Shown here: piece after piece, positions 1 to 64,000 of the stretch
Layout: each line of letters opens with the position of its first letter
Position numbering within the stretch: the stretch's first letter is position 1
Assembly (NCBI RefSeq): GCF_900107375.1
Contig: NZ_FNPT01000003.1
Span: forward strand, 1 to 64,000
Direction of reading: 5' to 3'
Origin: Lysobacter sp. yr284
GTDB lineage: Bacteria; Pseudomonadota; Gammaproteobacteria; Xanthomonadales; Xanthomonadaceae
DNA: 64,000 bases
Position numbers and translations under genes: made by a program
Notes under the pieces: generated by a model
Seen by the model: only the letters and a program-made list of their open reading frames with translations
Told to the model about the DNA's origin: nothing
Database searches by the model: none

Positions 1-1
1 G

Positions 2-91
2 GTGCAGATGCTGGCGTACCACGCGGCGTTGGCGCGGGGGACGGACGTGGACAAGCCGCGGAATCTGGCGAAGGCGGTTACGGTGGAGTAA
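2..91 (+). CDS. glmS: Glucosamine-fructose-6-phosphate aminotransferase, C-terminal end (partial)
   Basis: The reading frame is open from the window edge and gives 29 residues ending in TDVDKPRNLAKAVTVE. That is the conserved C-terminal tail of GlmS, which makes glucosamine-6-phosphate from fructose-6-phosphate and glutamine as the first step toward UDP-GlcNAc. The LAYHAALARGTDVD stretch matches the last helix of the second SIS (isomerase) domain. The related NagB-II and AgaS families usually end differently, so GlmS is the best reading, but only the tail is visible. UDP-GlcNAc is also the precursor used by the polysaccharide genes further on. Following the stop are about 240 bases without a gene, holding one inverted repeat. 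Confidence 0.8.
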   Translation: MQMLAYHAALARGTDVDKPRNLAKAVTVE

Positions 92-173
92 GCGGAAGGC
101 GCCGCGGGCTTGGGCTCGCGGCGCTGGTTGCGGCTGGTGTTGCGACGGTAATAGCGACAGCAAAGGCAAGATC

Positions 174-280
174 AAAATGGATTCCGGCGTTCGCCGGAAT
201 GACGGATCGGGAGTGGCGCTGGCCGATGATCGCCGCGCACCTTTCACCCCGTCATTCCGGCGAACGCCGGAATCCATTTT
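174..280. repeat. Inverted pair of palindromic repeats (family A)
   Basis: A 32-base arm at 174-205 recurs as a perfect reverse complement at 249-280, separated by 43 bases. Each arm is itself palindromic around ATTCCGGC..GCCGGAAT, so the locus can form two small hairpins or one large one. It lies between the glmS stop and the end of the convergent TetR gene, where it could also act as a bidirectional transcription barrier. The core resembles the CGTCATTCC..GGAATCC repeats widespread in proteobacteria; related copies occur at 42376 and 55819. Confidence 0.85.
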
Positions 281-331
281 GCTTTTCCCTTCGCCCGCGC
301 TCGGCGAGAGCCGAAGCGTTCCCGCCGCAGC

Positions 332-1117
332 TCAAGCCAGCAACATCGGCATCAGCGCCTGCACCTGCCGCTGCAGGTCCTGCGCCGCCGCGGCGTCGCC
401 GCTGGCCTGCCGCAGCAACGCGCGCTGGAACAACCCGTCCAGCAGCGCATACGCGGCTTCCGGCGTCGTCGCCGGCTCGCGCCGCATCAGTTCGGCGTAG
501 CGCGACACCACGCGCCAGACCATGTCCTGCAACAACAGGTCGATCTCGACCACGTCGGCGCGCAGGAACTGTTCGAACAGCGCCTGCGAGCGCAGGTCGT
601 ACCACAGGCTGTGCACCGAGGCGTCGTTGCGCAGGGTCTCGCCCAGGCGCTGCAGGAAGCCGGCGACCAGGCCGTCGACGTCGGCGGCCTGCGCGACCAC
701 GTCGTCGTAGCGGGTGGCGCAGCGGGTCTTGTACTCGCGGATGCTGCAGCTGATCAGGTCGAGCTTGTCGGTGAAGTAATAGTGCAGCACGCCGTGGCTG
801 TACTCGGAGTTCTGCGCGATCTCGCGCAGGCTGGTGCGCGCATAGCCCAGGTCGGCCAGCGTCTGCAGCGTGGCCTGGGCCAGCTCGCTGCGGCGCTGGG
901 CGAACTTGTCCGCCGGCGGCGTCGCCGCCGGCCGGCGCGCGGGCGGCTTGTCGGCGCCGGAGCGCGCGGCGGCGGTCCGCGCCGCGGACGCGCGGGCGGC
1001 GGAGGCGGACTTCGCGGCGGATTTGGCCCGCGGGCGGGATTCGGGGGGCACATCGGCTCTCGGGCACGGGTTCGCCCCGATCTTGCCATTGCGCGGCGCA
1101 GCATGACAATCGTCCAA
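332..1117 (-). CDS. TetR/AcrR-family transcriptional regulator with Ala-rich basic N-terminal tail
   Basis: Residues about 72-120 form a TetR helix-turn-helix domain (FAQRRSELAQATLQTLADLG, then TSLREIAQ..SHGVLHYYFTDKLDLI). The remainder is the helical ligand and dimer domain expected for the family. Residues about 28-70 are an unusual Ala/Arg/Lys/Pro-rich low-complexity tail, histone-H1-like in composition, that most TetR proteins lack. The first in-frame start is TTG at 1117, inside a putative operator half-site; an in-frame GTG at 1051 has a purine-rich stretch before it and may be the true start. Being divergent from the lipid-catabolism operon at 1341-7020, it is probably that operon's local repressor and its own. 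The ligand is unknown; an acyl-CoA would fit by analogy with KstR- and FadR-type TetR proteins. Confidence 0.8.
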   Translation of the reverse strand: MDDCHAAPRNGKIGANPCPRADVPPESRPRAKSAAKSASAARASAARTAAARSGADKPPARRPAATPPADKFAQRRSELAQATLQTLADLGYARTSLREIAQNSEYSHGVLHYYFTDKLDLISCSIREYKTRCATRYDDVVAQAADVDGLVAGFLQRLGETLRNDASVHSLWYDLRSQALFEQFLRADVVEIDLLLQDMVWRVVSRYAELMRREPATTPEAAYALLDGLFQRALLRQASGDAAAAQDLQRQVQALMPMLLA

Positions 1118-1159
1118 AGATAACTTTACAGTCGTCCAACAGTTGCTGGACGAGTGTCA
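1104..1159. promoter_or_regulatory. Putative TetR operator cluster with three TCGTCCA half-sites
   Basis: The heptamer TCGTCCA occurs at 1110-1116 and 1132-1138, with its inverse TGGACGA at 1147-1153. The last two form a perfect inverted repeat with an 8-base spacer. The outer elements extend to TGACAATCGTCCA (1104-1116) and TGGACGAGTGTCA (1147-1159), which match as inverted repeats in 12 of 13 positions. The cluster sits in the divergent region between the regulator and the SDR gene, with one half-site overlapping the TTG start. Function as the binding site of the adjacent TetR protein is inference. Confidence 0.6.
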
Positions 1160-1340
1160 AGATTCCTCGCCGCGGGCGCTTGAAGCCGGCCGCGGCGGAC
1201 AAGACCGCCGGTTCGCGCCCCTCGATGGGCCCGCTCCGGGCGGGCGGTTGCAGGTGGGCCCGGCCACGCCGGGCGTTTGCGCGCGGGCCCGGCCGAGCCG
1301 GGATTCGCGGACTGAAGTCATCACACCGACGGAGAGCGAC

Positions 1341-2141
1341 ATGGGCGAGCGGAGTTTGGCGGGACGCAAGGCGCTGGTGACGGGCGGGGCGCGCGGGATC
1401 GGGGCATCGATCGCCGCGGCGCTGTCGGCGGCGGGCGCGTCGGTGATGATCGGCGACATCCTCGAAGACGCCGGCCGGCAGACCGCCGCCGGCCTGGGCG
1501 AGCACGGCAAGGCCGGCTTCGTCCGCCTCGACGTGGCCGACGACGCGCAATGGCAGGCGGCGGTCGCCGCGACCGTCGCCGAACTCGGCGGCTTCGACTT
1601 GCTGGTCAACAACGCCGGCATCGAGATCACCTCGTTGATCGTCGATGTCGAGGCGGCCGACCTGCGCCGCATGTGCGAGGTCAACATCGTCGGCGTCGCC
1701 CTGGGCATGAAGCACGCGTTCCGGGCGATGCGCCCCGGCGGCGCGGCCGGGCAGGGCGGCAGCGTGGTCAACATCGCCTCGGTCGCCGCGACCATCGCGT
1801 TCCCGGCGATCGCCGGTTACTCGGGCACCAAGTCGGCGGTGGACCGGATGACCCGGGTCGCGGCGATGGAGGCCGGCAAGCTCGGCTACGGGGTGCGGGT
1901 GAACTGCCTGTATCCGGGCCTGATCCCGACCGAGATGGGCATGAAGCTGGCCAACGACATCGTCGCCAACGGCCTGGCCGCCGACGTCGGCGCGGCGGTG
2001 GCCGGCGTGGTCGAGCAAACCCCGCTGGGGCGGCTGGCCGAAGTGGGCGACGTCGCCGACGCGGTGGTGTTCCTGTCTTCGCCGCAGGCGCGCTTCATCA
2101 CCGGCGCCGGCTTGCCGGTCGACGGCGGCATGGGCATGTGA
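1341..2141 (+). CDS. Short-chain dehydrogenase/reductase (SDR)
   Basis: This 266-residue classical SDR oxidises or reduces a hydroxyl/keto group with NAD(P). Visible are the Rossmann motif TGGARGIG near residue 15, NNAG near 90, a catalytic Ser in NIASVAA and the YSGTK (YxxxK) active site near 160. The C-terminal PVDGGMGM is typical. The ATG at 1341 is chosen because GGAGAG precedes it and the SDR fold begins a few residues later; the same frame is open upstream but codes for nothing SDR-like. It is the first gene of the operon running to the thiolase at 7020, so its substrate is probably a hydroxylated lipid, steroid or alicyclic compound. The asparagine and dinucleotide motifs do not identify the substrate. 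Confidence 0.9.
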   Translation: MGERSLAGRKALVTGGARGIGASIAAALSAAGASVMIGDILEDAGRQTAAGLGEHGKAGFVRLDVADDAQWQAAVAATVAELGGFDLLVNNAGIEITSLIVDVEAADLRRMCEVNIVGVALGMKHAFRAMRPGGAAGQGGSVVNIASVAATIAFPAIAGYSGTKSAVDRMTRVAAMEAGKLGYGVRVNCLYPGLIPTEMGMKLANDIVANGLAADVGAAVAGVVEQTPLGRLAEVGDVADAVVFLSSPQARFITGAGLPVDGGMGM

Positions 2142-2178
2142 GCGCGCCGCGCGCACCGATCTTTCCAGGGAGAAAACG

Positions 2179-3309
2179 ATGAGCGACAAGCGACCCGTGG
2201 TGGTCTACGGCGCGTCCGGCTACACCGGCCGGCTGATCTGCGAATACCTGCGCGAATACGGCATCGGCTTCATCGCCGCCGGCCGCAGCCTCGACAAGCT
2301 CGATGCGGCGATGCAGGCCAACGTGCCCGGCATCGAGACCGCCGACTACGAAACCGTCGCGGTCGAGCACAGCGTCGCTGCGTTGACCGAATTGTTCCGC
2401 GGCGCGCGGGTGGTGCTCAACACGGTCGGGCCGTTCAGCCGCTTCGGCAACGAGGTGGTCGAGGCCTGCCTCGCCGCCGGCTGCCATTACGCCGACACCA
2501 CCGGCGAGCAGGACTGGCTGATCCATCTCGACCAGACCTGGGGCCAGCGCTTCGGCGACGCCGGATTGCTGCTGTCGCCGGGCATCGCCCACATGTACAC
2601 CACCGGCGAGATCGCCGCGCAGCTGTGCCTGGAAACGCCGGGCCTGGACACGCTCGACATCGCGGTGTTCTGGGGCGGCAGCCCGACCATCGCCTCGACC
2701 CAGACCATCCTGGTCAACGCGGCGATGTCCAAGGCCTATTACCTGCAGCAGAACCGCTACGTGGAGTGGGAGCCCGACGCCGGCCTGTACTCGTTGTCGA
2801 TCCCAGGCCAGCACGAGGCCGCGCTGGCGCTGCCGTGGGGCGGCACCTCGCATCCGGTGTGGTTCAAGCGCGATCCGCGCGTGGCCAACGTGCGCGTGCT
2901 CGGCGGCGTGTTCAACAAGCCGCTGATGCAGGGCGTGCCCAAGATCGTCGCCGCCGCGCTGGAGGCGACCAAGGACCTACCGCCCGACGCGCGCTACGCC
3001 GCGCTGGCGCAGACCGCCGCCGGGGTGATGAACGAGATGCCGCCGCGCGAGAACCCGCGGCTCAACAAGTCGGTCGATTCGGTCCACGCCTCCGGGCCGC
3101 TGGGGCGCGCGCATTGCGCGATCTTCGGCAACTGCAACTACAAGCAGACCGGCCTGCTGCAGGCGTTCGCGGCGGCGTGGCTGTTGCAGCAGCCGCCGCG
3201 GCGCGCGGGCTTCGCCTCGGCCTGCCAGGCCTTCGGCCACCACGAACTGCTCGGCGCGCTGCGCGGCTTCGGCCTGGTGCAGGCGCCGGTGCTGAGCGTG
3301 CACGACTGA
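2179..3309 (+). CDS. Saccharopine dehydrogenase-like NAD(P)-binding reductase
   Basis: The 376-residue protein opens with a Rossmann fold of the saccharopine dehydrogenase NADP-binding family (VVVYGASGYTGRLICEYL, then IAAGRSLDKLDAA), followed by VVLNTVGPFSRFG and GCHYADTTGEQDW, which are also characteristic. This group includes trans-acting enoyl reductases of lipid metabolism as well as uncharacterised proteins; true lysine-pathway saccharopine dehydrogenase is unlikely here. AGGGAG at 2167-2172 precedes the ATG. The gene starts 37 bases after the SDR and is followed within 14 bases by the acyl-CoA ligase, so the three are probably co-transcribed. A role reducing or oxidising a lipid-derived intermediate is inferred from context. 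Confidence 0.82.
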   Translation: MSDKRPVVVYGASGYTGRLICEYLREYGIGFIAAGRSLDKLDAAMQANVPGIETADYETVAVEHSVAALTELFRGARVVLNTVGPFSRFGNEVVEACLAAGCHYADTTGEQDWLIHLDQTWGQRFGDAGLLLSPGIAHMYTTGEIAAQLCLETPGLDTLDIAVFWGGSPTIASTQTILVNAAMSKAYYLQQNRYVEWEPDAGLYSLSIPGQHEAALALPWGGTSHPVWFKRDPRVANVRVLGGVFNKPLMQGVPKIVAAALEATKDLPPDARYAALAQTAAGVMNEMPPRENPRLNKSVDSVHASGPLGRAHCAIFGNCNYKQTGLLQAFAAAWLLQQPPRRAGFASACQAFGHHELLGALRGFGLVQAPVLSVHD

Positions 3310-3323
3310 CCGGGGGAGCGGCG

Positions 3324-4865
3324 ATGCGGCTGACCGACTATCTCGACAAAGGCGCCTCGCTCGGCGCCGACGCGCCGTGCCTGAGCATGGACGGCGAAGA
3401 CCTGAGCTACGCGCAGGTGCAGGCCTTCAGCTACCGGGTGGCGCGCGCGCTGGAACGCAGCGGCGTCGGGCCCGGCGACAAGGTCGCGATCCTGTCGGGC
3501 AACCACGCCACCGCGTTCGCCTGCGTGTTCGGCATCGCCCGCGCCGGCGCGGTGTGGTGCCCGATCAACCCGCGCAACGAGGCGGCCGAGAACCGCGCGG
3601 TGCTCGACGGCTTCGACTGCGCGCTGCTGATCTTCCACAGCGCGTTCGCGCCGATGGTCGAGAAGATGCTGCCGCAGTTGCCGAAACTGCGCGCGGCGGT
3701 GTGCCTGGACGCCGAGCCGTCGTACGCGATCGCGCTGCAGGCGTGGTTGCAGGACCTCGACGACGCGCCGTTCCAGCGCGAGCCGCCGGACGATGTGGCC
3801 ATGCTGCCCGGAACCGGCGGCACCACCGGCACGCCGAAGGGGGTGATGCTGACCGGCCGCAATCTGGAGACCATGACCGCGCAGGTGCTGATCGGTTATC
3901 CGTTCCGCGGCCGGCCGACGTTCCTGGCGCTGGCGCCGCTGACCCATTCCGCCGGCGTGTTCAGCCTGCCGATCCTGGCCCTGGGCGGGCGCATCGTGGT
4001 GATGCCGCGCGGCGACTACGGCGAGTTCCTCTCGGCGATCGCGCGCTACCGCGTCACCCATACGCTGCTGCCGCCGACCGCGATCTACATGCTGCTCGAT
4101 CACCCGCAGCTCGACGCTGCCGACCTCAGCTCGCTGCAGTGCTTCTGGTACGGCGCCGCGCCGATCTCGCCCGAGCGGCTGGCCGAGGCGCTGCGCCGGA
4201 TCGGGCCGATGGCGCAGTTCTTCGGCCAGACCGAAGCGCCGATGGTGGTGTCGACGATGGCGCCGGGCGATCACTACGCCGCCGACGGTTCGCTGGCGGC
4301 CGCGCGGCTGGCCTCGGCGGGCAGGCCGGGCGCGCTGGTGCGGGTCGCGATCATGGACGCCGACGGCGCGCTGCTGGCGGCCGGCGAACGCGGCGAAATC
4401 GTCGTGCGCGGCTCGCTGGTGATGGCCGGCTATTACAAAAACCCGCAGGCCACCGCCGACGCCGCCCGCCACGGCTGGCACCACACCGGCGACATCGGCT
4501 ACCTCGACGACGAGGGTTTCCTGTACGTCGTCGACCGGGCCAAGGACATGATCATCACCGGCGGCTTCAACGTCTATTCGATCGAAGTCGAACAAGCGCT
4601 GCAGGCGCACCCGGCGGTGCAGGACTGCGCCGTGGTCGGGCTGCCGGACGAGAAGTGGGGCGAGCGCATCGTCGCGGTGGTCGAGCTGCGCCGCGACGCG
4701 CGCGCCGACGCCGCCGAACTGATCGCCTTCGTCAAGCAGCGCCTGGGCGGGGTCAAGGCGCCCAAGCAGGTCGAACTGTGGCCGACATTGCCGCGCTCCA
4801 AGGTCGGCAAGGTCGTCAAACCTGAGATACGCGCGGCCCTGCTGGGCGAACGCGAAACGTCCTAG
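3324..4865 (+). CDS. Class I adenylate-forming acyl-CoA ligase
   Basis: This 513-residue ANL-superfamily enzyme should activate a carboxylic acid with ATP and couple it to CoA. Motifs in order are the P-loop-like GTGGTTGTPKG near residue 163, WYGAAPIS near 275, FGQTEAP near 297, HTGDIGYLDDEGFLYVVDR near 390, the hinge MIITGGFNVYSIEVE, and the C-terminal catalytic lysine region LPRSKVGKVVK. The ATG at 3324 follows GGGGGAG and matches the usual N-terminus; the frame is open much further upstream, but that part overlaps the previous gene. The sequence resembles FadD-type steroid and long-chain ligases more than acetyl-CoA synthetase. It lies in a catabolic operon with a thiolase. Confidence 0.9.
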   Translation: MRLTDYLDKGASLGADAPCLSMDGEDLSYAQVQAFSYRVARALERSGVGPGDKVAILSGNHATAFACVFGIARAGAVWCPINPRNEAAENRAVLDGFDCALLIFHSAFAPMVEKMLPQLPKLRAAVCLDAEPSYAIALQAWLQDLDDAPFQREPPDDVAMLPGTGGTTGTPKGVMLTGRNLETMTAQVLIGYPFRGRPTFLALAPLTHSAGVFSLPILALGGRIVVMPRGDYGEFLSAIARYRVTHTLLPPTAIYMLLDHPQLDAADLSSLQCFWYGAAPISPERLAEALRRIGPMAQFFGQTEAPMVVSTMAPGDHYAADGSLAAARLASAGRPGALVRVAIMDADGALLAAGERGEIVVRGSLVMAGYYKNPQATADAARHGWHHTGDIGYLDDEGFLYVVDRAKDMIITGGFNVYSIEVEQALQAHPAVQDCAVVGLPDEKWGERIVAVVELRRDARADAAELIAFVKQRLGGVKAPKQVELWPTLPRSKVGKVVKPEIRAALLGERETS

Positions 4866-4951
4866 CGCCGCGCACGGCGCCATCACCGGCACGGGCGCGG
4901 CGCGCCCGTGCGCAGGCAACACCATCGCATCGTCGGATCGGGAGGGATCAC

Positions 4952-5830
4952 ATGTCGAGCAAGCGTTTCATCGCCGCAGCCGTGGCATTCGCCGTCGCCG
5001 GATCGTTCGCGGGCAACGCCGCCGCGCTCGACATCATGCCGGCCGACTACACCGTGCTGCCCAAGGGCACCACGCTGGGGCTGGCCTACCTGCAGCACGC
5101 CAGCAGCGACGAGTTCCGGCTCGACGGCGCCGGCAAGGTGCCGCGTTCGAGCCTGGACACCAACCTGGGCATCCTGCGTGTCCTGCACTACAGCCAGATC
5201 GGCGACATGCCGGTGGCGTACCAGGCGTTCCTGCCGTTCGGCAGCCTCGACAATTTCAAGGTCGGCGGCGCGCGGCCCGACTACAACGACGGCGTCGGCG
5301 ACCTGACCCTGGGCTTCACCACCTTCTTCGCCGCGCCGGCCGACCCGGCCCAGGGCACTACCGTGGGCCTGACCTACTACGTGGTGCTGCCGACCGGCGA
5401 CTACGACCTGGGCAAGCCCGGCATCGGCTCGGGCACGTATACCTTCATGCCGCAGCTCGGCGTGATCCACGGCTTCGGCAACGGCTGGTTTTTCGACGGC
5501 GCGCTCGACGTGTCCTGGCAGAAGGACCACAAGGAGCGCGGGATCGAGGTCTCGGTCGATCCGTCCTACCAGGCCCAGGCGTATCTGCGCCGGCAGCTGT
5601 CGCCGGCCACCTCGGTCTCGTTCGGCTATTCCGGCGTGTACGGCGGCAAGGCCTACACCGACGACGTCTACGGCATGCAGAAGACCCGCGGCGACACGGT
5701 CAAGATCTTCGCCAGCCATATGCTCGCGCCGACCGTGCAGCTCAGCGGCATGCTCGGCACCGAGTTCAACGCGCAGGGCGGGTTCAAGGACGACATCGTC
5801 GCCCAGGTCCGCCTGATGAAGATCTTCTGA
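4952..5830 (+). CDS. Outer-membrane transporter, phenol-degradation meta-pathway (COG4313) type
   Basis: A 292-residue protein with an N-terminal signal peptide (cleavage likely after residue 25, ..GNAAA|LDI) and alternating hydrophobic and polar beta-strands ending in a C-terminal aromatic (..RLMKIF), as in outer-membrane barrels. The opening after cleavage (LDIMPADYTVLPKGTTLGLAYLQH) and GVGDLTLGFTTFF with VVLPTGDYD fit the family called transporters of the meta-pathway of phenol degradation, thought to bring hydrophobic substrates across the outer membrane. GGGAGG lies 8-9 bases before the ATG. Its place inside the operon suggests uptake of that pathway's substrate. The substrate cannot be read from sequence. 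Confidence 0.8.
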   Translation: MSSKRFIAAAVAFAVAGSFAGNAAALDIMPADYTVLPKGTTLGLAYLQHASSDEFRLDGAGKVPRSSLDTNLGILRVLHYSQIGDMPVAYQAFLPFGSLDNFKVGGARPDYNDGVGDLTLGFTTFFAAPADPAQGTTVGLTYYVVLPTGDYDLGKPGIGSGTYTFMPQLGVIHGFGNGWFFDGALDVSWQKDHKERGIEVSVDPSYQAQAYLRRQLSPATSVSFGYSGVYGGKAYTDDVYGMQKTRGDTVKIFASHMLAPTVQLSGMLGTEFNAQGGFKDDIVAQVRLMKIF

Positions 5831-5841
5831 GGCGCCCGCGC

Positions 5842-7020
5842 ATGCGTTCTTCCGCCCGCATCGCCGGGGTCGGCATGACCCGTTTCGCCAAGCCCGGCGC
5901 CAGCCGCGAATACCATGAGATGGCCACCGAGGCCGGCCGCAGCGCGCTCGCCGATGCCGGCCTGGACTACGCCGACGTGCAGCAGGCCTACGTGGGTTAC
6001 GTCTACGGCGATTCGACCTGCGGCCAGCGCGCGGTCTACGGCCTGGGCCTGACCGGCATTCCGGTGGTCAACGTCAACAACAACTGTTCCACCGGCTCGA
6101 CCGCGCTGTGGCTGGCGCGGCAGGCGGTCGAGTCCGGCGCCGCCGACTGCGTGATGGCGCTGGGCTTCGAGAAGATGGCGCCCGGCGCGCTGGCCACGGT
6201 ATTCGCCGACCGCGAGTCGCCGTTGTTGCGCCATGAGGCGGTGCTGGAGGCCTTGCAGGGCGACAGCGCCGCGCCGCTGGCGGCGCGGATGTTCGGCGGG
6301 GCCGGGCGCGAGTATCGCCAGCGCCACGGCGTCGCCGACACCACCTTCGGCCGCATCGCGGTCAAGGCGCGCGCGCATGCGGCGAACAATCCGTTCGCGT
6401 TGTTCGCCCAGCCGCTGACCCTGGACGAAGTGATGGCCTCCGCGCCGGTCTACGATCCGCTGACCCGCTACCAGTGCTGCCCGCCGACCTGCGGCGCGGC
6501 CTGCGCGATCGTGTGCTCGGACGCGTTCGCGCGCCGCCGCGGCATCGCCGGCGCGGTTGCCATCGCCGCGCAGGCGATGACCAGCGATTGCGCCGACAGC
6601 TTCGGCGATTCGATGATCGGCATGGTCGGCCACGGCATGTCGCGGCGCGCGGCGCAGCAGGTCTACGAAGCGGCCGGCATCGGCCCGAGGGACCTCGACG
6701 TGGTCGAGCTGCACGACTGCTTCACCGCCAACGAGTTGATCAGCTACGACGCGCTCGGCCTGTGCGCGCCGGGCGAGGCCGAGCGCTTCGTGCTCGACGG
6801 CGACAACACCTACGGCGGCGCGGTGGTGACCAACCCGTCCGGCGGCCTGTTATCCAAAGGCCATCCGCTCGGCGCGACCGGGCTGGCCCAGTGCGCCGAA
6901 TTGGTCTGGCAGTTGCGCGGGCAGGCGCAGCGCCGGCAGGTGGCGGATGCGCGGATCGCCCTGCAGCACAACATCGGCCTGGGCGGGGCCTGCGTGGTGA
7001 CGCTGTACCGGCGCGATTGA
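5842..7020 (+). CDS. SCP-x-type thiolase / lipid-transfer protein
   Basis: A 392-residue thiolase-superfamily protein of the SCP-x/Ltp group. The nucleophilic cysteine lies in NVNNNCSTGSTALW near residue 80, the first histidine in VVELHDCFTANE near 292, and the second in NPSGGLLSKGHPLGATG near 340. With the usual catalytic residues present it should be active in thiolytic or retro-aldol cleavage of an acyl-CoA side chain, as known for sterol side-chain enzymes. The ATG at 5842 begins 11 bases after the outer-membrane gene. It is the last gene of the operon; its stop is 15 bases from the end of the convergent ydcF-like gene. Confidence 0.87.
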   Translation: MRSSARIAGVGMTRFAKPGASREYHEMATEAGRSALADAGLDYADVQQAYVGYVYGDSTCGQRAVYGLGLTGIPVVNVNNNCSTGSTALWLARQAVESGAADCVMALGFEKMAPGALATVFADRESPLLRHEAVLEALQGDSAAPLAARMFGGAGREYRQRHGVADTTFGRIAVKARAHAANNPFALFAQPLTLDEVMASAPVYDPLTRYQCCPPTCGAACAIVCSDAFARRRGIAGAVAIAAQAMTSDCADSFGDSMIGMVGHGMSRRAAQQVYEAAGIGPRDLDVVELHDCFTANELISYDALGLCAPGEAERFVLDGDNTYGGAVVTNPSGGLLSKGHPLGATGLAQCAELVWQLRGQAQRRQVADARIALQHNIGLGGACVVTLYRRD

Positions 7021-7035
7021 CCGCGCCGGCGCGGC

Positions 7036-7779
7036 TCAGCCGAAGGTCGCCGCGAGCAGGCCGGCGTACTCGCGCAGGGCCTGCGCGCTGTCGTCGAGCG
7101 AGTCGCGCGACGGCGTCCACGGCTTGGCCGCGGCCTGCGCCGGCGCGTCCGGCGCCAGCGGCAGCGCCGGCAGGCCGGCGCGCTGGAACCATTGCAGCGC
7201 GCGCGGCATGTGCAACGCCGAGGTCACCAGGATCGCGCGGCGCCAGCCGCGTTCGCCGGAGATGCGCGCGCTGCGTTCGGCGTTGGCGCGGGTGTCGCCG
7301 CTGGCGTCCTCCAGCACCAGCGCCGCGCGCGGCACGCCGAGCTTGACCAGGGCCTCGGCCATGATCGCCGCTTCGCTGACCCCGCCGGTGCTGGCGCTGG
7401 CGCCGCCGCTGAGCAGGATCGCCGGCGCGCGGCCGGCGTGCCAGGCGCGCGCGGCCGCGGCGACGCGGTTGCCGGCCAGTTCCGGCGCATCGGCGTCGCC
7501 GCGCGCGAACGCGCTGACCCGGCCGATGCCGCCGCCGAGCACGACGATCACGTCGGCTTGCGGCAGGCCTTCGGCGCTCTGGCCCAGGTAACCGCCCTGC
7601 AGCGAATCGCGCAGCGCGCCGGCCGCGGCCGGCAGCGACCACAGCAGCGACCACGCCAGCGCCAGTACGCCGAGCGCGAGCGCGCTGCGGCGCCACTGCA
7701 GCAGCCACACCAGCGCCGCCAGCGCCAGGCCGGCGGCGCTGGCGTGCAGGGGCTGGGTCAACCACGCGGCGGCGGACAT
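7036..7779 (-). CDS. YdcF/SanA/ElyC-family (DUF218) envelope protein
   Basis: A 247-residue protein with two N-terminal hydrophobic segments (about residues 13-30 and 35-52) followed by a DUF218 domain: ADVIVVLGGGIGRV, then AILLSGGASASTGGVSEA, DTRANAERSA and AILVTSALHMPRAL, the characteristic blocks. Members such as ElyC and SanA affect envelope integrity and undecaprenyl-lipid carbohydrate metabolism, but the reaction is not settled. It is the last gene of the minus-strand polysaccharide operon, 7 bases after the glycosyltransferase gene. A role linked to lipid-carrier or envelope homeostasis during polymer synthesis is inference. Confidence 0.83.
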   Translation of the reverse strand: MSAAAWLTQPLHASAAGLALAALVWLLQWRRSALALGVLALAWSLLWSLPAAAGALRDSLQGGYLGQSAEGLPQADVIVVLGGGIGRVSAFARGDADAPELAGNRVAAAARAWHAGRAPAILLSGGASASTGGVSEAAIMAEALVKLGVPRAALVLEDASGDTRANAERSARISGERGWRRAILVTSALHMPRALQWFQRAGLPALPLAPDAPAQAAAKPWTPSRDSLDDSAQALREYAGLLAATFG

Positions 7780-7786
7780 GCGCGGC

Positions 7787-9043
7787 TCACTCCGGCGTGC
7801 GCAGCAGGCCGCGCGCGCCGTCGTCGTCGACCAGCCGCGCCAGCGCGTCGCTCATCGAGCGCGCCTGGCGGTCGCGCGAGTAGGCCGGCGCCGCGGCCAG
7901 GCTGGCCTCGCGCAGGCGCCGCATGCGCTCGGGGTCGCCCGCCAGCGCGGCGATCGCGTCGGCCATCGCCGCCGCGTTCTCCGGCGCCACGCACACGCCG
8001 CAGCCGGTGCTCTCGACGATCCGCACCGCCTCGCCGCGCGGCAGCGACATCAGCGCCGGGATGCCCATGCCCATGCCTTCGAACAGCTTGGACGGAATCA
8101 CCGAGGCGAACACCGGGGTGTCGCGCAACGGGATCAGCGACAGGTCGCACAGGCCCCACAGCGTGGGCATCATTTCCTTGGGCTGGCGCGGGATCATGCG
8201 CACGTTGGGCAGGGCGCGCTCGGCCGCCATCCGCTCGACCTGCGCGCGCTGCGCGCCGCTGCCGGCGAAGAAGAACACGATGCGCGGGTCGTCGCGCAGC
8301 CGTTCGGCCGCCTCGATCACGTTCTCAAGCCCATGGGCCATGCCGTGGGTGCCGAGGTAGCCGACCACGAAGCGGCCGTCGAGGTCGTACTGCTTCGCCA
8401 TCGCCGCATCGCGCGCGGCCGGGCGGTAGCGCTGCAGGTCCACGCCGTTGAGCACGACGTGGATCTTGTCGGCGTCGACGCCGCGATGGACCAGTTCCTC
8501 GCGGAAGGACTGGGTCACCGGCACGATCGCGTCGGCGCTGCGGTAGAGGAACATCTCGAGCTTTTCCAGCACCCGGATCGCGGCGCTGCGCTTCATCGCG
8601 CCGACCGCGGTGATCGAGGCCGGCCACAGGTCGCGCAGTTCGAACACGAACGGCCGCCGCTTGAGCCGCGCCAGCGCCCAGCCGCCGAGCGCGCAGAAGA
8701 ACTGCGGCGAGGTCGCCACCACCACGTCGTGGCGGCGCTCGAACAGCCCGGCCAGGGTGCCGGCGGCCATGAAGCTCAGGTAGTCCAGGGTGCGCTTGAG
8801 GAAGCCCTCGTTGGCGGTGATGTAGGTCTTGACCCGCACCACCCGGATGCCGTCGAGCGTCTGCACGCTGCGCCAGGCGTTGCGGTAGCCGGGGAACAGC
8901 TTGCCCTCGGGGAAGTTCGGCGCGCAGGTGATCACCGTGACCTCGTGGCCGGCGCGCACCCAGCGCACCGCGTGCTCGTAGGTGCGGGTGGCCGGGGCGT
9001 TGCCCTCGGGCGGGAAATTGTCGGTCAGGAACAAGATGCGCAT
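7787..9043 (-). CDS. Family 4 glycosyltransferase, WbuB-like
   Basis: A 418-residue GT-B retaining glycosyltransferase. The N-terminal domain begins MRILFLTDNFPPEGNAPATR and carries CAPNFPEGKLFPGYRN, a block seen in WbuB-type enzymes of O-antigen and capsule loci. The C-terminal domain has VGYLGTHGMAHGLENVIEAA and the donor-binding EX7E-like region around KLFEGMGMGIPALMS. It should add one sugar to the lipid-linked repeat unit on the cytoplasmic face. Only 4 bases separate it from the heparinase-like gene upstream, consistent with one transcript. Donor and acceptor sugars cannot be predicted. Confidence 0.88.
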   Translation of the reverse strand: MRILFLTDNFPPEGNAPATRTYEHAVRWVRAGHEVTVITCAPNFPEGKLFPGYRNAWRSVQTLDGIRVVRVKTYITANEGFLKRTLDYLSFMAAGTLAGLFERRHDVVVATSPQFFCALGGWALARLKRRPFVFELRDLWPASITAVGAMKRSAAIRVLEKLEMFLYRSADAIVPVTQSFREELVHRGVDADKIHVVLNGVDLQRYRPAARDAAMAKQYDLDGRFVVGYLGTHGMAHGLENVIEAAERLRDDPRIVFFFAGSGAQRAQVERMAAERALPNVRMIPRQPKEMMPTLWGLCDLSLIPLRDTPVFASVIPSKLFEGMGMGIPALMSLPRGEAVRIVESTGCGVCVAPENAAAMADAIAALAGDPERMRRLREASLAAAPAYSRDRQARSMSDALARLVDDDGARGLLRTPE

Positions 9044-9047
9044 GGCC

Positions 9048-10706
9048 TCAGCGCCCCCATTCCAGCACCAGGGTCGCGGTGCCCACGCGCGGGTCGATCA
9101 GGGTCTCGATCACCGTGCACGCCTCGCGCAGGCCGAAGCCGGCGTGGTAGCGGCCCGGCACCAGCGCATCGCCGCCGGCCTCGCTGCGCCAGCGCAGTTG
9201 CGGCGGGCCGTCGCCGTCGCCGGCGGCGCGGATGTCGTGGCCGTCGACCTCGAACTGCGGATGCACGCGCAGGCGCGCGATCGCCTCGCCGAAGCGGCCG
9301 TCGATGCGGTCCTCGATGCGCAGCCCGCGCGGCGTCAGCGCCCAGCGCCGGCGATGCAGCGGCCGGCCCTTGAGCCGGCGGTAGCCGTCGTGCGCGGCGC
9401 TGAGCCACAGCGATTCGCCGTCGCGGCCGTGCGCGACCGTGCGCGGCCGCGCGCGCCGGGCGACGCGGAAGCTGGCCCACACTTCCGAGGAATCCTGGCC
9501 GTCGATCTCGACCGTGTTGTGCGCGGCGGTGCCGCGCTGCCACAGCCGCTCGGGATCGATGTCGTAGCGCGAGATGCCGGCGTTGACCAGCACCCGCCGG
9601 CCGCGCAGCGACAGTTCGAAGCTCAGGGTGTCGGCGTGGGCATGGCCGGGCAGGTAGTCCGGGCCGATTTCGCCGACATCGCAGATCAGCACCGCCTCGC
9701 CCGACTGCAGCCGCGCGTAGCCGGACTGCGGCAGCAGCTGCAGCGGCTCGCGCGAGGCCGGCGGCGGCTCGATGCCGAGCGCGCGGGCGTAGTCGTGCAG
9801 CGCCGCCAGCGACGGCGCGATGCCGAGCGCGGCGTCGTTGAAGAAGGCGATGCCGCCGTCGGGATGGGTCATCACCGCCAGCCACGCCAGCATCGACCGC
9901 GCCTTGTCGCGCCACAGCTGCACGTCGCGCTCGGGGAAAGCGTCGGGGTAGACCAGGGCCAGCTGGACCAGGTCGAGCAGGTCCTCCAGCAGGATCGCGT
10001 GGTACATCGGGCTGCGTTCGAAATGGCCGCCGTCGGCGAGGATCTGCTCGTCGATCTGCGCGCGCAGGCCGAACAGGCCCGCCTCGCGCCAGCGCACCGC
10101 CTCGGAGCCTTCGAAGAACGCGCCGGCGAACAGCAGCGCCTTGTAGTTCGCCCACAGATGGTTGCCGAGCAGGTGCCGTTCCAGCCGCCCGCGCAGGAAC
10201 CGCACCTGGGTGGCGAGGCTGTCGAGCGCGGCGCGCGCGCGCGCGGCGTCGCCGAACAGCTGGCCGCCGCAGCGCCACTTGATCCAGTTGACGATGCGCA
10301 GCGACAGGCAATACGGCTCCCAGCCGTTGCCGGCCGGCGGCGGGTTGTCGGCGATCCAGCGCGCGATCAGGTCGCGGTGCCAGTGCTCGCGCGAGGCCGC
10401 GCCGTCGGCGTTGAGGTCGTCGAAGTAATGCAGGTTGTACAGCCACAGCTTCGGCAGCCGGGTGCTGTTCCAGTCGTTGGCGCCGGCCTCGCGTTCGTCG
10501 TTGAGGAAGCGGAAGCGGGTCGGCCCCAGCATCGAGGGCGCGCGCGCGCAGGCGATCCAGCCGCGCTCGAAGGCGGCCATCTGCGGCGCCGGCGCGTGGG
10601 CCACGCGCGGGCGGTGCAGGCGGTGCCAGGCGCGGCCGTAGATCTGCACCGGGCGCAGATGGCGCACGGTGTGCCACAGCCGCGGCAGGCGCGTGGCCAG
10701 GCTCAT
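9048..10706 (-). CDS. Heparinase II/III family (alginate-lyase-fold) protein
   Basis: A 552-residue protein. Residues about 80-330 form the (alpha/alpha) toroid typical of polysaccharide lyases (LPKLWLYNLHYFDDL, LLGNHLWANYKALLFAGAFFEG). Residues about 345-540 form the heparinase II/III beta-sandwich, with GHAHADTLSFELSLRGRRVLVNAG and GISRYD containing likely His and Tyr catalytic residues. There is no recognisable signal peptide, so a periplasmic lyase role is not obvious. Such genes recur in Wzy-type clusters beside the two-domain oxidoreductase found next door; modification of a uronic-acid-containing intermediate, such as epimerisation or lysis, is possible. It starts 28 bases after the oxidoreductase stop. 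Confidence 0.83.
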   Translation of the reverse strand: MSLATRLPRLWHTVRHLRPVQIYGRAWHRLHRPRVAHAPAPQMAAFERGWIACARAPSMLGPTRFRFLNDEREAGANDWNSTRLPKLWLYNLHYFDDLNADGAASREHWHRDLIARWIADNPPPAGNGWEPYCLSLRIVNWIKWRCGGQLFGDAARARAALDSLATQVRFLRGRLERHLLGNHLWANYKALLFAGAFFEGSEAVRWREAGLFGLRAQIDEQILADGGHFERSPMYHAILLEDLLDLVQLALVYPDAFPERDVQLWRDKARSMLAWLAVMTHPDGGIAFFNDAALGIAPSLAALHDYARALGIEPPPASREPLQLLPQSGYARLQSGEAVLICDVGEIGPDYLPGHAHADTLSFELSLRGRRVLVNAGISRYDIDPERLWQRGTAAHNTVEIDGQDSSEVWASFRVARRARPRTVAHGRDGESLWLSAAHDGYRRLKGRPLHRRRWALTPRGLRIEDRIDGRFGEAIARLRVHPQFEVDGHDIRAAGDGDGPPQLRWRSEAGGDALVPGRYHAGFGLREACTVIETLIDPRVGTATLVLEWGR

Positions 10707-10734
10707 GCAGCGGTCTCCGCGGCGCGGCGCGCGC

Positions 10735-12891
10735 TCATACCGACGCGTCCAGTTCGAGGGTGACGCGCGCGACTTCGAAGATTTCCTCGGCCGGAATCGG
10801 CGGCGGCGCTTCGCCGCGCGCGGCGCGCATGAACGCCTGCGCGCAGGCGGCCTGGCCCTTGTCCTGGCTCCACAGATTCATCTTGGCGAAGCCCGGCCAG
10901 CCGTAGCCGCGCAGCTTGCGGAAGTTGTCCAGCGCCAGCACCCGGCCGGCGGCGAACACTTCCAGGCGCTCCTTGGGGAAGCTCTTGTGGCCGTTGGCGA
11001 GGTAATGCACGGTGCCGAACGAGCCGTCGGCGAAGCTCAGGGCGAAGCTGACCCGGTCGCTGCGGATGCCGACGCCGGCGACGTTGCCGACCGCGGTCAG
11101 CTGGTGGCCGACGATCGGCGCGCCGGCGAGGAAGCGCAGCAGGTCGACGAAATGGCAGGCCTCGCCGATCAGGCGGCCGCCGCCGGCCTGCGGGTCCTGG
11201 GTCCAGTGCTCGGCCGGGATCGCGCCGGCGTTGACGGTCATCACGAAGCTCTTGGGCTCGCGCACGCCGGCCAGCAACTGGTGGATCTTCTGCACTTGCG
11301 GGGCGAAGCGGCGGTTGAAGCCGACCATGAGCACCGGCGGCACGCCGTACACGGCCTGCTCGGCGTGCGCCTTCTCGATGGTCTGCAGCTCTTCCATCGT
11401 CAGGCACAGCGGCTTTTCCACGAACACGTGCTTGCCGCGGCGCAGCGCCTTGAAGGTCAGTTCGGCGTGGCTGGCGTGCTGGGTGGCGATCACCACCGAG
11501 CCCACCGCCGGATCGCGCAGCACCGCGCTGGTGTCGGTGCTGGCGTGGGAGAAGCCGAACTTCTTGCCGAAGTGCACGCTGCCCACGCCGTTGGCGGTCA
11601 CCACCGTGTGCAGGCGCGCGCCGGCCTTGGCGAAGGCGGGGATCAGCACGCGTCCGGCGTAGTTGCCCGCGCCGATGAAGGCCACCGCGTTGCGGTCGGC
11701 GTCGGCGCCGGCGGGCTCGCGCACGCTGGTGGCCACCGGCAGCGGGATGTGGCGGCGGATCAGGTGGTCGGCCATTTCCTCGCTGCGGCCGTAGTCGAGC
11801 ACGATGCCGAGCGACGGCCCGCCGCCGCCGAGCACGCCGTAGGCGGCCTCGGCCTCGGCGATGGGATAGCGGTGCGAAACCAGCGGCTGCAGCTGCAACG
11901 CGCCTGCGGCCATCATGTCCAGCACCGCCTCGAAGTTGCGCTGTTCGGTCCAGCGCACGAAGCCGACCGGATAGTCGTTGCCGCGCTCCTCGTAGGACGG
12001 GTCGTAGCGGCCCGGACCGTACGAGCACGACACCTGGAACGACAGCTCCTTCTCGTAGAAGTCCGCGCGCGACAGCTCCAGGCCGGTGACCCCGACCAGG
12101 ACGATGCGGCCGCGCTTGCGGCACATGTGCGCGGCCTGCGACACCGGCTCGTTGCTCTTGCTCGACGCGGTGATCAGCACCGCGTCGACGCCGCGTCCGC
12201 GCGAGAACGCCTGCGCCGCGGCGACCGGGTCCTCGCCCTTGGACAAATCGACGGTCTGCGCGCCGTAGCTGCGCGCCAGCGCCAGCTTGGCCGGGTCGAA
12301 ATCGATGCCGAGCACGCGGCAGCCGTGCGCGCGCAGCAACTGCACGGTGATCAGGCCGATCAGGCCCAGGCCGGTGACCACCACCGCCTCGCCCAGGCTC
12401 GGCTGGACCAGGCGGATGCCCTGCAGGCCGATCGCGGCGAGCACGGTGAAGGCGGCGGCTTCGTCGCCGACCTCGGCCGGGATCTTGGCGCACAGGTTGA
12501 CCGGCACGGCGACCACTTCGGCGTGCTTGCCGTTGCTGGCGACGCGGTCGCCGAGTTCGAACCCGGTCACGCCGGGGCCGACGCCGATCACCGTGCCGAC
12601 GTTGCAATAGCCCAGCGCCAGCGGCTGGTCGAGCTTGCTGCGCACCGCGTCCAGCGTGGTGGTCAGGCCGTCGGTGCGGATCTTCTCCAGCACCATGCGC
12701 ACCTTGTCGGGCTGCTGGCGCGCCTTCTGCAGCACGTTGGCCTTGCCGAACTCGACCAGCATGCGTTCGGTGCCGGCCGAAACCAGGGTGACGTGGCTGC
12801 GGATCAGCAGTTGCCCGCGGCGCAGCGCGGGAGCGGGGACGTCGGCGACTTCGGTGCTGCCGTCGCGCAGGTTTTGCAGGACTTGGTGCAT
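10735..12891 (-). CDS. Two-domain oxidoreductase: MDR alcohol dehydrogenase fused to Gfo/Idh/MocA
   Basis: A 718-residue protein. Residues 1 to about 370 are a medium-chain zinc-type dehydrogenase without an obvious structural-zinc loop (LALGYCNVGTVIGVG, ELGDRVASNGKHAE, and the nucleotide fold VVVTGLGLIGLITVQLLRAHG). Residues about 400-718 are a Gfo/Idh/MocA sugar dehydrogenase (AVAFIGAGNYAGRVLIPAF, VVIATQHASHAELTFKAL, VFVEKPLCLTMEEL, GEACHFVDLLRFL). This natural fusion is known from polysaccharide clusters, usually beside heparinase II/III-like genes, as here. It probably carries out successive redox steps on a nucleotide sugar or lipid-linked sugar; substrates are unknown. Start ATG is at 12891, with TTCCCGGAATTCCC-like sequence rather than a strong ribosome site upstream. 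Confidence 0.88.
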   Translation of the reverse strand: MHQVLQNLRDGSTEVADVPAPALRRGQLLIRSHVTLVSAGTERMLVEFGKANVLQKARQQPDKVRMVLEKIRTDGLTTTLDAVRSKLDQPLALGYCNVGTVIGVGPGVTGFELGDRVASNGKHAEVVAVPVNLCAKIPAEVGDEAAAFTVLAAIGLQGIRLVQPSLGEAVVVTGLGLIGLITVQLLRAHGCRVLGIDFDPAKLALARSYGAQTVDLSKGEDPVAAAQAFSRGRGVDAVLITASSKSNEPVSQAAHMCRKRGRIVLVGVTGLELSRADFYEKELSFQVSCSYGPGRYDPSYEERGNDYPVGFVRWTEQRNFEAVLDMMAAGALQLQPLVSHRYPIAEAEAAYGVLGGGGPSLGIVLDYGRSEEMADHLIRRHIPLPVATSVREPAGADADRNAVAFIGAGNYAGRVLIPAFAKAGARLHTVVTANGVGSVHFGKKFGFSHASTDTSAVLRDPAVGSVVIATQHASHAELTFKALRRGKHVFVEKPLCLTMEELQTIEKAHAEQAVYGVPPVLMVGFNRRFAPQVQKIHQLLAGVREPKSFVMTVNAGAIPAEHWTQDPQAGGGRLIGEACHFVDLLRFLAGAPIVGHQLTAVGNVAGVGIRSDRVSFALSFADGSFGTVHYLANGHKSFPKERLEVFAAGRVLALDNFRKLRGYGWPGFAKMNLWSQDKGQAACAQAFMRAARGEAPPPIPAEEIFEVARVTLELDASV

Positions 12892-12928
12892 GGGAATTCC
12901 GGGATTGCGATGCGGGGGAGGGGCGCGC

Positions 12929-13711
12929 TCAGGGGCGGGGCGCTGCGGGACGGGCGGGCTGGACGCGGCTGGACTGGATGAAGCTGCGGGTGACCGGCAC
13001 CCAGTCGCGTTCGCCGCCGCTGACGCGCTTGCTCCAGATGACCGCGCCGTCGGCGGCGCGATGCAGCTGGTCGAGCTGGAATTTCCAGTAGTCGGAGGCG
13101 ACGAACTCGCCGTCGCGCGGGGTCTTGTCGTGGTACTGCGGCCACACGAACGGCAGCACCGGCTTGGCCGGATCGAGCTTGCGCGCGGCCGCGACCATGT
13201 TGTCCAGGCGCCGGCGCCAGCGGTCGCGGTCGTCGTCGACGGTGTAGAGCGAGGGGAAGAACATATCCACCGACCCGGCCAGCTGCTTGCCGCGCGCGGG
13301 ATCGTTCTTGTCGATCGAGCCGGGGAAGCCGTAGTAGCCGATCTGGCGGCCGGGCGCGGCCTCGCGCGCCCAGCGCGCCAGGGTCTGCAGCTTGTCGAGG
13401 TTGGTCGCCGACAGCTGCGGGTCCTTGGCCAGGTTGATGTGCTCGAAGTCCAGCACCAGCGGCCCGGGATTGCCCAGGCTGGCGCGCACCGCGTCCTTGT
13501 AGCGCTTTTCGTCGGGCATCGTGCCCTTGGCCAGTTCCGGCAGCTGCGGCTCGCCGAGCAGGTTGGAGCGGGCGATGTCGAGGTGGCGGTCGTCGCCGTC
13601 GGTGTACTTGGTGTTGTTGTAGAGCTTGAAGTCGCGCGCGGCCGCGGCCGGCGCCGCCGTCAGCGCGAACGCGAGCAGCGCCGCGGCGAAGGCAAGGGTT
13701 CGCAAGGTCAT
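12929..13711 (-). CDS. Exported GH56 (hyaluronidase)-like TIM-barrel protein
   Basis: A 260-residue protein with a signal peptide (residues 1-24, ..AAPAAAA). I compare it with family GH56 on three blocks: GPLVLDFEHINL (D88 and E90, the DxE pair of hyaluronidases), RQIGYYGFPGS near 122-132 (GH56 proteins have a GYY.FP block) and MFFPSLYTVDDD near 150-161 (GH56 proteins have a .PSIY block). The similarity is by eye and moderate. If correct, it is a secreted glycoside hydrolase that could trim or release the polymer. Its ATG overlaps the stop of the glycosyltransferase gene at 13708 by 4 bases (ATGA), indicating translational coupling within the operon. A non-catalytic role or another TIM-barrel family remains possible. 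Confidence 0.6.
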   Translation of the reverse strand: MTLRTLAFAAALLAFALTAAPAAAARDFKLYNNTKYTDGDDRHLDIARSNLLGEPQLPELAKGTMPDEKRYKDAVRASLGNPGPLVLDFEHINLAKDPQLSATNLDKLQTLARWAREAAPGRQIGYYGFPGSIDKNDPARGKQLAGSVDMFFPSLYTVDDDRDRWRRRLDNMVAAARKLDPAKPVLPFVWPQYHDKTPRDGEFVASDYWKFQLDQLHRAADGAVIWSKRVSGGERDWVPVTRSFIQSSRVQPARPAAPRP

Positions 13712-14805
13712 GATTTTAGCTCCGCGCATTCGGCGATCACCCGCGCCATCGCCGTGTCCCAGGCCTCGTAGCGCAACTGGCGCAGGCCGGCGCGGCGCGC
13801 GTCCAGCAACGAGCGGTCGGCGTCGATGCGCAGCAGTTCGCGCGCCAGCTGGGCGCCGTCGCCGTAATCGGCCAGGAAACAGGCCTGGCGCTGTTCGAAC
13901 GGCGCCGAGGTGAACAGGCCGGGGTTGGTGAAGAACGGAATTTCCAGCGCGGCGCAGTCGAACCATTTGTTCGGTTCGGCCAGGCGGTTGATCTCCAGCG
14001 CCGGGTCGTAGAAGGCCAGCACCGCGTCGGAATCCAGCAGCATCGCCAGCGCCTCCTCGTTGCTGACGATGCCGCGGTAACGCTCGCCCAGGCTGTCGGC
14101 CAGGCGCTGCGCGTCGGGCCCGAGCAGGCGGCCGGCGGCGACGAAGTCGATCCGGCCGGCGCAGGCGTCGATGGCCTCGCGCATCATCGCGGCGCCGCGC
14201 TCGGGCGAGATCAGCCCGCTGACCAGCACCCGCAGGCGGCCGTCGCGCGGCGGCAGCGCCGCGGCGAGCTGGCGCGCGCGGGCGATGGTGTCGGTGTGCG
14301 GGGTGTTGCGCACCACCCGCACGTTGTCGCTGTCGTTGCCTTGCGTGCGCGAATCGCCCGGCACCACGTGCAGCGCGGCGCGGCGGCCGACGAAACGCTC
14401 CAGCCACTCGATGACGCGCTTGGCCGGCGCCGGCCAGGCGTAGCTCTTGGACAGCTTGTCGCGGTCGAGGAACACGTAGCGGCAGCGGCGCACGCTGGAG
14501 ACCAGGGCGCAGGGCAGGGCCGCGTCCAGGCGCGAGCAGAAATACACGCCGGCGCGCGGCTGGAAGAACACCCGAACCGTCAGCCACAGCACCCACAGCG
14601 CGTAGCCCAGCGCGTTGACTGCGCCGCCGCCCCAGGAGCCGAAGCTCAGCAGCACCCGCACCTTGGGCAGGTCGCGGGCCTGCTTGTCGCGGCTCCAGAT
14701 CCAGAACTCGTACGGCACCTGCGCGCTGTCGAGCACCTTCGACAGTTTCGCCAGGTACGGGTTCTTCAGGTATGGATTGCCTTGGCCGAGGATGATGGCT
14801 TGCAT
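13708..14805 (-). CDS. GT-B glycosyltransferase of the polysaccharide operon
   Basis: A 365-residue protein with two Rossmann-like halves. The N-terminal half (AIILGQGNPYLKNPYLAKLSK) includes a hydrophobic segment at about 65-85 that may touch the membrane; the C-terminal half has LRVLVSGLISPERGAAMMREAI and LAFYDPALEINRLAEPNKWFDCAALEIPFFTNP, which looks like the donor-binding region of family 4-type enzymes. Linkage and sugars are unknown. The gene starts about 46 bases after the Wzy-like gene stop and its own stop overlaps the GH56-like start by 4 bases. Assignment as a glycosyltransferase rests on fold-like motifs plus context. Confidence 0.75.
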   Translation of the reverse strand: MQAIILGQGNPYLKNPYLAKLSKVLDSAQVPYEFWIWSRDKQARDLPKVRVLLSFGSWGGGAVNALGYALWVLWLTVRVFFQPRAGVYFCSRLDAALPCALVSSVRRCRYVFLDRDKLSKSYAWPAPAKRVIEWLERFVGRRAALHVVPGDSRTQGNDSDNVRVVRNTPHTDTIARARQLAAALPPRDGRLRVLVSGLISPERGAAMMREAIDACAGRIDFVAAGRLLGPDAQRLADSLGERYRGIVSNEEALAMLLDSDAVLAFYDPALEINRLAEPNKWFDCAALEIPFFTNPGLFTSAPFEQRQACFLADYGDGAQLARELLRIDADRSLLDARRAGLRQLRYEAWDTAMARVIAECAELKS

Positions 14806-14851
14806 TGGGTTCGGGGGTCGGGAATGGGGAATGGGGTGTCGGTGGGACGGG

Positions 14852-16048
14852 TCAGTGGGCGGCGGGCCGTAAGGGCGGTGGGCGTTGCGCGACCGGCGCG
14901 GCGCGGATCACGAACGCGGTCGACAGCGCGTAGAACATGCACAGGTACAGTTCCTTCGGGCTGGTGATGTCGCCGCTGAACATGGCGTTGGCCAGCGAAT
15001 AGATCGACAGCGCGCACAGGAAGGTGGCGACGAGGTCGCGGCCCTGGCTGCGCTTGGCGCTGCGGTACAGGCGCACGATCGCGTAGACGATCAGGGCGAA
15101 GAAGAGCACGGTGAAGATCAGTCCCGGTTCGATCAGGGTCTCGATCAGCAGGTTGTGCGGATACGGCTGCAGCGCGCCGCTGGCCTCGAACGCGCCGAAG
15201 CCCTTGCCGAACAGGGTCTCGCGCAGCATCGCGAACGACACGTCGTACAGGTTCATGCGCAGCACGTCGCTGCCGCTGTAGTTGCTGACGAACAGGCTGG
15301 CCAGCCGGTCCTTGATCCCGTCCGGCGCCAGCGCGGCCGCGGCCACGCCCAGCAGCAGCACCGCCAGCCCGGCCGCCCAGACCTTGCGCGAGAGCAGCAG
15401 CGCGCCGCGGTTGGTCAGCACCAGCAGCACGCCCAGGCCGAGCAGCAGCGACAGGATCGGCCCGCGCGAGCCGGCCAGCACCAGCGCCGCCACGCACGGC
15501 AGGATCAGGGCGACGCGCAGGGCGCGCAGGCGGGTCTCGGTCAGCAGGCGGTACGCCAGGAACATGATCGCGGTGCCGGCCGCGCGCGCGATCCAGATCG
15601 GATTGCCGTCGCCCTGCATCAGCCGCTGCGCGCCGGTGTCGGCGCCCTTGTTCATCGCCAGCGCGGCGATGCTGAGCGCGAAGCACAGCGCCACGTAGAT
15701 CTTGACGAACTGCTCGGCCGCCGCGCCGCGCAGCACGAAGCAGGCGCAGTAGGCGCAGAACACCAGGATCAGGTAGAACTTGAGTTCCTTCGGCCGGTGG
15801 CCGATGTGGGTGTCCAGGTACGCTATCTGGGCGAACGCGATCAGGCACACGATCGCCGGCAGCAGGCAGGCGAAGCGGTTGAGCCCGCTGTAGGACAGCG
15901 ACAGCCCGCCCAGCACGATGGTCGCGGCGATCGCCGCGTACTGGACGAGATCGGTGTCCACGGCGAAGAACACCGAGGCCCAGCCCGACAACAGGAACAG
16001 GCCCAGGCAGGCCGGCGCCAGCAACAGCTTGGGCGCGGGAATGCGCAT
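14852..16048 (-). CDS. Wzy-like O-antigen/exopolysaccharide polymerase
   Basis: A 398-residue integral membrane protein with roughly ten hydrophobic segments, beginning LLLAPACLGLFLLSGWASVFF and ending in FLCALSIYSLANAMFSGD. The Wzy_C-type block GKGFGAFEASGALQPYPHNLLIETLIEPG lies near residues 275-305 and contains the conserved His and Glu of this superfamily. It would polymerise lipid-linked repeat units at the outer face of the inner membrane. Wzy and WaaL ligase are hard to separate by sequence; the neighbouring flippase, Wzc and Wza favour a polymerase. It lies 16 bases after the acyltransferase gene. Confidence 0.8.
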   Translation of the reverse strand: MRIPAPKLLLAPACLGLFLLSGWASVFFAVDTDLVQYAAIAATIVLGGLSLSYSGLNRFACLLPAIVCLIAFAQIAYLDTHIGHRPKELKFYLILVFCAYCACFVLRGAAAEQFVKIYVALCFALSIAALAMNKGADTGAQRLMQGDGNPIWIARAAGTAIMFLAYRLLTETRLRALRVALILPCVAALVLAGSRGPILSLLLGLGVLLVLTNRGALLLSRKVWAAGLAVLLLGVAAAALAPDGIKDRLASLFVSNYSGSDVLRMNLYDVSFAMLRETLFGKGFGAFEASGALQPYPHNLLIETLIEPGLIFTVLFFALIVYAIVRLYRSAKRSQGRDLVATFLCALSIYSLANAMFSGDITSPKELYLCMFYALSTAFVIRAAPVAQRPPPLRPAAH

Positions 16049-16064
16049 CGCGTCGCGTCCGTCC

Positions 16065-16637
16065 TCAGCCCGCGCGCGCGCCGGCGAGCGCGGCCTGCTT
16101 CAGCGCGGCCTGCTCGACGGGGCCGACGCCGGCGCCGCGGGTCGCGCGCTCGACGTACTCGGCGACCGAGCCGACCACCTGGCCCGGATTGCCGACCACG
16201 ATGCTCAGCGGCGGAATCGCGCCGCGCACCACCGCGCCGGCGCCGACGATGCAGCCCGCGCCGATGTCGGCGCCGGGCATGATGATCGAGCCGGTGCCGA
16301 TGAAGGCGTGGCGGCCGATCGAGATCGGCTTGATCCGCCCCTGCGGTTTGTCGAACTTCAGCCCCAGTTCCTTGGCCACGGTGTGGATCGCCCAGTCGTG
16401 GGTGAGGATGCGCACGTTGCTGGAGATCGTGCAGCCCTTGCCGAGCCGGATCAGCGAGTAGTCGGTGCCGTCGAACCAGATCTTGGCCGACAGGTAGTTC
16501 GGCCGGTCTTCGATCTGCGCGCCTTCCGAACGCAGGAACCACACGTACAGGCGCGTGACCAGGCCGGGCTTGATGAACCAGCCCAGGCGGATGAGGCTCA
16601 GCACGACGGCCTTCTTGAGCAGGCGGAATACTTTCAT
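16065..16637 (-). CDS. Hexapeptide-repeat (left-handed beta-helix) acyltransferase
   Basis: A 190-residue acyltransferase. Hexapeptide repeats run through ISIGRHAFIGTGSIIMPGADIGAGCIVGAGAVVRGAIPPLSIVVGNPGQVVG (about residues 104-155), and a likely catalytic His sits in ILTHDWAIH near 78. Related WcaF/WcaB-type enzymes O-acetylate capsule or colanic-acid repeat units. An ATG at 16643 is in frame, but AGGAG at 16645-16649 lies only one base from it and exactly 7 bases from the ATG at 16637, so the later start is preferred. The gene is 10 bases from the flippase gene upstream. Confidence 0.84.
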   Translation of the reverse strand: MKVFRLLKKAVVLSLIRLGWFIKPGLVTRLYVWFLRSEGAQIEDRPNYLSAKIWFDGTDYSLIRLGKGCTISSNVRILTHDWAIHTVAKELGLKFDKPQGRIKPISIGRHAFIGTGSIIMPGADIGAGCIVGAGAVVRGAIPPLSIVVGNPGQVVGSVAEYVERATRGAGVGPVEQAALKQAALAGARAG

Positions 16638-16647
16638 GGGCATGCTC

Positions 16648-17943
16648 CTATGGACTTTTGCCGGCCGCCGCGGGCCAGCGCAGCTCGCGGCGGTTGCAGG
16701 TGGCGAAAACGACGAGTTGCACGGTCGAGGCGACCGCGTAGGCGATGGCCACGCCGGTGGCGCCGGCGCCGAGCTTGAGCGCCAGCGCGGCCGCGCCGAT
16801 CAGGCTGGCGGCGAAGGCGGCGTTGCCCAGCAGCATCACCGCCGGGCGCCCGTCGGCGGTGGCCTTGCGCATCAAGATGGTGGTCGGCGCGGTCGCCACC
16901 GCCGACAGCAGCAACCATTGCAGCGGCACCACCGCTTCGGCGTAGGCCGGGGCGAAACGCGCCACCGCCAGCGGCGCGGCCATGCCGAGCACGCCGGCGA
17001 GGCAGGCGGTGACCACCACCAGCAGGGCGATGGACTGGCGCAGGGTGCTGGCGGCTTCCTCGCGCGCGCCGCGCACGATCGCCGCCGACAGCATCGGCAG
17101 CGCCGCGTTGGCGACCACGCCCATGCCGAACAGCAGGATCGAGCGCGCCTGGTTGCCGAGCGCGAAATGGCCGAGTTCGGCGTCGCCGCGCGCGCTGTGC
17201 GCGAGCATCGCCATCGACAGCCAGATCGCCGGCATGGTCAGCAGGCCCGACAGCGAGGAGGGCAGGCCGAGCCGCCACACCACCGCCCAGTCCTCGCGCG
17301 TGGTCTTCGACCACGCCAGCGGCTCGGCGTGCTCGCGCCGATAGCGGCGCAGCACCCGTTCCTGGCCGATCACGATCAGCCATTGCGCGGCGATCGCGCC
17401 GTACATGGCCCAGCCGATGTCGCGCCGGGTCGCCGCCGCCCACATGATCGCGAACACCACCGGCGCGGTCAGCAGGTTGGCCGCGGCCTGTTGCTTGACC
17501 TTGTGCAGGGCCAGCGCCACGCCGTTCTGGATCGCGCCGACGAAGCCGGTCAGCACCAGCAGCGAGGAACTGGCGTAGACCACCGCCAGATCCGCCGAAC
17601 CGCCGAGCCTGACCGCCAGCGGATACGCGCAGGCCAGCAACAGCGCGGCGAACACCAGCGAGGCCAGCAGCGCCGAACCGTAGGACACGGTCAGCGCCGC
17701 CGAGACCCGGCCGCCGTCGCCGCGCGCGACCGCCTCGGCCACGATCTTGGTCGCCATCTGGCCCAGGCTCAGCGCGCAGAACGTGGTGAACAACAACGCG
17801 GTGGTCTGGATCAGGGTGAACTGGCCGAACGCGGCCGGGCCGAGGTAATGCGCGGCCGCCAGCACGCCGGCGAACAGCGCGCCGCGCGAGGCCATCGCGC
17901 TCACCGCCGACAGGCTGGCCGTGCCGATCAATCGCCGCATCAT
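16648..17943 (-). CDS. Wzx-like polysaccharide flippase
   Basis: A 431-residue membrane protein with about 12 predicted helices in the MATE/MOP arrangement (AMASRGALFAGVLAAAHYLG, then YLGPAAFGQFTLIQTTALLF, a block typical of Wzx/RfbX). It should translocate undecaprenyl-linked repeat units across the inner membrane. The gene lies between the acyltransferase and wecC with short gaps (10 and 40 bases), within the polysaccharide operon. Sequence does not give substrate specificity. Two adjacent ATG codons at 17943 and 17940 leave the exact start open by one residue. Confidence 0.85.
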   Translation of the reverse strand: MMRRLIGTASLSAVSAMASRGALFAGVLAAAHYLGPAAFGQFTLIQTTALLFTTFCALSLGQMATKIVAEAVARGDGGRVSAALTVSYGSALLASLVFAALLLACAYPLAVRLGGSADLAVVYASSSLLVLTGFVGAIQNGVALALHKVKQQAAANLLTAPVVFAIMWAAATRRDIGWAMYGAIAAQWLIVIGQERVLRRYRREHAEPLAWSKTTREDWAVVWRLGLPSSLSGLLTMPAIWLSMAMLAHSARGDAELGHFALGNQARSILLFGMGVVANAALPMLSAAIVRGAREEAASTLRQSIALLVVVTACLAGVLGMAAPLAVARFAPAYAEAVVPLQWLLLSAVATAPTTILMRKATADGRPAVMLLGNAAFAASLIGAAALALKLGAGATGVAIAYAVASTVQLVVFATCNRRELRWPAAAGKSP

Positions 17944-17983
17944 GGCCGCAGGGTCCTGCGCGCGTTCATGGGTTCGCCTGCGC

Positions 17984-19240
17984 TCAGGTCCAGATGCCCT
18001 TGGTGTCGACGATCTTCATGTGCGCGGGCATGGCGTGCTCCTTGAAGGGCTTGTGGTCGACCAGCAGCACCGCGATGTCGGCTTCGCGGCTGGCGGTGGA
18101 CAGGTCGGACAGCACCACGTTGGGCGCGTTGAGCCTGGCCGGCAGCGCCTCGATGTGCGGCTCCACCGCCAGCACCGGGCCGGGGTGGCGCTGGGCCAGC
18201 TCGATCGCGATGCCCAGCGCCGGGCTTTCGCGCAGGTCGTCGATGTCGGGCTTGAACGCCAGCCCGAACACCGCGATCTTCAGATCCTTGTCCTGCTTGC
18301 CGGCGGCCTTGGCCTCATTGATGGCGGCGTCGATCTTGTCCATCACCCAGCCGGGCTTGCCGTTGTTGACCTCGCGCGCGGTGCGGATCAGGCGGGCCTC
18401 GGCCGGCGCGCTGTCGACGATGAACCACGGGTCCACCGCGATGCAGTGGCCGCCCACGCCGGGGCCGGGCTGCAGGATGTTGACGCGCGGGTGGCGGTTG
18501 GCCAGGCCGACCAGCTCCCACACGTTGATGCCGAGCTTGTCGCAGATGATCGACAGCTCGTTGGCGAAGGCGATGTTGACGTCGCGGAACGCGTTCTCGG
18601 TGAGTTTGCACATCTCGGCGGTGCGCGCGTTGGTGACGATGCACTGGCCGCGCACGAAGCTCTTGTACAGTTCGGCCGCGCGCTGCGAGCAGCGTGGGGT
18701 CATGCCGCCGATGACGCGGTCGTTCTCGACCAGCTCGCGCATCACCTGGCCCGGCAGCACGCGTTCGGGACAATGGGCGACGTTGACGTCGGCGGCCTCG
18801 AACGCGTGCTGCGGGAAGCTCAGGTCCGGGCGCGCCTCGGCCAGCCACTGCGCCAATTGCTCGGTCGCGCCGACCGGCGAGGTCGATTCCAGCACCACCA
18901 GATCGCCTTTCTGCAGCACCGGCGCCAGCGCCTTGGCCGCGGCTTCGATGTAGGCCAGGTCGGGCTGGTGGTCGCCCTTGAACGGCGTCGGCACCGCGAT
19001 CAGGTAGGCGTCGGCGTGCTCGGGCGTCAGGCTGGCGCGCAGGAAGCCGCCGGCCACCGCGGCGCGCACGGCGACGTCGAGGTCGGGCTCGACGATGTGG
19101 ATCTCGCCGCGGTTGATCGTGTCCACGACCGAGGCGGTCACATCGACGCCGATCACGCGCTTGCGCACCGCGGCGAACGCGGCGGCGGTGGGGAGGCCGA
19201 TGTAACCCAGGCCGATGACCGAGACGGTGTCGAAACTCAT
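17984..19240 (-). CDS. wecC: UDP-N-acetyl-D-mannosamine dehydrogenase
   Basis: A 418-residue enzyme of the UDP-glucose/GDP-mannose dehydrogenase family, predicted to oxidise UDP-ManNAc to UDP-ManNAcA with two NAD. It has the dinucleotide motif SVIGLGYIGLPTA near residue 7, the central-helix block AEMCKLTENAFRDVNIAFANEL near 210, and the catalytic cysteine in GVGGHCIAVDPWF near 258. The alignment blocks fit WecC rather than Ugd. WecC normally works after WecB, whose equivalent is the C-terminal half of the next gene upstream (19363-21747). The start ATG at 19240 gives a length close to E. coli WecC (420). Confidence 0.92.
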   Translation of the reverse strand: MSFDTVSVIGLGYIGLPTAAAFAAVRKRVIGVDVTASVVDTINRGEIHIVEPDLDVAVRAAVAGGFLRASLTPEHADAYLIAVPTPFKGDHQPDLAYIEAAAKALAPVLQKGDLVVLESTSPVGATEQLAQWLAEARPDLSFPQHAFEAADVNVAHCPERVLPGQVMRELVENDRVIGGMTPRCSQRAAELYKSFVRGQCIVTNARTAEMCKLTENAFRDVNIAFANELSIICDKLGINVWELVGLANRHPRVNILQPGPGVGGHCIAVDPWFIVDSAPAEARLIRTAREVNNGKPGWVMDKIDAAINEAKAAGKQDKDLKIAVFGLAFKPDIDDLRESPALGIAIELAQRHPGPVLAVEPHIEALPARLNAPNVVLSDLSTASREADIAVLLVDHKPFKEHAMPAHMKIVDTKGIWT

Positions 19241-19362
19241 AAAGGCTCCAGTGATCCTGCGTGGGGGCAGGCGTTGCTCAGGGATGCGCGGATGCGTGGT
19301 TTGCGCAAGGCATGAACCCGCGCCGCCGCGCCGCGCAGGGCGCGGGCGGCGCGGGTGGGGCG

Positions 19363-21747
19363 TCAGGCGGCCAGCAGCGAGTCTTCGCGGCGGAACTGCG
19401 CCAGCGCGGCGACGATGCGCTCGCACGCCAGGCCGTCGCCGTAGGGGTTGTGGGCGAAGCTCATCGCTTCGTAGGCGGCGCGGTCGCCGAGCAGTTCGCT
19501 GATGCCGGCGCAGATCAGCTCGCGGTCGGTGCCGACTAGCTTGACCGTGCCGGCGGCGACCGCCTCGGGCCGCTCGGTGGTGTCGCGCATGACCAGCACC
19601 GGCTTGCCCAGCGACGGCGCTTCTTCCTGGATGCCGCCGGAGTCGGTCAGGATGATGTGGGCGCGGTTCATCAGGTACACGAACGGCAGGTATTCCAGCG
19701 GCTCGATCAGGTGCACGTTGGCGATCCCGCGCAGCAGGCGGTTGACCGGCTCGCGCACCTGCGGGTTGAGGTGCACCGGATAGACGATGTCGATCTCCGG
19801 ATGGCGCAGCGCGGTGTCGCGCAGCGCCTCGCAGATGCGCTCGAAGCCGCCGCCGAAGCTCTCGCGGCGATGGCCGGTGACCAGCACCACCTTGCGCTCG
19901 TCGCGCAGGAACCCGAACTGGGCGGCGATGTCGCGGCGCAGCTGCGGGGTGCGCTCGATCCGCACCAGCACGTCCTTGAGCGCGTCGATCACGGTGTTGC
20001 CGGTGATGGCGATGCGCTCGTCGGGGATGCCTTCCTCGCGCAGGTTGCCGCGCGACAGCTCGGTCGGGGCGAAGTGGATCGCCGCCAGCGCGCCGGTGAG
20101 CTTGCGGTTGGCTTCCTCCGGCCACGGCGAGTACAGGTTGCCGGTGCGCAGGCCGGCCTCGACGTGGGCCACCGGAATCTGCTGGTAATACGCGGCCAAG
20201 GTCGCGGCCATCGTGGTCGAGGTGTCGCCGTGGACCAGCACCACATCGGGCTTGAGCTCGGCCAGCACCGCCTTCATCCCGGTCAAGATCGCGGTGGTGA
20301 CGTCGGTGAGGTCCTGCTTGGGCTTCATGATGTTGAGGTCGAAGTCCGGCTCGATCTCGAACAACTGCAGCACCTGGTCGAGCATCTGCCGGTGCTGGCC
20401 GGTCACGCACACGCGCGCGTCGAAGCGCGGGTCCTGCGCGAGCATCTTGGCCAGCGGCGCCATCTTGATCGCTTCGGGGCGGGTGCCGAACACGCACAGG
20501 GTCTTGATCGCCGGGCCGAGCTGGGCGGAGGCGGCCGCCGCCGGCGCCAGCGGGGCGAAACCGCCCGCGCCGGCGGCTTCGTTCAAGGCGCTGCGCGCGT
20601 ACGCGGCGGCGCCGGCGGGGCCCGGCGCGGCGGACGCCGGCTGGCGCTCGCGCTCGCGGCCCGACGGGCCCTGCTGGGCGAACGCGAGCTGGCGCGGCGG
20701 GCGCGGCAGCCAGTCCGGCAGCTTGTTGCGGTCGCCGTTGCTCAGGGTCAGCGAATACAGGCCGAGCATGGCGAAGAACGCGAGCAGCCCGAACATCGTC
20801 GGCAGGTTGCGCAGCGCGTAGCCGACGGCGACCAGGGCGCAGGCCAGGCCGACGATGGTCAGCAGCGCGGTCTTGGGCGAGCGCTCGCGGTCGATCAGCA
20901 GATAGTGCAGGTGCTGGCGGTCGGGCTTGAACGGCGACAGGCCGCGGCGCACGCGCCGGTACATCAGGTTCAAGGTCTCCAGCAGCGGCAGGGCGATGCA
21001 CCACAGCGCCTCGGCGGCGTCGATCCGGGCCGGGCCGCGCTGGCTCAGGTAGATCAGGCTCCAGGCCATCACGTAGCCGATCAGCATGCTGCCGGCGTCG
21101 CCCATGAAGGCCTTGCGCCCGTTGATGCCGCCCAGGTTGACGAACAAGAACGGCAGCAGCGCGACGAACAACAACGCCAGGCTCGGCAGCGCGCCCTTGT
21201 CGAGCACGTTGCCGCGGTCGAACAGGAAGATCGCGCCGATGCAGACCAGGGCGACGCTGGCGGCGAGCCCGTCGATGCCGTCGAGCATGTTGAAGGCGTT
21301 GATCGTGCCGACCACGGCGATGACCGTGACCGGTACGCCGAGCCAGCCCAGGTGGATCGCCCCGGTGCCGAACAGGTCGCCCACCTCGTCGAGCCACACG
21401 CCGCTGCCGGTGATCATCAATCCGACCGCGATCGACTGCACCAGCAGGCGCGTGCGCACGCTCAGGTCGCGCGCGTCGTCGAACGCGCCGAGCGCCACCA
21501 CCAGTGCGGCGGTGGCCAGCAGGCTCATGCTGTAGCGGTCGCCGAGCTGCAGGTACAGCGCGCCGGCGAGCAGGCCGAGGAAGAAGCTGATGCCGCCGAT
21601 GACGGGGATCTCGCCCTTATGCTGCTTGCGCGCATCGGGGCGGTCGACCAGCCCGAGCCGGGCGGCGCTGGGATGCAGCGCGTACATCGACAACGCAGTG
21701 ATCGCGACGCTGAGTGCGCCCGCAATGACGAATTGTTCTTTCATCAT
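19363..21747 (-). CDS. WecA-WecB fusion: GlcNAc-1-phosphate transferase joined to UDP-GlcNAc 2-epimerase
   Basis: One uninterrupted frame of about 794 residues. The first ~340 form a membrane phosphoglycosyl transferase of the WecA/MraY family: FDDARD near residue 90, [13 protein letters not shown] near 150-162 and [10 protein letters not shown] near 275-284 carry the expected Asp and His motifs. A Pro/Ala-rich linker of about 70 residues follows. The last ~380 form a complete non-hydrolysing UDP-GlcNAc 2-epimerase: [45 protein letters not shown] and [12 protein letters not shown]. So one polypeptide should both prime undecaprenyl phosphate with GlcNAc-1-P and make UDP-ManNAc. Alternative starts are 21753 (ATG) and 21762 (TTG); GGAA spaced 9 bases favours 21747. 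Confidence 0.9.
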
Positions 21748-21753
21748 GACCAT

Positions 21754-22398
21754 CGATTCCAAGGTAAGTCTTCGGTAGACCCATCCGACGACCGCCCCCT
21801 TCGGTCAATGCTTTGTACTGCCGCGCGTCCGCCGCGCTGGCCGGACGCTTGCCGCGGCGTCAGCCGGCGCTTCGCGCCTGCCTTCGCCTGTGGCTTGCGA
21901 ACGCGGAAACAATCTTTCGCGTTTGCTTGCCCGGAATGTGTGCTTCGCACGTGCACTCTCGGCGGACGGCATCGTGCCACTCTTGGATTGCGAAATACTG
22001 TGCGCCCGTAAGTCGTTTGCCGATGGGATTCAGGAAACGTGAGTGGTTTCGCGTCTGCAACGAATCGGAAATTTTTCTTCGCCAAGCCGAGTGCTTGACA
22101 TCGCATTGCGCATCCGACGCGCATGGCGAAATCGCCGAGAAATCAGGTGATTTTCGGTGGGCTTGGCGCGTTCGCGGAAGGCGCGCGCAGGCCGCTTCGC
22201 GCGATGCGCGCGCCACGCGCGGCGTGGCCGCGGCGCGGGTCGGAAAAGTTGCGGCGGAAATCATCGTCGGCTTTCCTCTCGCGAAAGCGAAACCCGCTTT
22301 CGCAGTTGGTTGGCGCGATCCTTGCGTTGCTGTCGCGCGACGCGCTGCGGCGTCGCGGAACCCGGATGCAGCGGTGCGTGCGGCCCGGCGCGTCGCGA
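21754..22398. other. Non-coding gap between wzc and the wecA-wecB fusion
   Basis: About 645 bases, less GC-rich around 21890-22120 than the flanking genes, with no ORF that looks coding. It must hold the end of the wzc message and probably a minus-strand promoter for the fusion gene and the downstream polysaccharide genes. A perfect 9-base hairpin (GCGAAAGCG, 5-base loop, CGCTTTCGC) occurs at 22281-22303, about 100 bases past the wzc stop; it lacks a T-run, so terminator activity is uncertain. I see no JUMPstart or ops element. Confidence 0.5.
22281..22303 (-). terminator. Hairpin downstream of wzc, possible terminator
   Basis: Nine perfectly paired bases (GCGAAAGCG/CGCTTTCGC) enclose a five-base loop. 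It stands 96 bases beyond the wzc stop on the minus strand. Without a U-tract it may instead be an RNA-stabilising or attenuating structure that lowers expression of the distal polysaccharide genes. Confidence 0.35.
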
Positions 22399-24621
22399 TC
22401 ACGCGCCGGAGCGGTACTCGTAGCCGTAGGCGTAGTGGGTGTCGTGGCGGCGCTCGACCGCGTTGAACACCGCACCCTTGAGGTCGATGCCGTTCTGCTC
22501 GAAGCGCTGTACGGCCAGCGCGAGCTCCTTGGCGGGATTGAGGCCGAAGCGCACCACCATCAGGCAGGTGCCGGCGTGGCGGCCGATCAGGGCCGCGTCG
22601 GTCACCGCCAGGATCGGCGGCGTATCGACGATGACCAAATCGTACTGCAGCGCCGCGGTCTTGAGCACCGCGCCCAGTTCCGGCCGCATCAGCAGCTCGG
22701 ACGGATTCGGCGGCGCCTCGCCGCGCGGGATGAAGAACAGGTTGTCGATCGGCGTGCGCCGGGTCGCGGCGGGGATGTCGATGCGCCCGGCGAGCAGGTC
22801 CGACAGGCCGTTGCGCGGGTCCTGGCCGAGCACCTTGTGCAGGCTGCTGCGGCGCAGGTCGCCGTCGATCAGCAGCACCCGCTGGCCGCCCTGGGCGATG
22901 GTTGCGGCGAGGTTGGTGGAGACGAAGGTCTTGCCGGCGCCGGGGCTGGAGCCGCAGATCATCAGGATGTTGTTGCCGGCGTCGAGGCGAGCGAAGTGCA
23001 GGGCGGTGCGCAGGCTGCGCATGGCCTCGATCGCCAGGTCGTTGGGCGCGTCGATGGCCAGCAGGTGCGGCTTGCCGTTGTGGCCGCCGCCGGCGCGCAG
23101 CTTGCGTCCGGCCTTCTCGTGATCGCGCTGGAACGCGCTCATCGGGATCGAGGCCAGCACCGGCAGGCCGATCTGCTCGATCTCGGCCACCTGCTCGACG
23201 CCGCGGTTGAGCATCTGCCGCAGGAACACATAGGCCACGGCCAGGAAGCCGGCGAGGAAGGTGCCGATGGCGACCGCCAGCGCGCGCTTGGGCTTGACCG
23301 GCTGGCTGGTGTCGACCACCGCGCGGTCGACGATGCGGGCGTTGCCGACGGTGCCGGCGCGGGCGATGTCGAGCTGCTGGGCCTGGTTGAGCAGGTTGGT
23401 GTAGGTCAGGGTGCTGACCTGCACCTCGCGGGTCAGGCCGATCAGTTCCTGCTGGGTCTGCGGCAGGGTGCCGATGCGATCGTTGATCTTCTGCTTGCTC
23501 GCCTCCAGCTCGCCGATCTGCGCCATCAGCGCCTTGTAGGCCGGATGCGCGGGGGTGTAGCGGCGGGTCACCTCGGCCTGCTGCAGGCGCAGCTGCGAGA
23601 TGCTGGTGTCCAGCGAGACGATCTGGTCGAGCAGCGACTTGGCGTCGAGGGTGATGTCGACGGTGTGCGCCTGCGACTGGTACCGGGCCAGGGCGTGCTC
23701 GGCCTTTTCCAGATCGCGGCGCACGTTGGGCAGCTGCTTGTTGACGAACTGCAGGCTGTTGGCGGCTTCGGCCGAGTTGCGCTCGATGTTCTGGCGGATG
23801 TACTGGCGGGTGATCGCCTCCAGCGTGGCCTGGGCCAGGACCGGGTCGCCGAGCTCGTAGCTGAGCTGGATGATGCCCGAGTCCTTGGCCTTCTCGCTCG
23901 CGGTGAGGTTGTTCTGCAGCGAGGCGATGATGCCCAGGCGCGCGAGCTGGGTGACTTCGAAGCGCATGCCCGGATTGGCCAGCAGGCGCTCGACCTTGAG
24001 CCTGGCGCCGCCGCCGACCGCGAGCTGGCCGGCGTCGCCGCCGAGCAGGCGCTGGTCCTGGTCGTCGAACAGTTCGAAGCTGCCGTTGGCGCCGGCGATC
24101 AGGGTCAGCGGCTTGCCGACCAGGTCCAGCGGCACTTCGAGTTCGGCGATGTCGAGCGTCTCGCCGCCCCAGCCGTAGCGGCTCAGGCCGAACCACGGCG
24201 CGGCGACTTCGTTGCCGGTGCCGGGCTGGAAGCGGCGCGCGATCGCCGCGCCGATCAGCGGGAAGCGCGCGGGCTCGACCTGCAGGTCGAGCTTGAGATC
24301 GTCCACCGCCTTGCCCAGCGTGGTGCGCGAGGTCAGCAGCGACACTTCGGTCATCGCCTGCGGCGCCGAATCGGTCAGCGCCTGCGAGACCGCGGTCAGG
24401 CCGGGCAGGGTGGGGGTCTTGGACTCCACCTGCACCATCGCGTTGGCCTGGTACACCGGCGCGGCGAGCAGCGCGTAGGCCACGCTCAGGGCGAAGCCGA
24501 GCGCAGTGGCGGCGCCGACCAGCCACTTGTGGTCGAGCAGGGTGCCCAGCAGCGCGGCCAGGTCGATTTCGTCGTTGCCGGCGTCCTGGCGCGGGCCGGA
24601 CGTGGTGGAAACTGCCGCCAT
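22399..24621 (-). CDS. wzc: Wzc-type polysaccharide co-polymerase and tyrosine autokinase
   Basis: A 740-residue inner-membrane protein. An N-terminal Wzz domain starts DEIDLAALLGTLLDHKWLVG and includes the first membrane segment; a long periplasmic coiled coil follows, then GNARIVDRAVVDTSQPVKPKRALAV into the second segment near residue 470. The C-terminal BY-kinase has Walker A GSSPGAGKTF, Walker A' VLLIDGDLRR and Walker B VIVDTPPI. The tail ends HYAYGYEYRSGA with four tyrosines, the usual autophosphorylation cluster. It should control chain length and export with Wza. The ATG at 24621 fits the family N-terminus; the frame is open to 24708, but that part looks non-coding. A 263-base gap separates it from wzb. 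Confidence 0.92.
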   Translation of the reverse strand: MAAVSTTSGPRQDAGNDEIDLAALLGTLLDHKWLVGAATALGFALSVAYALLAAPVYQANAMVQVESKTPTLPGLTAVSQALTDSAPQAMTEVSLLTSRTTLGKAVDDLKLDLQVEPARFPLIGAAIARRFQPGTGNEVAAPWFGLSRYGWGGETLDIAELEVPLDLVGKPLTLIAGANGSFELFDDQDQRLLGGDAGQLAVGGGARLKVERLLANPGMRFEVTQLARLGIIASLQNNLTASEKAKDSGIIQLSYELGDPVLAQATLEAITRQYIRQNIERNSAEAANSLQFVNKQLPNVRRDLEKAEHALARYQSQAHTVDITLDAKSLLDQIVSLDTSISQLRLQQAEVTRRYTPAHPAYKALMAQIGELEASKQKINDRIGTLPQTQQELIGLTREVQVSTLTYTNLLNQAQQLDIARAGTVGNARIVDRAVVDTSQPVKPKRALAVAIGTFLAGFLAVAYVFLRQMLNRGVEQVAEIEQIGLPVLASIPMSAFQRDHEKAGRKLRAGGGHNGKPHLLAIDAPNDLAIEAMRSLRTALHFARLDAGNNILMICGSSPGAGKTFVSTNLAATIAQGGQRVLLIDGDLRRSSLHKVLGQDPRNGLSDLLAGRIDIPAATRRTPIDNLFFIPRGEAPPNPSELLMRPELGAVLKTAALQYDLVIVDTPPILAVTDAALIGRHAGTCLMVVRFGLNPAKELALAVQRFEQNGIDLKGAVFNAVERRHDTHYAYGYEYRSGA

Positions 24622-24884
24622 TGGGGGGAAGGCCTTGGATGGGAAGTGGAGCGACGCGCCCGCGGGCGCGCTTGCGGATCGGGCCTGGCAACGCGTGCGT
24701 CCATGCATCGCCGTGCGCAGGCGACACCGCGCCTGCGCGCGAGGCGCTGCGCGACGTCGGGTTTCAGCGCATCGCGGCGCAGCTGAGCAGCGGGTCCGGG
24801 AGCGGCGCGTCCATGAGCATCGCCGTTGCGGGCATCGAATTCCGGCGCTTCGCGCTCAAAACCCCGATGTCCGCCGCCTCGCGC

Positions 24885-25316
24885 TCAGAAATGCGCTTTC
24901 CAGCGCTGCACGCCCGCGTCGATCAACTGATAGGCGCGTTCGAACGCCTGCTGCGATTGCCGGTACGGGTCCGGGATGCTGGTGCTGTCCAGCCATTTGC
25001 CTAGCAAGTAGGTTTTTCCTCTCGCATGTGGGGAGATGCGGAGCACGGCCTCGCTGTGCCATGGCTCCATGGTCAATACCAGGTCGGCCGCGTCGATCAT
25101 CGAGCGGTCTATCTGGCGTGCGACATGGGATTGCCCACTCAATCCATGCCCGGACAGCACGGCCTGTGCTGTGGCGTCGATCGGATGGCCGGCCAGGGCC
25201 TTGAGGCCCGCGGACGCGACCTGTACGTCCTTCTTCAACTCATGGCGCAGCAACGTTTCCGCGGTTGGACTGCGGCAGATGTTGCCGACACATACGACCA
25301 GAACATTTCGGAACAC
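24885..25316 (-). CDS. wzb: Low-molecular-weight protein-tyrosine phosphatase (Wzb-like)
   Basis: A 143-residue phosphatase with the CX5R active site VCVGNICRSPTAE at residues 9-16 and the general-acid aspartate in SIPDPYRQS near residue 115. Such enzymes dephosphorylate the tyrosine tail of Wzc, cycling polymer export. A GTG at 25316 is taken as start; a TTG two codons earlier at 25322 is equally possible. The gene is first of the minus-strand set; its divergent partner wza starts about 620 bases away on the plus strand. Confidence 0.88.
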   Translation of the reverse strand: MFRNVLVVCVGNICRSPTAETLLRHELKKDVQVASAGLKALAGHPIDATAQAVLSGHGLSGQSHVARQIDRSMIDAADLVLTMEPWHSEAVLRISPHARGKTYLLGKWLDSTSIPDPYRQSQQAFERAYQLIDAGVQRWKAHF

Positions 25317-25937
25317 ACGCAAAACCCGTCAGTTTTAGCCGTCATGCGCAAACTCGCGCGGCATCGGTGCCGCATCGCGCGCCGTATTGCGAACCCGCCC
25401 CCCGACCGGCCCGCAACGAGGCGGGAATGTATAGACGAGGTCATGACACGGTCAACACGAACTCCACACGCATCGAGCAAGTCGTGACGCAGTTCACTTC
25501 GATGCTTTCCTTTTCGTTCAAGCACGCGCCGCGAATCCACGCATTTCGCTTACGCGGCGTTAAACATTCGTTTTTATCGGCGATCGCGCGATGCGCGTTG
25601 CGCAGGCGCTGCGCGCGCCCGGTTTTCTAACCTCACCTGTACGCGGCGTGCGCCATCGGCGAAACGTGATGCGATTCCGCCGCAGGCGCGTGACAGCGAT
25701 GCGCGCGCGGTGGCTATACTGCGCGCCACGGGGGCTCCACCAACTTTGTGCGTGACGCTTACAGCCCCATGTCGCAACCCAGCCTCCATCCCCCGCACCG
25801 CGCCGCCCCGCCGGCGCAACCGCGCCGATGTCGCGCCGGACAAGCGGTTTCGCACGAAACTTCCCCTGCGCCGACGGCCCGCCCCTGCGCGCCGCGGCAC
25901 GCCCCCTTCGTGTTCCCGCTCTAGAGACTCTTTCCGC
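25317..25937. promoter_or_regulatory. Divergent regulatory region between wzb and wza
   Basis: About 620 bases without a convincing gene. The stretch 25420-25640 is clearly less GC-rich than the surroundings (for example GCGTTAAACATTCG and TTTTTATCGG), as expected of promoter DNA. Minus-strand signals for wzb should lie on its left side, and a plus-strand promoter is visible at 25691-25720. An ORF running from 25710 into wza without a stop is probably an untranslated leader, because wza's lipoprotein signal begins at 25938. Confidence 0.55.
25691..25720 (+). promoter_or_regulatory. Predicted sigma-70-like promoter for wza
   Basis: A TGACAG at 25691-25696 and a near-consensus -10 TATACT at 25715-25720 are 18 bases apart. 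Transcription would begin near 25727, giving a leader of about 210 nucleotides before the wza ATG. Confidence 0.5.
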
Positions 25938-27035
25938 ATGATCAAGATTTCGGGCGTCGCGGCCGTGGCCGCCATCGTCGGACTCGGCGGCTGCGCGTTC
26001 GCGCCGGGCCAGTACATCTCGCCCGCGCAGTTCGCGCGCAGCGACCTGGCGAAGGACGGCCACATCCAGATGGTGGCGATCACGCCCGATTACCTGTCCG
26101 CGCAACAGCGGGTCGAGACCACGATCCCGATCGAGCTGATGGCCTACCAGCCCGAGGCCTACCGCATCGGCCGCGGCGACACGTTGTACATCACCATCTG
26201 GGACCATCCCGAACTGACCTCGCCGGCCGGCACCCAGCAGCAGACCGCGGCCAACGGCCGCCTGGTGCGGCCGGACGGGACCTTGTTCTATCCCTACGTC
26301 GGCATGATCCGCGCCGAGGGCCTGACCATCGAGGAACTGCGCGCGCAGATCACCTCGCGCATCTCGCACTATGTGCAAAGCCCGCAGGTCGACGTCAGCA
26401 TCATCGACTACGGCAGCCAGCGGGTGACCCTGCAGGGCGCGTTCGTCAAGACCGAGCGCCAGCCGATCACCGCGACGCCGCTGACCCTGGCCCAGGCGAT
26501 CGGCGCGGCCACGGTCGATCCGATCCGCGCCGACCTGGCCGGCTTCGTGCTGACCCGCGACGGCCGCCAGTACCACCTGGACCTGGACGAGCTCAACCGC
26601 GGCGGCTCGGTCGCCAAGGACATCTACCTCAAGGCCGGCGACCACCTGTACATGCCCTACAACGACCGCAAGGAGGTCTATGTGGTCGGCGAGGTGGTGC
26701 GGCCGCAGGCGATGACCTTCAAGACCACCGACCTGACCCTGACCCAGGCCCTGGGCCGCGCCGGCGGGCTCAACCCGCTGACCGCCAAGGGCGACTCGGT
26801 ATACGTCATACGCGGGGTGGAGACCCAGGACCGCGAGCCGGCGAAGATCTTCCACCTCAGCGCCAAGTCGCCGGCCGCGTTCGCGCTCGGCAGCCGCTTC
26901 CACGTGCGCGCCGGCGACGTGGTGTTCGTCGGCCCGGCCGGGGTGACCCGCTGGAACCGCTTCGTCAACCAGTTGCTGCCGTTGTCCAACATCGTCAACA
27001 ACGCCGCCAACACCCAGGACCTGCTCGACCGCTGA
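25938..27035 (+). CDS. wza: Wza-like outer-membrane polysaccharide export lipoprotein
   Basis: A 365-residue protein. The signal MIKISGVAAVAAIVGLGGC has a lipobox (LGGC, Cys19). The mature part holds a poly-export domain (YRIGRGDTLYITIWDHPEL, GRLVRPDGTLFYPYVGMI, GLTIEELRAQIT) and SLBB-like repeats (VTLQGAFVKTERQPITATPLTLAQAI and VYVVGEVVRPQAMTFKTTDLTLTQAL). It would form the outer-membrane channel fed by Wzc. The ATG at 25938 is chosen for the lipoprotein signal, although only a weak purine stretch (AGAGAC) precedes it and the frame is open upstream. Unlike the usual wza-wzb-wzc order it is divergent from wzb-wzc. Confidence 0.9.
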   Translation: MIKISGVAAVAAIVGLGGCAFAPGQYISPAQFARSDLAKDGHIQMVAITPDYLSAQQRVETTIPIELMAYQPEAYRIGRGDTLYITIWDHPELTSPAGTQQQTAANGRLVRPDGTLFYPYVGMIRAEGLTIEELRAQITSRISHYVQSPQVDVSIIDYGSQRVTLQGAFVKTERQPITATPLTLAQAIGAATVDPIRADLAGFVLTRDGRQYHLDLDELNRGGSVAKDIYLKAGDHLYMPYNDRKEVYVVGEVVRPQAMTFKTTDLTLTQALGRAGGLNPLTAKGDSVYVIRGVETQDREPAKIFHLSAKSPAAFALGSRFHVRAGDVVFVGPAGVTRWNRFVNQLLPLSNIVNNAANTQDLLDR

Positions 27036-27180
27036 GCGCGGCTTTGCGGTTCTTGTCGGTACGCGCACGCGCCGCCGGCGCGCCGCCGGGCGGCGGCGGC
27101 GCGCGCTGCCGCGGCCGCCGCTTGTCTGCTAACTTTGCCGTCTTGCGCACGAACCGCGCGCACGTAGGGAGCGGCAGGAC

Positions 27181-29052
27181 TTGGAAGGCGATCACGCACA
27201 GCTGCGCACGGCCGGGGTCGACCTGGGCGGTCTGATGACCGTGCTGGGCCAACACCTGTATTCGACCCCGTTGGTGGCGCTGCGCGAGCTGGTGCAGAAC
27301 GCGCACGACTCCATCGTCCGCCGCCGCCTGGAAGACCCGCAACCGCCGGTTGCGCCGCGCATCGTCGTCAGCGGCGACATCGGCGCGCGCACCGTACGGG
27401 TGACCGACACCGGCACCGGCCTGACCGACGCGGAGATCCACCAGTACCTGGCCACCGTCGGGGTCGGCTACACCCGCGGCCTGCGCCAGTCCGGCGCCGG
27501 CAGCGACGAACTGATCGGCATGTTCGGCCTGGGCTTCCTGTCGGCGTTCGTGATCGCCGAGCGGGTGACCGTGCACACCACCTCCTACCAGCAGCCCGAG
27601 CGCGGTTGGCGCTACCAGTCCAGCAACGGCGAGCAGTACACGCTGAGCGCGGCCAAGCCGCGCGAGGTCGGCACCGTGGTCGAGCTGCTGCTGCGCCCGG
27701 AGCACGCGCGGCTGGCCGGCGAGGATTACCTGGCGCGCGTGCTCGGCCGCTATTGCGCGTTGCTGCGGGTGCCGATCCACATCGGCGCGGCGTCCGAGCC
27801 GGTCAATCCCGAGCCGCCGCCGTGGCGCGATCCCGACGCCGGCAACGAGCACCCGGTGCAGGCGCGCAAGCGCCAGCTGCGTTTTGCCAGCCGTTTCGAA
27901 TCCCAGTTCGAGCCGATCTGCGCGCTGCCGGTGGCCGCGCCCGAGCACGACCTCAAGGGCCTGCTGTGGGTGCAGGACGGCGGCACCTACGGCAACGGCG
28001 ACAACCGCAACCTGTCGGTGTTCGTGCGCGGCATGCTGCTCGACGACGACGCGCGCGAACTGCTGCCCAGCTGGGCCGGTTTCGCCGGCGGGGTGATCGA
28101 ATCCAGCCGGCTGATGCCGACCGCCAGCCGCGAGGACCTGCAGCGCAACGACGCCTACCGCAGCGCCCAGCACGCGATTTCCGAGGCGCTGATCGTCGGC
28201 CTGGCCGCGCTCGCGCGCGAGCAGCCCGAGGCCTGGCGGCGGATCCTGGCGCGCCACAACGAGGCGCTGCTGGGCGCGGCGCTGGGCGATGCGCGGCTGT
28301 TCGAGCTGCTGGCCGGCGAGGTGCGCATTCCCAGCTCGCACGGCGAACTGCGCGCCGGCGCGCTGCGCCGCGACGGCGCGATCCACGTCGGCCTCGGCGG
28401 CGGCGGTTTCGAGGACATGCTGTTCCGCATGCTCGGCGTGCCGGTCGCGCGCGGCGACCGCTATGCGGTGCTGCCGTTCCTGCGCCAGTGGACCCAGCGC
28501 CACGGCGGCCGCCTGATCGAGATCGGCACCGAACAGGGCAACCGCCAGCTGTTCACCGAACAATCGCTGCCGCAGGCCGAGCTGGACTGGCTGCGCGAGG
28601 CCCTGGCCGACGGCGAGAAGCTGGTGCCGGCGCGCTTCGCCCCGGCCGAGCTGCCGCTGATGGCGGTGCCCGACCGCGAGGCCGAACTCAAGCGCCGGCT
28701 GGAAAGCGACGAGGCCGACAAGCGCATCTCGATGACCGCGCTGCGGCTGGTGCGCGGCTTCACCGCCGGCATCGACGGCTCCGCGCAGGCGCGGCTGTAC
28801 GTCAACCTCGACAATCCCGCGGTGCAGGCGCTGCTGGCCACCGCCCGCCGCGACCCGGCCGCGGCCGCGCCGGCGGCGCGCCTGCTCAAGGCGATCAAGC
28901 AATTGATGGACAGCCACAGCGAGGCCGACGGGCAGGGCCCGCGCCTCAACGGCGCGCTCGCCGCGATCGGCGACAGCGCGCTGCGGCTGCTGCCGCCCGA
29001 GCCCGCGCCGATACCCGGCACCCAAGCGCAGGACGAGCAGCCCACCGCCTGA
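27181..29052 (+). CDS. Divergent HSP90-family chaperone (HtpG paralogue)
   Basis: A 623-residue protein with HSP90 organisation. The GHKL ATPase domain has E36 and N40 in RELVQNAHDSI, DTGTG at 76-80, and IGMFGLGFLSAF at 112-123. The middle domain includes LSVFVRGMLLDDDARELLP and SREDLQRN, whose Arg (about 317) matches the phosphate-contacting Arg. All ATPase residues that I can check are kept, so it is probably active. It is much more diverged from E. coli HtpG than an orthologue should be and fits the annotated HSP90 family protein group. The TTG at 27181 follows GGGAG at 9 bases. The helical-repeat gene starts about 100 bases later, so the two likely form an operon. Client proteins are unknown. 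Confidence 0.88.
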   Translation: MEGDHAQLRTAGVDLGGLMTVLGQHLYSTPLVALRELVQNAHDSIVRRRLEDPQPPVAPRIVVSGDIGARTVRVTDTGTGLTDAEIHQYLATVGVGYTRGLRQSGAGSDELIGMFGLGFLSAFVIAERVTVHTTSYQQPERGWRYQSSNGEQYTLSAAKPREVGTVVELLLRPEHARLAGEDYLARVLGRYCALLRVPIHIGAASEPVNPEPPPWRDPDAGNEHPVQARKRQLRFASRFESQFEPICALPVAAPEHDLKGLLWVQDGGTYGNGDNRNLSVFVRGMLLDDDARELLPSWAGFAGGVIESSRLMPTASREDLQRNDAYRSAQHAISEALIVGLAALAREQPEAWRRILARHNEALLGAALGDARLFELLAGEVRIPSSHGELRAGALRRDGAIHVGLGGGGFEDMLFRMLGVPVARGDRYAVLPFLRQWTQRHGGRLIEIGTEQGNRQLFTEQSLPQAELDWLREALADGEKLVPARFAPAELPLMAVPDREAELKRRLESDEADKRISMTALRLVRGFTAGIDGSAQARLYVNLDNPAVQALLATARRDPAAAAPAARLLKAIKQLMDSHSEADGQGPRLNGALAAIGDSALRLLPPEPAPIPGTQAQDEQPTA

Positions 29053-29153
29053 TCCGCGCGACCGCGCCGCGTTCGCCGCCGCTTCGCGCAGCGGCCGCGC
29101 GGCGCCCTCCACCCATTCGCCAAAGCGCCATAGCCAAACGGGGAGCAACCGAT

Positions 29154-31448
29154 ATGGACATCTTCCAATGGATCGAAGACCTCAGCGATGAACTGCGCGA
29201 GGCCGGCCAGTACCGCCTGGTCGAACTGATCAACCGCATCCCGCACGAGCTGCACGAAAACCACCCCGAGCGGGTCGAGGCGATGCTGCCCGAGGCGCTG
29301 GCCGCCGCGCGCGCGATGCAGCATCCGTGGCTGGAAGTGTTCTTCCGCCACTGGGGCCTGCAGAACCGCATGCGCAACCTCGCCGAGGGCGACAAGGCGC
29401 TGCCCGAGGCGGTGTCGCTGCTGGAGTTCGCCCACCGCGACCAGACCCAGCAATGCCCGCAGTCGGTGTGCGTGACCCAGGACATCGCGATCTGCTACGG
29501 CAACGTCGACGGCCCGGGCTGGGTGCCCGAGCGGCTGGCGGTGAGCGAGGAGACGCTGGCGCGGATCGAGCCCAGCCGCGCCTGCTACGACTGCATCAGC
29601 CGCGAATACGCGCTGGCGCTGATGGACGACGGCCGCGCCGCCGACGCGGTCGACTACCTGCAGCGGCAGGCGCAGAACATGCTGCGCGACGGCGCCGAGC
29701 CGGGCGTGGCCTATCGCGAGACCCAGGCCGGCGCGCTGTTCCGCGCCGGCCGCTTCGACGAGGCGCTGGCCGAACTGGCGGCGATCGACGAAGACGACAT
29801 GGTCGACGACGACGACGGCGACCGGCTCAGCCGGCAGACCTTCCGCGCGTTGGTGCTGGCCCACCAGGGCCGCATCGACGAGGCCTGGGAGGCGCTGCCC
29901 GAGTACGGCCCGCTGATCGTGCCGCTGCTGTATCCGCGCTGGTCCGAGGCGATGGCGCTGATCGCCCAGGCCAAGCCCGAGTACAACCACTGGCGCCTGG
30001 GCCGGCTGCTGATGTCGATGGCCACGCACATGGACCAGGTTGGCGCGCACCGCCGCTGCATCGAACAATCGCTGCGCCACGGCGAACTGGCGCTGCGCCG
30101 CAACGCGCCGTGGAGCGCGCGCCGCGCGCTGGAGCTGGCGCGCCGCCATCAACCGCTGCTGCGCGCCGATCTCGGCGCGGCGCAGCAGATCGACGCCTTC
30201 GCCGCCCGCCTCGACGCCGCCGGCGGCGGCGAGTTCGCGCTGCCGATGCCGGCCGAGCAGGTCTACGAGCACGTGCGCGGCAGCGAGGGCTCCGATCCCG
30301 AGCAGGACATGGAACTGCTGCTGGCCGCCTACGCTCAGCGCCGCGACGACGGCCCGCTGGCCGGGCTGCTGGCCTCGGCGATGCTGGCGTGCGGTGCGCG
30401 CGAGGAAGCGCTGGCGCACTTGTGGGACTTCGTCGGCCGCCACCCCGGTTCGGAGGAATCGCCGGCCGGGCAATTGCTGGAACAGCTGCTCGACGATGCC
30501 GACGCCGGCGCCCAGGTCGAGCGCCTGGCCGCGCTGCTGCAGCCCGTGCGCGAGCCGTTCGCGCACTGGTGCCGCGCGCAGCTGGCGTTCCGCCAGTCGC
30601 GCTGGCGCGAGGTCGGCGCGCACGTGCAGCGCCTGATCGCGGCCGACCCCGACGCGCAAGGCGCCAACCGCCTGTGGGCGCGCGCGGCCATGGAAGAACA
30701 GGACTTCGCCCAGGCCGTGCGGCTGTACGCCGCGCTGGCCGAGCGGGCCGAACAGCCCGGCGGCGACGACTGGGACCTGATGTCGGCCGCCAGCGCCGCC
30801 GGCGACTGGGACGCGGTGCGCCGCAGCGCCGCGCGCCTGGGCATGGAGCTGAGCAGCAGCGAAGGCCCGGTGCGCGAATCCTGGGGCTGGGTGCGGGTGC
30901 GCTACGAGCGCGACGGCGAGAGCTACGACTGCCTGGCCCGGCGCACCGGCCCGGTCACCGCGCAGGTGACCACGGTGGCGCCGCCCGGCCGTCCTCAGCA
31001 CGTGCGCGACGAAGTCGTGTTCGACGCCGCGCCGCTGGAACCGGCGCCGGAGGACGAGGCCGAGCGCGAGCGCTGGCTGGCGCCGTTCCGGGTGGTCCAC
31101 ACCGTCCATCGCGCCGACTACCGCAGCTGGTTCGTCGACGGCGCGCATCCCGGCGAAGCCGCGTTCGACGCGTTGTGCGAAGCGGTCGAGGCGCAGGAGT
31201 GGACGCTGTGGGTGCGCAGCAGCGACGACTACCGCGTGCGCGATCCCAACAGCGAGGAAGACGAGGCGCTGCCTGGCGTGTACTTCTTCCTGGCGACGCC
31301 GCCGCAGTTGGCGCCGGCGGACGTGGACCGGCGCCTGCACGAACTCACCGCCGGCTGGGAGCATCCGTTGAGCTGGCCGCAGCTGGCCGAGCAGGCCGGC
31401 GCGGACGTGTCCAGGCACGAGGCGGTGATCGAAGCGTACGGGCTCTGA
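29154..31448 (+). CDS. Helical-repeat (TPR-like) partner protein of the HSP90 paralogue
   Basis: A 764-residue protein without signal peptide. Residues 1 to about 500 are rich in paired helices resembling tetratricopeptide-type repeats (for example GALFRAGRFDEALAELAAID, VLAHQGRIDEAWEALPEYG, AMEEQDFAQAVRLYAALAER). An acidic patch DEDDMVDDDDGD occurs near 213-224. From about 570 the sequence turns beta-rich (WGWVRVRYERDGESYDCLAR) and ends with a short globular domain of unknown type. GGGGAG lies 8 bases before the ATG. Its place directly after an HSP90-family gene suggests a co-chaperone or client, since eukaryotic TPR proteins bind HSP90, but this HSP90 ends DEQPTA and lacks MEEVD, so the mode would differ. 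Confidence 0.72.
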   Translation: MDIFQWIEDLSDELREAGQYRLVELINRIPHELHENHPERVEAMLPEALAAARAMQHPWLEVFFRHWGLQNRMRNLAEGDKALPEAVSLLEFAHRDQTQQCPQSVCVTQDIAICYGNVDGPGWVPERLAVSEETLARIEPSRACYDCISREYALALMDDGRAADAVDYLQRQAQNMLRDGAEPGVAYRETQAGALFRAGRFDEALAELAAIDEDDMVDDDDGDRLSRQTFRALVLAHQGRIDEAWEALPEYGPLIVPLLYPRWSEAMALIAQAKPEYNHWRLGRLLMSMATHMDQVGAHRRCIEQSLRHGELALRRNAPWSARRALELARRHQPLLRADLGAAQQIDAFAARLDAAGGGEFALPMPAEQVYEHVRGSEGSDPEQDMELLLAAYAQRRDDGPLAGLLASAMLACGAREEALAHLWDFVGRHPGSEESPAGQLLEQLLDDADAGAQVERLAALLQPVREPFAHWCRAQLAFRQSRWREVGAHVQRLIAADPDAQGANRLWARAAMEEQDFAQAVRLYAALAERAEQPGGDDWDLMSAASAAGDWDAVRRSAARLGMELSSSEGPVRESWGWVRVRYERDGESYDCLARRTGPVTAQVTTVAPPGRPQHVRDEVVFDAAPLEPAPEDEAERERWLAPFRVVHTVHRADYRSWFVDGAHPGEAAFDALCEAVEAQEWTLWVRSSDDYRVRDPNSEEDEALPGVYFFLATPPQLAPADVDRRLHELTAGWEHPLSWPQLAEQAGADVSRHEAVIEAYGL

Positions 31449-31534
31449 AGCCGCGCGCGATCGGCCGGTAGCGAAAAGCAGGTGGAGGCCGGCGCCCGAG
31501 CCGGCCCGGTGCCTGCGGCGCTTTGCTCTTGCCG

Positions 31535-31647
31535 TTGTGGGAGGCACTTCGCTTTTGCTGTTGTGGGTGGGACGTCAGTCCCGATGCCTTTCGCTCAGGT
31601 CGCGGCGATCCGGCCGAACAGCATCGGGACTCAAGTCCCTCCCGCAA
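31535..31647. repeat. Family B palindromic repeat (GTGGGAGGGACTTCAGTCCC type)
   Basis: TTGTGGGTGGGACGTCAGTC at 31561 pairs with GGGACTCAAGTCCCTCCCGC ending at 31647, forming a long imperfect hairpin with a CCGATGC/GCATCGG inner stem. A degenerate extra half (TTGTGGGAGGCACTTCGC) lies at 31535-31552. It occupies much of the 322-base gap between the helical-repeat gene and the Asn-glycosidase gene, where I see nothing else. Confidence 0.75.
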
Positions 31648-31770
31648 CCGCCCCGTACCGTCGAAAACCGGCGAAACATTTCCAAAACCGCCGCGCGGTT
31701 GCGCCCGCGCGGCGCGGCCGCTAGCGTGTTGGCGATTCGCTCCGCCTCCGCCATCCGCCGGGCCTTCGCC

Positions 31771-32805
31771 ATGACCTCACGCCGCTCGTTCCTGCACAGC
31801 TCGCTGCTCGCCGCGGGCGCCGCCGCGCTGCCCGCGTTCGCCGCCGACAAGACGGCCGCGCCGCCGCCGGCGCCCAAGGCCATCGACGGCGCGCGCGTGG
31901 TCTCGACCTGGGACTTCGGCGTCGGCGCCAACCAGGCCGCGTGGAAGCGGCTGGGCGAGGGCGGCGCCGCCTTGGATGCGGTCGAGGCCGGCGCGCGCTG
32001 GGCCGAGGCCGACCTGTGCAACAGCACGGTCGGGCGCTGCGGCAATCCCGACCGCGACGGCGTGCTGACCTTGGATGCCAGCATCATGGACGGCGACGGC
32101 CGCTGCGGCGCGGTCGCCGCGCTGGAGGACATCGCCCATCCGGTCAGCGTCGCGCGCCGGGTCATGGAGCGCACGCCGCACGTGTTGCTGGCCGGCGCGG
32201 GCGCGCAGCAGTTCGCGGTCGAGCAGGGCTTTGCGAAAGAACCGCTGCTGACCGACAAGGCGCGCGCGGCCTGGAACGAGTGGCGCAAGACCTCCCAGTA
32301 CCAGCCGGTCATCAACGCCGAGCGTCTCGACCACGCCAGGCCCGGCGACAAGCACAATCACGACACCCTCGGCATCCTCGCCATCGACCGCAGCGGCAAG
32401 CTCGCCGGCGCCTGCACCACCAGCGGCATGGCCTGGAAGCTGCACGGACGCGTCGGCGACAGCCCCATCGTCGGCGCCGGCCTGTATGTCGACAACGACG
32501 TCGGCGCGGCCACCGCCTCGGGCGTGGGCGAGGAGATGCTGCGCAATGCCGCCAGCTTCCTGGTGGTCGAGCTGATGCGCCAGGGCCGCAGCCCCGACGA
32601 AGCCTGCCGCGAGGCGATCGAGCGGGTGGTGCGCAAGCGCCCGCAGGCGAGCAAGACCTTGCAGGTGTGTTTCCTGGCGATCGACAAGCACGGCGAGGTC
32701 GGCGCGCACGCGCTGCATCGCGGCTTCGTCTACGCGGTGTGCGACGCCGGCAAGCGCGATGCGCTGCTGGATGCGCCCTCGGTGTATGCGACCGAGCAGA
32801 CCTGA
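31771..32805 (+). CDS. N4-(beta-N-acetylglucosaminyl)-L-asparaginase (aspartylglucosaminidase), Tat-exported
   Basis: A 344-residue Ntn-hydrolase precursor. The leader MTSRRSFLHSSLLAAGAAALP has a twin-arginine-like SRRSFL, so Tat export to the periplasm is likely. The autocleavage and nucleophile Thr is T199 in HDTLGILAIDRSGKLAG; the other conserved parts are LCNSTVGRCGNPDRDG, IMDGDGRCGAVAAL and GRVGDSPIVGAGLYVDN. The enzyme splits the GlcNAc-Asn bond of deglycosylated N-glycan stubs. This fits the mannosidase and hexosaminidase genes about 5 kb downstream. Isoaspartyl peptidase is a related alternative, but the NSTVG and SASIMDG blocks favour aspartylglucosaminidase. The repeats upstream leave little room for a strong promoter. 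Confidence 0.9.
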   Translation: MTSRRSFLHSSLLAAGAAALPAFAADKTAAPPPAPKAIDGARVVSTWDFGVGANQAAWKRLGEGGAALDAVEAGARWAEADLCNSTVGRCGNPDRDGVLTLDASIMDGDGRCGAVAALEDIAHPVSVARRVMERTPHVLLAGAGAQQFAVEQGFAKEPLLTDKARAAWNEWRKTSQYQPVINAERLDHARPGDKHNHDTLGILAIDRSGKLAGACTTSGMAWKLHGRVGDSPIVGAGLYVDNDVGAATASGVGEEMLRNAASFLVVELMRQGRSPDEACREAIERVVRKRPQASKTLQVCFLAIDKHGEVGAHALHRGFVYAVCDAGKRDALLDAPSVYATEQT

Positions 32806-32886
32806 GCGGACAGCGGTGGATGCAGGCGGATGCGCGCGGTTCGATGCGGGCGTCAGGCGACGACGGATTGACCGGAGGCAAAGTCC

Positions 32887-33624
32887 ATGAACGCGATCGA
32901 TCGACCGTTGCTTGAGGTTTCCGCGGGCTCCTTGGCGTCCGCGCTGGCCGCGCGGGACGGCGGCGCCGATCGGGTCGAGCTGTGCGACAACCTCGCCGAG
33001 GGCGGGACCACGCCGTCCTACGGCGCATTGGCGGTCGCGCGCGACAAGCTGCGCATCCCGCTGTACGTGCTGATCCGCCCGCGCGGCGGCGATTTTCTTT
33101 ACGACGACGCCGAACGCGCGGCGATGCTCGCCGACGTCGAGGCCTGCGTGCGGCTGGGCTGCGACGGCGTGGTGATCGGCGCGCTCGACGCCGACGGCGA
33201 GGTCGATGCGGCGGTGTGCGGCGAACTGATCGCGGCGGCGGGTCCGCTCGGCGTTACCTTCCATCGCGCCTTCGACGCCGTGCGCGACCCGGGCCGGGCG
33301 TTGGAAGCGGTCATCGCGCTGGGCTGCGAACGCATCCTCACCTCCGGCGCCGCCGCCGACGCGTACAGCGGCGCGGCGCGCATCGCGCAGTGGGGCGCAC
33401 AAGCGGCGGGGCGGATCGGGTTGATGGCCGGCGCGGGCGTCACTCCTGAAAACATCGCGGACGTGGCGCGGCGCGCCGGCGTGCGCGAACTGCACGCCTC
33501 GGCCAAGGCGCCGCGGCGCTCGGCCATGCGCTACCGCAACCAGGCCCTGGCCGGGCTGTCGCCGGACTGGAGCCAGACCGACGCGCAGCGCGTGCGCGCG
33601 CTGGTGCAGGCCCTGCGCGGCTGA
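32887..33624 (+). CDS. cutC: CutC family protein
   Basis: A 245-residue TIM-barrel protein (E. coli CutC is 248). Characteristic blocks are LEVSAGSLASALAARDGGADRVELCDNLAEGGTTPSYG at the start, VLIRPRGGDFLY, VTFHRAFD and RILTSGAAADA. CutC was named for copper homeostasis in E. coli, but its direct role is doubtful and the reaction is unknown. It lies 81 bases after the aspartylglucosaminidase gene with the ribosome-site-like GGAGG at 32874, probably in the same transcript. In other bacteria cutC genes are often beside N-glycan or asparagine-glycan hydrolases, which hints at a sugar-related role; that is inference. Confidence 0.9.
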   Translation: MNAIDRPLLEVSAGSLASALAARDGGADRVELCDNLAEGGTTPSYGALAVARDKLRIPLYVLIRPRGGDFLYDDAERAAMLADVEACVRLGCDGVVIGALDADGEVDAAVCGELIAAAGPLGVTFHRAFDAVRDPGRALEAVIALGCERILTSGAAADAYSGAARIAQWGAQAAGRIGLMAGAGVTPENIADVARRAGVRELHASAKAPRRSAMRYRNQALAGLSPDWSQTDAQRVRALVQALRG

Positions 33625-33628
33625 GCGC

Positions 33629-33940
33629 ATGGGGTACGAATACGACGCCTTGCCCGACGATCCGGACGACTATCTGCGCCGGCGCGCGGAACTGATCGAC
33701 GCGGCCGCGGCCTTGCCGAGCTTCAGCCGCCGCGCAGGCGCTTGCGAACTGTGGTTGAGCGATCCCGCGCGTGCGGTGGACGGATGGGAACAAGCGCAAC
33801 TGGTGTTCGGCGAGCGCAGCGTGCGCGTGACCTGCATGACCGCGTTGAGCGCGATGGTGCGCGCGGACTTGCGCGCGTTGCCCGCTTTGCTGGGCGGGGC
33901 GCGCTATGTCGACGACGATGGCGAGCCGGCTGCATTTTGA
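33629..33940 (+). CDS. Small protein of unknown function downstream of cutC
   Basis: A possible 103-residue acidic protein starting 5 bases after cutC, so it could be translated by coupling. It begins MGYEYDALPDDPDDYLRR and contains a short mixed alpha/beta pattern (ELWLSDPARAVDGWEQAQLVFGERSVRVTCMTALSAM). I recognise no family and no membrane segment or signal. Codon use is like the neighbours, which supports a real gene, but the start lacks a clear ribosome site and family evidence is absent. Confidence 0.5.
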   Translation: MGYEYDALPDDPDDYLRRRAELIDAAAALPSFSRRAGACELWLSDPARAVDGWEQAQLVFGERSVRVTCMTALSAMVRADLRALPALLGGARYVDDDGEPAAF

Positions 33941-33947
33941 TCGCGGC

Positions 33948-34048
33948 GTTGGAGCGGGGCCTGCGGCCCCGACACTTTCCGAGCCGCTGCGGTGAGCGCT
34001 CGCTGTCGCTGAAAAGAAAGCATCGGGCCTGAAGGCCCTCCCACAACA
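33948..34048. repeat. Family B palindromic repeat, copy 2
   Basis: GGAGCGGGGCCTGCGGCCCC at 33951-33970 pairs with the arm CATCGGGCCTGAAGGCCCTC ending near 34048 (CCACAACA). The centre is AGAAAGCATCGGG, shared with copies 3 and 4. Confidence 0.7.
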
Positions 34049-34077
34049 GCCGGCGCGGCTTCATGCAGGCCGAGGTT

Positions 34078-34173
34078 GTTGTGGGAGGGGCTTCAGCCCC
34101 GACGCCTTTCGATCCGCTGCGATTAGTGTTCATTGCAGCCGAAAGAAAGCATCGCGCCTGAAGTCCGCCCGCA
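34078..34173. repeat. Family B palindromic repeat, copy 3
   Basis: GTTGTGGGAGGGGCTTCAGC begins one arm and GAAGTCCGCCCGCATCAC closes the other, with a CCGACGC / GCATCGC inner stem. It is only about 30 bases from copy 2, giving a tandem pair. The remaining bases to 34522, up to the flavoprotein gene, show no gene or clear signal other than the ribosome site at 34511. Confidence 0.7.
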
Positions 34174-34522
34174 TCACATTTGCGGACTGTGACTGTCGCT
34201 CGCGCGCATTCCGCAAGCGATCACGCCGCTTCATCATCTTCAGCGCCGGCATCCCGAGCGGATTTTCCCGGTCGCAGCGACGCCATCGTCGTCGTTCGAA
34301 CAACGCGCGTCGCGCGAACGGACCCGGATCACGGCCGCACCCGGTACGCACTCGCGCAAACGCATTTCCGCGATTGCCGCGCGCAGGCCGCGCTGCTAGT
34401 CGTTGGGGCATCCACCGTGTCTTCGCGCCGCTCGATCGGCGCGGCGTTCGCGCCGGCGACGCGGCGCGCGAACGCCGCCACGGCCTCGGTCACATTCCCC
34501 AACCGTGCAGCGGAGCACTGCC

Positions 34523-36319
34523 ATGTCCACCTCGTTCCCTCCCGACCGGCCGCTCGACGGCCGCGAACTCGCGCAAGCCCGATACGCCGAAGAGGCCGAA
34601 CCGCCCGCGGCGGGCCGCCGCCGTTTCATCGCCCAGGCCCTCGCCGCGGGCGCCGCGGCCGCATGGTGGCCCGCGTTCCGGGTCGAGGCGGCCGACTGCG
34701 CCGCCGCGCCGCCGGCGTTCCCCGCGCACATCGCGCTGTTCCAGCAGGCGTATCGCAACTGGTCCGGGGAAATCCAGATCGACCGGATGTGGACCTGCTC
34801 GCCGCGCGATCCCGGCGAAGTGGTGGACGTGGTCAACTGGGCCGCGCGCAACGGCTACCGGGTGCGGCCGCGCGGCATGACCCACAACTGGTCGCCGCTG
34901 AACCTGGCGCCGACGCAAGACTGCGACGACAAGATCGTGCTGCTCGACACCGTCGCCCATCTCAACCGCGTGCGCATCGACGCCGCCGCGCAGCCGGCGC
35001 GGGTGGTCGCCCAGGCCGGCGTGCGGATGCAGGACCTGCTCGCGCAACTGAAGCAGGCCGGCCTCGGCTTCGCCCACGCGCCGGCGCCGGGCGACCTGAC
35101 CCTGGGCGGCGTGCTCGCCATCGACGGCCACGGCACCGCGGTGCCGGCGCAGGGCGAGACCCGCCGCAGCGGCCACAGCTTCGGTTCGCTGAGCAACCTG
35201 GTGCTGGCGTTGACCGCGGTGGTGTGGGACCCGGGGCAGGGCGCCTATGCGCTGCGCACGTTCCGCCGCGACGAGGCCGATTGCGCGGCGTTCCTGGTCC
35301 ACCTGGGCCGCGCGCTCATCGTCGAGGCCACTTTGCAGGCCGGGGCCGACCAGCGCCTGCGCTGCCAGAGCTACGTCAACATCGCCGCCAGCGAACTGTT
35401 CGCGGCGCCGGGATCGGCGGGACGCACGTTCTCCGGTTTCCTCGACCGCTCGGGGCGGGTCGAGACCATCCACTTCCCGTTCACCGGCAATCCCTGGCTC
35501 AAGGTGTGGACGCCGACGCCGAACCTGCCGCCGCTGGTGCGCGAAGCCACCGCGCCGTTCAACTATCCCTTCTCTGACAGCATCTCGGCGGAGCTGGCCG
35601 CGCTGATCCGCGACATCAACCTGGGCGATGTCAGCCGCACGCCGGCGCTGGGCGCGCTGCAGTACACCCTGGTCGCCGCCGGACTGGTGTTCACCGCCGG
35701 CTTCGACCTGTGGGGCTGGTCGAGCGACCTGCTGCTGTACGTGAAGCCGACCACGCTGCGGGTCACCGCGAACGGGTATGCGGTGATCACCTCGCGCGCC
35801 AACGTGCAGCGGGTCGTGCACGAGTTTGTGAGCTACTACCAGGCGCGCGCCGAGGCGTATCGGGCGCAGGGCAAGTTCCCGGTCAACGGCCCGGTCGAGA
35901 TCCGGGTGACCGGCCTGGATCGCGCCGGCGACGTCGGCGTGGCCGGCGCGGTCGAACCGTTGCTGTCGGCGGCGCGGCCGGTGCGCGCGCGGCCGGAATG
36001 GGACTGCGCGGTGTGGCTGGACCTGCTGACCCTGCCGGGCACGCCGGAGATGGAGGCGTTCTACCGCGAGGTCGAACAGTGGGTGTTCGCCCGGTTCTCC
36101 GGCGACTACGCGCTGGCGCGGGTGGAATGGAGCAAGGGCTGGGGCTACGGCGCCGGCGGCGCCTGGAGCGATGCGGCGGTGATCGGGCAGGGCATCCCGC
36201 AGTCGCTGCGCTACGGCCAGCCGGCCGGGGCGGATTGGGACGCGGCGCGGGCGATCCTGAATCGCTACGACCCGGCGCGGGTCTATGCCTCGCCGTTGCT
36301 GGACCGGTTGCTGCCCTGA
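34523..36319 (+). CDS. Type II cholesterol oxidase-like FAD-dependent oxidase, Tat-exported
   Basis: A 598-residue flavoprotein of the vanillyl-alcohol oxidase fold. A twin-arginine motif GRRRFIAQAL (residues 31-40) and hydrophobic stretch to about 55 point to Tat export. The FAD-binding domain has RPRGMTHNWSPLNL, in which His121 is the likely covalent FAD attachment, and GDLTLGGVLAIDGHGTAVP. The C-terminal half resembles the cholesterol-oxidase substrate-binding domain. Family members oxidise 3-beta-hydroxysterols to enones with O2. CGGAG at 34511-34515 marks the ATG at 34523. It stands alone, but the lipid-type operon at 1341-7020 could act on related substrates. Another sterol-like alcohol is an alternative substrate. 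Confidence 0.85.
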   Translation: MSTSFPPDRPLDGRELAQARYAEEAEPPAAGRRRFIAQALAAGAAAAWWPAFRVEAADCAAAPPAFPAHIALFQQAYRNWSGEIQIDRMWTCSPRDPGEVVDVVNWAARNGYRVRPRGMTHNWSPLNLAPTQDCDDKIVLLDTVAHLNRVRIDAAAQPARVVAQAGVRMQDLLAQLKQAGLGFAHAPAPGDLTLGGVLAIDGHGTAVPAQGETRRSGHSFGSLSNLVLALTAVVWDPGQGAYALRTFRRDEADCAAFLVHLGRALIVEATLQAGADQRLRCQSYVNIAASELFAAPGSAGRTFSGFLDRSGRVETIHFPFTGNPWLKVWTPTPNLPPLVREATAPFNYPFSDSISAELAALIRDINLGDVSRTPALGALQYTLVAAGLVFTAGFDLWGWSSDLLLYVKPTTLRVTANGYAVITSRANVQRVVHEFVSYYQARAEAYRAQGKFPVNGPVEIRVTGLDRAGDVGVAGAVEPLLSAARPVRARPEWDCAVWLDLLTLPGTPEMEAFYREVEQWVFARFSGDYALARVEWSKGWGYGAGGAWSDAAVIGQGIPQSLRYGQPAGADWDAARAILNRYDPARVYASPLLDRLLP

Positions 36320-36342
36320 GTCTGCGCGACGGCCCGATGGAG

Positions 36343-36426
36343 TGTGGGAGGGCTTTGTCGCCCGATGCCTTTCTTTCGGATGAGGCGACCTGAGCGGAAG
36401 GCATCGGGCCTGAAGGCCCTCCCACA
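36343..36426. repeat. Family B palindromic repeat, copy 4
   Basis: TGTGGGAGGGCTTTGTCGCC at 36343 pairs with GGCCTGAAGGCCCTCCCACA ending at 36426, with inner stems CCGATGCCTTTC / GGAAGGCATCGG. It lies directly after the flavoprotein stop, where it may also stop or protect transcripts. Confidence 0.75.
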
Positions 36427-36694
36427 GAGCAGGCCCGGCTGAGGCCTGCGGCCGCAGACCAGGCGCCGGACCGTCGCGGCCCGGCGCTGCTGCCAGCCGG
36501 CGTCGCGGCGCCGCTGCTGCGCAACATTTCGCGCCGCTGCGCGCCCGAATGCCGCAGGTCCGCACCGGCGGCAAGCCAACCTCAGCAAAACAAACACTTA
36601 GCTTCGGCACATCGCCCCGGCTGCACCGGGAGCGTGCCTAACACAGCCATGTTGCTGCGCCGCGTCATGCAACCGGCGGCGAGGTCGTGCTTAA

Positions 36695-36780
36695 TTTAGA
36701 TCGATCCAATGTGGGGATTGGATGCACTAGGACCGTCCTTGGGGAAGGTCCTGAGCCGTGGGCTTAGATCGATAGAAAAG
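36695..36780 (+). promoter_or_regulatory. Two ATCGAT operator-like boxes upstream of the first TonB receptor
   Basis: TTTAGATCGATCCAAT at 36695-36710 is a 16-base near-palindrome. A second box, TTAGATCGATAGAAAAG, lies at 36764-36780. The first is identical over 15 bases to the box before the second receptor gene (45024). Their even-length symmetric form with a central CG suits LacI-type repressors. Between them AGGACC and GGTCCT (36729-36752) could form a six-base stem. No clear -35/-10 pair is visible here. Confidence 0.55.
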
Positions 36781-36851
36781 TTCGCAACACGGATTTCGGG
36801 GCCAGGGACGGGCCGTCATTGCAGTCCAATTCCATGGGGAGCACCGCCACG

Positions 36852-39785
36852 ATGAATCATTCCAACCTCAGACGCAGCGCACTGGCCTGCGCCCTGCTGT
36901 CGGTCCTGTGCGCGCCGGTCGCCGCGCAGGCCCAGTCCGCCGCCGCGGCGCCCGACGGGGCCGGCGCCGGGCAGGCCGACGCCGCCCAGGCCGGCGGCGC
37001 CGACGCCGCCCAGGCCAGCGCCGGCCGCAAGCCCACCGAGATCGACAAGGTCACCGTCACCGGTTCGCGCATCAAGCGCGCCGAGATCGAAGGCCCGGCG
37101 CCGGTGTTCACCATCACCGCCGCGCAGATCGAGAAGGAAGGCTTCAACACCGTCTACGACGCGCTGACCACCCTGACCGAAGCCATGGGCACGGTCGAAT
37201 CCGACATCGCCTGGGGCCAGCACACCGTCAACGCCAGCCCGCTGAACCTGCGCAACATGGGCCCGGGCCGCAGCCTGCTGCTGATCAACGGCCGTCGCGT
37301 GGTCGACTACCCGCTGCCGTACCAGGGCAAGAGCAACTTCGCCAACTACAACAACATCCCCACCGCGATCGTCGAGCGGATCGAGGTGCTCGCCAGCGGC
37401 GCGTCGGCCATCTACGGCTCCGACGCGGTGGCCGGCGTGATCAACGTCATCCTCAAGAAGGAATACCAGGGCGACCAGGTCAAGGTCCGCGGCGGCACCT
37501 CCACCCGCGGCGGGCGCGACGCGCTCGACCTGTCCTGGGCCGGCGGCCGCAGCGGCGACAACTGGAGCGTCACCTACGCCCTGCAGTACTTCAAGCGCGA
37601 AGCGCTGCCGGCCGGCCAGCGCGAATTCATGGACTCGGACTTCGACGCGCCGCCGCTGTCGCTCAATCCGCAGGACCGCGCCGTCGGCATCCTGCCCTCG
37701 GTCGGCATCCGCATGCTCAACGCCGGCACCGGCCAGCGGTTGATGCCGCCGGCCGGCGCCTGCGACCAATACAGCGGCGAGTTCTTCCTGCAGAACCGCC
37801 GCACCTTCAACCGCAACACCGGCGCCATCACCGACACCGGCTGGCAGTGCGGGCAGAGCGCGGTGTTCCAGCACTGGACCCTGCGCAACGGCAGCGAGGA
37901 CCGCTCCGGCTACCTGTACGGCAACTACGACTTCGACAACGGCATGAAGGGCTGGGCCAGCGTCGGCGTGTGGTCCTCGCGCGGCGAGAACATGACTTTC
38001 ATGCCGGGCTGGAGCTCCAACGGCACCTACCACGACGTCGGCCTCAATGCCGACCTCGACCTGGCCAAGAACTTCACCCCGCAGGAAATCGGCGGCGCCA
38101 AGAACGGCCAAACCCGCTCCGACGAGTTGTCGTGGGACGTCGCGGTCGGCCTGAGCGGCAAGTTCGGCGAGCGTTTCGACTGGGACTTCAGCGTCGGCCG
38201 CGCCGAGTACCGGGTCGACGAGAAATTCCCGGCGATCCTGATCGCCGAAGGCGACCGCTTCTTCCTCGGCCCGAACCGCGACCGCCTCGACCAGAACCGG
38301 TTCTGGAATCCGATCTCGCCGCAGGACTACGCCTCGATCAGCACCCGCGGCAAGAACCACGCGCAGTCGTGGCTGAGCTCGGCCAACTTCATCGTCAGCG
38401 GCGACCTGTTCGAAGGCTGGGCCGGGCCGATCGGCTTCGCCGGCCAGCTGGAAGCGGCCAAGCAGGGCTACCGCCTGGCGCCGGACGCCAACACCCTCGG
38501 CGACGACCGCCTGTACGACCAGACCGCCAACCTCGACCGCGGTTCGGGCTCGCGCAACCACTACGCCGCCGGCGTCGAGTTCAAGATCCCGCTGCACCGC
38601 ACCCTGACCGCGTCGGTCGCCGGCCGCTACGACAAGTACGACGCGGTCTCCGGCGACGCGGCCACCACCTACAACGCCGGCCTGGAATGGCGGCCGTTCT
38701 CCAACCTGCTGCTGCGCGGCACCTACGCCACCAGCTTCCGCGCGCCGGACATGCACTTCGTCTACGCGACCCCGAGCACCTCGGTGGCCGACCAGACCGA
38801 CTACCTGGGTTGCCTGAGCGCGGGCCAGCAGGGCAACTGCACCTGGGACGCCGGCTTCAAGGTCGAGGACGCGCAGATCGCCCGCGAAGGCACGCCGGAC
38901 CTCAAGTACGAAACCGGCAAGTCGTGGACGGTGGGTTTCGTCTGGGACATCGCCGACGGCCTGTCGGTGTCGACCGACTACTGGCGGATCGAGCTGGAAG
39001 ACGAGATCGACGACATCGGCGCCAACGACGTGCTGCTCGACGAGGCGTACTGCCTGACCGGCAAGACCCCGACCGGCGAGCCGCGCATCGGCGCGCCCAG
39101 CGCCGACCGCTGCCGCCTGCAGATCGGCCGGGTCACCCGCGGGCCCGATCCGGACGGCGCCGGCCCCTTGCTCGGCGCGGTCACCGACATCCGCACCGGC
39201 CCGATCAACCGCGCCGCGCGCAACGTCGAAGGCCTCGACGCCTCGCTCAAGTACCGCCTCAACACCCAGCGCTGGGGCGACTTCAGCTTCGGCCTGAACT
39301 ACACCAACCTGCTCAAGCTGGAAACCCGCACCGACACCAGCGAACAGATGCAGGACAAGCGCACCGACGAGCCGCGCAGCAAGTTCCGCGGCAGCGTGAA
39401 CTGGCAGAAGGAGCGCTGGAACGCCACCGTCTACGCCGACCGCGTCGGCAGCGTGCCGAGCGTGCGCTTCCGCGGCTGCCGCAGCTTCGCCGACGGCTAC
39501 GCGCCGAACTCGGACAACTGCGTGGACACCGATCCGGCCAGCCCGACCTTCGGCCAGCAGACGCAGAAGTACTGGGGCCGGGTCGGGCCGGCGATCACCT
39601 GGAACGTCAGCGCCGGCTACCGCATCACCGACAACGCCAAGGTCAACGTCTACGTCAGCAACCTGTTCGACGAGGTCAACGAAGACAAGGACCCGTACAA
39701 GCGCGACTTCGCCTTCATCGCCGACCGCATCTTCAGCCCGGTCGGCCGCGAGATCGCGGTGGAGTACGTGCTGGACTTCAAGTAA
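36852..39785 (+). CDS. TonB-dependent receptor of the glycan-utilisation locus
   Basis: A 977-residue outer-membrane receptor. A signal peptide (MNHSNLRRSALACALLSVLC..AQAQ, about 30 residues) is followed by a Gly/Ala-rich spacer, then the xanthomonad-type KVTVTGSRIKRAEIEGPAP and a plug with SPLNLRNMGPGRSLLLINGR and GSDAVAGVINVIL. The C-terminal barrel closes with GREIAVEYVLDFK, ending in Phe-Lys rather than Phe. The ATG at 36852 follows GGGGAG at 10 bases; an in-frame ATG at 36834 has none. It should import oligosaccharides using TonB energy. It is paralogous to the receptor at 45155, and the GH92 gene follows after 70 bases. Confidence 0.92.
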   Translation: MNHSNLRRSALACALLSVLCAPVAAQAQSAAAAPDGAGAGQADAAQAGGADAAQASAGRKPTEIDKVTVTGSRIKRAEIEGPAPVFTITAAQIEKEGFNTVYDALTTLTEAMGTVESDIAWGQHTVNASPLNLRNMGPGRSLLLINGRRVVDYPLPYQGKSNFANYNNIPTAIVERIEVLASGASAIYGSDAVAGVINVILKKEYQGDQVKVRGGTSTRGGRDALDLSWAGGRSGDNWSVTYALQYFKREALPAGQREFMDSDFDAPPLSLNPQDRAVGILPSVGIRMLNAGTGQRLMPPAGACDQYSGEFFLQNRRTFNRNTGAITDTGWQCGQSAVFQHWTLRNGSEDRSGYLYGNYDFDNGMKGWASVGVWSSRGENMTFMPGWSSNGTYHDVGLNADLDLAKNFTPQEIGGAKNGQTRSDELSWDVAVGLSGKFGERFDWDFSVGRAEYRVDEKFPAILIAEGDRFFLGPNRDRLDQNRFWNPISPQDYASISTRGKNHAQSWLSSANFIVSGDLFEGWAGPIGFAGQLEAAKQGYRLAPDANTLGDDRLYDQTANLDRGSGSRNHYAAGVEFKIPLHRTLTASVAGRYDKYDAVSGDAATTYNAGLEWRPFSNLLLRGTYATSFRAPDMHFVYATPSTSVADQTDYLGCLSAGQQGNCTWDAGFKVEDAQIAREGTPDLKYETGKSWTVGFVWDIADGLSVSTDYWRIELEDEIDDIGANDVLLDEAYCLTGKTPTGEPRIGAPSADRCRLQIGRVTRGPDPDGAGPLLGAVTDIRTGPINRAARNVEGLDASLKYRLNTQRWGDFSFGLNYTNLLKLETRTDTSEQMQDKRTDEPRSKFRGSVNWQKERWNATVYADRVGSVPSVRFRGCRSFADGYAPNSDNCVDTDPASPTFGQQTQKYWGRVGPAITWNVSAGYRITDNAKVNVYVSNLFDEVNEDKDPYKRDFAFIADRIFSPVGREIAVEYVLDFK

Positions 39786-39855
39786 CGCAACCCGCGGCCG
39801 CGGCGGCGCCACGCCGCCGCGGCTCCATCTTCCGTTCACGAGGAACACCCCCACG

Positions 39856-42333
39856 ATGGCTCGCACACCGGTTCGGCACAGGCGCTTTTCGGTTTTCCCG
39901 GCGGCAGCGACGCTGCGGCCCCTGGCCGCCGCGGTGTGCCTGACCTTGATGGCGGGCGCCGCGGGCGCGGCCGCGCCGGCGTCGACCGACCCGGTGCGCG
40001 AAGTCAACACCTTCATCGGCAGCAAGGACGACGGCAACACCTTCCCCGGCGCCTCGGCGCCGTTCGGCCTGATCCAGGTCAGCCCGATCGGCGAGCACTA
40101 CACCGGCTGGCGCTACGACGATCCCAAGATCCGCGGCTTCGGCCATTCCTTCATTTCCGGCGCCGGTTGCTGGGAGCAGGGCGGCCAGTTGTCGGTGCTG
40201 CCGACCACCGGCGACATCGGCGAAGGCAAGCGCTTCGACACCAAGCAGCCGAAGTCCTTCGACCACAAGCTGTACGGCTCGGCCTACAGCCACGACGGCG
40301 AAGTCGGCGAGGCGGGCTATTACAAGGTGCGCCTGACCGGCGAAGCCGCCGGCCCGATCGAGGCCGAAGCCACCGCGCTGACCCGCGCGGCGGCCGAACG
40401 CTACACCTTCCCGGTCGGGGCCAGGCAGGGCACGATCCTGGTCAACACCGGCCAGGCCAACGAGCGCCACCTGGTCGTCGGCAGCACCGTCGAGGTGGTC
40501 GGCGACCGCGCGGTCGAAGGCCGCATCACCACCAAGAGCTTCTGCGGCGGCCAGCAGTACACCACCTGGTTCCGCATGGAGTTCGACCGTCCCTTCGCCA
40601 GCCACGGCACCTGGGACGAGACCGGCGGCCATCCCGGCGGCCAGTCGAGCATGCAGGGCGACACCCGCCCGCACGGCGCGTGGTTCACCTTCGACACCGC
40701 CAAGGGCCGCGCGGTGACCGCGGTCAGCGCGATCTCGCACGTCGACCTGGAAGGCGCGCGCCGCAACCTGCGCGAGGAAGGCAGCCGCGGCGGCAAGCCG
40801 CTGGCGTTCGAGGCGATGCGCAAGCAGGCCCAGGACGCGTGGCGCAAGGAACTGAACTCGGTGCGCGTGACCGGCGGCAGCGACGACGACCGCACCGTGT
40901 TCTACACCGCGCTCTACCACTCGCTGTTGCAGCCGCTGACCGGCAGCGACAGCGACGGGCGCTATCGCGGTTACGACACCCAGATCCACAAGGCCGAGGG
41001 CTGGACGTACTACGAGTATTTCTCGCTGTGGGACACCTACCGCTCGCAGAACCAGTTGCTGGCGATGCTGCGGCCGCAGCGCGCGCGCGACATCGGCCAG
41101 TCGCTGCTGAAGATCCACGAGCAAAACGGCTGGCTGCCGCGCTGGGGCTACGCCAACTTCGACAGCAACGTGATGACCGGCGATCCGGTCACGCCGTTCA
41201 TGGTCGACCTGTGGCGCTTCGGCGCGCTGGAAGGCCGCGAGCAGCAGGCCTACGCCGCGCTGCGCGAGAACGCCTACGGCATTCCGGGGCCGCTGGTGCG
41301 CAGCCAGGGCCGCGCCGGCAATCCGAGCTACCTCAAGGACGGTTTCGTCCAGTACGACCGCGCGTTCCCGGCCAAGAGCATGGACGTGGACCCGCATCAC
41401 GGCGGCTCGTCCACACTGGAATACGCGCTCGGCGATTGCGCGCTGTCGCAGATGGCGCAGGCGCTGGGCAAGAACGACGATGCCGCGACCCTGCGCGAGC
41501 GCGGCCGCAACTGGACCAAGGTTTGGGACAAGGACGCGGCCGATCCGGAACTGGGCTTCCGCGGTTTTCCGCGTCCGCGCATCGACGGCGGCGCGTTCTA
41601 TTCGGAGACCGACGGCAGCTACAGCCCGCGTTCGCACCACGGTTTCCACGAAGGCACCGCCTGGCAGTACCAGTGGCTGACCCAGCAGGACGTGCCCGGC
41701 GTGGTCGCGGCGATGGGCGGCGCCGAGCAGGCCGGCAAGCGCCTGGACGCGTTCTTCGCCTTCGATGCGCTGCTGGCCGACCCGGCCAATGCGGCGCGCA
41801 AGCAGTGGGTGGTCGGGCCGTACAGCTACTACAACCAGTACCGCTACAACCCCAACAACGAACCCGACCTGCACAGCCCGTGGATGTACACGCTGATCGG
41901 CCAGCCGTGGAAGACCGCGACCGTGCTGCGCGCGGCGCAGACGTTGTTCACCAACGCGCCCAACGGCGTCACCGGCAACGACGACCTCGGCACCATGTCG
42001 GCCTGGTACCTGTTCAGCGCGATCGGCCTGTACCCGGCGGTGCCGGGCACCGGCGAACTGCTGCTGCACGCGCCGCGCTTCGAGCAGGTCGAGATGGACC
42101 TGGGCAACGGCAAGACCCTGCGCATCCAGGCGCCGGGCGCGAACGGGCAGGGCGTGCAGTACGTGCGCGGCGCCAGCTTCGACGGCAAGGCCCAGGACAA
42201 GGTCTGGCTGGACTGGAGCGCGCTGCGCGGCGGCGGCACGCTGCGCTTCGAACTCGGCAAGGAACCGGCTGCGGGCGGGTGGGGCACGCAGGCCGCGGCC
42301 TTGCCGGTGTCCGCCTGCGCGGCGCCTAAGTGA
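39856..42333 (+). CDS. GH92 alpha-mannosidase, exported
   Basis: An 825-residue exported protein with a leader cut near residue 38 (..GAAGAAAP). Family GH92 marks are VNTFIGSKDDGNTFPGASAPFG at the N-terminus, the general acid E599 in GFHEGTAWQYQW, and the calcium-bound base region GNDDLGTMSAWYLFSAIGLYP with D709-D710. These calcium-dependent inverting enzymes remove alpha-1,2 or related mannose from high-mannose N-glycans. The gene lies 70 bases after the receptor gene, so both are probably co-transcribed. Linkage preference cannot be read. Its frame is very GC-rich but coherent from end to end. Confidence 0.92.
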   Translation: MARTPVRHRRFSVFPAAATLRPLAAAVCLTLMAGAAGAAAPASTDPVREVNTFIGSKDDGNTFPGASAPFGLIQVSPIGEHYTGWRYDDPKIRGFGHSFISGAGCWEQGGQLSVLPTTGDIGEGKRFDTKQPKSFDHKLYGSAYSHDGEVGEAGYYKVRLTGEAAGPIEAEATALTRAAAERYTFPVGARQGTILVNTGQANERHLVVGSTVEVVGDRAVEGRITTKSFCGGQQYTTWFRMEFDRPFASHGTWDETGGHPGGQSSMQGDTRPHGAWFTFDTAKGRAVTAVSAISHVDLEGARRNLREEGSRGGKPLAFEAMRKQAQDAWRKELNSVRVTGGSDDDRTVFYTALYHSLLQPLTGSDSDGRYRGYDTQIHKAEGWTYYEYFSLWDTYRSQNQLLAMLRPQRARDIGQSLLKIHEQNGWLPRWGYANFDSNVMTGDPVTPFMVDLWRFGALEGREQQAYAALRENAYGIPGPLVRSQGRAGNPSYLKDGFVQYDRAFPAKSMDVDPHHGGSSTLEYALGDCALSQMAQALGKNDDAATLRERGRNWTKVWDKDAADPELGFRGFPRPRIDGGAFYSETDGSYSPRSHHGFHEGTAWQYQWLTQQDVPGVVAAMGGAEQAGKRLDAFFAFDALLADPANAARKQWVVGPYSYYNQYRYNPNNEPDLHSPWMYTLIGQPWKTATVLRAAQTLFTNAPNGVTGNDDLGTMSAWYLFSAIGLYPAVPGTGELLLHAPRFEQVEMDLGNGKTLRIQAPGANGQGVQYVRGASFDGKAQDKVWLDWSALRGGGTLRFELGKEPAAGGWGTQAAALPVSACAAPK

Positions 42334-42375
42334 ATCGATCGCGATGAAGCCCCGGATCGCCGACGTCCCTGACCG

Positions 42376-42512
42376 CCGTCATTCCCGCGAACGCGGGAAT
42401 CCAGGGCTTCACCGCGACACCGCCCCACCGCCGTTGCGGGAGGGACTTCAGTCCCGACGCTTTTGTCCCAGCGCCGATCGGACAGCGTCGGGGCGCAGGC
42501 CCCTGCCGCAAC
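42376..42512. repeat. Adjacent family A and family B repeats
   Basis: A family A element (CCGTCATTCCCGCGAACGCGGGAATCCAGGGCTTCACCGCGACA) covers 42376-42420, with ATTCCCGCG/CGCGGGAAT forming its hairpin. A family B element starts at 42433 (GTTGCGGGAGGGACTTCAGT) and closes at 42512 with GCCCCTGCCGCAAC. They fill most of the 212-base gap between the GH92 and GH20 genes. Confidence 0.75.
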
Positions 42513-42545
42513 AAACCGCCGAAGCCATCGAAGGTTGAGCGCACG

Positions 42546-44966
42546 ATGAAACGCCTCTTCGCCCACAGCCGCACCCTCGCCAAGCTGACCCGCGCGCGCC
42601 TGCCGCTGGCCCTGTTCGGCCTGGTCGGCGCCGCGATCGGCCTGGCCCCGGCCGCCAACGCGGCCGAGGCCGCGCCGGCGGCGCAGGCCGCCGCGCCCGA
42701 ACTGGTGCCGCTGCCCGCGCGCGTGCAATGGGGCGAGGGCGCGTTCGCGCTCGATGCGGCCACCACGATCTACGCCAACAACGCCGAAGCCCGCGCCGTC
42801 GCCCAACTGTTGCGCGAGGAGCTCGCCGCCACTCAGGACCTGCAACTGGCCCTGCGCAGCGGCGCGCCGAAGCCGCGCACGCACGAGGACGAACCCGCGC
42901 AGTACGTACAGTTCGTCGCCGAGCCGGCCGGCCGCGACGCCCAGGCCAACGAGCGCTACCGGCTCGACATCGGCCCGCGCGGCATCCGCGTGGCCGGCCC
43001 GCCGGCCGGCCTGTTCTACGGCTATCAGACCCTGCGCCAGCTGCTGCCGGCCGCGCGCAGCGAGGCGCCGCTGCGGCTGCGCGCGCTCAGCGTCGAGGAC
43101 GCGCCGCGCTTCGGTTACCGCGGCATGCACCTGGACGTCGGCCGGCATGTGTTCCCGCTGGACTTCATCAAGCGTTATCTCGACCAGATGGCGCGCTACA
43201 AGCTCAACACCTTCCACTGGCACCTCACCGACGACCAGGGCTGGCGCCTGGAGATCAAGCGCTATCCCAAGCTCATCAGCGTCGGGGCCAGGCGCAAGGA
43301 AACCGTGGTCGGCCGCAACATCGATCCCTATGTGGGCGACGGCACGCCCTACGGCGGCTTCTACACCCAGGAGCAGGCGCGCGAGATCGTGGCGTACGCG
43401 CGCGCGCGCCACATCACCGTGATCCCGGAAATCGAGATGCCCGGCCACGCGCTGGCGGCGCTGGCGGCGTATCCGGAACTGGGCTGCACGCCGGGCCCGT
43501 TCGAGGTCGGCACCAACTGGGGCGTGTACGACGACATCTTTTGCCCGAAGGATGCGACCTTCAAGTTCCTGGAGAACGTGCTCGACGAAGTGGTCGCGAT
43601 CTTCCCGGCGCCGTACGTGCACATCGGCGGCGACGAGGCGCCCAAGACCCGCTGGAAGGCCAGCGCCGACGCACAGGCGGTGATCCGCCGCGAAGGGCTG
43701 AAGGACGAGCACGAACTGCAGAGCTACTTCATCCGCCGCATGGAGAGGTTCCTGCACACCCGCGGCAAGCGCATCATCGGCTGGGACGAGATCCTCGAAG
43801 GCGGGCTGGCGCCGGACGCGACGGTGATGTCCTGGCGCGGCGAAGCCGGCGGGATAGCGGCGGCGCAGCAGGGCCACGATGTGATCATGACCCCGACCCA
43901 GTGCTGCTACTTCGACTACGGCCAGGGCCCGGCCGAGCAGGAGCCGTGGGGCCTGGGCGGCGAGCTGAGCCTGGACAAGGTCTACGCCTACGATCCGGTG
44001 CCGGCGGCGCTGGACGCGGCGCAGGCGCGCCACGTGCTCGGCGTGCAGGCCAACCTGTGGACCGAATACCTCAAGACCCCGGCCATGGCCGAGTACATGG
44101 CGTTCCCGCGCCTGCTGGCGCTGGCCGAGGTGGCGTGGACGCCGCAGGCGCAGCGCGCCTGGCCGGACTTCCAGCGCCGCCTGCGCGGCCAGTTCGCGCA
44201 CCTGGACCGCGACCGCGTCGGCTACCGCATTCCCGCGCCGCAGGGGCTGGAGGATGCGTTGCTGATCCAGCAGGGCCGCGAGCGCCGTCATCGCCATGCC
44301 GTGACGCTGGCGCCGGCGGTGCCGGGCGCGACGATCCGCTACACCCTCGACGGCAGCGACCCGGGCGACGCCTCGCCGCTGTACGCCGCGCCGATCGAGC
44401 TGAGCCTGGAACTGGACAAGCCGGTGCAGCTGCGCACCGTCACCGTGCTCGCCGACGGCCGCCGCAGTGGGGTGCAGGCCGCCACCCTGCGTTATCGCAG
44501 TTATCTGCCGGCGACCGCCACGCCGGCGCGCACCGCCGCCGGCTGGAGCTATCGCGTGTACGAAGGCCTGTTCGCCAACCTCGACGAGTTCGCCGCCGCG
44601 CACAAGCATCCGGCAGCGCAAGGCGCGGCCGACTCGCTGGCGCTGGAGCGCTTCGGCCGGCGCAGCCGCTTCGGCGTGCGTTTCCACGGCTATGTGCGGG
44701 TGCCGGCCGACGGCGCCTACCGCTTCGCGTTGCAGGGCGACGACCGCTCGGCGCTGTACGTGGACGGCGAGGCGGCGATCCGCAACGACAGCCACGACCG
44801 CAGCGTCGAGGCCGCGGTGCCGCTGCGCGCCGGCTGGCACCGCCTGCGCCTGGACTGGTACCAGCGCGAAGGCGGCATGAGCCTGGACCTGCGCATGGCC
44901 GCGCCGGACGGCGAGGGCGGCCACGGCCCATGGAAGACCCTGGACGCGAGCGAGGTGGCGCATTGA
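42546..44966 (+). CDS. GH20 beta-N-acetylhexosaminidase with C-terminal PA14 domain
   Basis: An 806-residue exported enzyme. After the signal (..AANAAEA) comes the GH20b domain, then the catalytic barrel with YRGMHLDVGRHVF, FHWHLTDDQGWRLEIK and HIGGDEAPK, where D363 and E364 are the substrate-assisted catalytic pair. A chitobiase-type C-terminal domain (TIRYTLDGSDPGDASPLY) follows, and a PA14 carbohydrate-binding domain (YRVYEGLFANLDEF..GVRFHGYVRVPADGAYRF..) closes the protein. It removes terminal beta-GlcNAc from complex glycans or chitooligosaccharides. No obvious ribosome site lies immediately upstream; GAAGG at 42530-42534 may serve. It is followed by the second receptor. Confidence 0.93.
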   Translation: MKRLFAHSRTLAKLTRARLPLALFGLVGAAIGLAPAANAAEAAPAAQAAAPELVPLPARVQWGEGAFALDAATTIYANNAEARAVAQLLREELAATQDLQLALRSGAPKPRTHEDEPAQYVQFVAEPAGRDAQANERYRLDIGPRGIRVAGPPAGLFYGYQTLRQLLPAARSEAPLRLRALSVEDAPRFGYRGMHLDVGRHVFPLDFIKRYLDQMARYKLNTFHWHLTDDQGWRLEIKRYPKLISVGARRKETVVGRNIDPYVGDGTPYGGFYTQEQAREIVAYARARHITVIPEIEMPGHALAALAAYPELGCTPGPFEVGTNWGVYDDIFCPKDATFKFLENVLDEVVAIFPAPYVHIGGDEAPKTRWKASADAQAVIRREGLKDEHELQSYFIRRMERFLHTRGKRIIGWDEILEGGLAPDATVMSWRGEAGGIAAAQQGHDVIMTPTQCCYFDYGQGPAEQEPWGLGGELSLDKVYAYDPVPAALDAAQARHVLGVQANLWTEYLKTPAMAEYMAFPRLLALAEVAWTPQAQRAWPDFQRRLRGQFAHLDRDRVGYRIPAPQGLEDALLIQQGRERRHRHAVTLAPAVPGATIRYTLDGSDPGDASPLYAAPIELSLELDKPVQLRTVTVLADGRRSGVQAATLRYRSYLPATATPARTAAGWSYRVYEGLFANLDEFAAAHKHPAAQGAADSLALERFGRRSRFGVRFHGYVRVPADGAYRFALQGDDRSALYVDGEAAIRNDSHDRSVEAAVPLRAGWHRLRLDWYQREGGMSLDLRMAAPDGEGGHGPWKTLDASEVAH

Positions 44967-45016
44967 GCGCCGCCCGCGCGCGCGGCCGCCGACGATGTCG
45001 CCGCGGTATTTTTTTG

Positions 45017-45046
45017 TTGCCGATTTAGATCGATCCAAAATATAAA
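45017..45046 (+). promoter_or_regulatory. Promoter and operator before the second TonB receptor
   Basis: TTGCCG (45017-45022) and TATAAA (45041-45046) are spaced 18 bases apart. The near-palindrome TTTAGATCGATCCAAA (45024-45039; TTTAGATC against TTTGGATC, one mismatch) occupies the spacer, so a bound repressor would block polymerase. A run of seven T residues just upstream (45009-45015) could end the GH20 transcript, but its hairpin is weak. Confidence 0.65.
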
Positions 45047-45154
45047 GCACGCCATCACGCACAACAAAACCCGCAGCGCCGCTCGAACGGCCCGCGACCA
45101 CCACAAGAACGCAAACCTTGGCCGTCGATCCGGCCGCGATTGGGAGGGGTAGCC

Positions 45155-48037
45155 ATGACTCAACGACACGACCGCACGCCGCAGGGCCTCGCACCGCAAG
45201 CCGCCGCCGCGCGCGCGCGCCGCAACGCGCTCAGCGCGGCGCTGCTGGCGGCGCTGTACCTGCCGCTGGCCGCGCAGGCGCAGGACGCCGCGCCGGCCGG
45301 CGAGACCAAGAACATCGACAAGATCACCGTGACCGGTTCGCGCATCAAGCGCGCCGAGATCGAAGGCCCGGCGCCGGTCACCGTGATCACCACCGAGCAG
45401 ATCAAGCGCGAAGGCTTCGCCAACGTATACGAGGCGCTGAGCTCGCTGACCGAGGTCACCGGCTCGGTCCAGGCCGACGTCAACAAGGGCCCCACGCCGA
45501 ACGCCAGCCCGCTGAACCTGCGCAACCTCGGCCCCGGCCGCACCCTGCTGCTGATCGACGGCCGCCGCGTCGCCGATTACCCGCTGCCGTACGAGGGCCG
45601 CGGCAACTTCGCCAACTTCAACAACATCCCGATGTCGGCGGTGGAGCGGATCGAAGTGCTGGCCAGCGGCGGCTCGGCGATCTACGGCTCCGACGCGATG
45701 GCCGGCGTGATCAACATCATCATGAAGAAGAACTTCAACGGCGACGAGGTGCGGATCAAGGGCGGCACCACCACCCGCGGCGGCGGCGATTCCTACGACC
45801 TGTCGTGGACCGGCGGGCGCACCGGCGAGAAGTGGAGCGCGACCTACGGCGTGCAGTTCAGCGGCCGCGAGACCATCTTCGCCGGCCAGCGCGGTTTCCT
45901 GGCCTCCGACCTGGAACCCGCGGCGACGGTCAAGCCGCTGGTCAACGACCCGTGGCCGTGGGTGTGGGGCGTGGAGTTGATCGACACCGCGTCCAAGCGT
46001 CGCGTCACCCCGCCGGCCGGCGCCTGCGACCGCTTCCAGGACCTGCCGCTGCACAACTTCCTCGGCAACGACGGCAACGCGCCCGAGTTCCCCGGCTACA
46101 GCTGCTCGCAGTCTCGCGGCAACTCGCTGTGGAGCCTGCGCAACGGTTCGGACAACCGTTCCGGCTTCGGCAACTTCAGCTACGACTTCGACAACGGCAT
46201 GCAGGCCTGGGTCAGCGCCTCGGTCTGGGACAGCACCGGCGAATCGCGCCAGGACGAAGCGCTGCGCTTCGAACTCAACCGCGGCGGCGCGTTCTACGAC
46301 CAGACCACCGGCCGCAGCTACCAGGCGCGCCGCGCCTTCACCGTGCCCGAAGCCGGCAGCCGCGATCCGTTCCTGTTCGAGACCAAGGAGCGCTCGTGGG
46401 ACCTGGCCGCCGGCCTGCGCGGCCGCTTCGGCGAGCGCTTCAACTGGGACGCCATGGTCGGCCGCACCGAGTACACGGTCGACTTCAGCTTCCCGGGCAT
46501 GCTGCAGGGCGCGGTCGACAGCTATTTCCTCGGGCCGCAGCTGGGCACCAACAACGGCCTGCCGGTGTACGCGCTGGACCAGAACAAGTTCTGGAACCCG
46601 ATGACGCCGGAGACCTTCCGCCAGCTCACCACCCGCGGCAAGAGCAGCGCCGAGTCGTGGATGAACCAGGCCCAGTTCTCGGTCAACGGCGACCTGTTCG
46701 AGCTGCCGGCCGGCCCGGTCGGCTTCGCCGGCGTGATCGAGGCCGGCTCGCAGGGCTACCGGCTCACCCCCGACCCGCTGACCTTCGGCGCCAACAAGCT
46801 CTACGACCAGCCCGGCGGCACCAACCAGGGCGGCGGCGACCGCAAGCGCTACGCGGTCGGCGTCGAATTCAAGGTGCCGGTGTTCAAGACCCTGGACGTG
46901 ACCGGCGCCGGCCGCTTCGACCGCTACGACGACGACGCGCGCAAGGAAAGCAACTTCACCTGGAACGCCGGCATCGAGTGGCGCCCGATCGAAAGCCTGC
47001 TGGTGCGCGGCGCCTACAACACCACCTTCCGCGCGCCGGACATGCATTACCTGTTCGCCACCAGCGGCACCGGCACCCAGGAAGACACCGACGTGTCGAC
47101 CTGCATCAACCGCGGCCTCGGCCCGGATTGCAGCACGCAGGCGCTGTACTACCGCCACAACATCGCCCGCACCGGCAACCTCAAGCTGGAAAGCGAGACC
47201 GGCAAGTCGTGGAGCGCCGGGCTGGTGTGGGACGCGGCCGAGAACCTGTCGTTCAGCGCCGACTACTGGCGCATGACCATCGACAACCAGGTCCGCGATT
47301 TCGACATCGCCGACATCCTCGACCTGGAAAGCCAGTGCCGCAACGGCCGCACCCGCCGCGCCAGCGACCGCATGCAGGTCACTCCGGGCTCGTCGACGTG
47401 TTCGGACATCGTCTCGCGGGTGACCCGCAGCGCGCCGGGCACCAACTCCTTCGGCGTGGCCGACCCGAACTATCCGATCGGGCAGGTGGTGTCGGTGTTC
47501 AGCGGCCCGATCAACATCGCCTACCGCGAAGTGGCCGGCGTGGACTTCACCGCGCGCTACAAGATTCCGGCGACCCGCTACGGCGATTTCAGCTTCCAGT
47601 TCAACTACACCAACCAGCTCAAGAACGACGAGCAGCGCGACCCGGGTTCGCCGATGCAGGAGAACCGCGACAAGGAAGTGCGCACCTTCGCCCGCGCCAG
47701 CGCCAGCTGGAGCCGCGGCCCGTGGAACGCGACCCTGTTCGCCAACCGCGTCGGCCACGTCAACGGCGACGGCTACAACGAATGCGCGCCGATCCTGCCG
47801 GGCCAGACCGACACCAGCTGCCACATGGTCGGCAAGCTCAAGGCGCCGGTGTACTTCAACCTGACCGCGGGCTACCAGCTGACCGAGCAGGCGCGGGTCA
47901 ACCTGTACGTCGACAACCTGCTCGACGAAGCGGACTACAAGGACCCGTACAAGAAGTTCTTCGCCTACGCCAACGAGCGCGTGTTCACCCGCGTGGGTCG
48001 TGAAATCTCGGCCGAATTCGTTTACAAGTTCGACTGA
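45155..48037 (+). CDS. TonB-dependent receptor, second copy of the glycan-utilisation locus
   Basis: A 960-residue receptor closely related to the one at 36852. The signal ends near ..LPLAAQAQD; the plug starts KITVTGSRIKRAEIEGPAP and has SPLNLRNLGPGRTLLLIDGRR and GSDAMAGVINIIM. The barrel ends GREISAEFVYKFD. An ATG at 45155 lies 6 bases after GGGAGGGG; the TTG at 45140 in frame would run through that site and is unlikely. Both receptors share operator boxes, so they are likely co-regulated but may take up different glycans. The hairpin at 48230 probably ends its message, although GH2 starts soon after. Confidence 0.92.
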   Translation: MTQRHDRTPQGLAPQAAAARARRNALSAALLAALYLPLAAQAQDAAPAGETKNIDKITVTGSRIKRAEIEGPAPVTVITTEQIKREGFANVYEALSSLTEVTGSVQADVNKGPTPNASPLNLRNLGPGRTLLLIDGRRVADYPLPYEGRGNFANFNNIPMSAVERIEVLASGGSAIYGSDAMAGVINIIMKKNFNGDEVRIKGGTTTRGGGDSYDLSWTGGRTGEKWSATYGVQFSGRETIFAGQRGFLASDLEPAATVKPLVNDPWPWVWGVELIDTASKRRVTPPAGACDRFQDLPLHNFLGNDGNAPEFPGYSCSQSRGNSLWSLRNGSDNRSGFGNFSYDFDNGMQAWVSASVWDSTGESRQDEALRFELNRGGAFYDQTTGRSYQARRAFTVPEAGSRDPFLFETKERSWDLAAGLRGRFGERFNWDAMVGRTEYTVDFSFPGMLQGAVDSYFLGPQLGTNNGLPVYALDQNKFWNPMTPETFRQLTTRGKSSAESWMNQAQFSVNGDLFELPAGPVGFAGVIEAGSQGYRLTPDPLTFGANKLYDQPGGTNQGGGDRKRYAVGVEFKVPVFKTLDVTGAGRFDRYDDDARKESNFTWNAGIEWRPIESLLVRGAYNTTFRAPDMHYLFATSGTGTQEDTDVSTCINRGLGPDCSTQALYYRHNIARTGNLKLESETGKSWSAGLVWDAAENLSFSADYWRMTIDNQVRDFDIADILDLESQCRNGRTRRASDRMQVTPGSSTCSDIVSRVTRSAPGTNSFGVADPNYPIGQVVSVFSGPINIAYREVAGVDFTARYKIPATRYGDFSFQFNYTNQLKNDEQRDPGSPMQENRDKEVRTFARASASWSRGPWNATLFANRVGHVNGDGYNECAPILPGQTDTSCHMVGKLKAPVYFNLTAGYQLTEQARVNLYVDNLLDEADYKDPYKKFFAYANERVFTRVGREISAEFVYKFD

Positions 48038-48229
48038 TCGCGTTTCGTACCGAATCGGACGCGCGGGCCGCCCGGGCCCGCGCGGACGGCAGCACCCCGC
48101 GGCCGGGCCGGCGCGCATCTGCTCCAGTGATGCGCTCCGGCGTGGCGGCGGACCTCCCGGGCAAGGCGGTGTAAACCCTCGCGGCCACCCTCGGAATGCG
48201 TGCCGCGAGGTCTTGTCCGGACCTCGGAG

Positions 48230-48261
48230 CGGGAGCGCGGGAAGCGCGCTCCCGTTTTTTT
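48230..48261 (+). terminator. Rho-independent terminator after the second TonB receptor
   Basis: CGGGAGCGCGG (48230-48240) and GCGCGCTCCCG (48244-48254) pair in 10 of 11 positions with a 3-base loop, followed by seven T residues to 48261. The 318-base gap 48038-48355 holds no gene; about 95 bases remain between this terminator and the beta-mannosidase ATG, room for a promoter. Confidence 0.85.
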
Positions 48262-48355
48262 CCGCGCCGCCGCGCGCGGCCGGACCCAGCCGCCGACGAT
48301 TTCCTCCCGGGCCGCGTAAGCGCCGGCCCGCGATCCGACTCCGACAGGTGACCCC

Positions 48356-51001
48356 ATGCCCCAGACCGCACGGCCTCCGTCCTCCTGGCGCCTGCTCGCC
48401 GCCTTCGCCGCGCTGCTGTTCGCCGCCGCGGCCCAGGCCGCGCCGCTGTCCAGCCGCGACCTGCACCAAGGCTGGCAGTTCCGCCTGCAACCGGGCGACC
48501 CGCAAGCCGCCGCGCACCGCGCGGCGACCCAGTGGCGCGGCGCGCAGGTGCCCGGTCACGTCCACACCGACCTGCTCGCCGCGGGCCTGATCGCCGACCC
48601 CTACGTCGGCGCGCCGGAAGCGCAGCTGCAATGGATCGGCCTGGCCGGCTGGGAGTACCGCACCACCTTCGACGTCGATGCGGCCACCCTCGCGCGCGCG
48701 CGCAACGAACTGGTGTTCGACGGCCTGGACACCTTCGCCACCGTCACCCTCAACGGCCGCGAACTGCTGCGCGCCGACAATTCCTTCCGCACCTGGCGGT
48801 TGCCGGTCGACGGCCGCCTGCGCGAGCGCGGCAACGAACTGCGGGTGAGCTTCGAATCGCCGATCCGCAAGCTGCTGCCGCGGGTGTCGGCGATGCCGAA
48901 CAAGATCGCCGGCAACTACCCCTCGCCGTACGGCGACGAGCCCAAGGACGCGATGACCGGCAACTTCGCGCGCAAGCCCGGCTACCACTACGGCTGGGAC
49001 TGGGGCCCGCGCTACGTCAGCGCCGGCATCTGGCGCGGCGTGCGCCTGGAAAGCTGGGACCGCCTGCGCATCGCCGACCTGCACGTGCGGCCGCACGCGG
49101 TCGGCCGCGAGCGCGCGCAGGGCGAGGTGGTGCTGGAGATCGACAGCGTCGATGCCGGCAGCGCCGCGATCGACGTCGAATACGTCGGCCCCGACGGCGC
49201 GCCGACCACGCTGCGCCAGCCGGCGCGGCTGCGCGCCGGCCGCAACACGGTCTCGCTGCCGCTGACGATCGAGCGCCCGCGCCTGTGGTATCCGGTCGGC
49301 TACGGCGAGCAGGCGCTGTACACCTTCAAGGCCCGCATCGAAGACGCCGACGGCGTGCAGGCCCAGGCCCAGCGCCGCACCGGCCTGCGCCGGGTCGAGC
49401 TCAAGCGCGAGAAGGACGCCACGGGGCAGGGCTTCGCCTTCGTGGTCAACGGCATCGAGGTGTTCGCCAAGGGCGCCAACGCGATCCCGTTCGACGCGTT
49501 CCCGGCGCGGGTCACCCGCGAGCGCCTGCGCCGCGACCTGCAGTCCGCGCGCGACGCCAACATGAACATGATCCGCAATTGGGGCGGCGGCTATTACGAG
49601 TCCGACGATTTCTTCGAGCTCGCCGACGAACTCGGGCTGATGGTGTGGCAGGACTTCATGTTCGGCGGCGGCATGCCGCCGGGCTTCGATCCGGCGTTCC
49701 GCGCCAACGTCGTCGCCGAGGCGCGCGACAACGTGCGCCGGCTGCGCAACCACCCCAGCATCGTGCTGTGGTGCGGCAACAACGAGGAAGAGACCGCCTG
49801 GAAGGACTGGGGCCACGGCAAGACGCTCAAGCAAGCCGACCCGCAGTTCGCCGAGCAGGTCTGGAACGGCTACGTCGCCCTGTTCGGCAAGGACCTGCGC
49901 GAAGTCGTCGCCCAGGACGGCGCCGGCGTGCCGTACTGGTCGAGCTCGCCGAGCAACGACCTGGCCGAGAAGGCCAACGATTCCAACAACGGCGACAAGC
50001 ACTACTGGGACGTGTGGGGCGGCCCGGCGCTGCCGGCCACGGCCTACCTCGACGAGACCCCGCGCTTCATGTCCGAGTACGGTCTGCAGGGCTGGCCGTC
50101 GCTGCGCACGATCGGCGCGTTCGCCAAGCCCGAAGAACAGGGCATCGACACGCCGGTGATCCGCGCCCACCAGAAGTTCCTCGCCGGCGACGGCAACACC
50201 CGCCTGCTCAAGTACGTGCGCGGCGAGTACGGCGAGCCGCGCGACTTCGCCGACTTCGTCTACCTCAGCCAGCAGGTCCAGGCCGAGGGCATCGAACTGG
50301 CCGCGCTGCACCACCGCGCCTCGCGCCCGCGCACGATGGGTTCGCTGTACTGGCAGTTGAACGATGTCTGGCCGGGCGCGTCCTGGGCCAGCCTGGATTA
50401 CTTCGGCCGCTGGAAGCCGCTGCATTTCCACGCCAAGCGGTTCTTCGCCGAGCTGGCGATCGCGCCGCTGCGGCGGCCGGGCAAGGCCGAGACCGAGCTG
50501 AGCCTGATCTCGGACCGGCAGCAGCCGGTGCGCGGCGAATGGCGGCTGCGGGTGATCGACTTCGACGGCACGTTGCGCCACGAACAGCGCGAGAACGCGA
50601 CCCTGGCGCCGCTGAGCGCCACCCGCGCCGGCCGCTGGAGCGACGCCGAACTGCTGCGCGGCGCCGATCCCGCGCGCACCGCGGCGGTGTTCGAGCTGCT
50701 CGTCGACGGCCGCGCGGTCTCGCGCAACGTGGTGTATTTCGCCGAGTCCAGGCATCTGGCCTGGCAGGACCCGAAGCTGAGCGCGACGCTGCGCCGCGAC
50801 GGCGCCGGCTACGCGCTCGAGCTGCACGCCGATGCGCTGGCGCGGGCGGTGTGGATCGACTTCGGCGACCATGATGTCGCGCTGGACGACAACGCGCTGA
50901 CGCTGTTGCCGGGCGAGACGGTGCGGATCGCGCTGAAGTCGGCGGCGGACCTGGACGCGCTGCAGCGCGCCCTCACCCTGCGGTCGTTGTACCGCCGCTG
51001 A
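48356..51001 (+). CDS. GH2 beta-mannosidase
   Basis: An 881-residue exported GH2 enzyme with a leader to about residue 29. Sugar-binding and Ig-like domains include WIGLAGWEYRTTFDVD, YHYGWDWGPRYVSAGIWRGV and MIRNWGGGYYESDDFF. The acid/base is the Glu in WCGNNEEE near residue 476 and the nucleophile the Glu in FMSEYGLQGWPS near 573. YGWDWGPR and the SEYG block are typical of beta-mannosidases rather than beta-galactosidases. It cleaves the core Man-beta-1,4-GlcNAc bond of N-glycans. Its own promoter may follow the terminator at 48230. About 120 bases after the stop, the VIT protein region starts. Confidence 0.92.
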   Translation: MPQTARPPSSWRLLAAFAALLFAAAAQAAPLSSRDLHQGWQFRLQPGDPQAAAHRAATQWRGAQVPGHVHTDLLAAGLIADPYVGAPEAQLQWIGLAGWEYRTTFDVDAATLARARNELVFDGLDTFATVTLNGRELLRADNSFRTWRLPVDGRLRERGNELRVSFESPIRKLLPRVSAMPNKIAGNYPSPYGDEPKDAMTGNFARKPGYHYGWDWGPRYVSAGIWRGVRLESWDRLRIADLHVRPHAVGRERAQGEVVLEIDSVDAGSAAIDVEYVGPDGAPTTLRQPARLRAGRNTVSLPLTIERPRLWYPVGYGEQALYTFKARIEDADGVQAQAQRRTGLRRVELKREKDATGQGFAFVVNGIEVFAKGANAIPFDAFPARVTRERLRRDLQSARDANMNMIRNWGGGYYESDDFFELADELGLMVWQDFMFGGGMPPGFDPAFRANVVAEARDNVRRLRNHPSIVLWCGNNEEETAWKDWGHGKTLKQADPQFAEQVWNGYVALFGKDLREVVAQDGAGVPYWSSSPSNDLAEKANDSNNGDKHYWDVWGGPALPATAYLDETPRFMSEYGLQGWPSLRTIGAFAKPEEQGIDTPVIRAHQKFLAGDGNTRLLKYVRGEYGEPRDFADFVYLSQQVQAEGIELAALHHRASRPRTMGSLYWQLNDVWPGASWASLDYFGRWKPLHFHAKRFFAELAIAPLRRPGKAETELSLISDRQQPVRGEWRLRVIDFDGTLRHEQRENATLAPLSATRAGRWSDAELLRGADPARTAAVFELLVDGRAVSRNVVYFAESRHLAWQDPKLSATLRRDGAGYALELHADALARAVWIDFGDHDVALDDNALTLLPGETVRIALKSAADLDALQRALTLRSLYRR

Positions 51002-51203
51002 GGCGGGCGGGGGCGGCGGCGCACCGGCGCCGCCGCGCTGCCGGCGCGGCATCGCAACGCCGCGGCGGCGCCGGCTGCGGCCGGCGCGGCGCCGGTATTG
51101 CGCGGCGCCCGGGTTTGCTCCGATGCTGGACGAAGGACCGGCTGACCCCATCGCGCCACGCTGCGCGTTGACAGCCCCATCGCCCACTACAAGGACGCAC
51201 CCG

Positions 51204-54200
51204 GTGACTTCCCGTCTTCCCGTTGCCCTGGCCGGCTTGATGCTGGCCCTGCCGATCGGCCTGGCCGCGGTCGGCCAGCCCGCTTCCCGTCAAACCCCGA
51301 TCCGCGGCGACGTCACCGCGCCGCCGCCGGCGCCGCTGCTGGTCGCGCGCGAGGCCGAAACCCCGATCCGGCTCGAATCGGCGCGCATCGAGGCCGAACT
51401 CAGCGGCGGCCTGGCCCATACCGCGATCGAGCTGGTGTTCCGCAATCCCAACGGCCGCGTGCTCGAAGGCGAACTGCAGTTCCCGCTGGGCGAGGGCCAG
51501 CAGATCGACGGCTTCGCCCTGGACATCGACGGCCGCCTGCGGCCGGCGGTGCCGGTGCCCAAGGACAAGGGCCGCGAAGTGTTCGAGGCGATCGAGCGCC
51601 GCGGCGCCGACCCGGCCTTGCTGGAGCAGACCGCCGGCAACCAGTTCAAGCTGCGCATCTATCCGATCCCGGCCCAGGGCACGCGCCGGGTCCGGCTGGA
51701 ACTGCGCGAGGCGCTACGCCGCCACGACGGCCAATGGCGCTTCGAGCTGCCGCTGGCGTTCGCCGCCGACGCGCAGGCCTTCGACCTGCAACTGCGCAGC
51801 GCGGCCAAGCCGCAGGTGGACGGCGCCGGCGCCGACGCGCGGGTGAGTTCGCGCGGCGGCGGCTACACCCTGGCGCTGGCGCGCGCGCCGGCCGGCGGCC
51901 GGCTGGCGGTCAACGTGCCGGCCGCGACCGCGCCGCGCGCCTACGTCCAGGACCACGCCGGCGAGCGCTACTTCCTCGCCGAAGTGCCGCTGCGCGGCGC
52001 CAGCGCGCCGCGCACGCTTCCGGCGTCGGTGGCGGTGGTGTGGGACAGCTCGGCCTCCGGGCGCAAGCGCGACCACGCCAGCGAGCTGGCCTTGCTGGAC
52101 CGCTACTTCCGCCGCGCCGGCCGCATCGAGGCGAGCTTGATCCGGCTGCGCGACCGCGCCGAGCCGGCGCGCGCGTTCCAGATCGAGAACGGCGACTGGT
52201 CGGCGCTGCGGCGCGAACTGGAAAGCACGGTCTACGACGGCGCCACCGCCGCCGACAGCTGGCAGGCGCGCCCGCAAGTCGGCGAGTACCTGCTGTTCGG
52301 CGACGGCTTGTTCAACTACGGCGCCGGCGGCGTGCCGGCGCTGGCGCCGGGCCAGCGCCTGTACGCGCTGAACTCGGCCGGCGCCGATGCCGACGCCGCG
52401 CGCCTGGGCGCGCTGGCCCAGGCCCACGGCGGCCGCCTGCTGAGCTGGCAGCGCGCCGGCGAACTCGACCGCGTCGCCGCCGGATTGCTCGAAGAAGGCC
52501 CGCGCCTGCTCGCTGCGGACGCGCTCGGCGCCGACCAGATCGAAGTGCAGTCCGCGTTCCCCGACGACGGCCTGCTGCGCATTGCCGGCCGCCTGCGCGA
52601 CGCCCGCGCCGAGTTGCATCTGCGCGTGGCCGACGGCCGCGGCGAACGCACCGAGACGGTGAAGATCGGCGCCGACGCGCCGGCCTCCGCGTTCCCCGCG
52701 CGGCTGTGGGCGCGCTACGCCATCGCCCGGCTCGAAGCCGACCCCGACGCCAACCGCGCCGCGATCGCGCGCCTGGGCCAGGGCTTCGGCGTGGTCACCG
52801 GCGAAACCTCGCTGATCGTGCTCGACGACATCGCCGACTACGTGCGCTACGACATCGCCCCGCCGGACCGCCAGGACGAGTTCCGCCGGCTCAAGGCCGC
52901 CCAGGCCAGCGAGCGCGACAGCGTCCGCAAGGCCAGCCTGGACCGCGTCGCCGATCTGTACGCGCGGCGCATCGACTGGTGGCAGCGCGATTGGCCGAAG
53001 AACCCGCCCAAGGGCCTTGTGGCGCGCGTCAACGCCGCCGGCGAAGGCGGCTACGAACTGGACGACGAGCCGGGCGACGGCACGGTGCACTACGCCCCGC
53101 CGATGCCGATCGAGGCCGCGCCCGCCGACGCCGCTGCCCCCGCCGACGCCGCCGCGAGCCAGGCCGATTCGCTGCGGCGCCGCTCCGAGCAGCGCGCCGT
53201 GCGCGAGGAAGCGGTGTCGGCGCCGGCGGCGCCGGTCGCGATGGCGCCGCCGCCGGTGGCCGCGGCGCCGGCCGCGCAGGCGACCGCGCTGGAGACGATC
53301 GAGGTCACCGGCAGCCGTATCGCCGCCCCGGCGGAAGCCAAGGCCGGCGCCGCCGGCCCGGCCGAGCGCGCGGCGAGCATCGCCCTGCAGCCCTGGCAGC
53401 CCGATTCGCCCTACGCCCGCCGCCTGCGCGCCGCGCCGGTCGAGCAGGTCTATCGCCTGTACCTGGACGAGCGCGATTCGCACGCCGCCAGCACCGCGTT
53501 CTACCTCGACGTCGCCGACGTGCTCGAATCCAAGGGCCAGCGCGACCTGGCCCTGCGGGTGCTGTCGAACCTGGCCGAGCTGGACCTGGAGAACCGCCAC
53601 ATCCTGCGCGTGCTCGGCTATCGCCTGCTGCAGATCGGCGAGCCGAAGCTGGCGGTGCCGGTGTTCGAGCGGGTGCTGCGCCTGGCCGAGGAAGAGCCGC
53701 AGAGCTTCCGCGACCTCGGCCTGGCCTACGCCGCCGCCGGCCAGCCGCAGCGCGCGGTCGACAACCTCTACGAAGTGGCCCTGCGCGACTGGGACGCGCG
53801 TTTCCCCGGGATCGAGGAAATCGCCCTGGCCGAGCTCAACGCGATCGCCGCGGCGCATCCAGGCCAGACCGACCTGGGCCGGGTCGACCCGCGCCTGCGC
53901 CGCAACCTGCCGCTGGGCCTGCGCGCGGTGCTGAGCTGGGACAGCGACGACTCCGACATGGACTTGTGGGTGACCGACCCCAACGGCGAGAAGTGCTTCT
54001 ACGGCCACAAGCAGACCTTCCAGGGCGGCCGCATCACCGACGACTTCACCGGCGGCTACGGCCCCGAGGAGTTCTCGCTGCGCAAGCCCAAGCCGGGCAA
54101 GTACAAGGTCGAGGCCAACTTCTACGGCAGCCGCCAGCAACTGGTGACCGGCGCGACCACCTTGCAGCTGTGGCTGAGCACCGGGTTTGGCGGGGCGGGG

Positions 54201-54278
54201 CAGGTCGACCGCAAGGTCACCCTGCGGCTCAAGGACGCCCGCGACACGGTCCTGGTCGGCGAGTTCGAAGTGAAGTGA
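51204..54278 (+). CDS. VIT/VWA/TPR/DUF2135 exported protein with TonB-receptor-like VTGSRI motif
   Basis: A 1024-residue protein starting at GTG 51204, where AAGGAC precedes by 7 bases and the signal MTSRLPVALAGLMLALPIGLA begins; an ATG at 51123 in frame would bury that signal. A VIT domain (about 45-175) leads to a VWA-like domain with MIDAS DSSAS near 278, a long Ala/Pro-rich hinge, TPR-like helices near 760-880 (VRLYLDERDSHAASTAFYLDVAD) and a DUF2135 domain (LSWDSDDSDMDLWVTDPNGE). In the hinge, LETIEVTGSRIAAP near residues 695-707 resembles the N-terminal signature of the TonB receptors in this window. The family is linked to envelope and extracellular functions; its role is unknown. Confidence 0.82.
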   Translation: MTSRLPVALAGLMLALPIGLAAVGQPASRQTPIRGDVTAPPPAPLLVAREAETPIRLESARIEAELSGGLAHTAIELVFRNPNGRVLEGELQFPLGEGQQIDGFALDIDGRLRPAVPVPKDKGREVFEAIERRGADPALLEQTAGNQFKLRIYPIPAQGTRRVRLELREALRRHDGQWRFELPLAFAADAQAFDLQLRSAAKPQVDGAGADARVSSRGGGYTLALARAPAGGRLAVNVPAATAPRAYVQDHAGERYFLAEVPLRGASAPRTLPASVAVVWDSSASGRKRDHASELALLDRYFRRAGRIEASLIRLRDRAEPARAFQIENGDWSALRRELESTVYDGATAADSWQARPQVGEYLLFGDGLFNYGAGGVPALAPGQRLYALNSAGADADAARLGALAQAHGGRLLSWQRAGELDRVAAGLLEEGPRLLAADALGADQIEVQSAFPDDGLLRIAGRLRDARAELHLRVADGRGERTETVKIGADAPASAFPARLWARYAIARLEADPDANRAAIARLGQGFGVVTGETSLIVLDDIADYVRYDIAPPDRQDEFRRLKAAQASERDSVRKASLDRVADLYARRIDWWQRDWPKNPPKGLVARVNAAGEGGYELDDEPGDGTVHYAPPMPIEAAPADAAAPADAAASQADSLRRRSEQRAVREEAVSAPAAPVAMAPPPVAAAPAAQATALETIEVTGSRIAAPAEAKAGAAGPAERAASIALQPWQPDSPYARRLRAAPVEQVYRLYLDERDSHAASTAFYLDVADVLESKGQRDLALRVLSNLAELDLENRHILRVLGYRLLQIGEPKLAVPVFERVLRLAEEEPQSFRDLGLAYAAAGQPQRAVDNLYEVALRDWDARFPGIEEIALAELNAIAAAHPGQTDLGRVDPRLRRNLPLGLRAVLSWDSDDSDMDLWVTDPNGEKCFYGHKQTFQGGRITDDFTGGYGPEEFSLRKPKPGKYKVEANFYGSRQQLVTGATTLQLWLSTGFGGAGQVDRKVTLRLKDARDTVLVGEFEVK

Positions 54279-54306
54279 CCGCCGCGACGCGGCGGGGTCG
54301 GCTCTG

Positions 54307-54477
54307 TGTAGGAGCGGCGCAAGCCGCGACCGCGAAGCCGCCCGCCGCGTCGCGCATGCGAGGTCCGATCGCTCCCGCGCCGGCCCGCGATCCGCGCCCC
54401 GCCAAACTTGCGCGCGGGCTGCGGCCGCCCGCGCCGCGGCGGGCGAGGGCGCGGTCGCGGTTCGCGCCGCTCCTGCA
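54307..54477. repeat. REP-like inverted pair (GTAGGAGCGGCGCAAGCCGCGACC type)
   Basis: A 28-base copy at 54307-54334 recurs inverted at 54450-54477, with 25 of 28 positions paired. The copies are 115 bases apart and lie in the gap before prfB. This sequence type is common as extragenic palindromes in Xanthomonas and Pseudomonas relatives. It is distinct from families A and B. Confidence 0.8.
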
Positions 54478-54549
54478 GGGGCGGCGGGCCGCGCGGGGGC
54501 CTCGTGGCCTGCTAGAATCGCCGGTTCATCCGCACAAGCACACCCGGAC

Positions 54550-55678
54550 ATGATCGAACTCAATCCCGTCCGCCAGCGAATCGCCGACCTCAAGGGCCGG
54601 CTGGATTCGCTCAGGGGGTATCTTTGACTACGACGCCAAAGTCGAGCGTCTGGAAGAAGTAAACCGCGAGCTGGAAAGCCCCGACGTCTGGAACGACTCC
54701 GAACGGGCGCAGAACCTGGGCCGCGAGCGCGCCGCGCTGGAAAAGGTCGTCAACGGCATCCACACCCTGACCGAGGGCCTGGTCGGCGGTCTGGAGCTGC
54801 TGGAACTGGCCGAGATGGAGGACGACGAGTCCACCGCCCTGGCCGTGGTCGAGGACGTCGAGCGCTACGCCAAGGAAGTCGAGAAGCTCGAGTTCCGCCG
54901 CATGTTCTCCGGGCAGATGGACAGCGCGTTCGCGTTCGTCGACATCCAGGCCGGCGCCGGCGGCACCGAAGCCCAGGACTGGGCCGAAATCCTGCTGCGC
55001 ATGTACCTGCGCTGGGCCGAGTCGCGCGGCTGGAAGGCCGAGCTGATGGAAGTCAGCGGCGGCGACGTCGCCGGCATCAAGTCGGCCACCTTCCGCGTGG
55101 AAGGCGATTTCGCCTACGGCTGGCTCAAGACCGAGACCGGCGTGCACCGGCTGGTGCGCAAGTCGCCGTTCGACTCCGACAACCGCCGCCACACCAGCTT
55201 CACCTCGGTGTTCGTGTCGCCGGAAGTCGACGACAGGATCGACATCGAGATCAACCCGGCCGACCTCAAGACCGACGTCTACCGCTCCTCGGGCGCCGGC
55301 GGCCAGCACGTCAACAAGACCGAATCGGCGGTGCGCATCACCCACGTCCCCAGCGGGATCGTGGTGGCCTGCCAGACCGAGCGCAGCCAGCACGCCAACC
55401 GCGACCGCGCGATGAAGATGCTGGCGGCCAAGCTGTACGAGCTGGAAATCCAGAAGCGCAACGCCGAGCGCGATGCGGTCGAGGCGACCAAGTCCGACAT
55501 CGGCTGGGGCAGCCAGATCCGCAACTACGTGCTCGACCAGAGCCGGATCAAGGACCTGCGCACCGGCATCGAGCGCAGCGATACCCAGAAGGTGCTCGAC
55601 GGCGATCTCGACGAATTCGTCGAGGCCAGCCTCAAGGCCGGCCTGCAAGTGGGCTCGAAACGCAGCGACGCGGTGTAA
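54550..55678 (+). CDS. prfB: Peptide chain release factor 2 with programmed +1 frameshift
   Basis: The gene runs in two frames. The first 25 codons from ATG 54550 end at an in-frame TGA (54625-54627); after a +1 shift at CTT the second frame continues at GAC 54626 to 55678, giving 375 residues. The site has AGGGGG (54613-54618), then TAT CTT TGA C, the classical autoregulatory signal. The protein carries the class I GGQ motif in [19 protein letters not shown], and the tripeptide recognising UGA/UAA should lie in the core near [21 protein letters not shown]. Low RF2 lets ribosomes pause at the TGA and shift. lysS follows after a 316-base gap, as in many bacteria. Confidence 0.97.
54613..54627 (+). 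promoter_or_regulatory. prfB: RF2 programmed frameshift site
   Basis: AGGGGG acts as an internal anti-ribosomal-RNA element three bases before CTT, the slippery codon, which is followed by TGA and then C. Context matches the known prfB signal in every position I can check. Confidence 0.97.
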
Positions 55679-55818
55679 GCCGCGCGGCCGGAGGCGGCGA
55701 TGCCGTCTCCGGTCCGGCCTCGGGCGCCGCAGCGCGCCCGCGGCGTCTTCCGGCTTGCCGCGTCCGCCCCCGTCCGTTCCGTTGGCCCGCGCTGTTGCGC
55801 GCACTGCATGTCCCTCCC

Positions 55819-55864
55819 GCCGTCGTTCCCGCGAAAGCGGGAACCCAGGGCTTCACCGTGACAT
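55819..55864. repeat. Family A palindromic repeat, copy 3
   Basis: The hairpin GTTCCCGC-GAAA-GCGGGAAC is followed by CCAGGGCTTCACCGTGACA, a flank nearly identical to the one at 42402-42420. The rest of the 316-base gap 55679-55994 contains no recognisable gene. Confidence 0.75.
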
Positions 55865-55994
55865 CCTTTCGACGCGGATTCCCGATCCCGGCCCCGCCGG
55901 ATCGCCCGCCGCCCGCGGCCGGCATTTCGCGCACGCGTCGCGCGACTTCAGTAATCTGCCCCCTCACGCATCCCCCATCCGCATCGCCAAGACC

Positions 55995-57512
<1,518 letters not shown>

Positions 57513-57719
57513 GCCGGCCGCGGCGGCCCGCGCCGCACTGCGCGGGCCGTCGCCACGTCGCGCTGCGCGGACGCATCGGCCGCGCGAACGCGGGCCGTGC
57601 CCGCGCCGCAGCCGCGCCCATCGCAGCGCACGCGACCGGATCGGGGCATACTGCGGCGGTCCGCGCACTGGAGCCGATGCGGCCCAGGGCGCCCGGCCGC
57701 CACGTCGTGCACTATCGAC

Positions 57720-57743
57720 AACGGCCAGCCCCCGCTGGCCGTT
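57720..57743 (+). terminator. Hairpin after lysS, likely terminator
   Basis: AACGGCCAGC (57720-57729) and GCTGGCCGTT (57734-57743) pair perfectly around a CCCC loop. It lacks a proper T-run (CGCTTAT follows). The 409-base gap 57513-57921 otherwise shows no gene; promoter signals for rpfG should lie between this hairpin and the GTG at 57922. Confidence 0.5.
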
Positions 57744-57921
57744 CGCTTATCGGGTTTGCGTACAAAGCGTGATGAATGCCGCGCAATCGCTCATGGCTTC
57801 AGGTGAATGCCGGCCCACGCGGGGTGTGCCGGGACTTTCGGCGGCTGCTCCGGCACGGCGCGGCGGAGTATGCTCGCAGACCGGCAGCCGCAGGGGGCGG
57901 CCTCACTACGGGTACCGTTGA

Positions 57922-58980
57922 GTGAACGTCGTTATCGTCGATGACCAAGCGTCCGCCAGGACGATGCTGCGCCACATCATCGAGGACATTGCGTCCGAAC
58001 TGCAGGTGCACGACTTCGGCGAGCCCGAAGCCGCGCTGGCGTGGTGCGAGAGCCACCAGCCGGACCTGTTGCTGCTCGATTACCGCATGCCCGGCATCGA
58101 CGGCCTGGAGTTCGCCCGCCGTTTCCGCCGCCTGCCGATGCATCGCGACATCCCGATCATCCTGGTGACCGTGGTCGGCGACGAGCCGGTGCGCCAGGCC
58201 GCGCTGGAAGCCGGGGTGATCGACTTCCTGGTCAAGCCGGTGCGTCCGCGCGAACTGCGCGCGCGTTGCCGCAACCTGCTGGCGCTGCGCCAGCAGTCCG
58301 AGAACGTCAAGCAGCGCGCGCTGTCGCTGGAGCAGCGGCTGCTGTCGAGCATGCACGAGGTCGAGGAGCGCGAACGCGAGACCCTCTCGCGGCTGGCGCG
58401 GGCGATCGAGTTCCGCGACGCCGGCACCAGCGCCTACCTGGAGCGCATGGCCCACATCGCCGGCCTGATCGCCGAGCAGCTGGGCATGTTCGAGGACGAG
58501 ATCCGGGTCATCGAGATGGCCGCGCCGCTGCACGACATCGGCAAGATCGCCATCCCCGACGCGGTGCTGATGAAACCCGGCCCGCTGACCGAGGAGGAGA
58601 CGGCGATCATGCGCCGCCATCCCAAGATCGGCTACGAACTGCTCAGCGGCAGCCAGAACCGCTTCATCCAGGCCGGCGCGCTGATCGCGCTGCGCCATCA
58701 CGAACGCTACGACGGCTCGGGCTACCCGGACGGGCTGGTCGGCGAGGAAATTCCGCTGGAAGCGCGTATCGTGGCGGTGGCCGACGTGTTCGACGCGCTG
58801 ATCTCGCCGCGTCCGTACAAGAAGGCCTGGGACGTGGACGCGGCGCTGGGTTACCTGTACGCCCAGCGCGGCCGCCTGTTCGACCCGCGCTGCGTCGACG
58901 CCCTGATCCGCAGCCGTACCCGCCTGGACGAACTGTGCGCGCGTTTTTCCACGGTACCGAACAGGCCCGGCCTGGAGTAA
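57922..58980 (+). CDS. rpfG: DSF two-component response regulator with HD-GYP cyclic-di-GMP phosphodiesterase
   Basis: A 352-residue protein. A receiver domain (residues 1-125) has the phospho-acceptor Asp in [10 protein letters not shown] near 53 and a Lys in FLVKPV. The HD-GYP domain follows, with [10 protein letters not shown] and [14 protein letters not shown] carrying the metal-binding HD and the GYP signature, so cyclic-di-GMP hydrolysis is expected. It is the response regulator of the RpfC sensor. It starts at GTG, 57922. Its stop is 4 bases from the rpfC ATG, so the pair is co-transcribed. In Xanthomonas rpfC lies before rpfG, with rpfH between in some strains; here rpfG is first. Confidence 0.95.
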
Positions 58981-58984
58981 ACCG

Positions 58985-61171
58985 ATGATCCGCCTGCTGA
59001 ACTGGTTCCGGTCCACGCTGTCCCAACGCGCGGACAGCGAGCACGGCCAGGCCTTCGTCCGCATCGCCGTGCTGTTCGTGGTGCTGGCCTACATGCTGGC
59101 GCGCGGCAGCGGCGGCGGCATGCCGGTCTACCAGTACAACAACGTGCTGCTGATGGTGGTCACCGGCTTCAGCGTCGGCGTGGTCCTGATCGGCTGGATC
59201 CTGGCCGCGCCCGGCCGCTCGCACCTGCGCCGGATCATCGGCATGTGCTCGGACTACGGCCTGATGGCCGCGGCGATGATCCACATCGGCGAGCCGCTGG
59301 CCTGGGTCTACGTGATCCTGATGTGGGTGACCATCGGCAACGGCCTGCGCTTCGGCACCGGCTACCTGTTCGGCGCGGTCGCGATGGCCCTGGCCAGCTT
59401 CGGCTCGGTGTTGTGGTTCAGCGACTACTGGCGCGGCAACCCGGTGCTCGGCATCGGCCTGGAGCTGGGCCTGGCGGCGATCCCGCTGTACCTCACCGGC
59501 CTGCTGCGCGCGCTGGTGCGCGCGACCGATGAGGCCAAGCGCGCCAACGAAGCCAAGAGCCGGTTCCTGGCCAACATGAGCCATGAGTTCCGCACCCCGC
59601 TCAACGGCCTGGCCGGCATGTCCGAACTGCTGGCGACCACGCGCCTGGACGCCGAGCAGCGCGAGTGCCTCAACACCATCCAGGCCTCGACCCGCAGCCT
59701 GCTGGCGCTGGTCGAGGACGTGCTCGACATCTCCGCGATCGAGGCCGGCAAGCTCAAGCTGAACCTCGCCGAGTTCTCGCCGCGCGAACTCATCGACGGC
59801 ATCGGCCTGATCCTGCAGCCGCAGGCGCGGGCCAAGCAACTGCGCTACGAGACCAGCGTCGCCGCCGACGTGCCGGCGCTGCTGCGCGGCGATGTCGGCC
59901 ATCTGCGCCAGGTCCTGCTCAACCTCACCGGCAACGCGGTCAAGTTCACCGACCACGGCAGCGTGCGGCTGGAGCTGGGCGTGGTCGGCCAGGCCGACGG
60001 CGGCGTGCGCCTGCGCTTCACCGTGACCGATACCGGCATCGGCATTCCGCTGGCGATGCGCCAGCGCCTGTTCGAAGCCTTCGAGCAGGCCGACGTCAGC
60101 CTGGCGCGCCGCTACGGCGGCACCGGCCTGGGCACCACCATCGCCAAGGGCCTGACCGAGGCCATGGGCGGCAGCATCGGCTTCGAGAGCACCGAACAGC
60201 GCGGCAGCCGGTTCTGGGTGGAGCTGCCGTTCCAGCGCGTGGCGGTGGTGCCCGAGCCGGCGCTGGCCGCGGCCGACGCGGTCGAGCGGACTCCGCGCAA
60301 CGATCCGGAAAACGTCATCGCGTTCTCCGATCCGTTCCTGCGCCATCGCGCGCGGGTGCGCAGCCTACAGGTGCTGGTCGCCGACGACCACGCCGCCAAC
60401 CGCATGGTGCTGCAACGGTTGTTGCAGAAGGCCGGCCATCGCGCGGTCTGCGTCGATGGCGGCGAGGATGTGTTGAACGCGCTGGCGGTCAGCGACTACG
60501 ACGCGGTGGTCGCCGACCTGCACATGCCCGGCATCAGCGGCCTGGACCTGCTGCGCGAACTGCGGGTGATGGAAGCCGGCAGCGGCCGGCGCACGCCGGT
60601 GGTGGTGCTCAGCGCCGACGTCACGCCCGATTCGATCCAGGCCTGCCAGCAGGCCGGGGCGCGCGCGTTTCTGGCCAAGCCGGTGTCGACCGTGCGCCTG
60701 CTCGATACGCTGGCCGAGATCGCGGCCACCGGCCGCATCGCCGCCGCTGCGCCGATGCCGGTGCGCGCGGAGGCCGCGTCGTCCGGGGCTCAGGACAACG
60801 GCTTCGATCCTTCGGTGCTCGACGAGCTCGGCAGCCTCGGCATGGGCGAGGGCTTCGAGCGCGAATTCGTCGCCCAGTGCCTGCGCGACGCCGACGGCTG
60901 CATCGTCGCCCTGGCCGACGCGGGCGAGCGCGGCCAGTGGGAACGCGTGCGCGAACACGGCCACGCGCTCAAGGGCGTGGCGAGCAATCTGGGGTTGGTC
61001 CGGCTCGCGGGCGCGGCCGGCGAGCTGATGCGGCTGCCGGACTGGCAGGTCGCTGCCGAGTGGCGGTCCCGGCAGAGTGCGTTGAACGAGCGTCTGGCCC
61101 AGGGCCGGGAAGCGCTCGAAGCACGCGAGCGGCAACGCCACGCGCGTGACGGCGACGAGCGCTCCCCCTGA
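58985..61171 (+). CDS. rpfC: DSF-sensing hybrid histidine kinase
   Basis: A 728-residue hybrid kinase. An N-terminal sensor with about five membrane segments (residues 22-175) receives DSF. The HisKA domain contains the phospho-acceptor H200 in [12 protein letters not shown], and the HATPase domain has [11 protein letters not shown] and [16 protein letters not shown] receiver domain has Asp511 in [10 protein letters not shown], and a C-terminal histidine-phosphotransfer domain has His660 in [13 protein letters not shown]. This full domain set is that of RpfC, which also binds and restrains RpfF. It ends 25 bases from the rpfF stop in a tail-to-tail arrangement. Confidence 0.95.
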
Positions 61172-61196
61172 AACGCCGTCGGGGCGGACATGGCGG

Positions 61197-62057
61197 TTAC
61201 GCCGCCACGGCCCGGCGTTCCTGCGCGCGCACGATCCGGTCCATGGTCCGCAGCGCCTTGTCCGGCAGCGCCAGCGCGGTGTCGACCCACAGCTCGGTGA
61301 TCGCCATCAGTTCCTGGTAGCTGGTCGGCTGGGCGATCTGGCGCATCTTGTTCATCGCCAGCTGCGAGTGCGGCGAGCGCTGCTGGCGGCGGATCAGGTC
61401 GGCCACCGCCGCCTCGCCCTGGCCGCGCGGCACCAGCACGTCGACCACGCCCAGCCGGTGCATCTCCTGGCTGCTGAGCAGCGCGCCGTCCATGATCAGC
61501 TTCTCGGCCACGCGCGGGCTGACCCGCTTGCACAGGTACGAGTACGCGCCCATGCCCGGGAACAGGTCGAACACCACCTCAGGCAGGCCCATGTCGACGC
61601 CTTCCTCGGCGACGATGGTGTGGCACGACAGCGCCAGCTCCAGGCCGCCGCCGAGCGCGTCGCCCTGGACCAGGGCGATGGTGTGCACGTCGCCGCCGAG
61701 CCCGCCGTGGATGTGGTGGACGCCGTCGACGCAGCGGCGCGCATACGAAAGCAGGCGCTCGCGGTCCTGGCTGCGGATCAGGCGCGCGAACAGTTCCAGG
61801 TCGCCGCCCAGGTTGAACGCCGGCGCCGACGAGGCCAGCACCACATGGCGCAGTTCGCTCGGCGCCTGGCCTTCGCGCAGGCTGATCGAGGACAGGAACG
61901 CCCACATGTCTTCCATGAGCGGGGTGCGGAAGCACGGACGCACGCCGAGGCCGACGTCCTCGTGCATGTACAGCCAGTGCGCCAGTCCGTCGGGGGCGGA
62001 CTCGATGCGCAGGGTGGGGTAGGCGCGTGCGCGGTGCAGTTTTTCGATGGTGCTCAT
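61197..62057 (-). CDS. rpfF: DSF synthase, enoyl-CoA hydratase/thioesterase family
   Basis: A 286-residue crotonase-fold protein that makes cis-2-unsaturated fatty acid signals (DSF family) from 3-hydroxyacyl-ACP. The two catalytic glutamates of RpfF are at E140 (GGGLELALSCH) and E160 (GLPEVVFDLFPGMGA); the Xanthomonas pair is E141/E161. The ATG at 62057 is preferred because GAGGA stands 8 bases before it and MSTIEKL is the family N-terminus; the frame is open up to 62162 without similarity. It is transcribed in the same direction as rpfB and converges with rpfC. Confidence 0.95.
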   Translation of the reverse strand: MSTIEKLHRARAYPTLRIESAPDGLAHWLYMHEDVGLGVRPCFRTPLMEDMWAFLSSISLREGQAPSELRHVVLASSAPAFNLGGDLELFARLIRSQDRERLLSYARRCVDGVHHIHGGLGGDVHTIALVQGDALGGGLELALSCHTIVAEEGVDMGLPEVVFDLFPGMGAYSYLCKRVSPRVAEKLIMDGALLSSQEMHRLGVVDVLVPRGQGEAAVADLIRRQQRSPHSQLAMNKMRQIAQPTSYQELMAITELWVDTALALPDKALRTMDRIVRAQERRAVAA

Positions 62058-62160
62058 GGATGCGGTCCTCGGCGATGGCCGCCCGCAGGGCAGGGTGCGG
62101 TGGGCCGCGAGCGGCGATGGTTGGAGCCCACGCATCGATGCTACACCCCGATTCCGCCGC

Positions 62161-62190
62161 AAAAATAAAAGCCCCTCCGGAGAGGGGCTT
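62161..62190 (-). terminator. Rho-independent terminator of rpfB
   Basis: Read on the minus strand, AAGCCCCT (62183-62190) pairs with AGGGGCTT (62169-62176) around a six-base loop, followed by the T-rich TTTTATTTTT (62161-62170 on the plus strand as AAAAATAAAA). It stands about 90 bases past the rpfB stop and before the rpfF start, so rpfF should have its own promoter or depend on readthrough. Confidence 0.85.
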
Positions 62191-62278
62191 GCGCGGCTTC
62201 TTGCGTTGTTGGCTGCAGGACCGGGGCGTTGCGCGGGCTATTTTACCCGCACCAGGGCCCACCCATGCTCACGCGTCT

Positions 62279-63955
62279 TCACGCCGCCGGCGGCGGGTCG
62301 CGCAGCTCGCGGCGCAGGATCTTGCCGACGTTGGTCTTGGGCAGTTCCTTGCGGAACTCGACGAACTTGGGGTGCTTGTAGCCGGTGAGGTTGGCGCGCG
62401 CGTGCGCCTTGACGTCCTCGGCGGTCAGCGCCGGATCCTTCTTGACGATCACCACCTTGACCGCCTCGCCCGACTTCTCGTCGGGAACGCCGACCGCGGC
62501 CACTTCCAGCACGCCGGGCATGAGCGCGATCACGTCCTCGATTTCGTTCGGGTACACATTGAAGCCCGAGACCAGGATCATGTCCTTCTTGCGATCGACG
62601 ATATAGAAGAAACCTTGCTCGTCCATCTTGGCCATGTCGCCGGTGTGCAGCCAGCCGTCGTCGTCGATGACCTTGGCGGTTTCCTCGGGCTTTTGCCAAT
62701 AGCCCTTCATCACCTGCGGGCCCTTGATGCACAGCTCGCCGACTTCGCCCATCGCCAGGATGTTGCCGTCCTCGTCCTTGACGCAGGCGTCGGTGGAGGA
62801 GATCGGCAGGCCGATCGCGCCGTTGTACTCGGCCAGGTCCATCGGGTTGATGCACGCCGCCGGCGAGGTCTCGGTGAGGCCGTAGGCCTCGACCAGGGTC
62901 ACCCCGGTGACCTGCTTCCAGCGCTCGGCGACCGAGCGCTGCACGGCCATGCCGCCGCCCAGGGTCAGGTGCAGGCCGGAGAAGTCGACCTTGTCGAAGC
63001 CGGGCGTGTTGAGCAGGCCGTTGAAGAGCGTGTTGACGCCGGTGATCGCGGTGAAGCGGTTTTCCTGCAGCTCCTTCACGAACGCCGGCATGTCGCGCGG
63101 GTTGGTGATCATGTGGTTGAGGCCGCCGAACTTCATGAACACCAGGCCGTTCGCGGTCAGCGCGAAGATGTGGTACAGCGGCAGCGCGGTGATGATGATC
63201 TCTTCGCCCATGCGCGCGTTGGTGCCGATCCACGCCGCGGCCTGCTGCATGTTCGCGACCAGGTTGCGGTGGGTCAGCATGGCGCCCTTGGCCACGCCGG
63301 TGGTGCCGCCGGTGTATTGCAGGAACGCGATGTCGTCCGGCGCGATGTCCACCTGCGGCAGCTTGTGCATCTGCCCCAGGGTGAGGGTGTCGCGGAAGCG
63401 CACCAGGCCCGGGATGTCGTAGTCGGGCACCATCTTCTTGACGTACTTCAGCACGAAGTTCATCACCGGGCCCTTGAGCCCGCCGACCATGTCGCCCAGG
63501 CCGGTGCCGATCACCTGCACCGAGCTGCCGGCGACCACGTCCTGCACGGTCTTGCCGAAGTTGTCGAGCACGAAGATCACCTTCGCGCCGGAGTCGTCGA
63601 GCTGGTGCTTGAGCTCGCGCGGGGTGTACATCGGATTGGTGTTGACCACGGTCAGGCCGGCGCGCAGCACGCCGAAGGTCGCGATCGGGTACTGCAGGCA
63701 GTTGGGCATCATGATCGCGACGCGATCGCCCTTCTTGAGCTTGAGCTCGCCGAGCAGGTAGGCGGCGAATTGCGCGCTGAGCCGGTCGATGTCGCCGTAG
63801 GTCAGTGTCTTGCCGAAGTTGCGGAAGGCGGGGCGGTCGCGGAACTTCTCGATCGCGTTTTCCAGCACCGAGACCACGGAGGGAAATTCCTCCACGTCGA
63901 TCTGGGCCGGCACGCCTTGCGGATAGTGGGCAAGCCACGGACGGTTCAAACTCAT
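62279..63955 (-). CDS. rpfB: Long-chain fatty acyl-CoA ligase (RpfB, FadD-like)
   Basis: A 558-residue ANL-superfamily ligase. It has the AMP motif FLQYTGGTTGVAKGAMLTHRN, GGGMAVQRSVAE, YGLTETSPAACINP, the HTGDMAKMDEQGFFYIVDRKKDMI block and the C-terminal lysine region ELPKTNVGKILRREL, as in FadD. In Xanthomonas RpfB recycles or degrades DSF fatty acids and supplies acyl-CoA; gene order next to rpfF supports RpfB here. The ATG at 63955 follows GAGGGG at 8 bases. A terminator lies about 90 bases beyond the stop. Beyond the ATG, the last 45 bases of the window hold no identifiable gene. Confidence 0.93.
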   Translation of the reverse strand: MSLNRPWLAHYPQGVPAQIDVEEFPSVVSVLENAIEKFRDRPAFRNFGKTLTYGDIDRLSAQFAAYLLGELKLKKGDRVAIMMPNCLQYPIATFGVLRAGLTVVNTNPMYTPRELKHQLDDSGAKVIFVLDNFGKTVQDVVAGSSVQVIGTGLGDMVGGLKGPVMNFVLKYVKKMVPDYDIPGLVRFRDTLTLGQMHKLPQVDIAPDDIAFLQYTGGTTGVAKGAMLTHRNLVANMQQAAAWIGTNARMGEEIIITALPLYHIFALTANGLVFMKFGGLNHMITNPRDMPAFVKELQENRFTAITGVNTLFNGLLNTPGFDKVDFSGLHLTLGGGMAVQRSVAERWKQVTGVTLVEAYGLTETSPAACINPMDLAEYNGAIGLPISSTDACVKDEDGNILAMGEVGELCIKGPQVMKGYWQKPEETAKVIDDDGWLHTGDMAKMDEQGFFYIVDRKKDMILVSGFNVYPNEIEDVIALMPGVLEVAAVGVPDEKSGEAVKVVIVKKDPALTAEDVKAHARANLTGYKHPKFVEFRKELPKTNVGKILRRELRDPPPAA

Positions 63956-64000
63956 CGCGATCCCCTCGTTAATCGCTCGTCGACGTTCTGTCCGCTTGCC

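Follow-up and report, generated by a model that had tools for sequence, protein, structure and literature searches.

The window analysed here is the whole stretch of 64,000 bp from Lysobacter sp. yr284, in which one gene on the minus strand encodes a WecA-type and a WecB-type domain in a single chain (Table 1). The gene starts with an ATG at 21747, ends with a TGA at 19363-19365 and encodes 794 amino acids without an internal stop; the plus strand of 19363-21747 is interrupted by a stop. The preliminary description of one uninterrupted frame with WecA-type motifs followed by WecB-type motifs is thus borne out. Its placement of the gene at the head of a polysaccharide operon is plausible, with Wzc ending 651 bp upstream and WecC starting 122 bp downstream on the same strand. 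Judging from its genes, the surrounding cluster is of the Wzx/Wzy exopolysaccharide type, and the presence of both WecB and WecC predicts UDP-ManNAcA as one of the donors.

Table 1. Positions of the fusion gene, its parts and the neighbouring genes in the window
Feature	Position	Strand	Remarks
DUF218 protein, far cluster end	7036..7779	-	
GT4-type glycosyltransferase	7787..9043	-	
Heparinase II/III-like protein	9048..10706	-	
Two-domain dehydrogenase (ADH_zinc_N + GFO_IDH_MocA)	10735..12891	-	kept in class A loci
Conserved cluster protein, possibly glycosyltransferase	13708..14805	-	without Pfam match
Wzy_C polymerase/ligase-type protein	14852..16048	-	Pfam
Hexapeptide-repeat acyltransferase-like protein	16065..16643	-	Pfam
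Wzx-type flippase	16648..17943	-	PF01943
WecC, UDP-ManNAc dehydrogenase	17984..19240	-	NF008286, 726 bits (cut-off 459)
WecA-WecB fusion gene	19363..21747	-	794 aa plus stop
WecB half	19366..20508	-	residues 414-794
Linker	20509..20739	-	residues 337-413; disordered in AlphaFold model (pLDDT <50 at 348-407)
WecA half, membrane GlcNAc-1-P transferase type	20740..21747	-	residues 1-336
Wzc, tyrosine autokinase and chain-length co-polymerase	22399..24708	-	profile matches
Wza exporter, open frame	25713..27035	+	limits of the open frame

The first enzymes of the cluster are those of the E. coli wec operon for enterobacterial common antigen (ECA), where they are encoded by separate genes; the window cluster differs further by its Wza and Wzc and its heparinase-like gene. 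In annotated enterobacterial records, wecA, wzzE and wecB lie close together. A frame of 623 amino acids, whose start presumably resembles an Hsp90-type ATPase, adjoins Wza at 27181-29052 (+). The genome also contains a second, distant WecA-like gene (37%; G000:C32:392129-392920). A relative of the DUF218 protein (43-44%) occurs near two early-branching fusions (L180 and L197); ElyC, a regulator of ECA in E. coli, is a DUF218 protein.

Sequence features

The amino-terminal half of the fusion contains the Pfam domain Glycos_transf_4 (PF00953; residues 74-234, 102.5 bits with a cut-off of 27) and the carboxy-terminal half Epimerase_2 (PF02350; residues 435-782). Among the NCBIfam models, TIGR00236 (wecB) was passed with 511.5 bits (cut-off 210.15) and TIGR02380 (ECA_wecA) was failed with 257.7 bits (cut-off 326.05). 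According to the latter model, the WecA half is WecA-like but not an ECA WecA, and because its score is below the cut-off, the assignment of GlcNAc as its substrate relies on family membership. The half has the residues D90 and D91, the motif NAFNMxDGxDG with D156 and D159, and HLH at 279-281 (H279, H281), which we take to be the catalytic residues of E. coli WecA; their equivalents are invariant across 30 aligned fusions. E. coli WecA, a UDP-GlcNAc:undecaprenyl-phosphate GlcNAc-1-P transferase of the PNPT family, shares PF00953, the DD pair, NAFNMxDGxDG and HxH with the fusion. It is a separate protein, however, whereas the window chain misses the ECA_wecA cut-off and continues into a linker and an epimerase.

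The WecB half was aligned in register with E. coli WecB (RffE; 1f6d, 1vgv) over E. coli residues 2-371, and the Vibrio WecB also aligned with the whole half. In E. coli numbering (window residue minus 413), all 11 positions checked (R10, K15, D95, E117, E131, H213, R215, S290, G291, E296 and R313) are present and shared with the E. coli enzyme, and we assume that they have catalytic roles. E. coli WecB is a separate protein, whereas that of the window is covalently tied to a membrane primer.

Over the 99 residues measured in the linker region, the combined content of proline and alanine is 36%, so that its earlier characterization as a Pro/Ala linker is fair. An AlphaFold model of the fusion (70-row alignment) has high confidence in both halves, a disordered linker (Table 1) and a pTM of 0.54; as modelled, the halves would have no fixed arrangement, and the model gives no sign that favours a channel. 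After the HLH loop it contains two more long helices, by which the chain exits the WecA half on the side of that loop, presumably the cytoplasmic side as in the WecA family.

Occurrence

A WecA-epimerase fusion is present in at least 51 of 297 sampled genomes of the family. Seventy-six fused frames were reduced to 50 by removal of those with identical last 400 residues. The best 80 loci of a search of genome contigs include fusions in Lysobacter and Luteimonas, with L. enzymogenes (91%) as the closest named relative. In Kangiella (L038), WecA and WecB are separate adjacent genes with about 12 bases between them.

Outside the family, the WecA half was used as query against 200 genomes of the order, and 321 genomes were searched for the class. 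The nearest WecA outside the family, among the order matches listed, belongs to family f12 and is a stand-alone protein (frames of 371-471 residues in the eleven examined, L116-L126). None of the 20 long WecA-matching frames examined among the matches listed for order and class has an epimerase: three frames of about 800 amino acids (L188-L190) lack an Epimerase_2 domain by Pfam, and 17 frames of 536-827 amino acids (L231-L245, L249, L250) have no epimerase match; these 20 are a part of the long frames listed, which also include many of about 540-600 amino acids. In the phylum (398 genomes), both halves were matched, among the matches listed, only in the window genome and in family member G016, where it must be considered that few candidates per genome are scored and rare fusions can be missed. 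A listed frame of 848 amino acids in G978 was rejected as a fusion, the corresponding locus (L248) showing an epimerase frame of 381 amino acids without a WecA match. Of ten plasmid records shown, four have wecA, wzzE and wecB as separate genes and one has wecA and wzzE; five are unannotated. The preliminary description could not say how widespread the fusion is, and this is now answered in part: it is frequent in the family, and none was found outside the family in the samples taken, among the matches listed. A literature search, which left most subscription journals uncovered, returned nothing on a WecA-WecB fusion; domain databases may list the architecture.

Conservation and decay of the epimerase half

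Fifteen non-redundant fusions, including that of the window, have a complete epimerase domain (class A). The other class A epimerase halves are 79-98% identical to that of the window, and all 11 epimerase positions are present in 15/15 class A fusions; of the 75 stand-alone WecB proteins, 74 likewise have the full set and one is without R215. WecC scores above its cut-off in every class A genome and is located 76-170 bp downstream of the fusion. A separate epimerase with more than 35% identity was found in none of the 15 genomes (listing at E 1e-20). The comparison of cluster contexts suggested in the preliminary description was carried out: all 14 class A loci (12 distinct) have the gene order Wzc, fusion, WecC, Wzx, acyltransferase. 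In all nine class A pairs, the epimerase half had a lower dN/dS ratio (NG86) than the WecA half; like those of the other classes below, these pairs were picked by closeness and not at random, and some of them share branches.

The class A linkers vary from 74 to 104 residues and the frames remain open throughout. This, together with the gap in Kangiella, which is too short, rules out the other explanation raised earlier, that separate halves are joined by intergenic sequence read through as a linker. A sequencing or assembly artefact that deleted a stop or merged frames might be suspected in a draft genome of 46 contigs; since 14 other non-redundant class A fusions have the same frame, five of them in single-contig genomes (G293, G252, G173, G138, G283), we give it practically no credence. 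Internal initiation in the linker would yield two proteins from the gene, and some class A linkers indeed have an in-frame ATG near the epimerase start (L008 and L010, at -6). No such start is conserved across the 15 linkers, however: in the window, the sole candidate is a TTG located 25 codons ahead of the epimerase, and L003 lacks any within 85 codons, which makes two products very unlikely. It is equally improbable that the window epimerase half is non-catalytic and acts as a regulator only. Such a role would be in line with the loss of active-site residues in the class B and C relatives, but none of the residues examined has been lost in the 15 class A fusions, the epimerase half is the more constrained half in the class A pairs, WecC is adjacent, and a search of the genome revealed no second close WecB.

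The epimerase domain of the remaining fusions is decayed or halved (classes B and C; 35 non-redundant fusions, or 36 with the further class B fusion G091). Compared with the window, their WecA halves are about 48-55% identical and their epimerase halves 28-47% over the aligned part. R10 is kept in 0/36 of them. Among the 33 fusions included in the other residue counts (27 of class B and 6 of class C; L180, L181 and G091 were left out), R313 is kept in none, H213 and E131 in three each, E117 in 10 and D95 in 22, although the alignment at decayed positions is uncertain and some kept residues may be due to chance. The class B fusion L017 keeps D95, E117 and E131. The combination of R10, D95, E117, E131 and H213 occurs in 0/33 class B and C fusions, in contrast to 15/15 class A fusions and 75/75 stand-alone WecB proteins. 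We also considered whether class B belongs to a different epimerase family; this is ruled out, as 10/10 class B and C proteins scanned matched wecB better than any other epimerase model (above the cut-off in L017 and L041, below it in eight). The substitutions point to a loss of epimerase activity in both classes.

The gene neighbourhood and the genome content agree with such a loss of epimerase chemistry. The fusion is followed by Wzc in 29 of 30 class B and C loci (28 distinct), the thirtieth being L181, whose frame stops at a contig end; a second contig from this genome (L247) encodes the carboxy-terminal part of an epimerase, and L181 may be a whole class B gene. WecC is absent from the fetched stretch (6-19 kb) of all 30 loci, and was found above the cut-off anywhere in the genome in 5/36 class B and C genomes versus 15/15 of class A. 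A separate epimerase with at least 56% identity is present in 11/36 of these genomes, among them all five with WecC, versus 0/15 of class A; the remaining 25 have no separate epimerase match above 37% (listing at E 1e-20). After Wzc, two B-type loci (L197, L200) have an asparagine-synthase-like gene and right-handed beta-helix proteins, in a cluster unlike that of the window.

In seven fusions (L180, L182-L187), the second Rossmann domain has been lost. The gap begins after position 172-183 and ends before 359-363, which we take to match the limits of that domain in the epimerase, and the sequence resumes just before the last helix, which is recognisable in 7/7. Placed by hand, the trimmed fusions fall into four places on the WecA tree (L180; L182; L183 and L184; L185-L187). 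An AlphaFold model of the trimmed L183 (602 residues) has a mean pLDDT of 84.5, with values of 69-96 per ten-residue block for residues 381-570. A Foldseek search with this model returned WecB structures first (3dzc, 6vlb, 1f6d; E about 1e-9), followed from rank 12 by MraY, matching the membrane half.

In 15 class B and C pairs, likewise chosen by closeness, the dN/dS ratio (NG86) of the epimerase half was 0.12-0.40 and exceeded that of the WecA half in 12. The decayed domains are therefore constrained, more weakly but really. That domain I is better conserved than domain II in most class B pairs (322 of 351) says little in this respect, because stand-alone WecB shows the same bias (2429 of 2775 pairs).

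The fused domain of classes B and C might nevertheless be a functionless, decaying remnant, the fusion having served only to carry two enzymes. The lost active-site residues, the weaker constraint on the epimerase half in those 12 pairs and the deletion of the second domain in seven fusions could all be read in this way. We consider it a doubtful explanation all the same: dN/dS stays low in every pair, the frames remain open over long divergence, the seven trims have almost identical limits and leave both the first domain and a recognisable last helix in place, and the trimmed domain modelled, that of L183, folds confidently in AlphaFold. That domains have been retained next to Wzc even when decayed or halved suggests instead a further structural or regulatory, non-catalytic role, which may exist in the active form too.

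Phylogeny

In the WecA tree, the fusions form one clade (86/92) that is sister to the stand-alone proteins of f12; class A is supported with 82/71 and classes B and C together with 100/96. AU tests did not reject trees that group class A (p 0.31) or classes B and C (p 0.35) with f12. In the epimerase trees, one of them a quick tree, class B has very long branches, and class A, class B and stand-alone WecB form almost a trifurcation; the reading of a single origin was not rested on these trees, which the long B branches dominate. In direct comparisons, 34 of 35 class B and C epimerase domains (all except L210) have their highest score with a class A domain and not with one of the 75 stand-alone WecB proteins, as do only 2 of 15 distant epimerases used as control. 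A comparison of median scores, in which 35/35 class B and C domains favour class A, was not counted as evidence, as 12/15 controls show the same. R165 is found in all class A and 94% of class B and C rows but in 4% of the stand-alone WecB proteins of this set; E. coli WecB also has an arginine at this position.

These comparisons favour, but do not prove, one ancestral fusion of an active WecB. Two separate fusions, one leading to class A and the other to classes B and C, would fit the AU tests, which leave trees that split the fusions standing, and a small epimerase tree that joins class B near the node of class A and stand-alone WecB with weak support. Given the single clade in the WecA tree, the resemblance of the class B and C epimerase domains to class A and the position next to Wzc in both groups, we regard two fusions as less likely than one. 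A WecB about 75% similar to that of the window on a contig labelled Chitinophaga pinensis (L070, a metagenome-assembled genome) groups with Burkholderiales and is probably mis-binned.

Discussion

The window protein is very probably a bifunctional, membrane-anchored WecA-WecB enzyme that supplies WecC for a Wzx/Wzy polysaccharide. The WecA half would transfer GlcNAc-1-phosphate from UDP-GlcNAc to undecaprenyl phosphate; a flexible linker of some 75 residues would join its cytoplasmic carboxy terminus to the WecB half, an intact UDP-GlcNAc 2-epimerase of the non-hydrolysing type. The UDP-ManNAc made by this second half would then be oxidised by WecC to UDP-ManNAcA for a Wzx/Wzy-type exopolysaccharide. 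Presumably, both halves are active and remain parts of a single translated chain, and the tether would bring the formation of UDP-ManNAc to the priming site; this might increase its local availability or link its formation to priming. The preliminary description had proposed that both steps are tied on the cytoplasmic face of the membrane, perhaps channelling UDP-GlcNAc or fixing the ratio of its two uses. The part that is well supported is the presence of both activities on one polypeptide at this face, because the residues are conserved, WecC is adjacent in all class A loci examined, no other close WecB was found in the class A genomes and the epimerase half is strongly constrained.

For the ECA pathway, the order of action is described as WecA, WecB and WecC (PMC12212991). 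UDP-GlcNAc is the common substrate of WecA and WecB, the former using it for priming the lipid carrier and the latter for making a later sugar. In E. coli, the UDP-ManNAc of WecB has been proposed to serve NfrB for a different exopolysaccharide as well (PMC8669469); pathway allocation is therefore a real question for cells. A natural covalent fusion is a direct test case for whether sugar supply is organised at the priming enzyme, and among its relatives the same fused domain occurs as an apparently active enzyme, a full-length pseudo-enzyme and a half domain, each behind an intact primer half.

In evolutionary terms, the fused WecB, active at first, would have kept its activity in Lysobacter and part of Luteimonas, and the other carriers found would have retained it as a pseudo-enzyme. 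Most of the fusions found in relatives lost the epimerase residues yet kept the domain, so that the tether is not accounted for by catalysis alone. The tethered domain might regulate WecA or serve as its scaffold, either alongside catalysis or in place of it; it could, for instance, sense UDP-GlcNAc or dock Wzc, the Lysobacter protein being bifunctional and most other carriers regulatory only. We advance this tentatively, at somewhat less than an even chance. If true, the family would contain a living series from enzyme to pseudo-enzyme to half epimerase inside one fused protein, in which the second Rossmann domain would have been lost more than once, each time with almost identical limits. 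For annotation, it follows that a match to the WecB family in the examined class B and C fusions does not prove production of UDP-ManNAc.

The known fusion of a 2-epimerase and a kinase likewise joins a 2-epimerase to an enzyme of its own pathway, but the epimerase is of a different type and the partner is the downstream kinase. Two other gammaproteobacterial families have WecA fused to Wzy_C in one frame of about 800 amino acids (L189:4113-6566 (-) and L190:4453-6849 (+)); here, WecA is likewise fused to a polysaccharide enzyme, the partner being of the O-antigen ligase/polymerase type and not an epimerase. A further frame of 801 amino acids (L188:3258-5660 (+)) has a WecA-type domain at its carboxy terminus (473-733), and its first 470 residues are without a Pfam match and may be partly non-coding. 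Finally, a recurrent longer PNPT-like type in other Gammaproteobacteria is represented by frames of 536-678 amino acids (L237-L245, L249, L250) that match WecA at about 30%.
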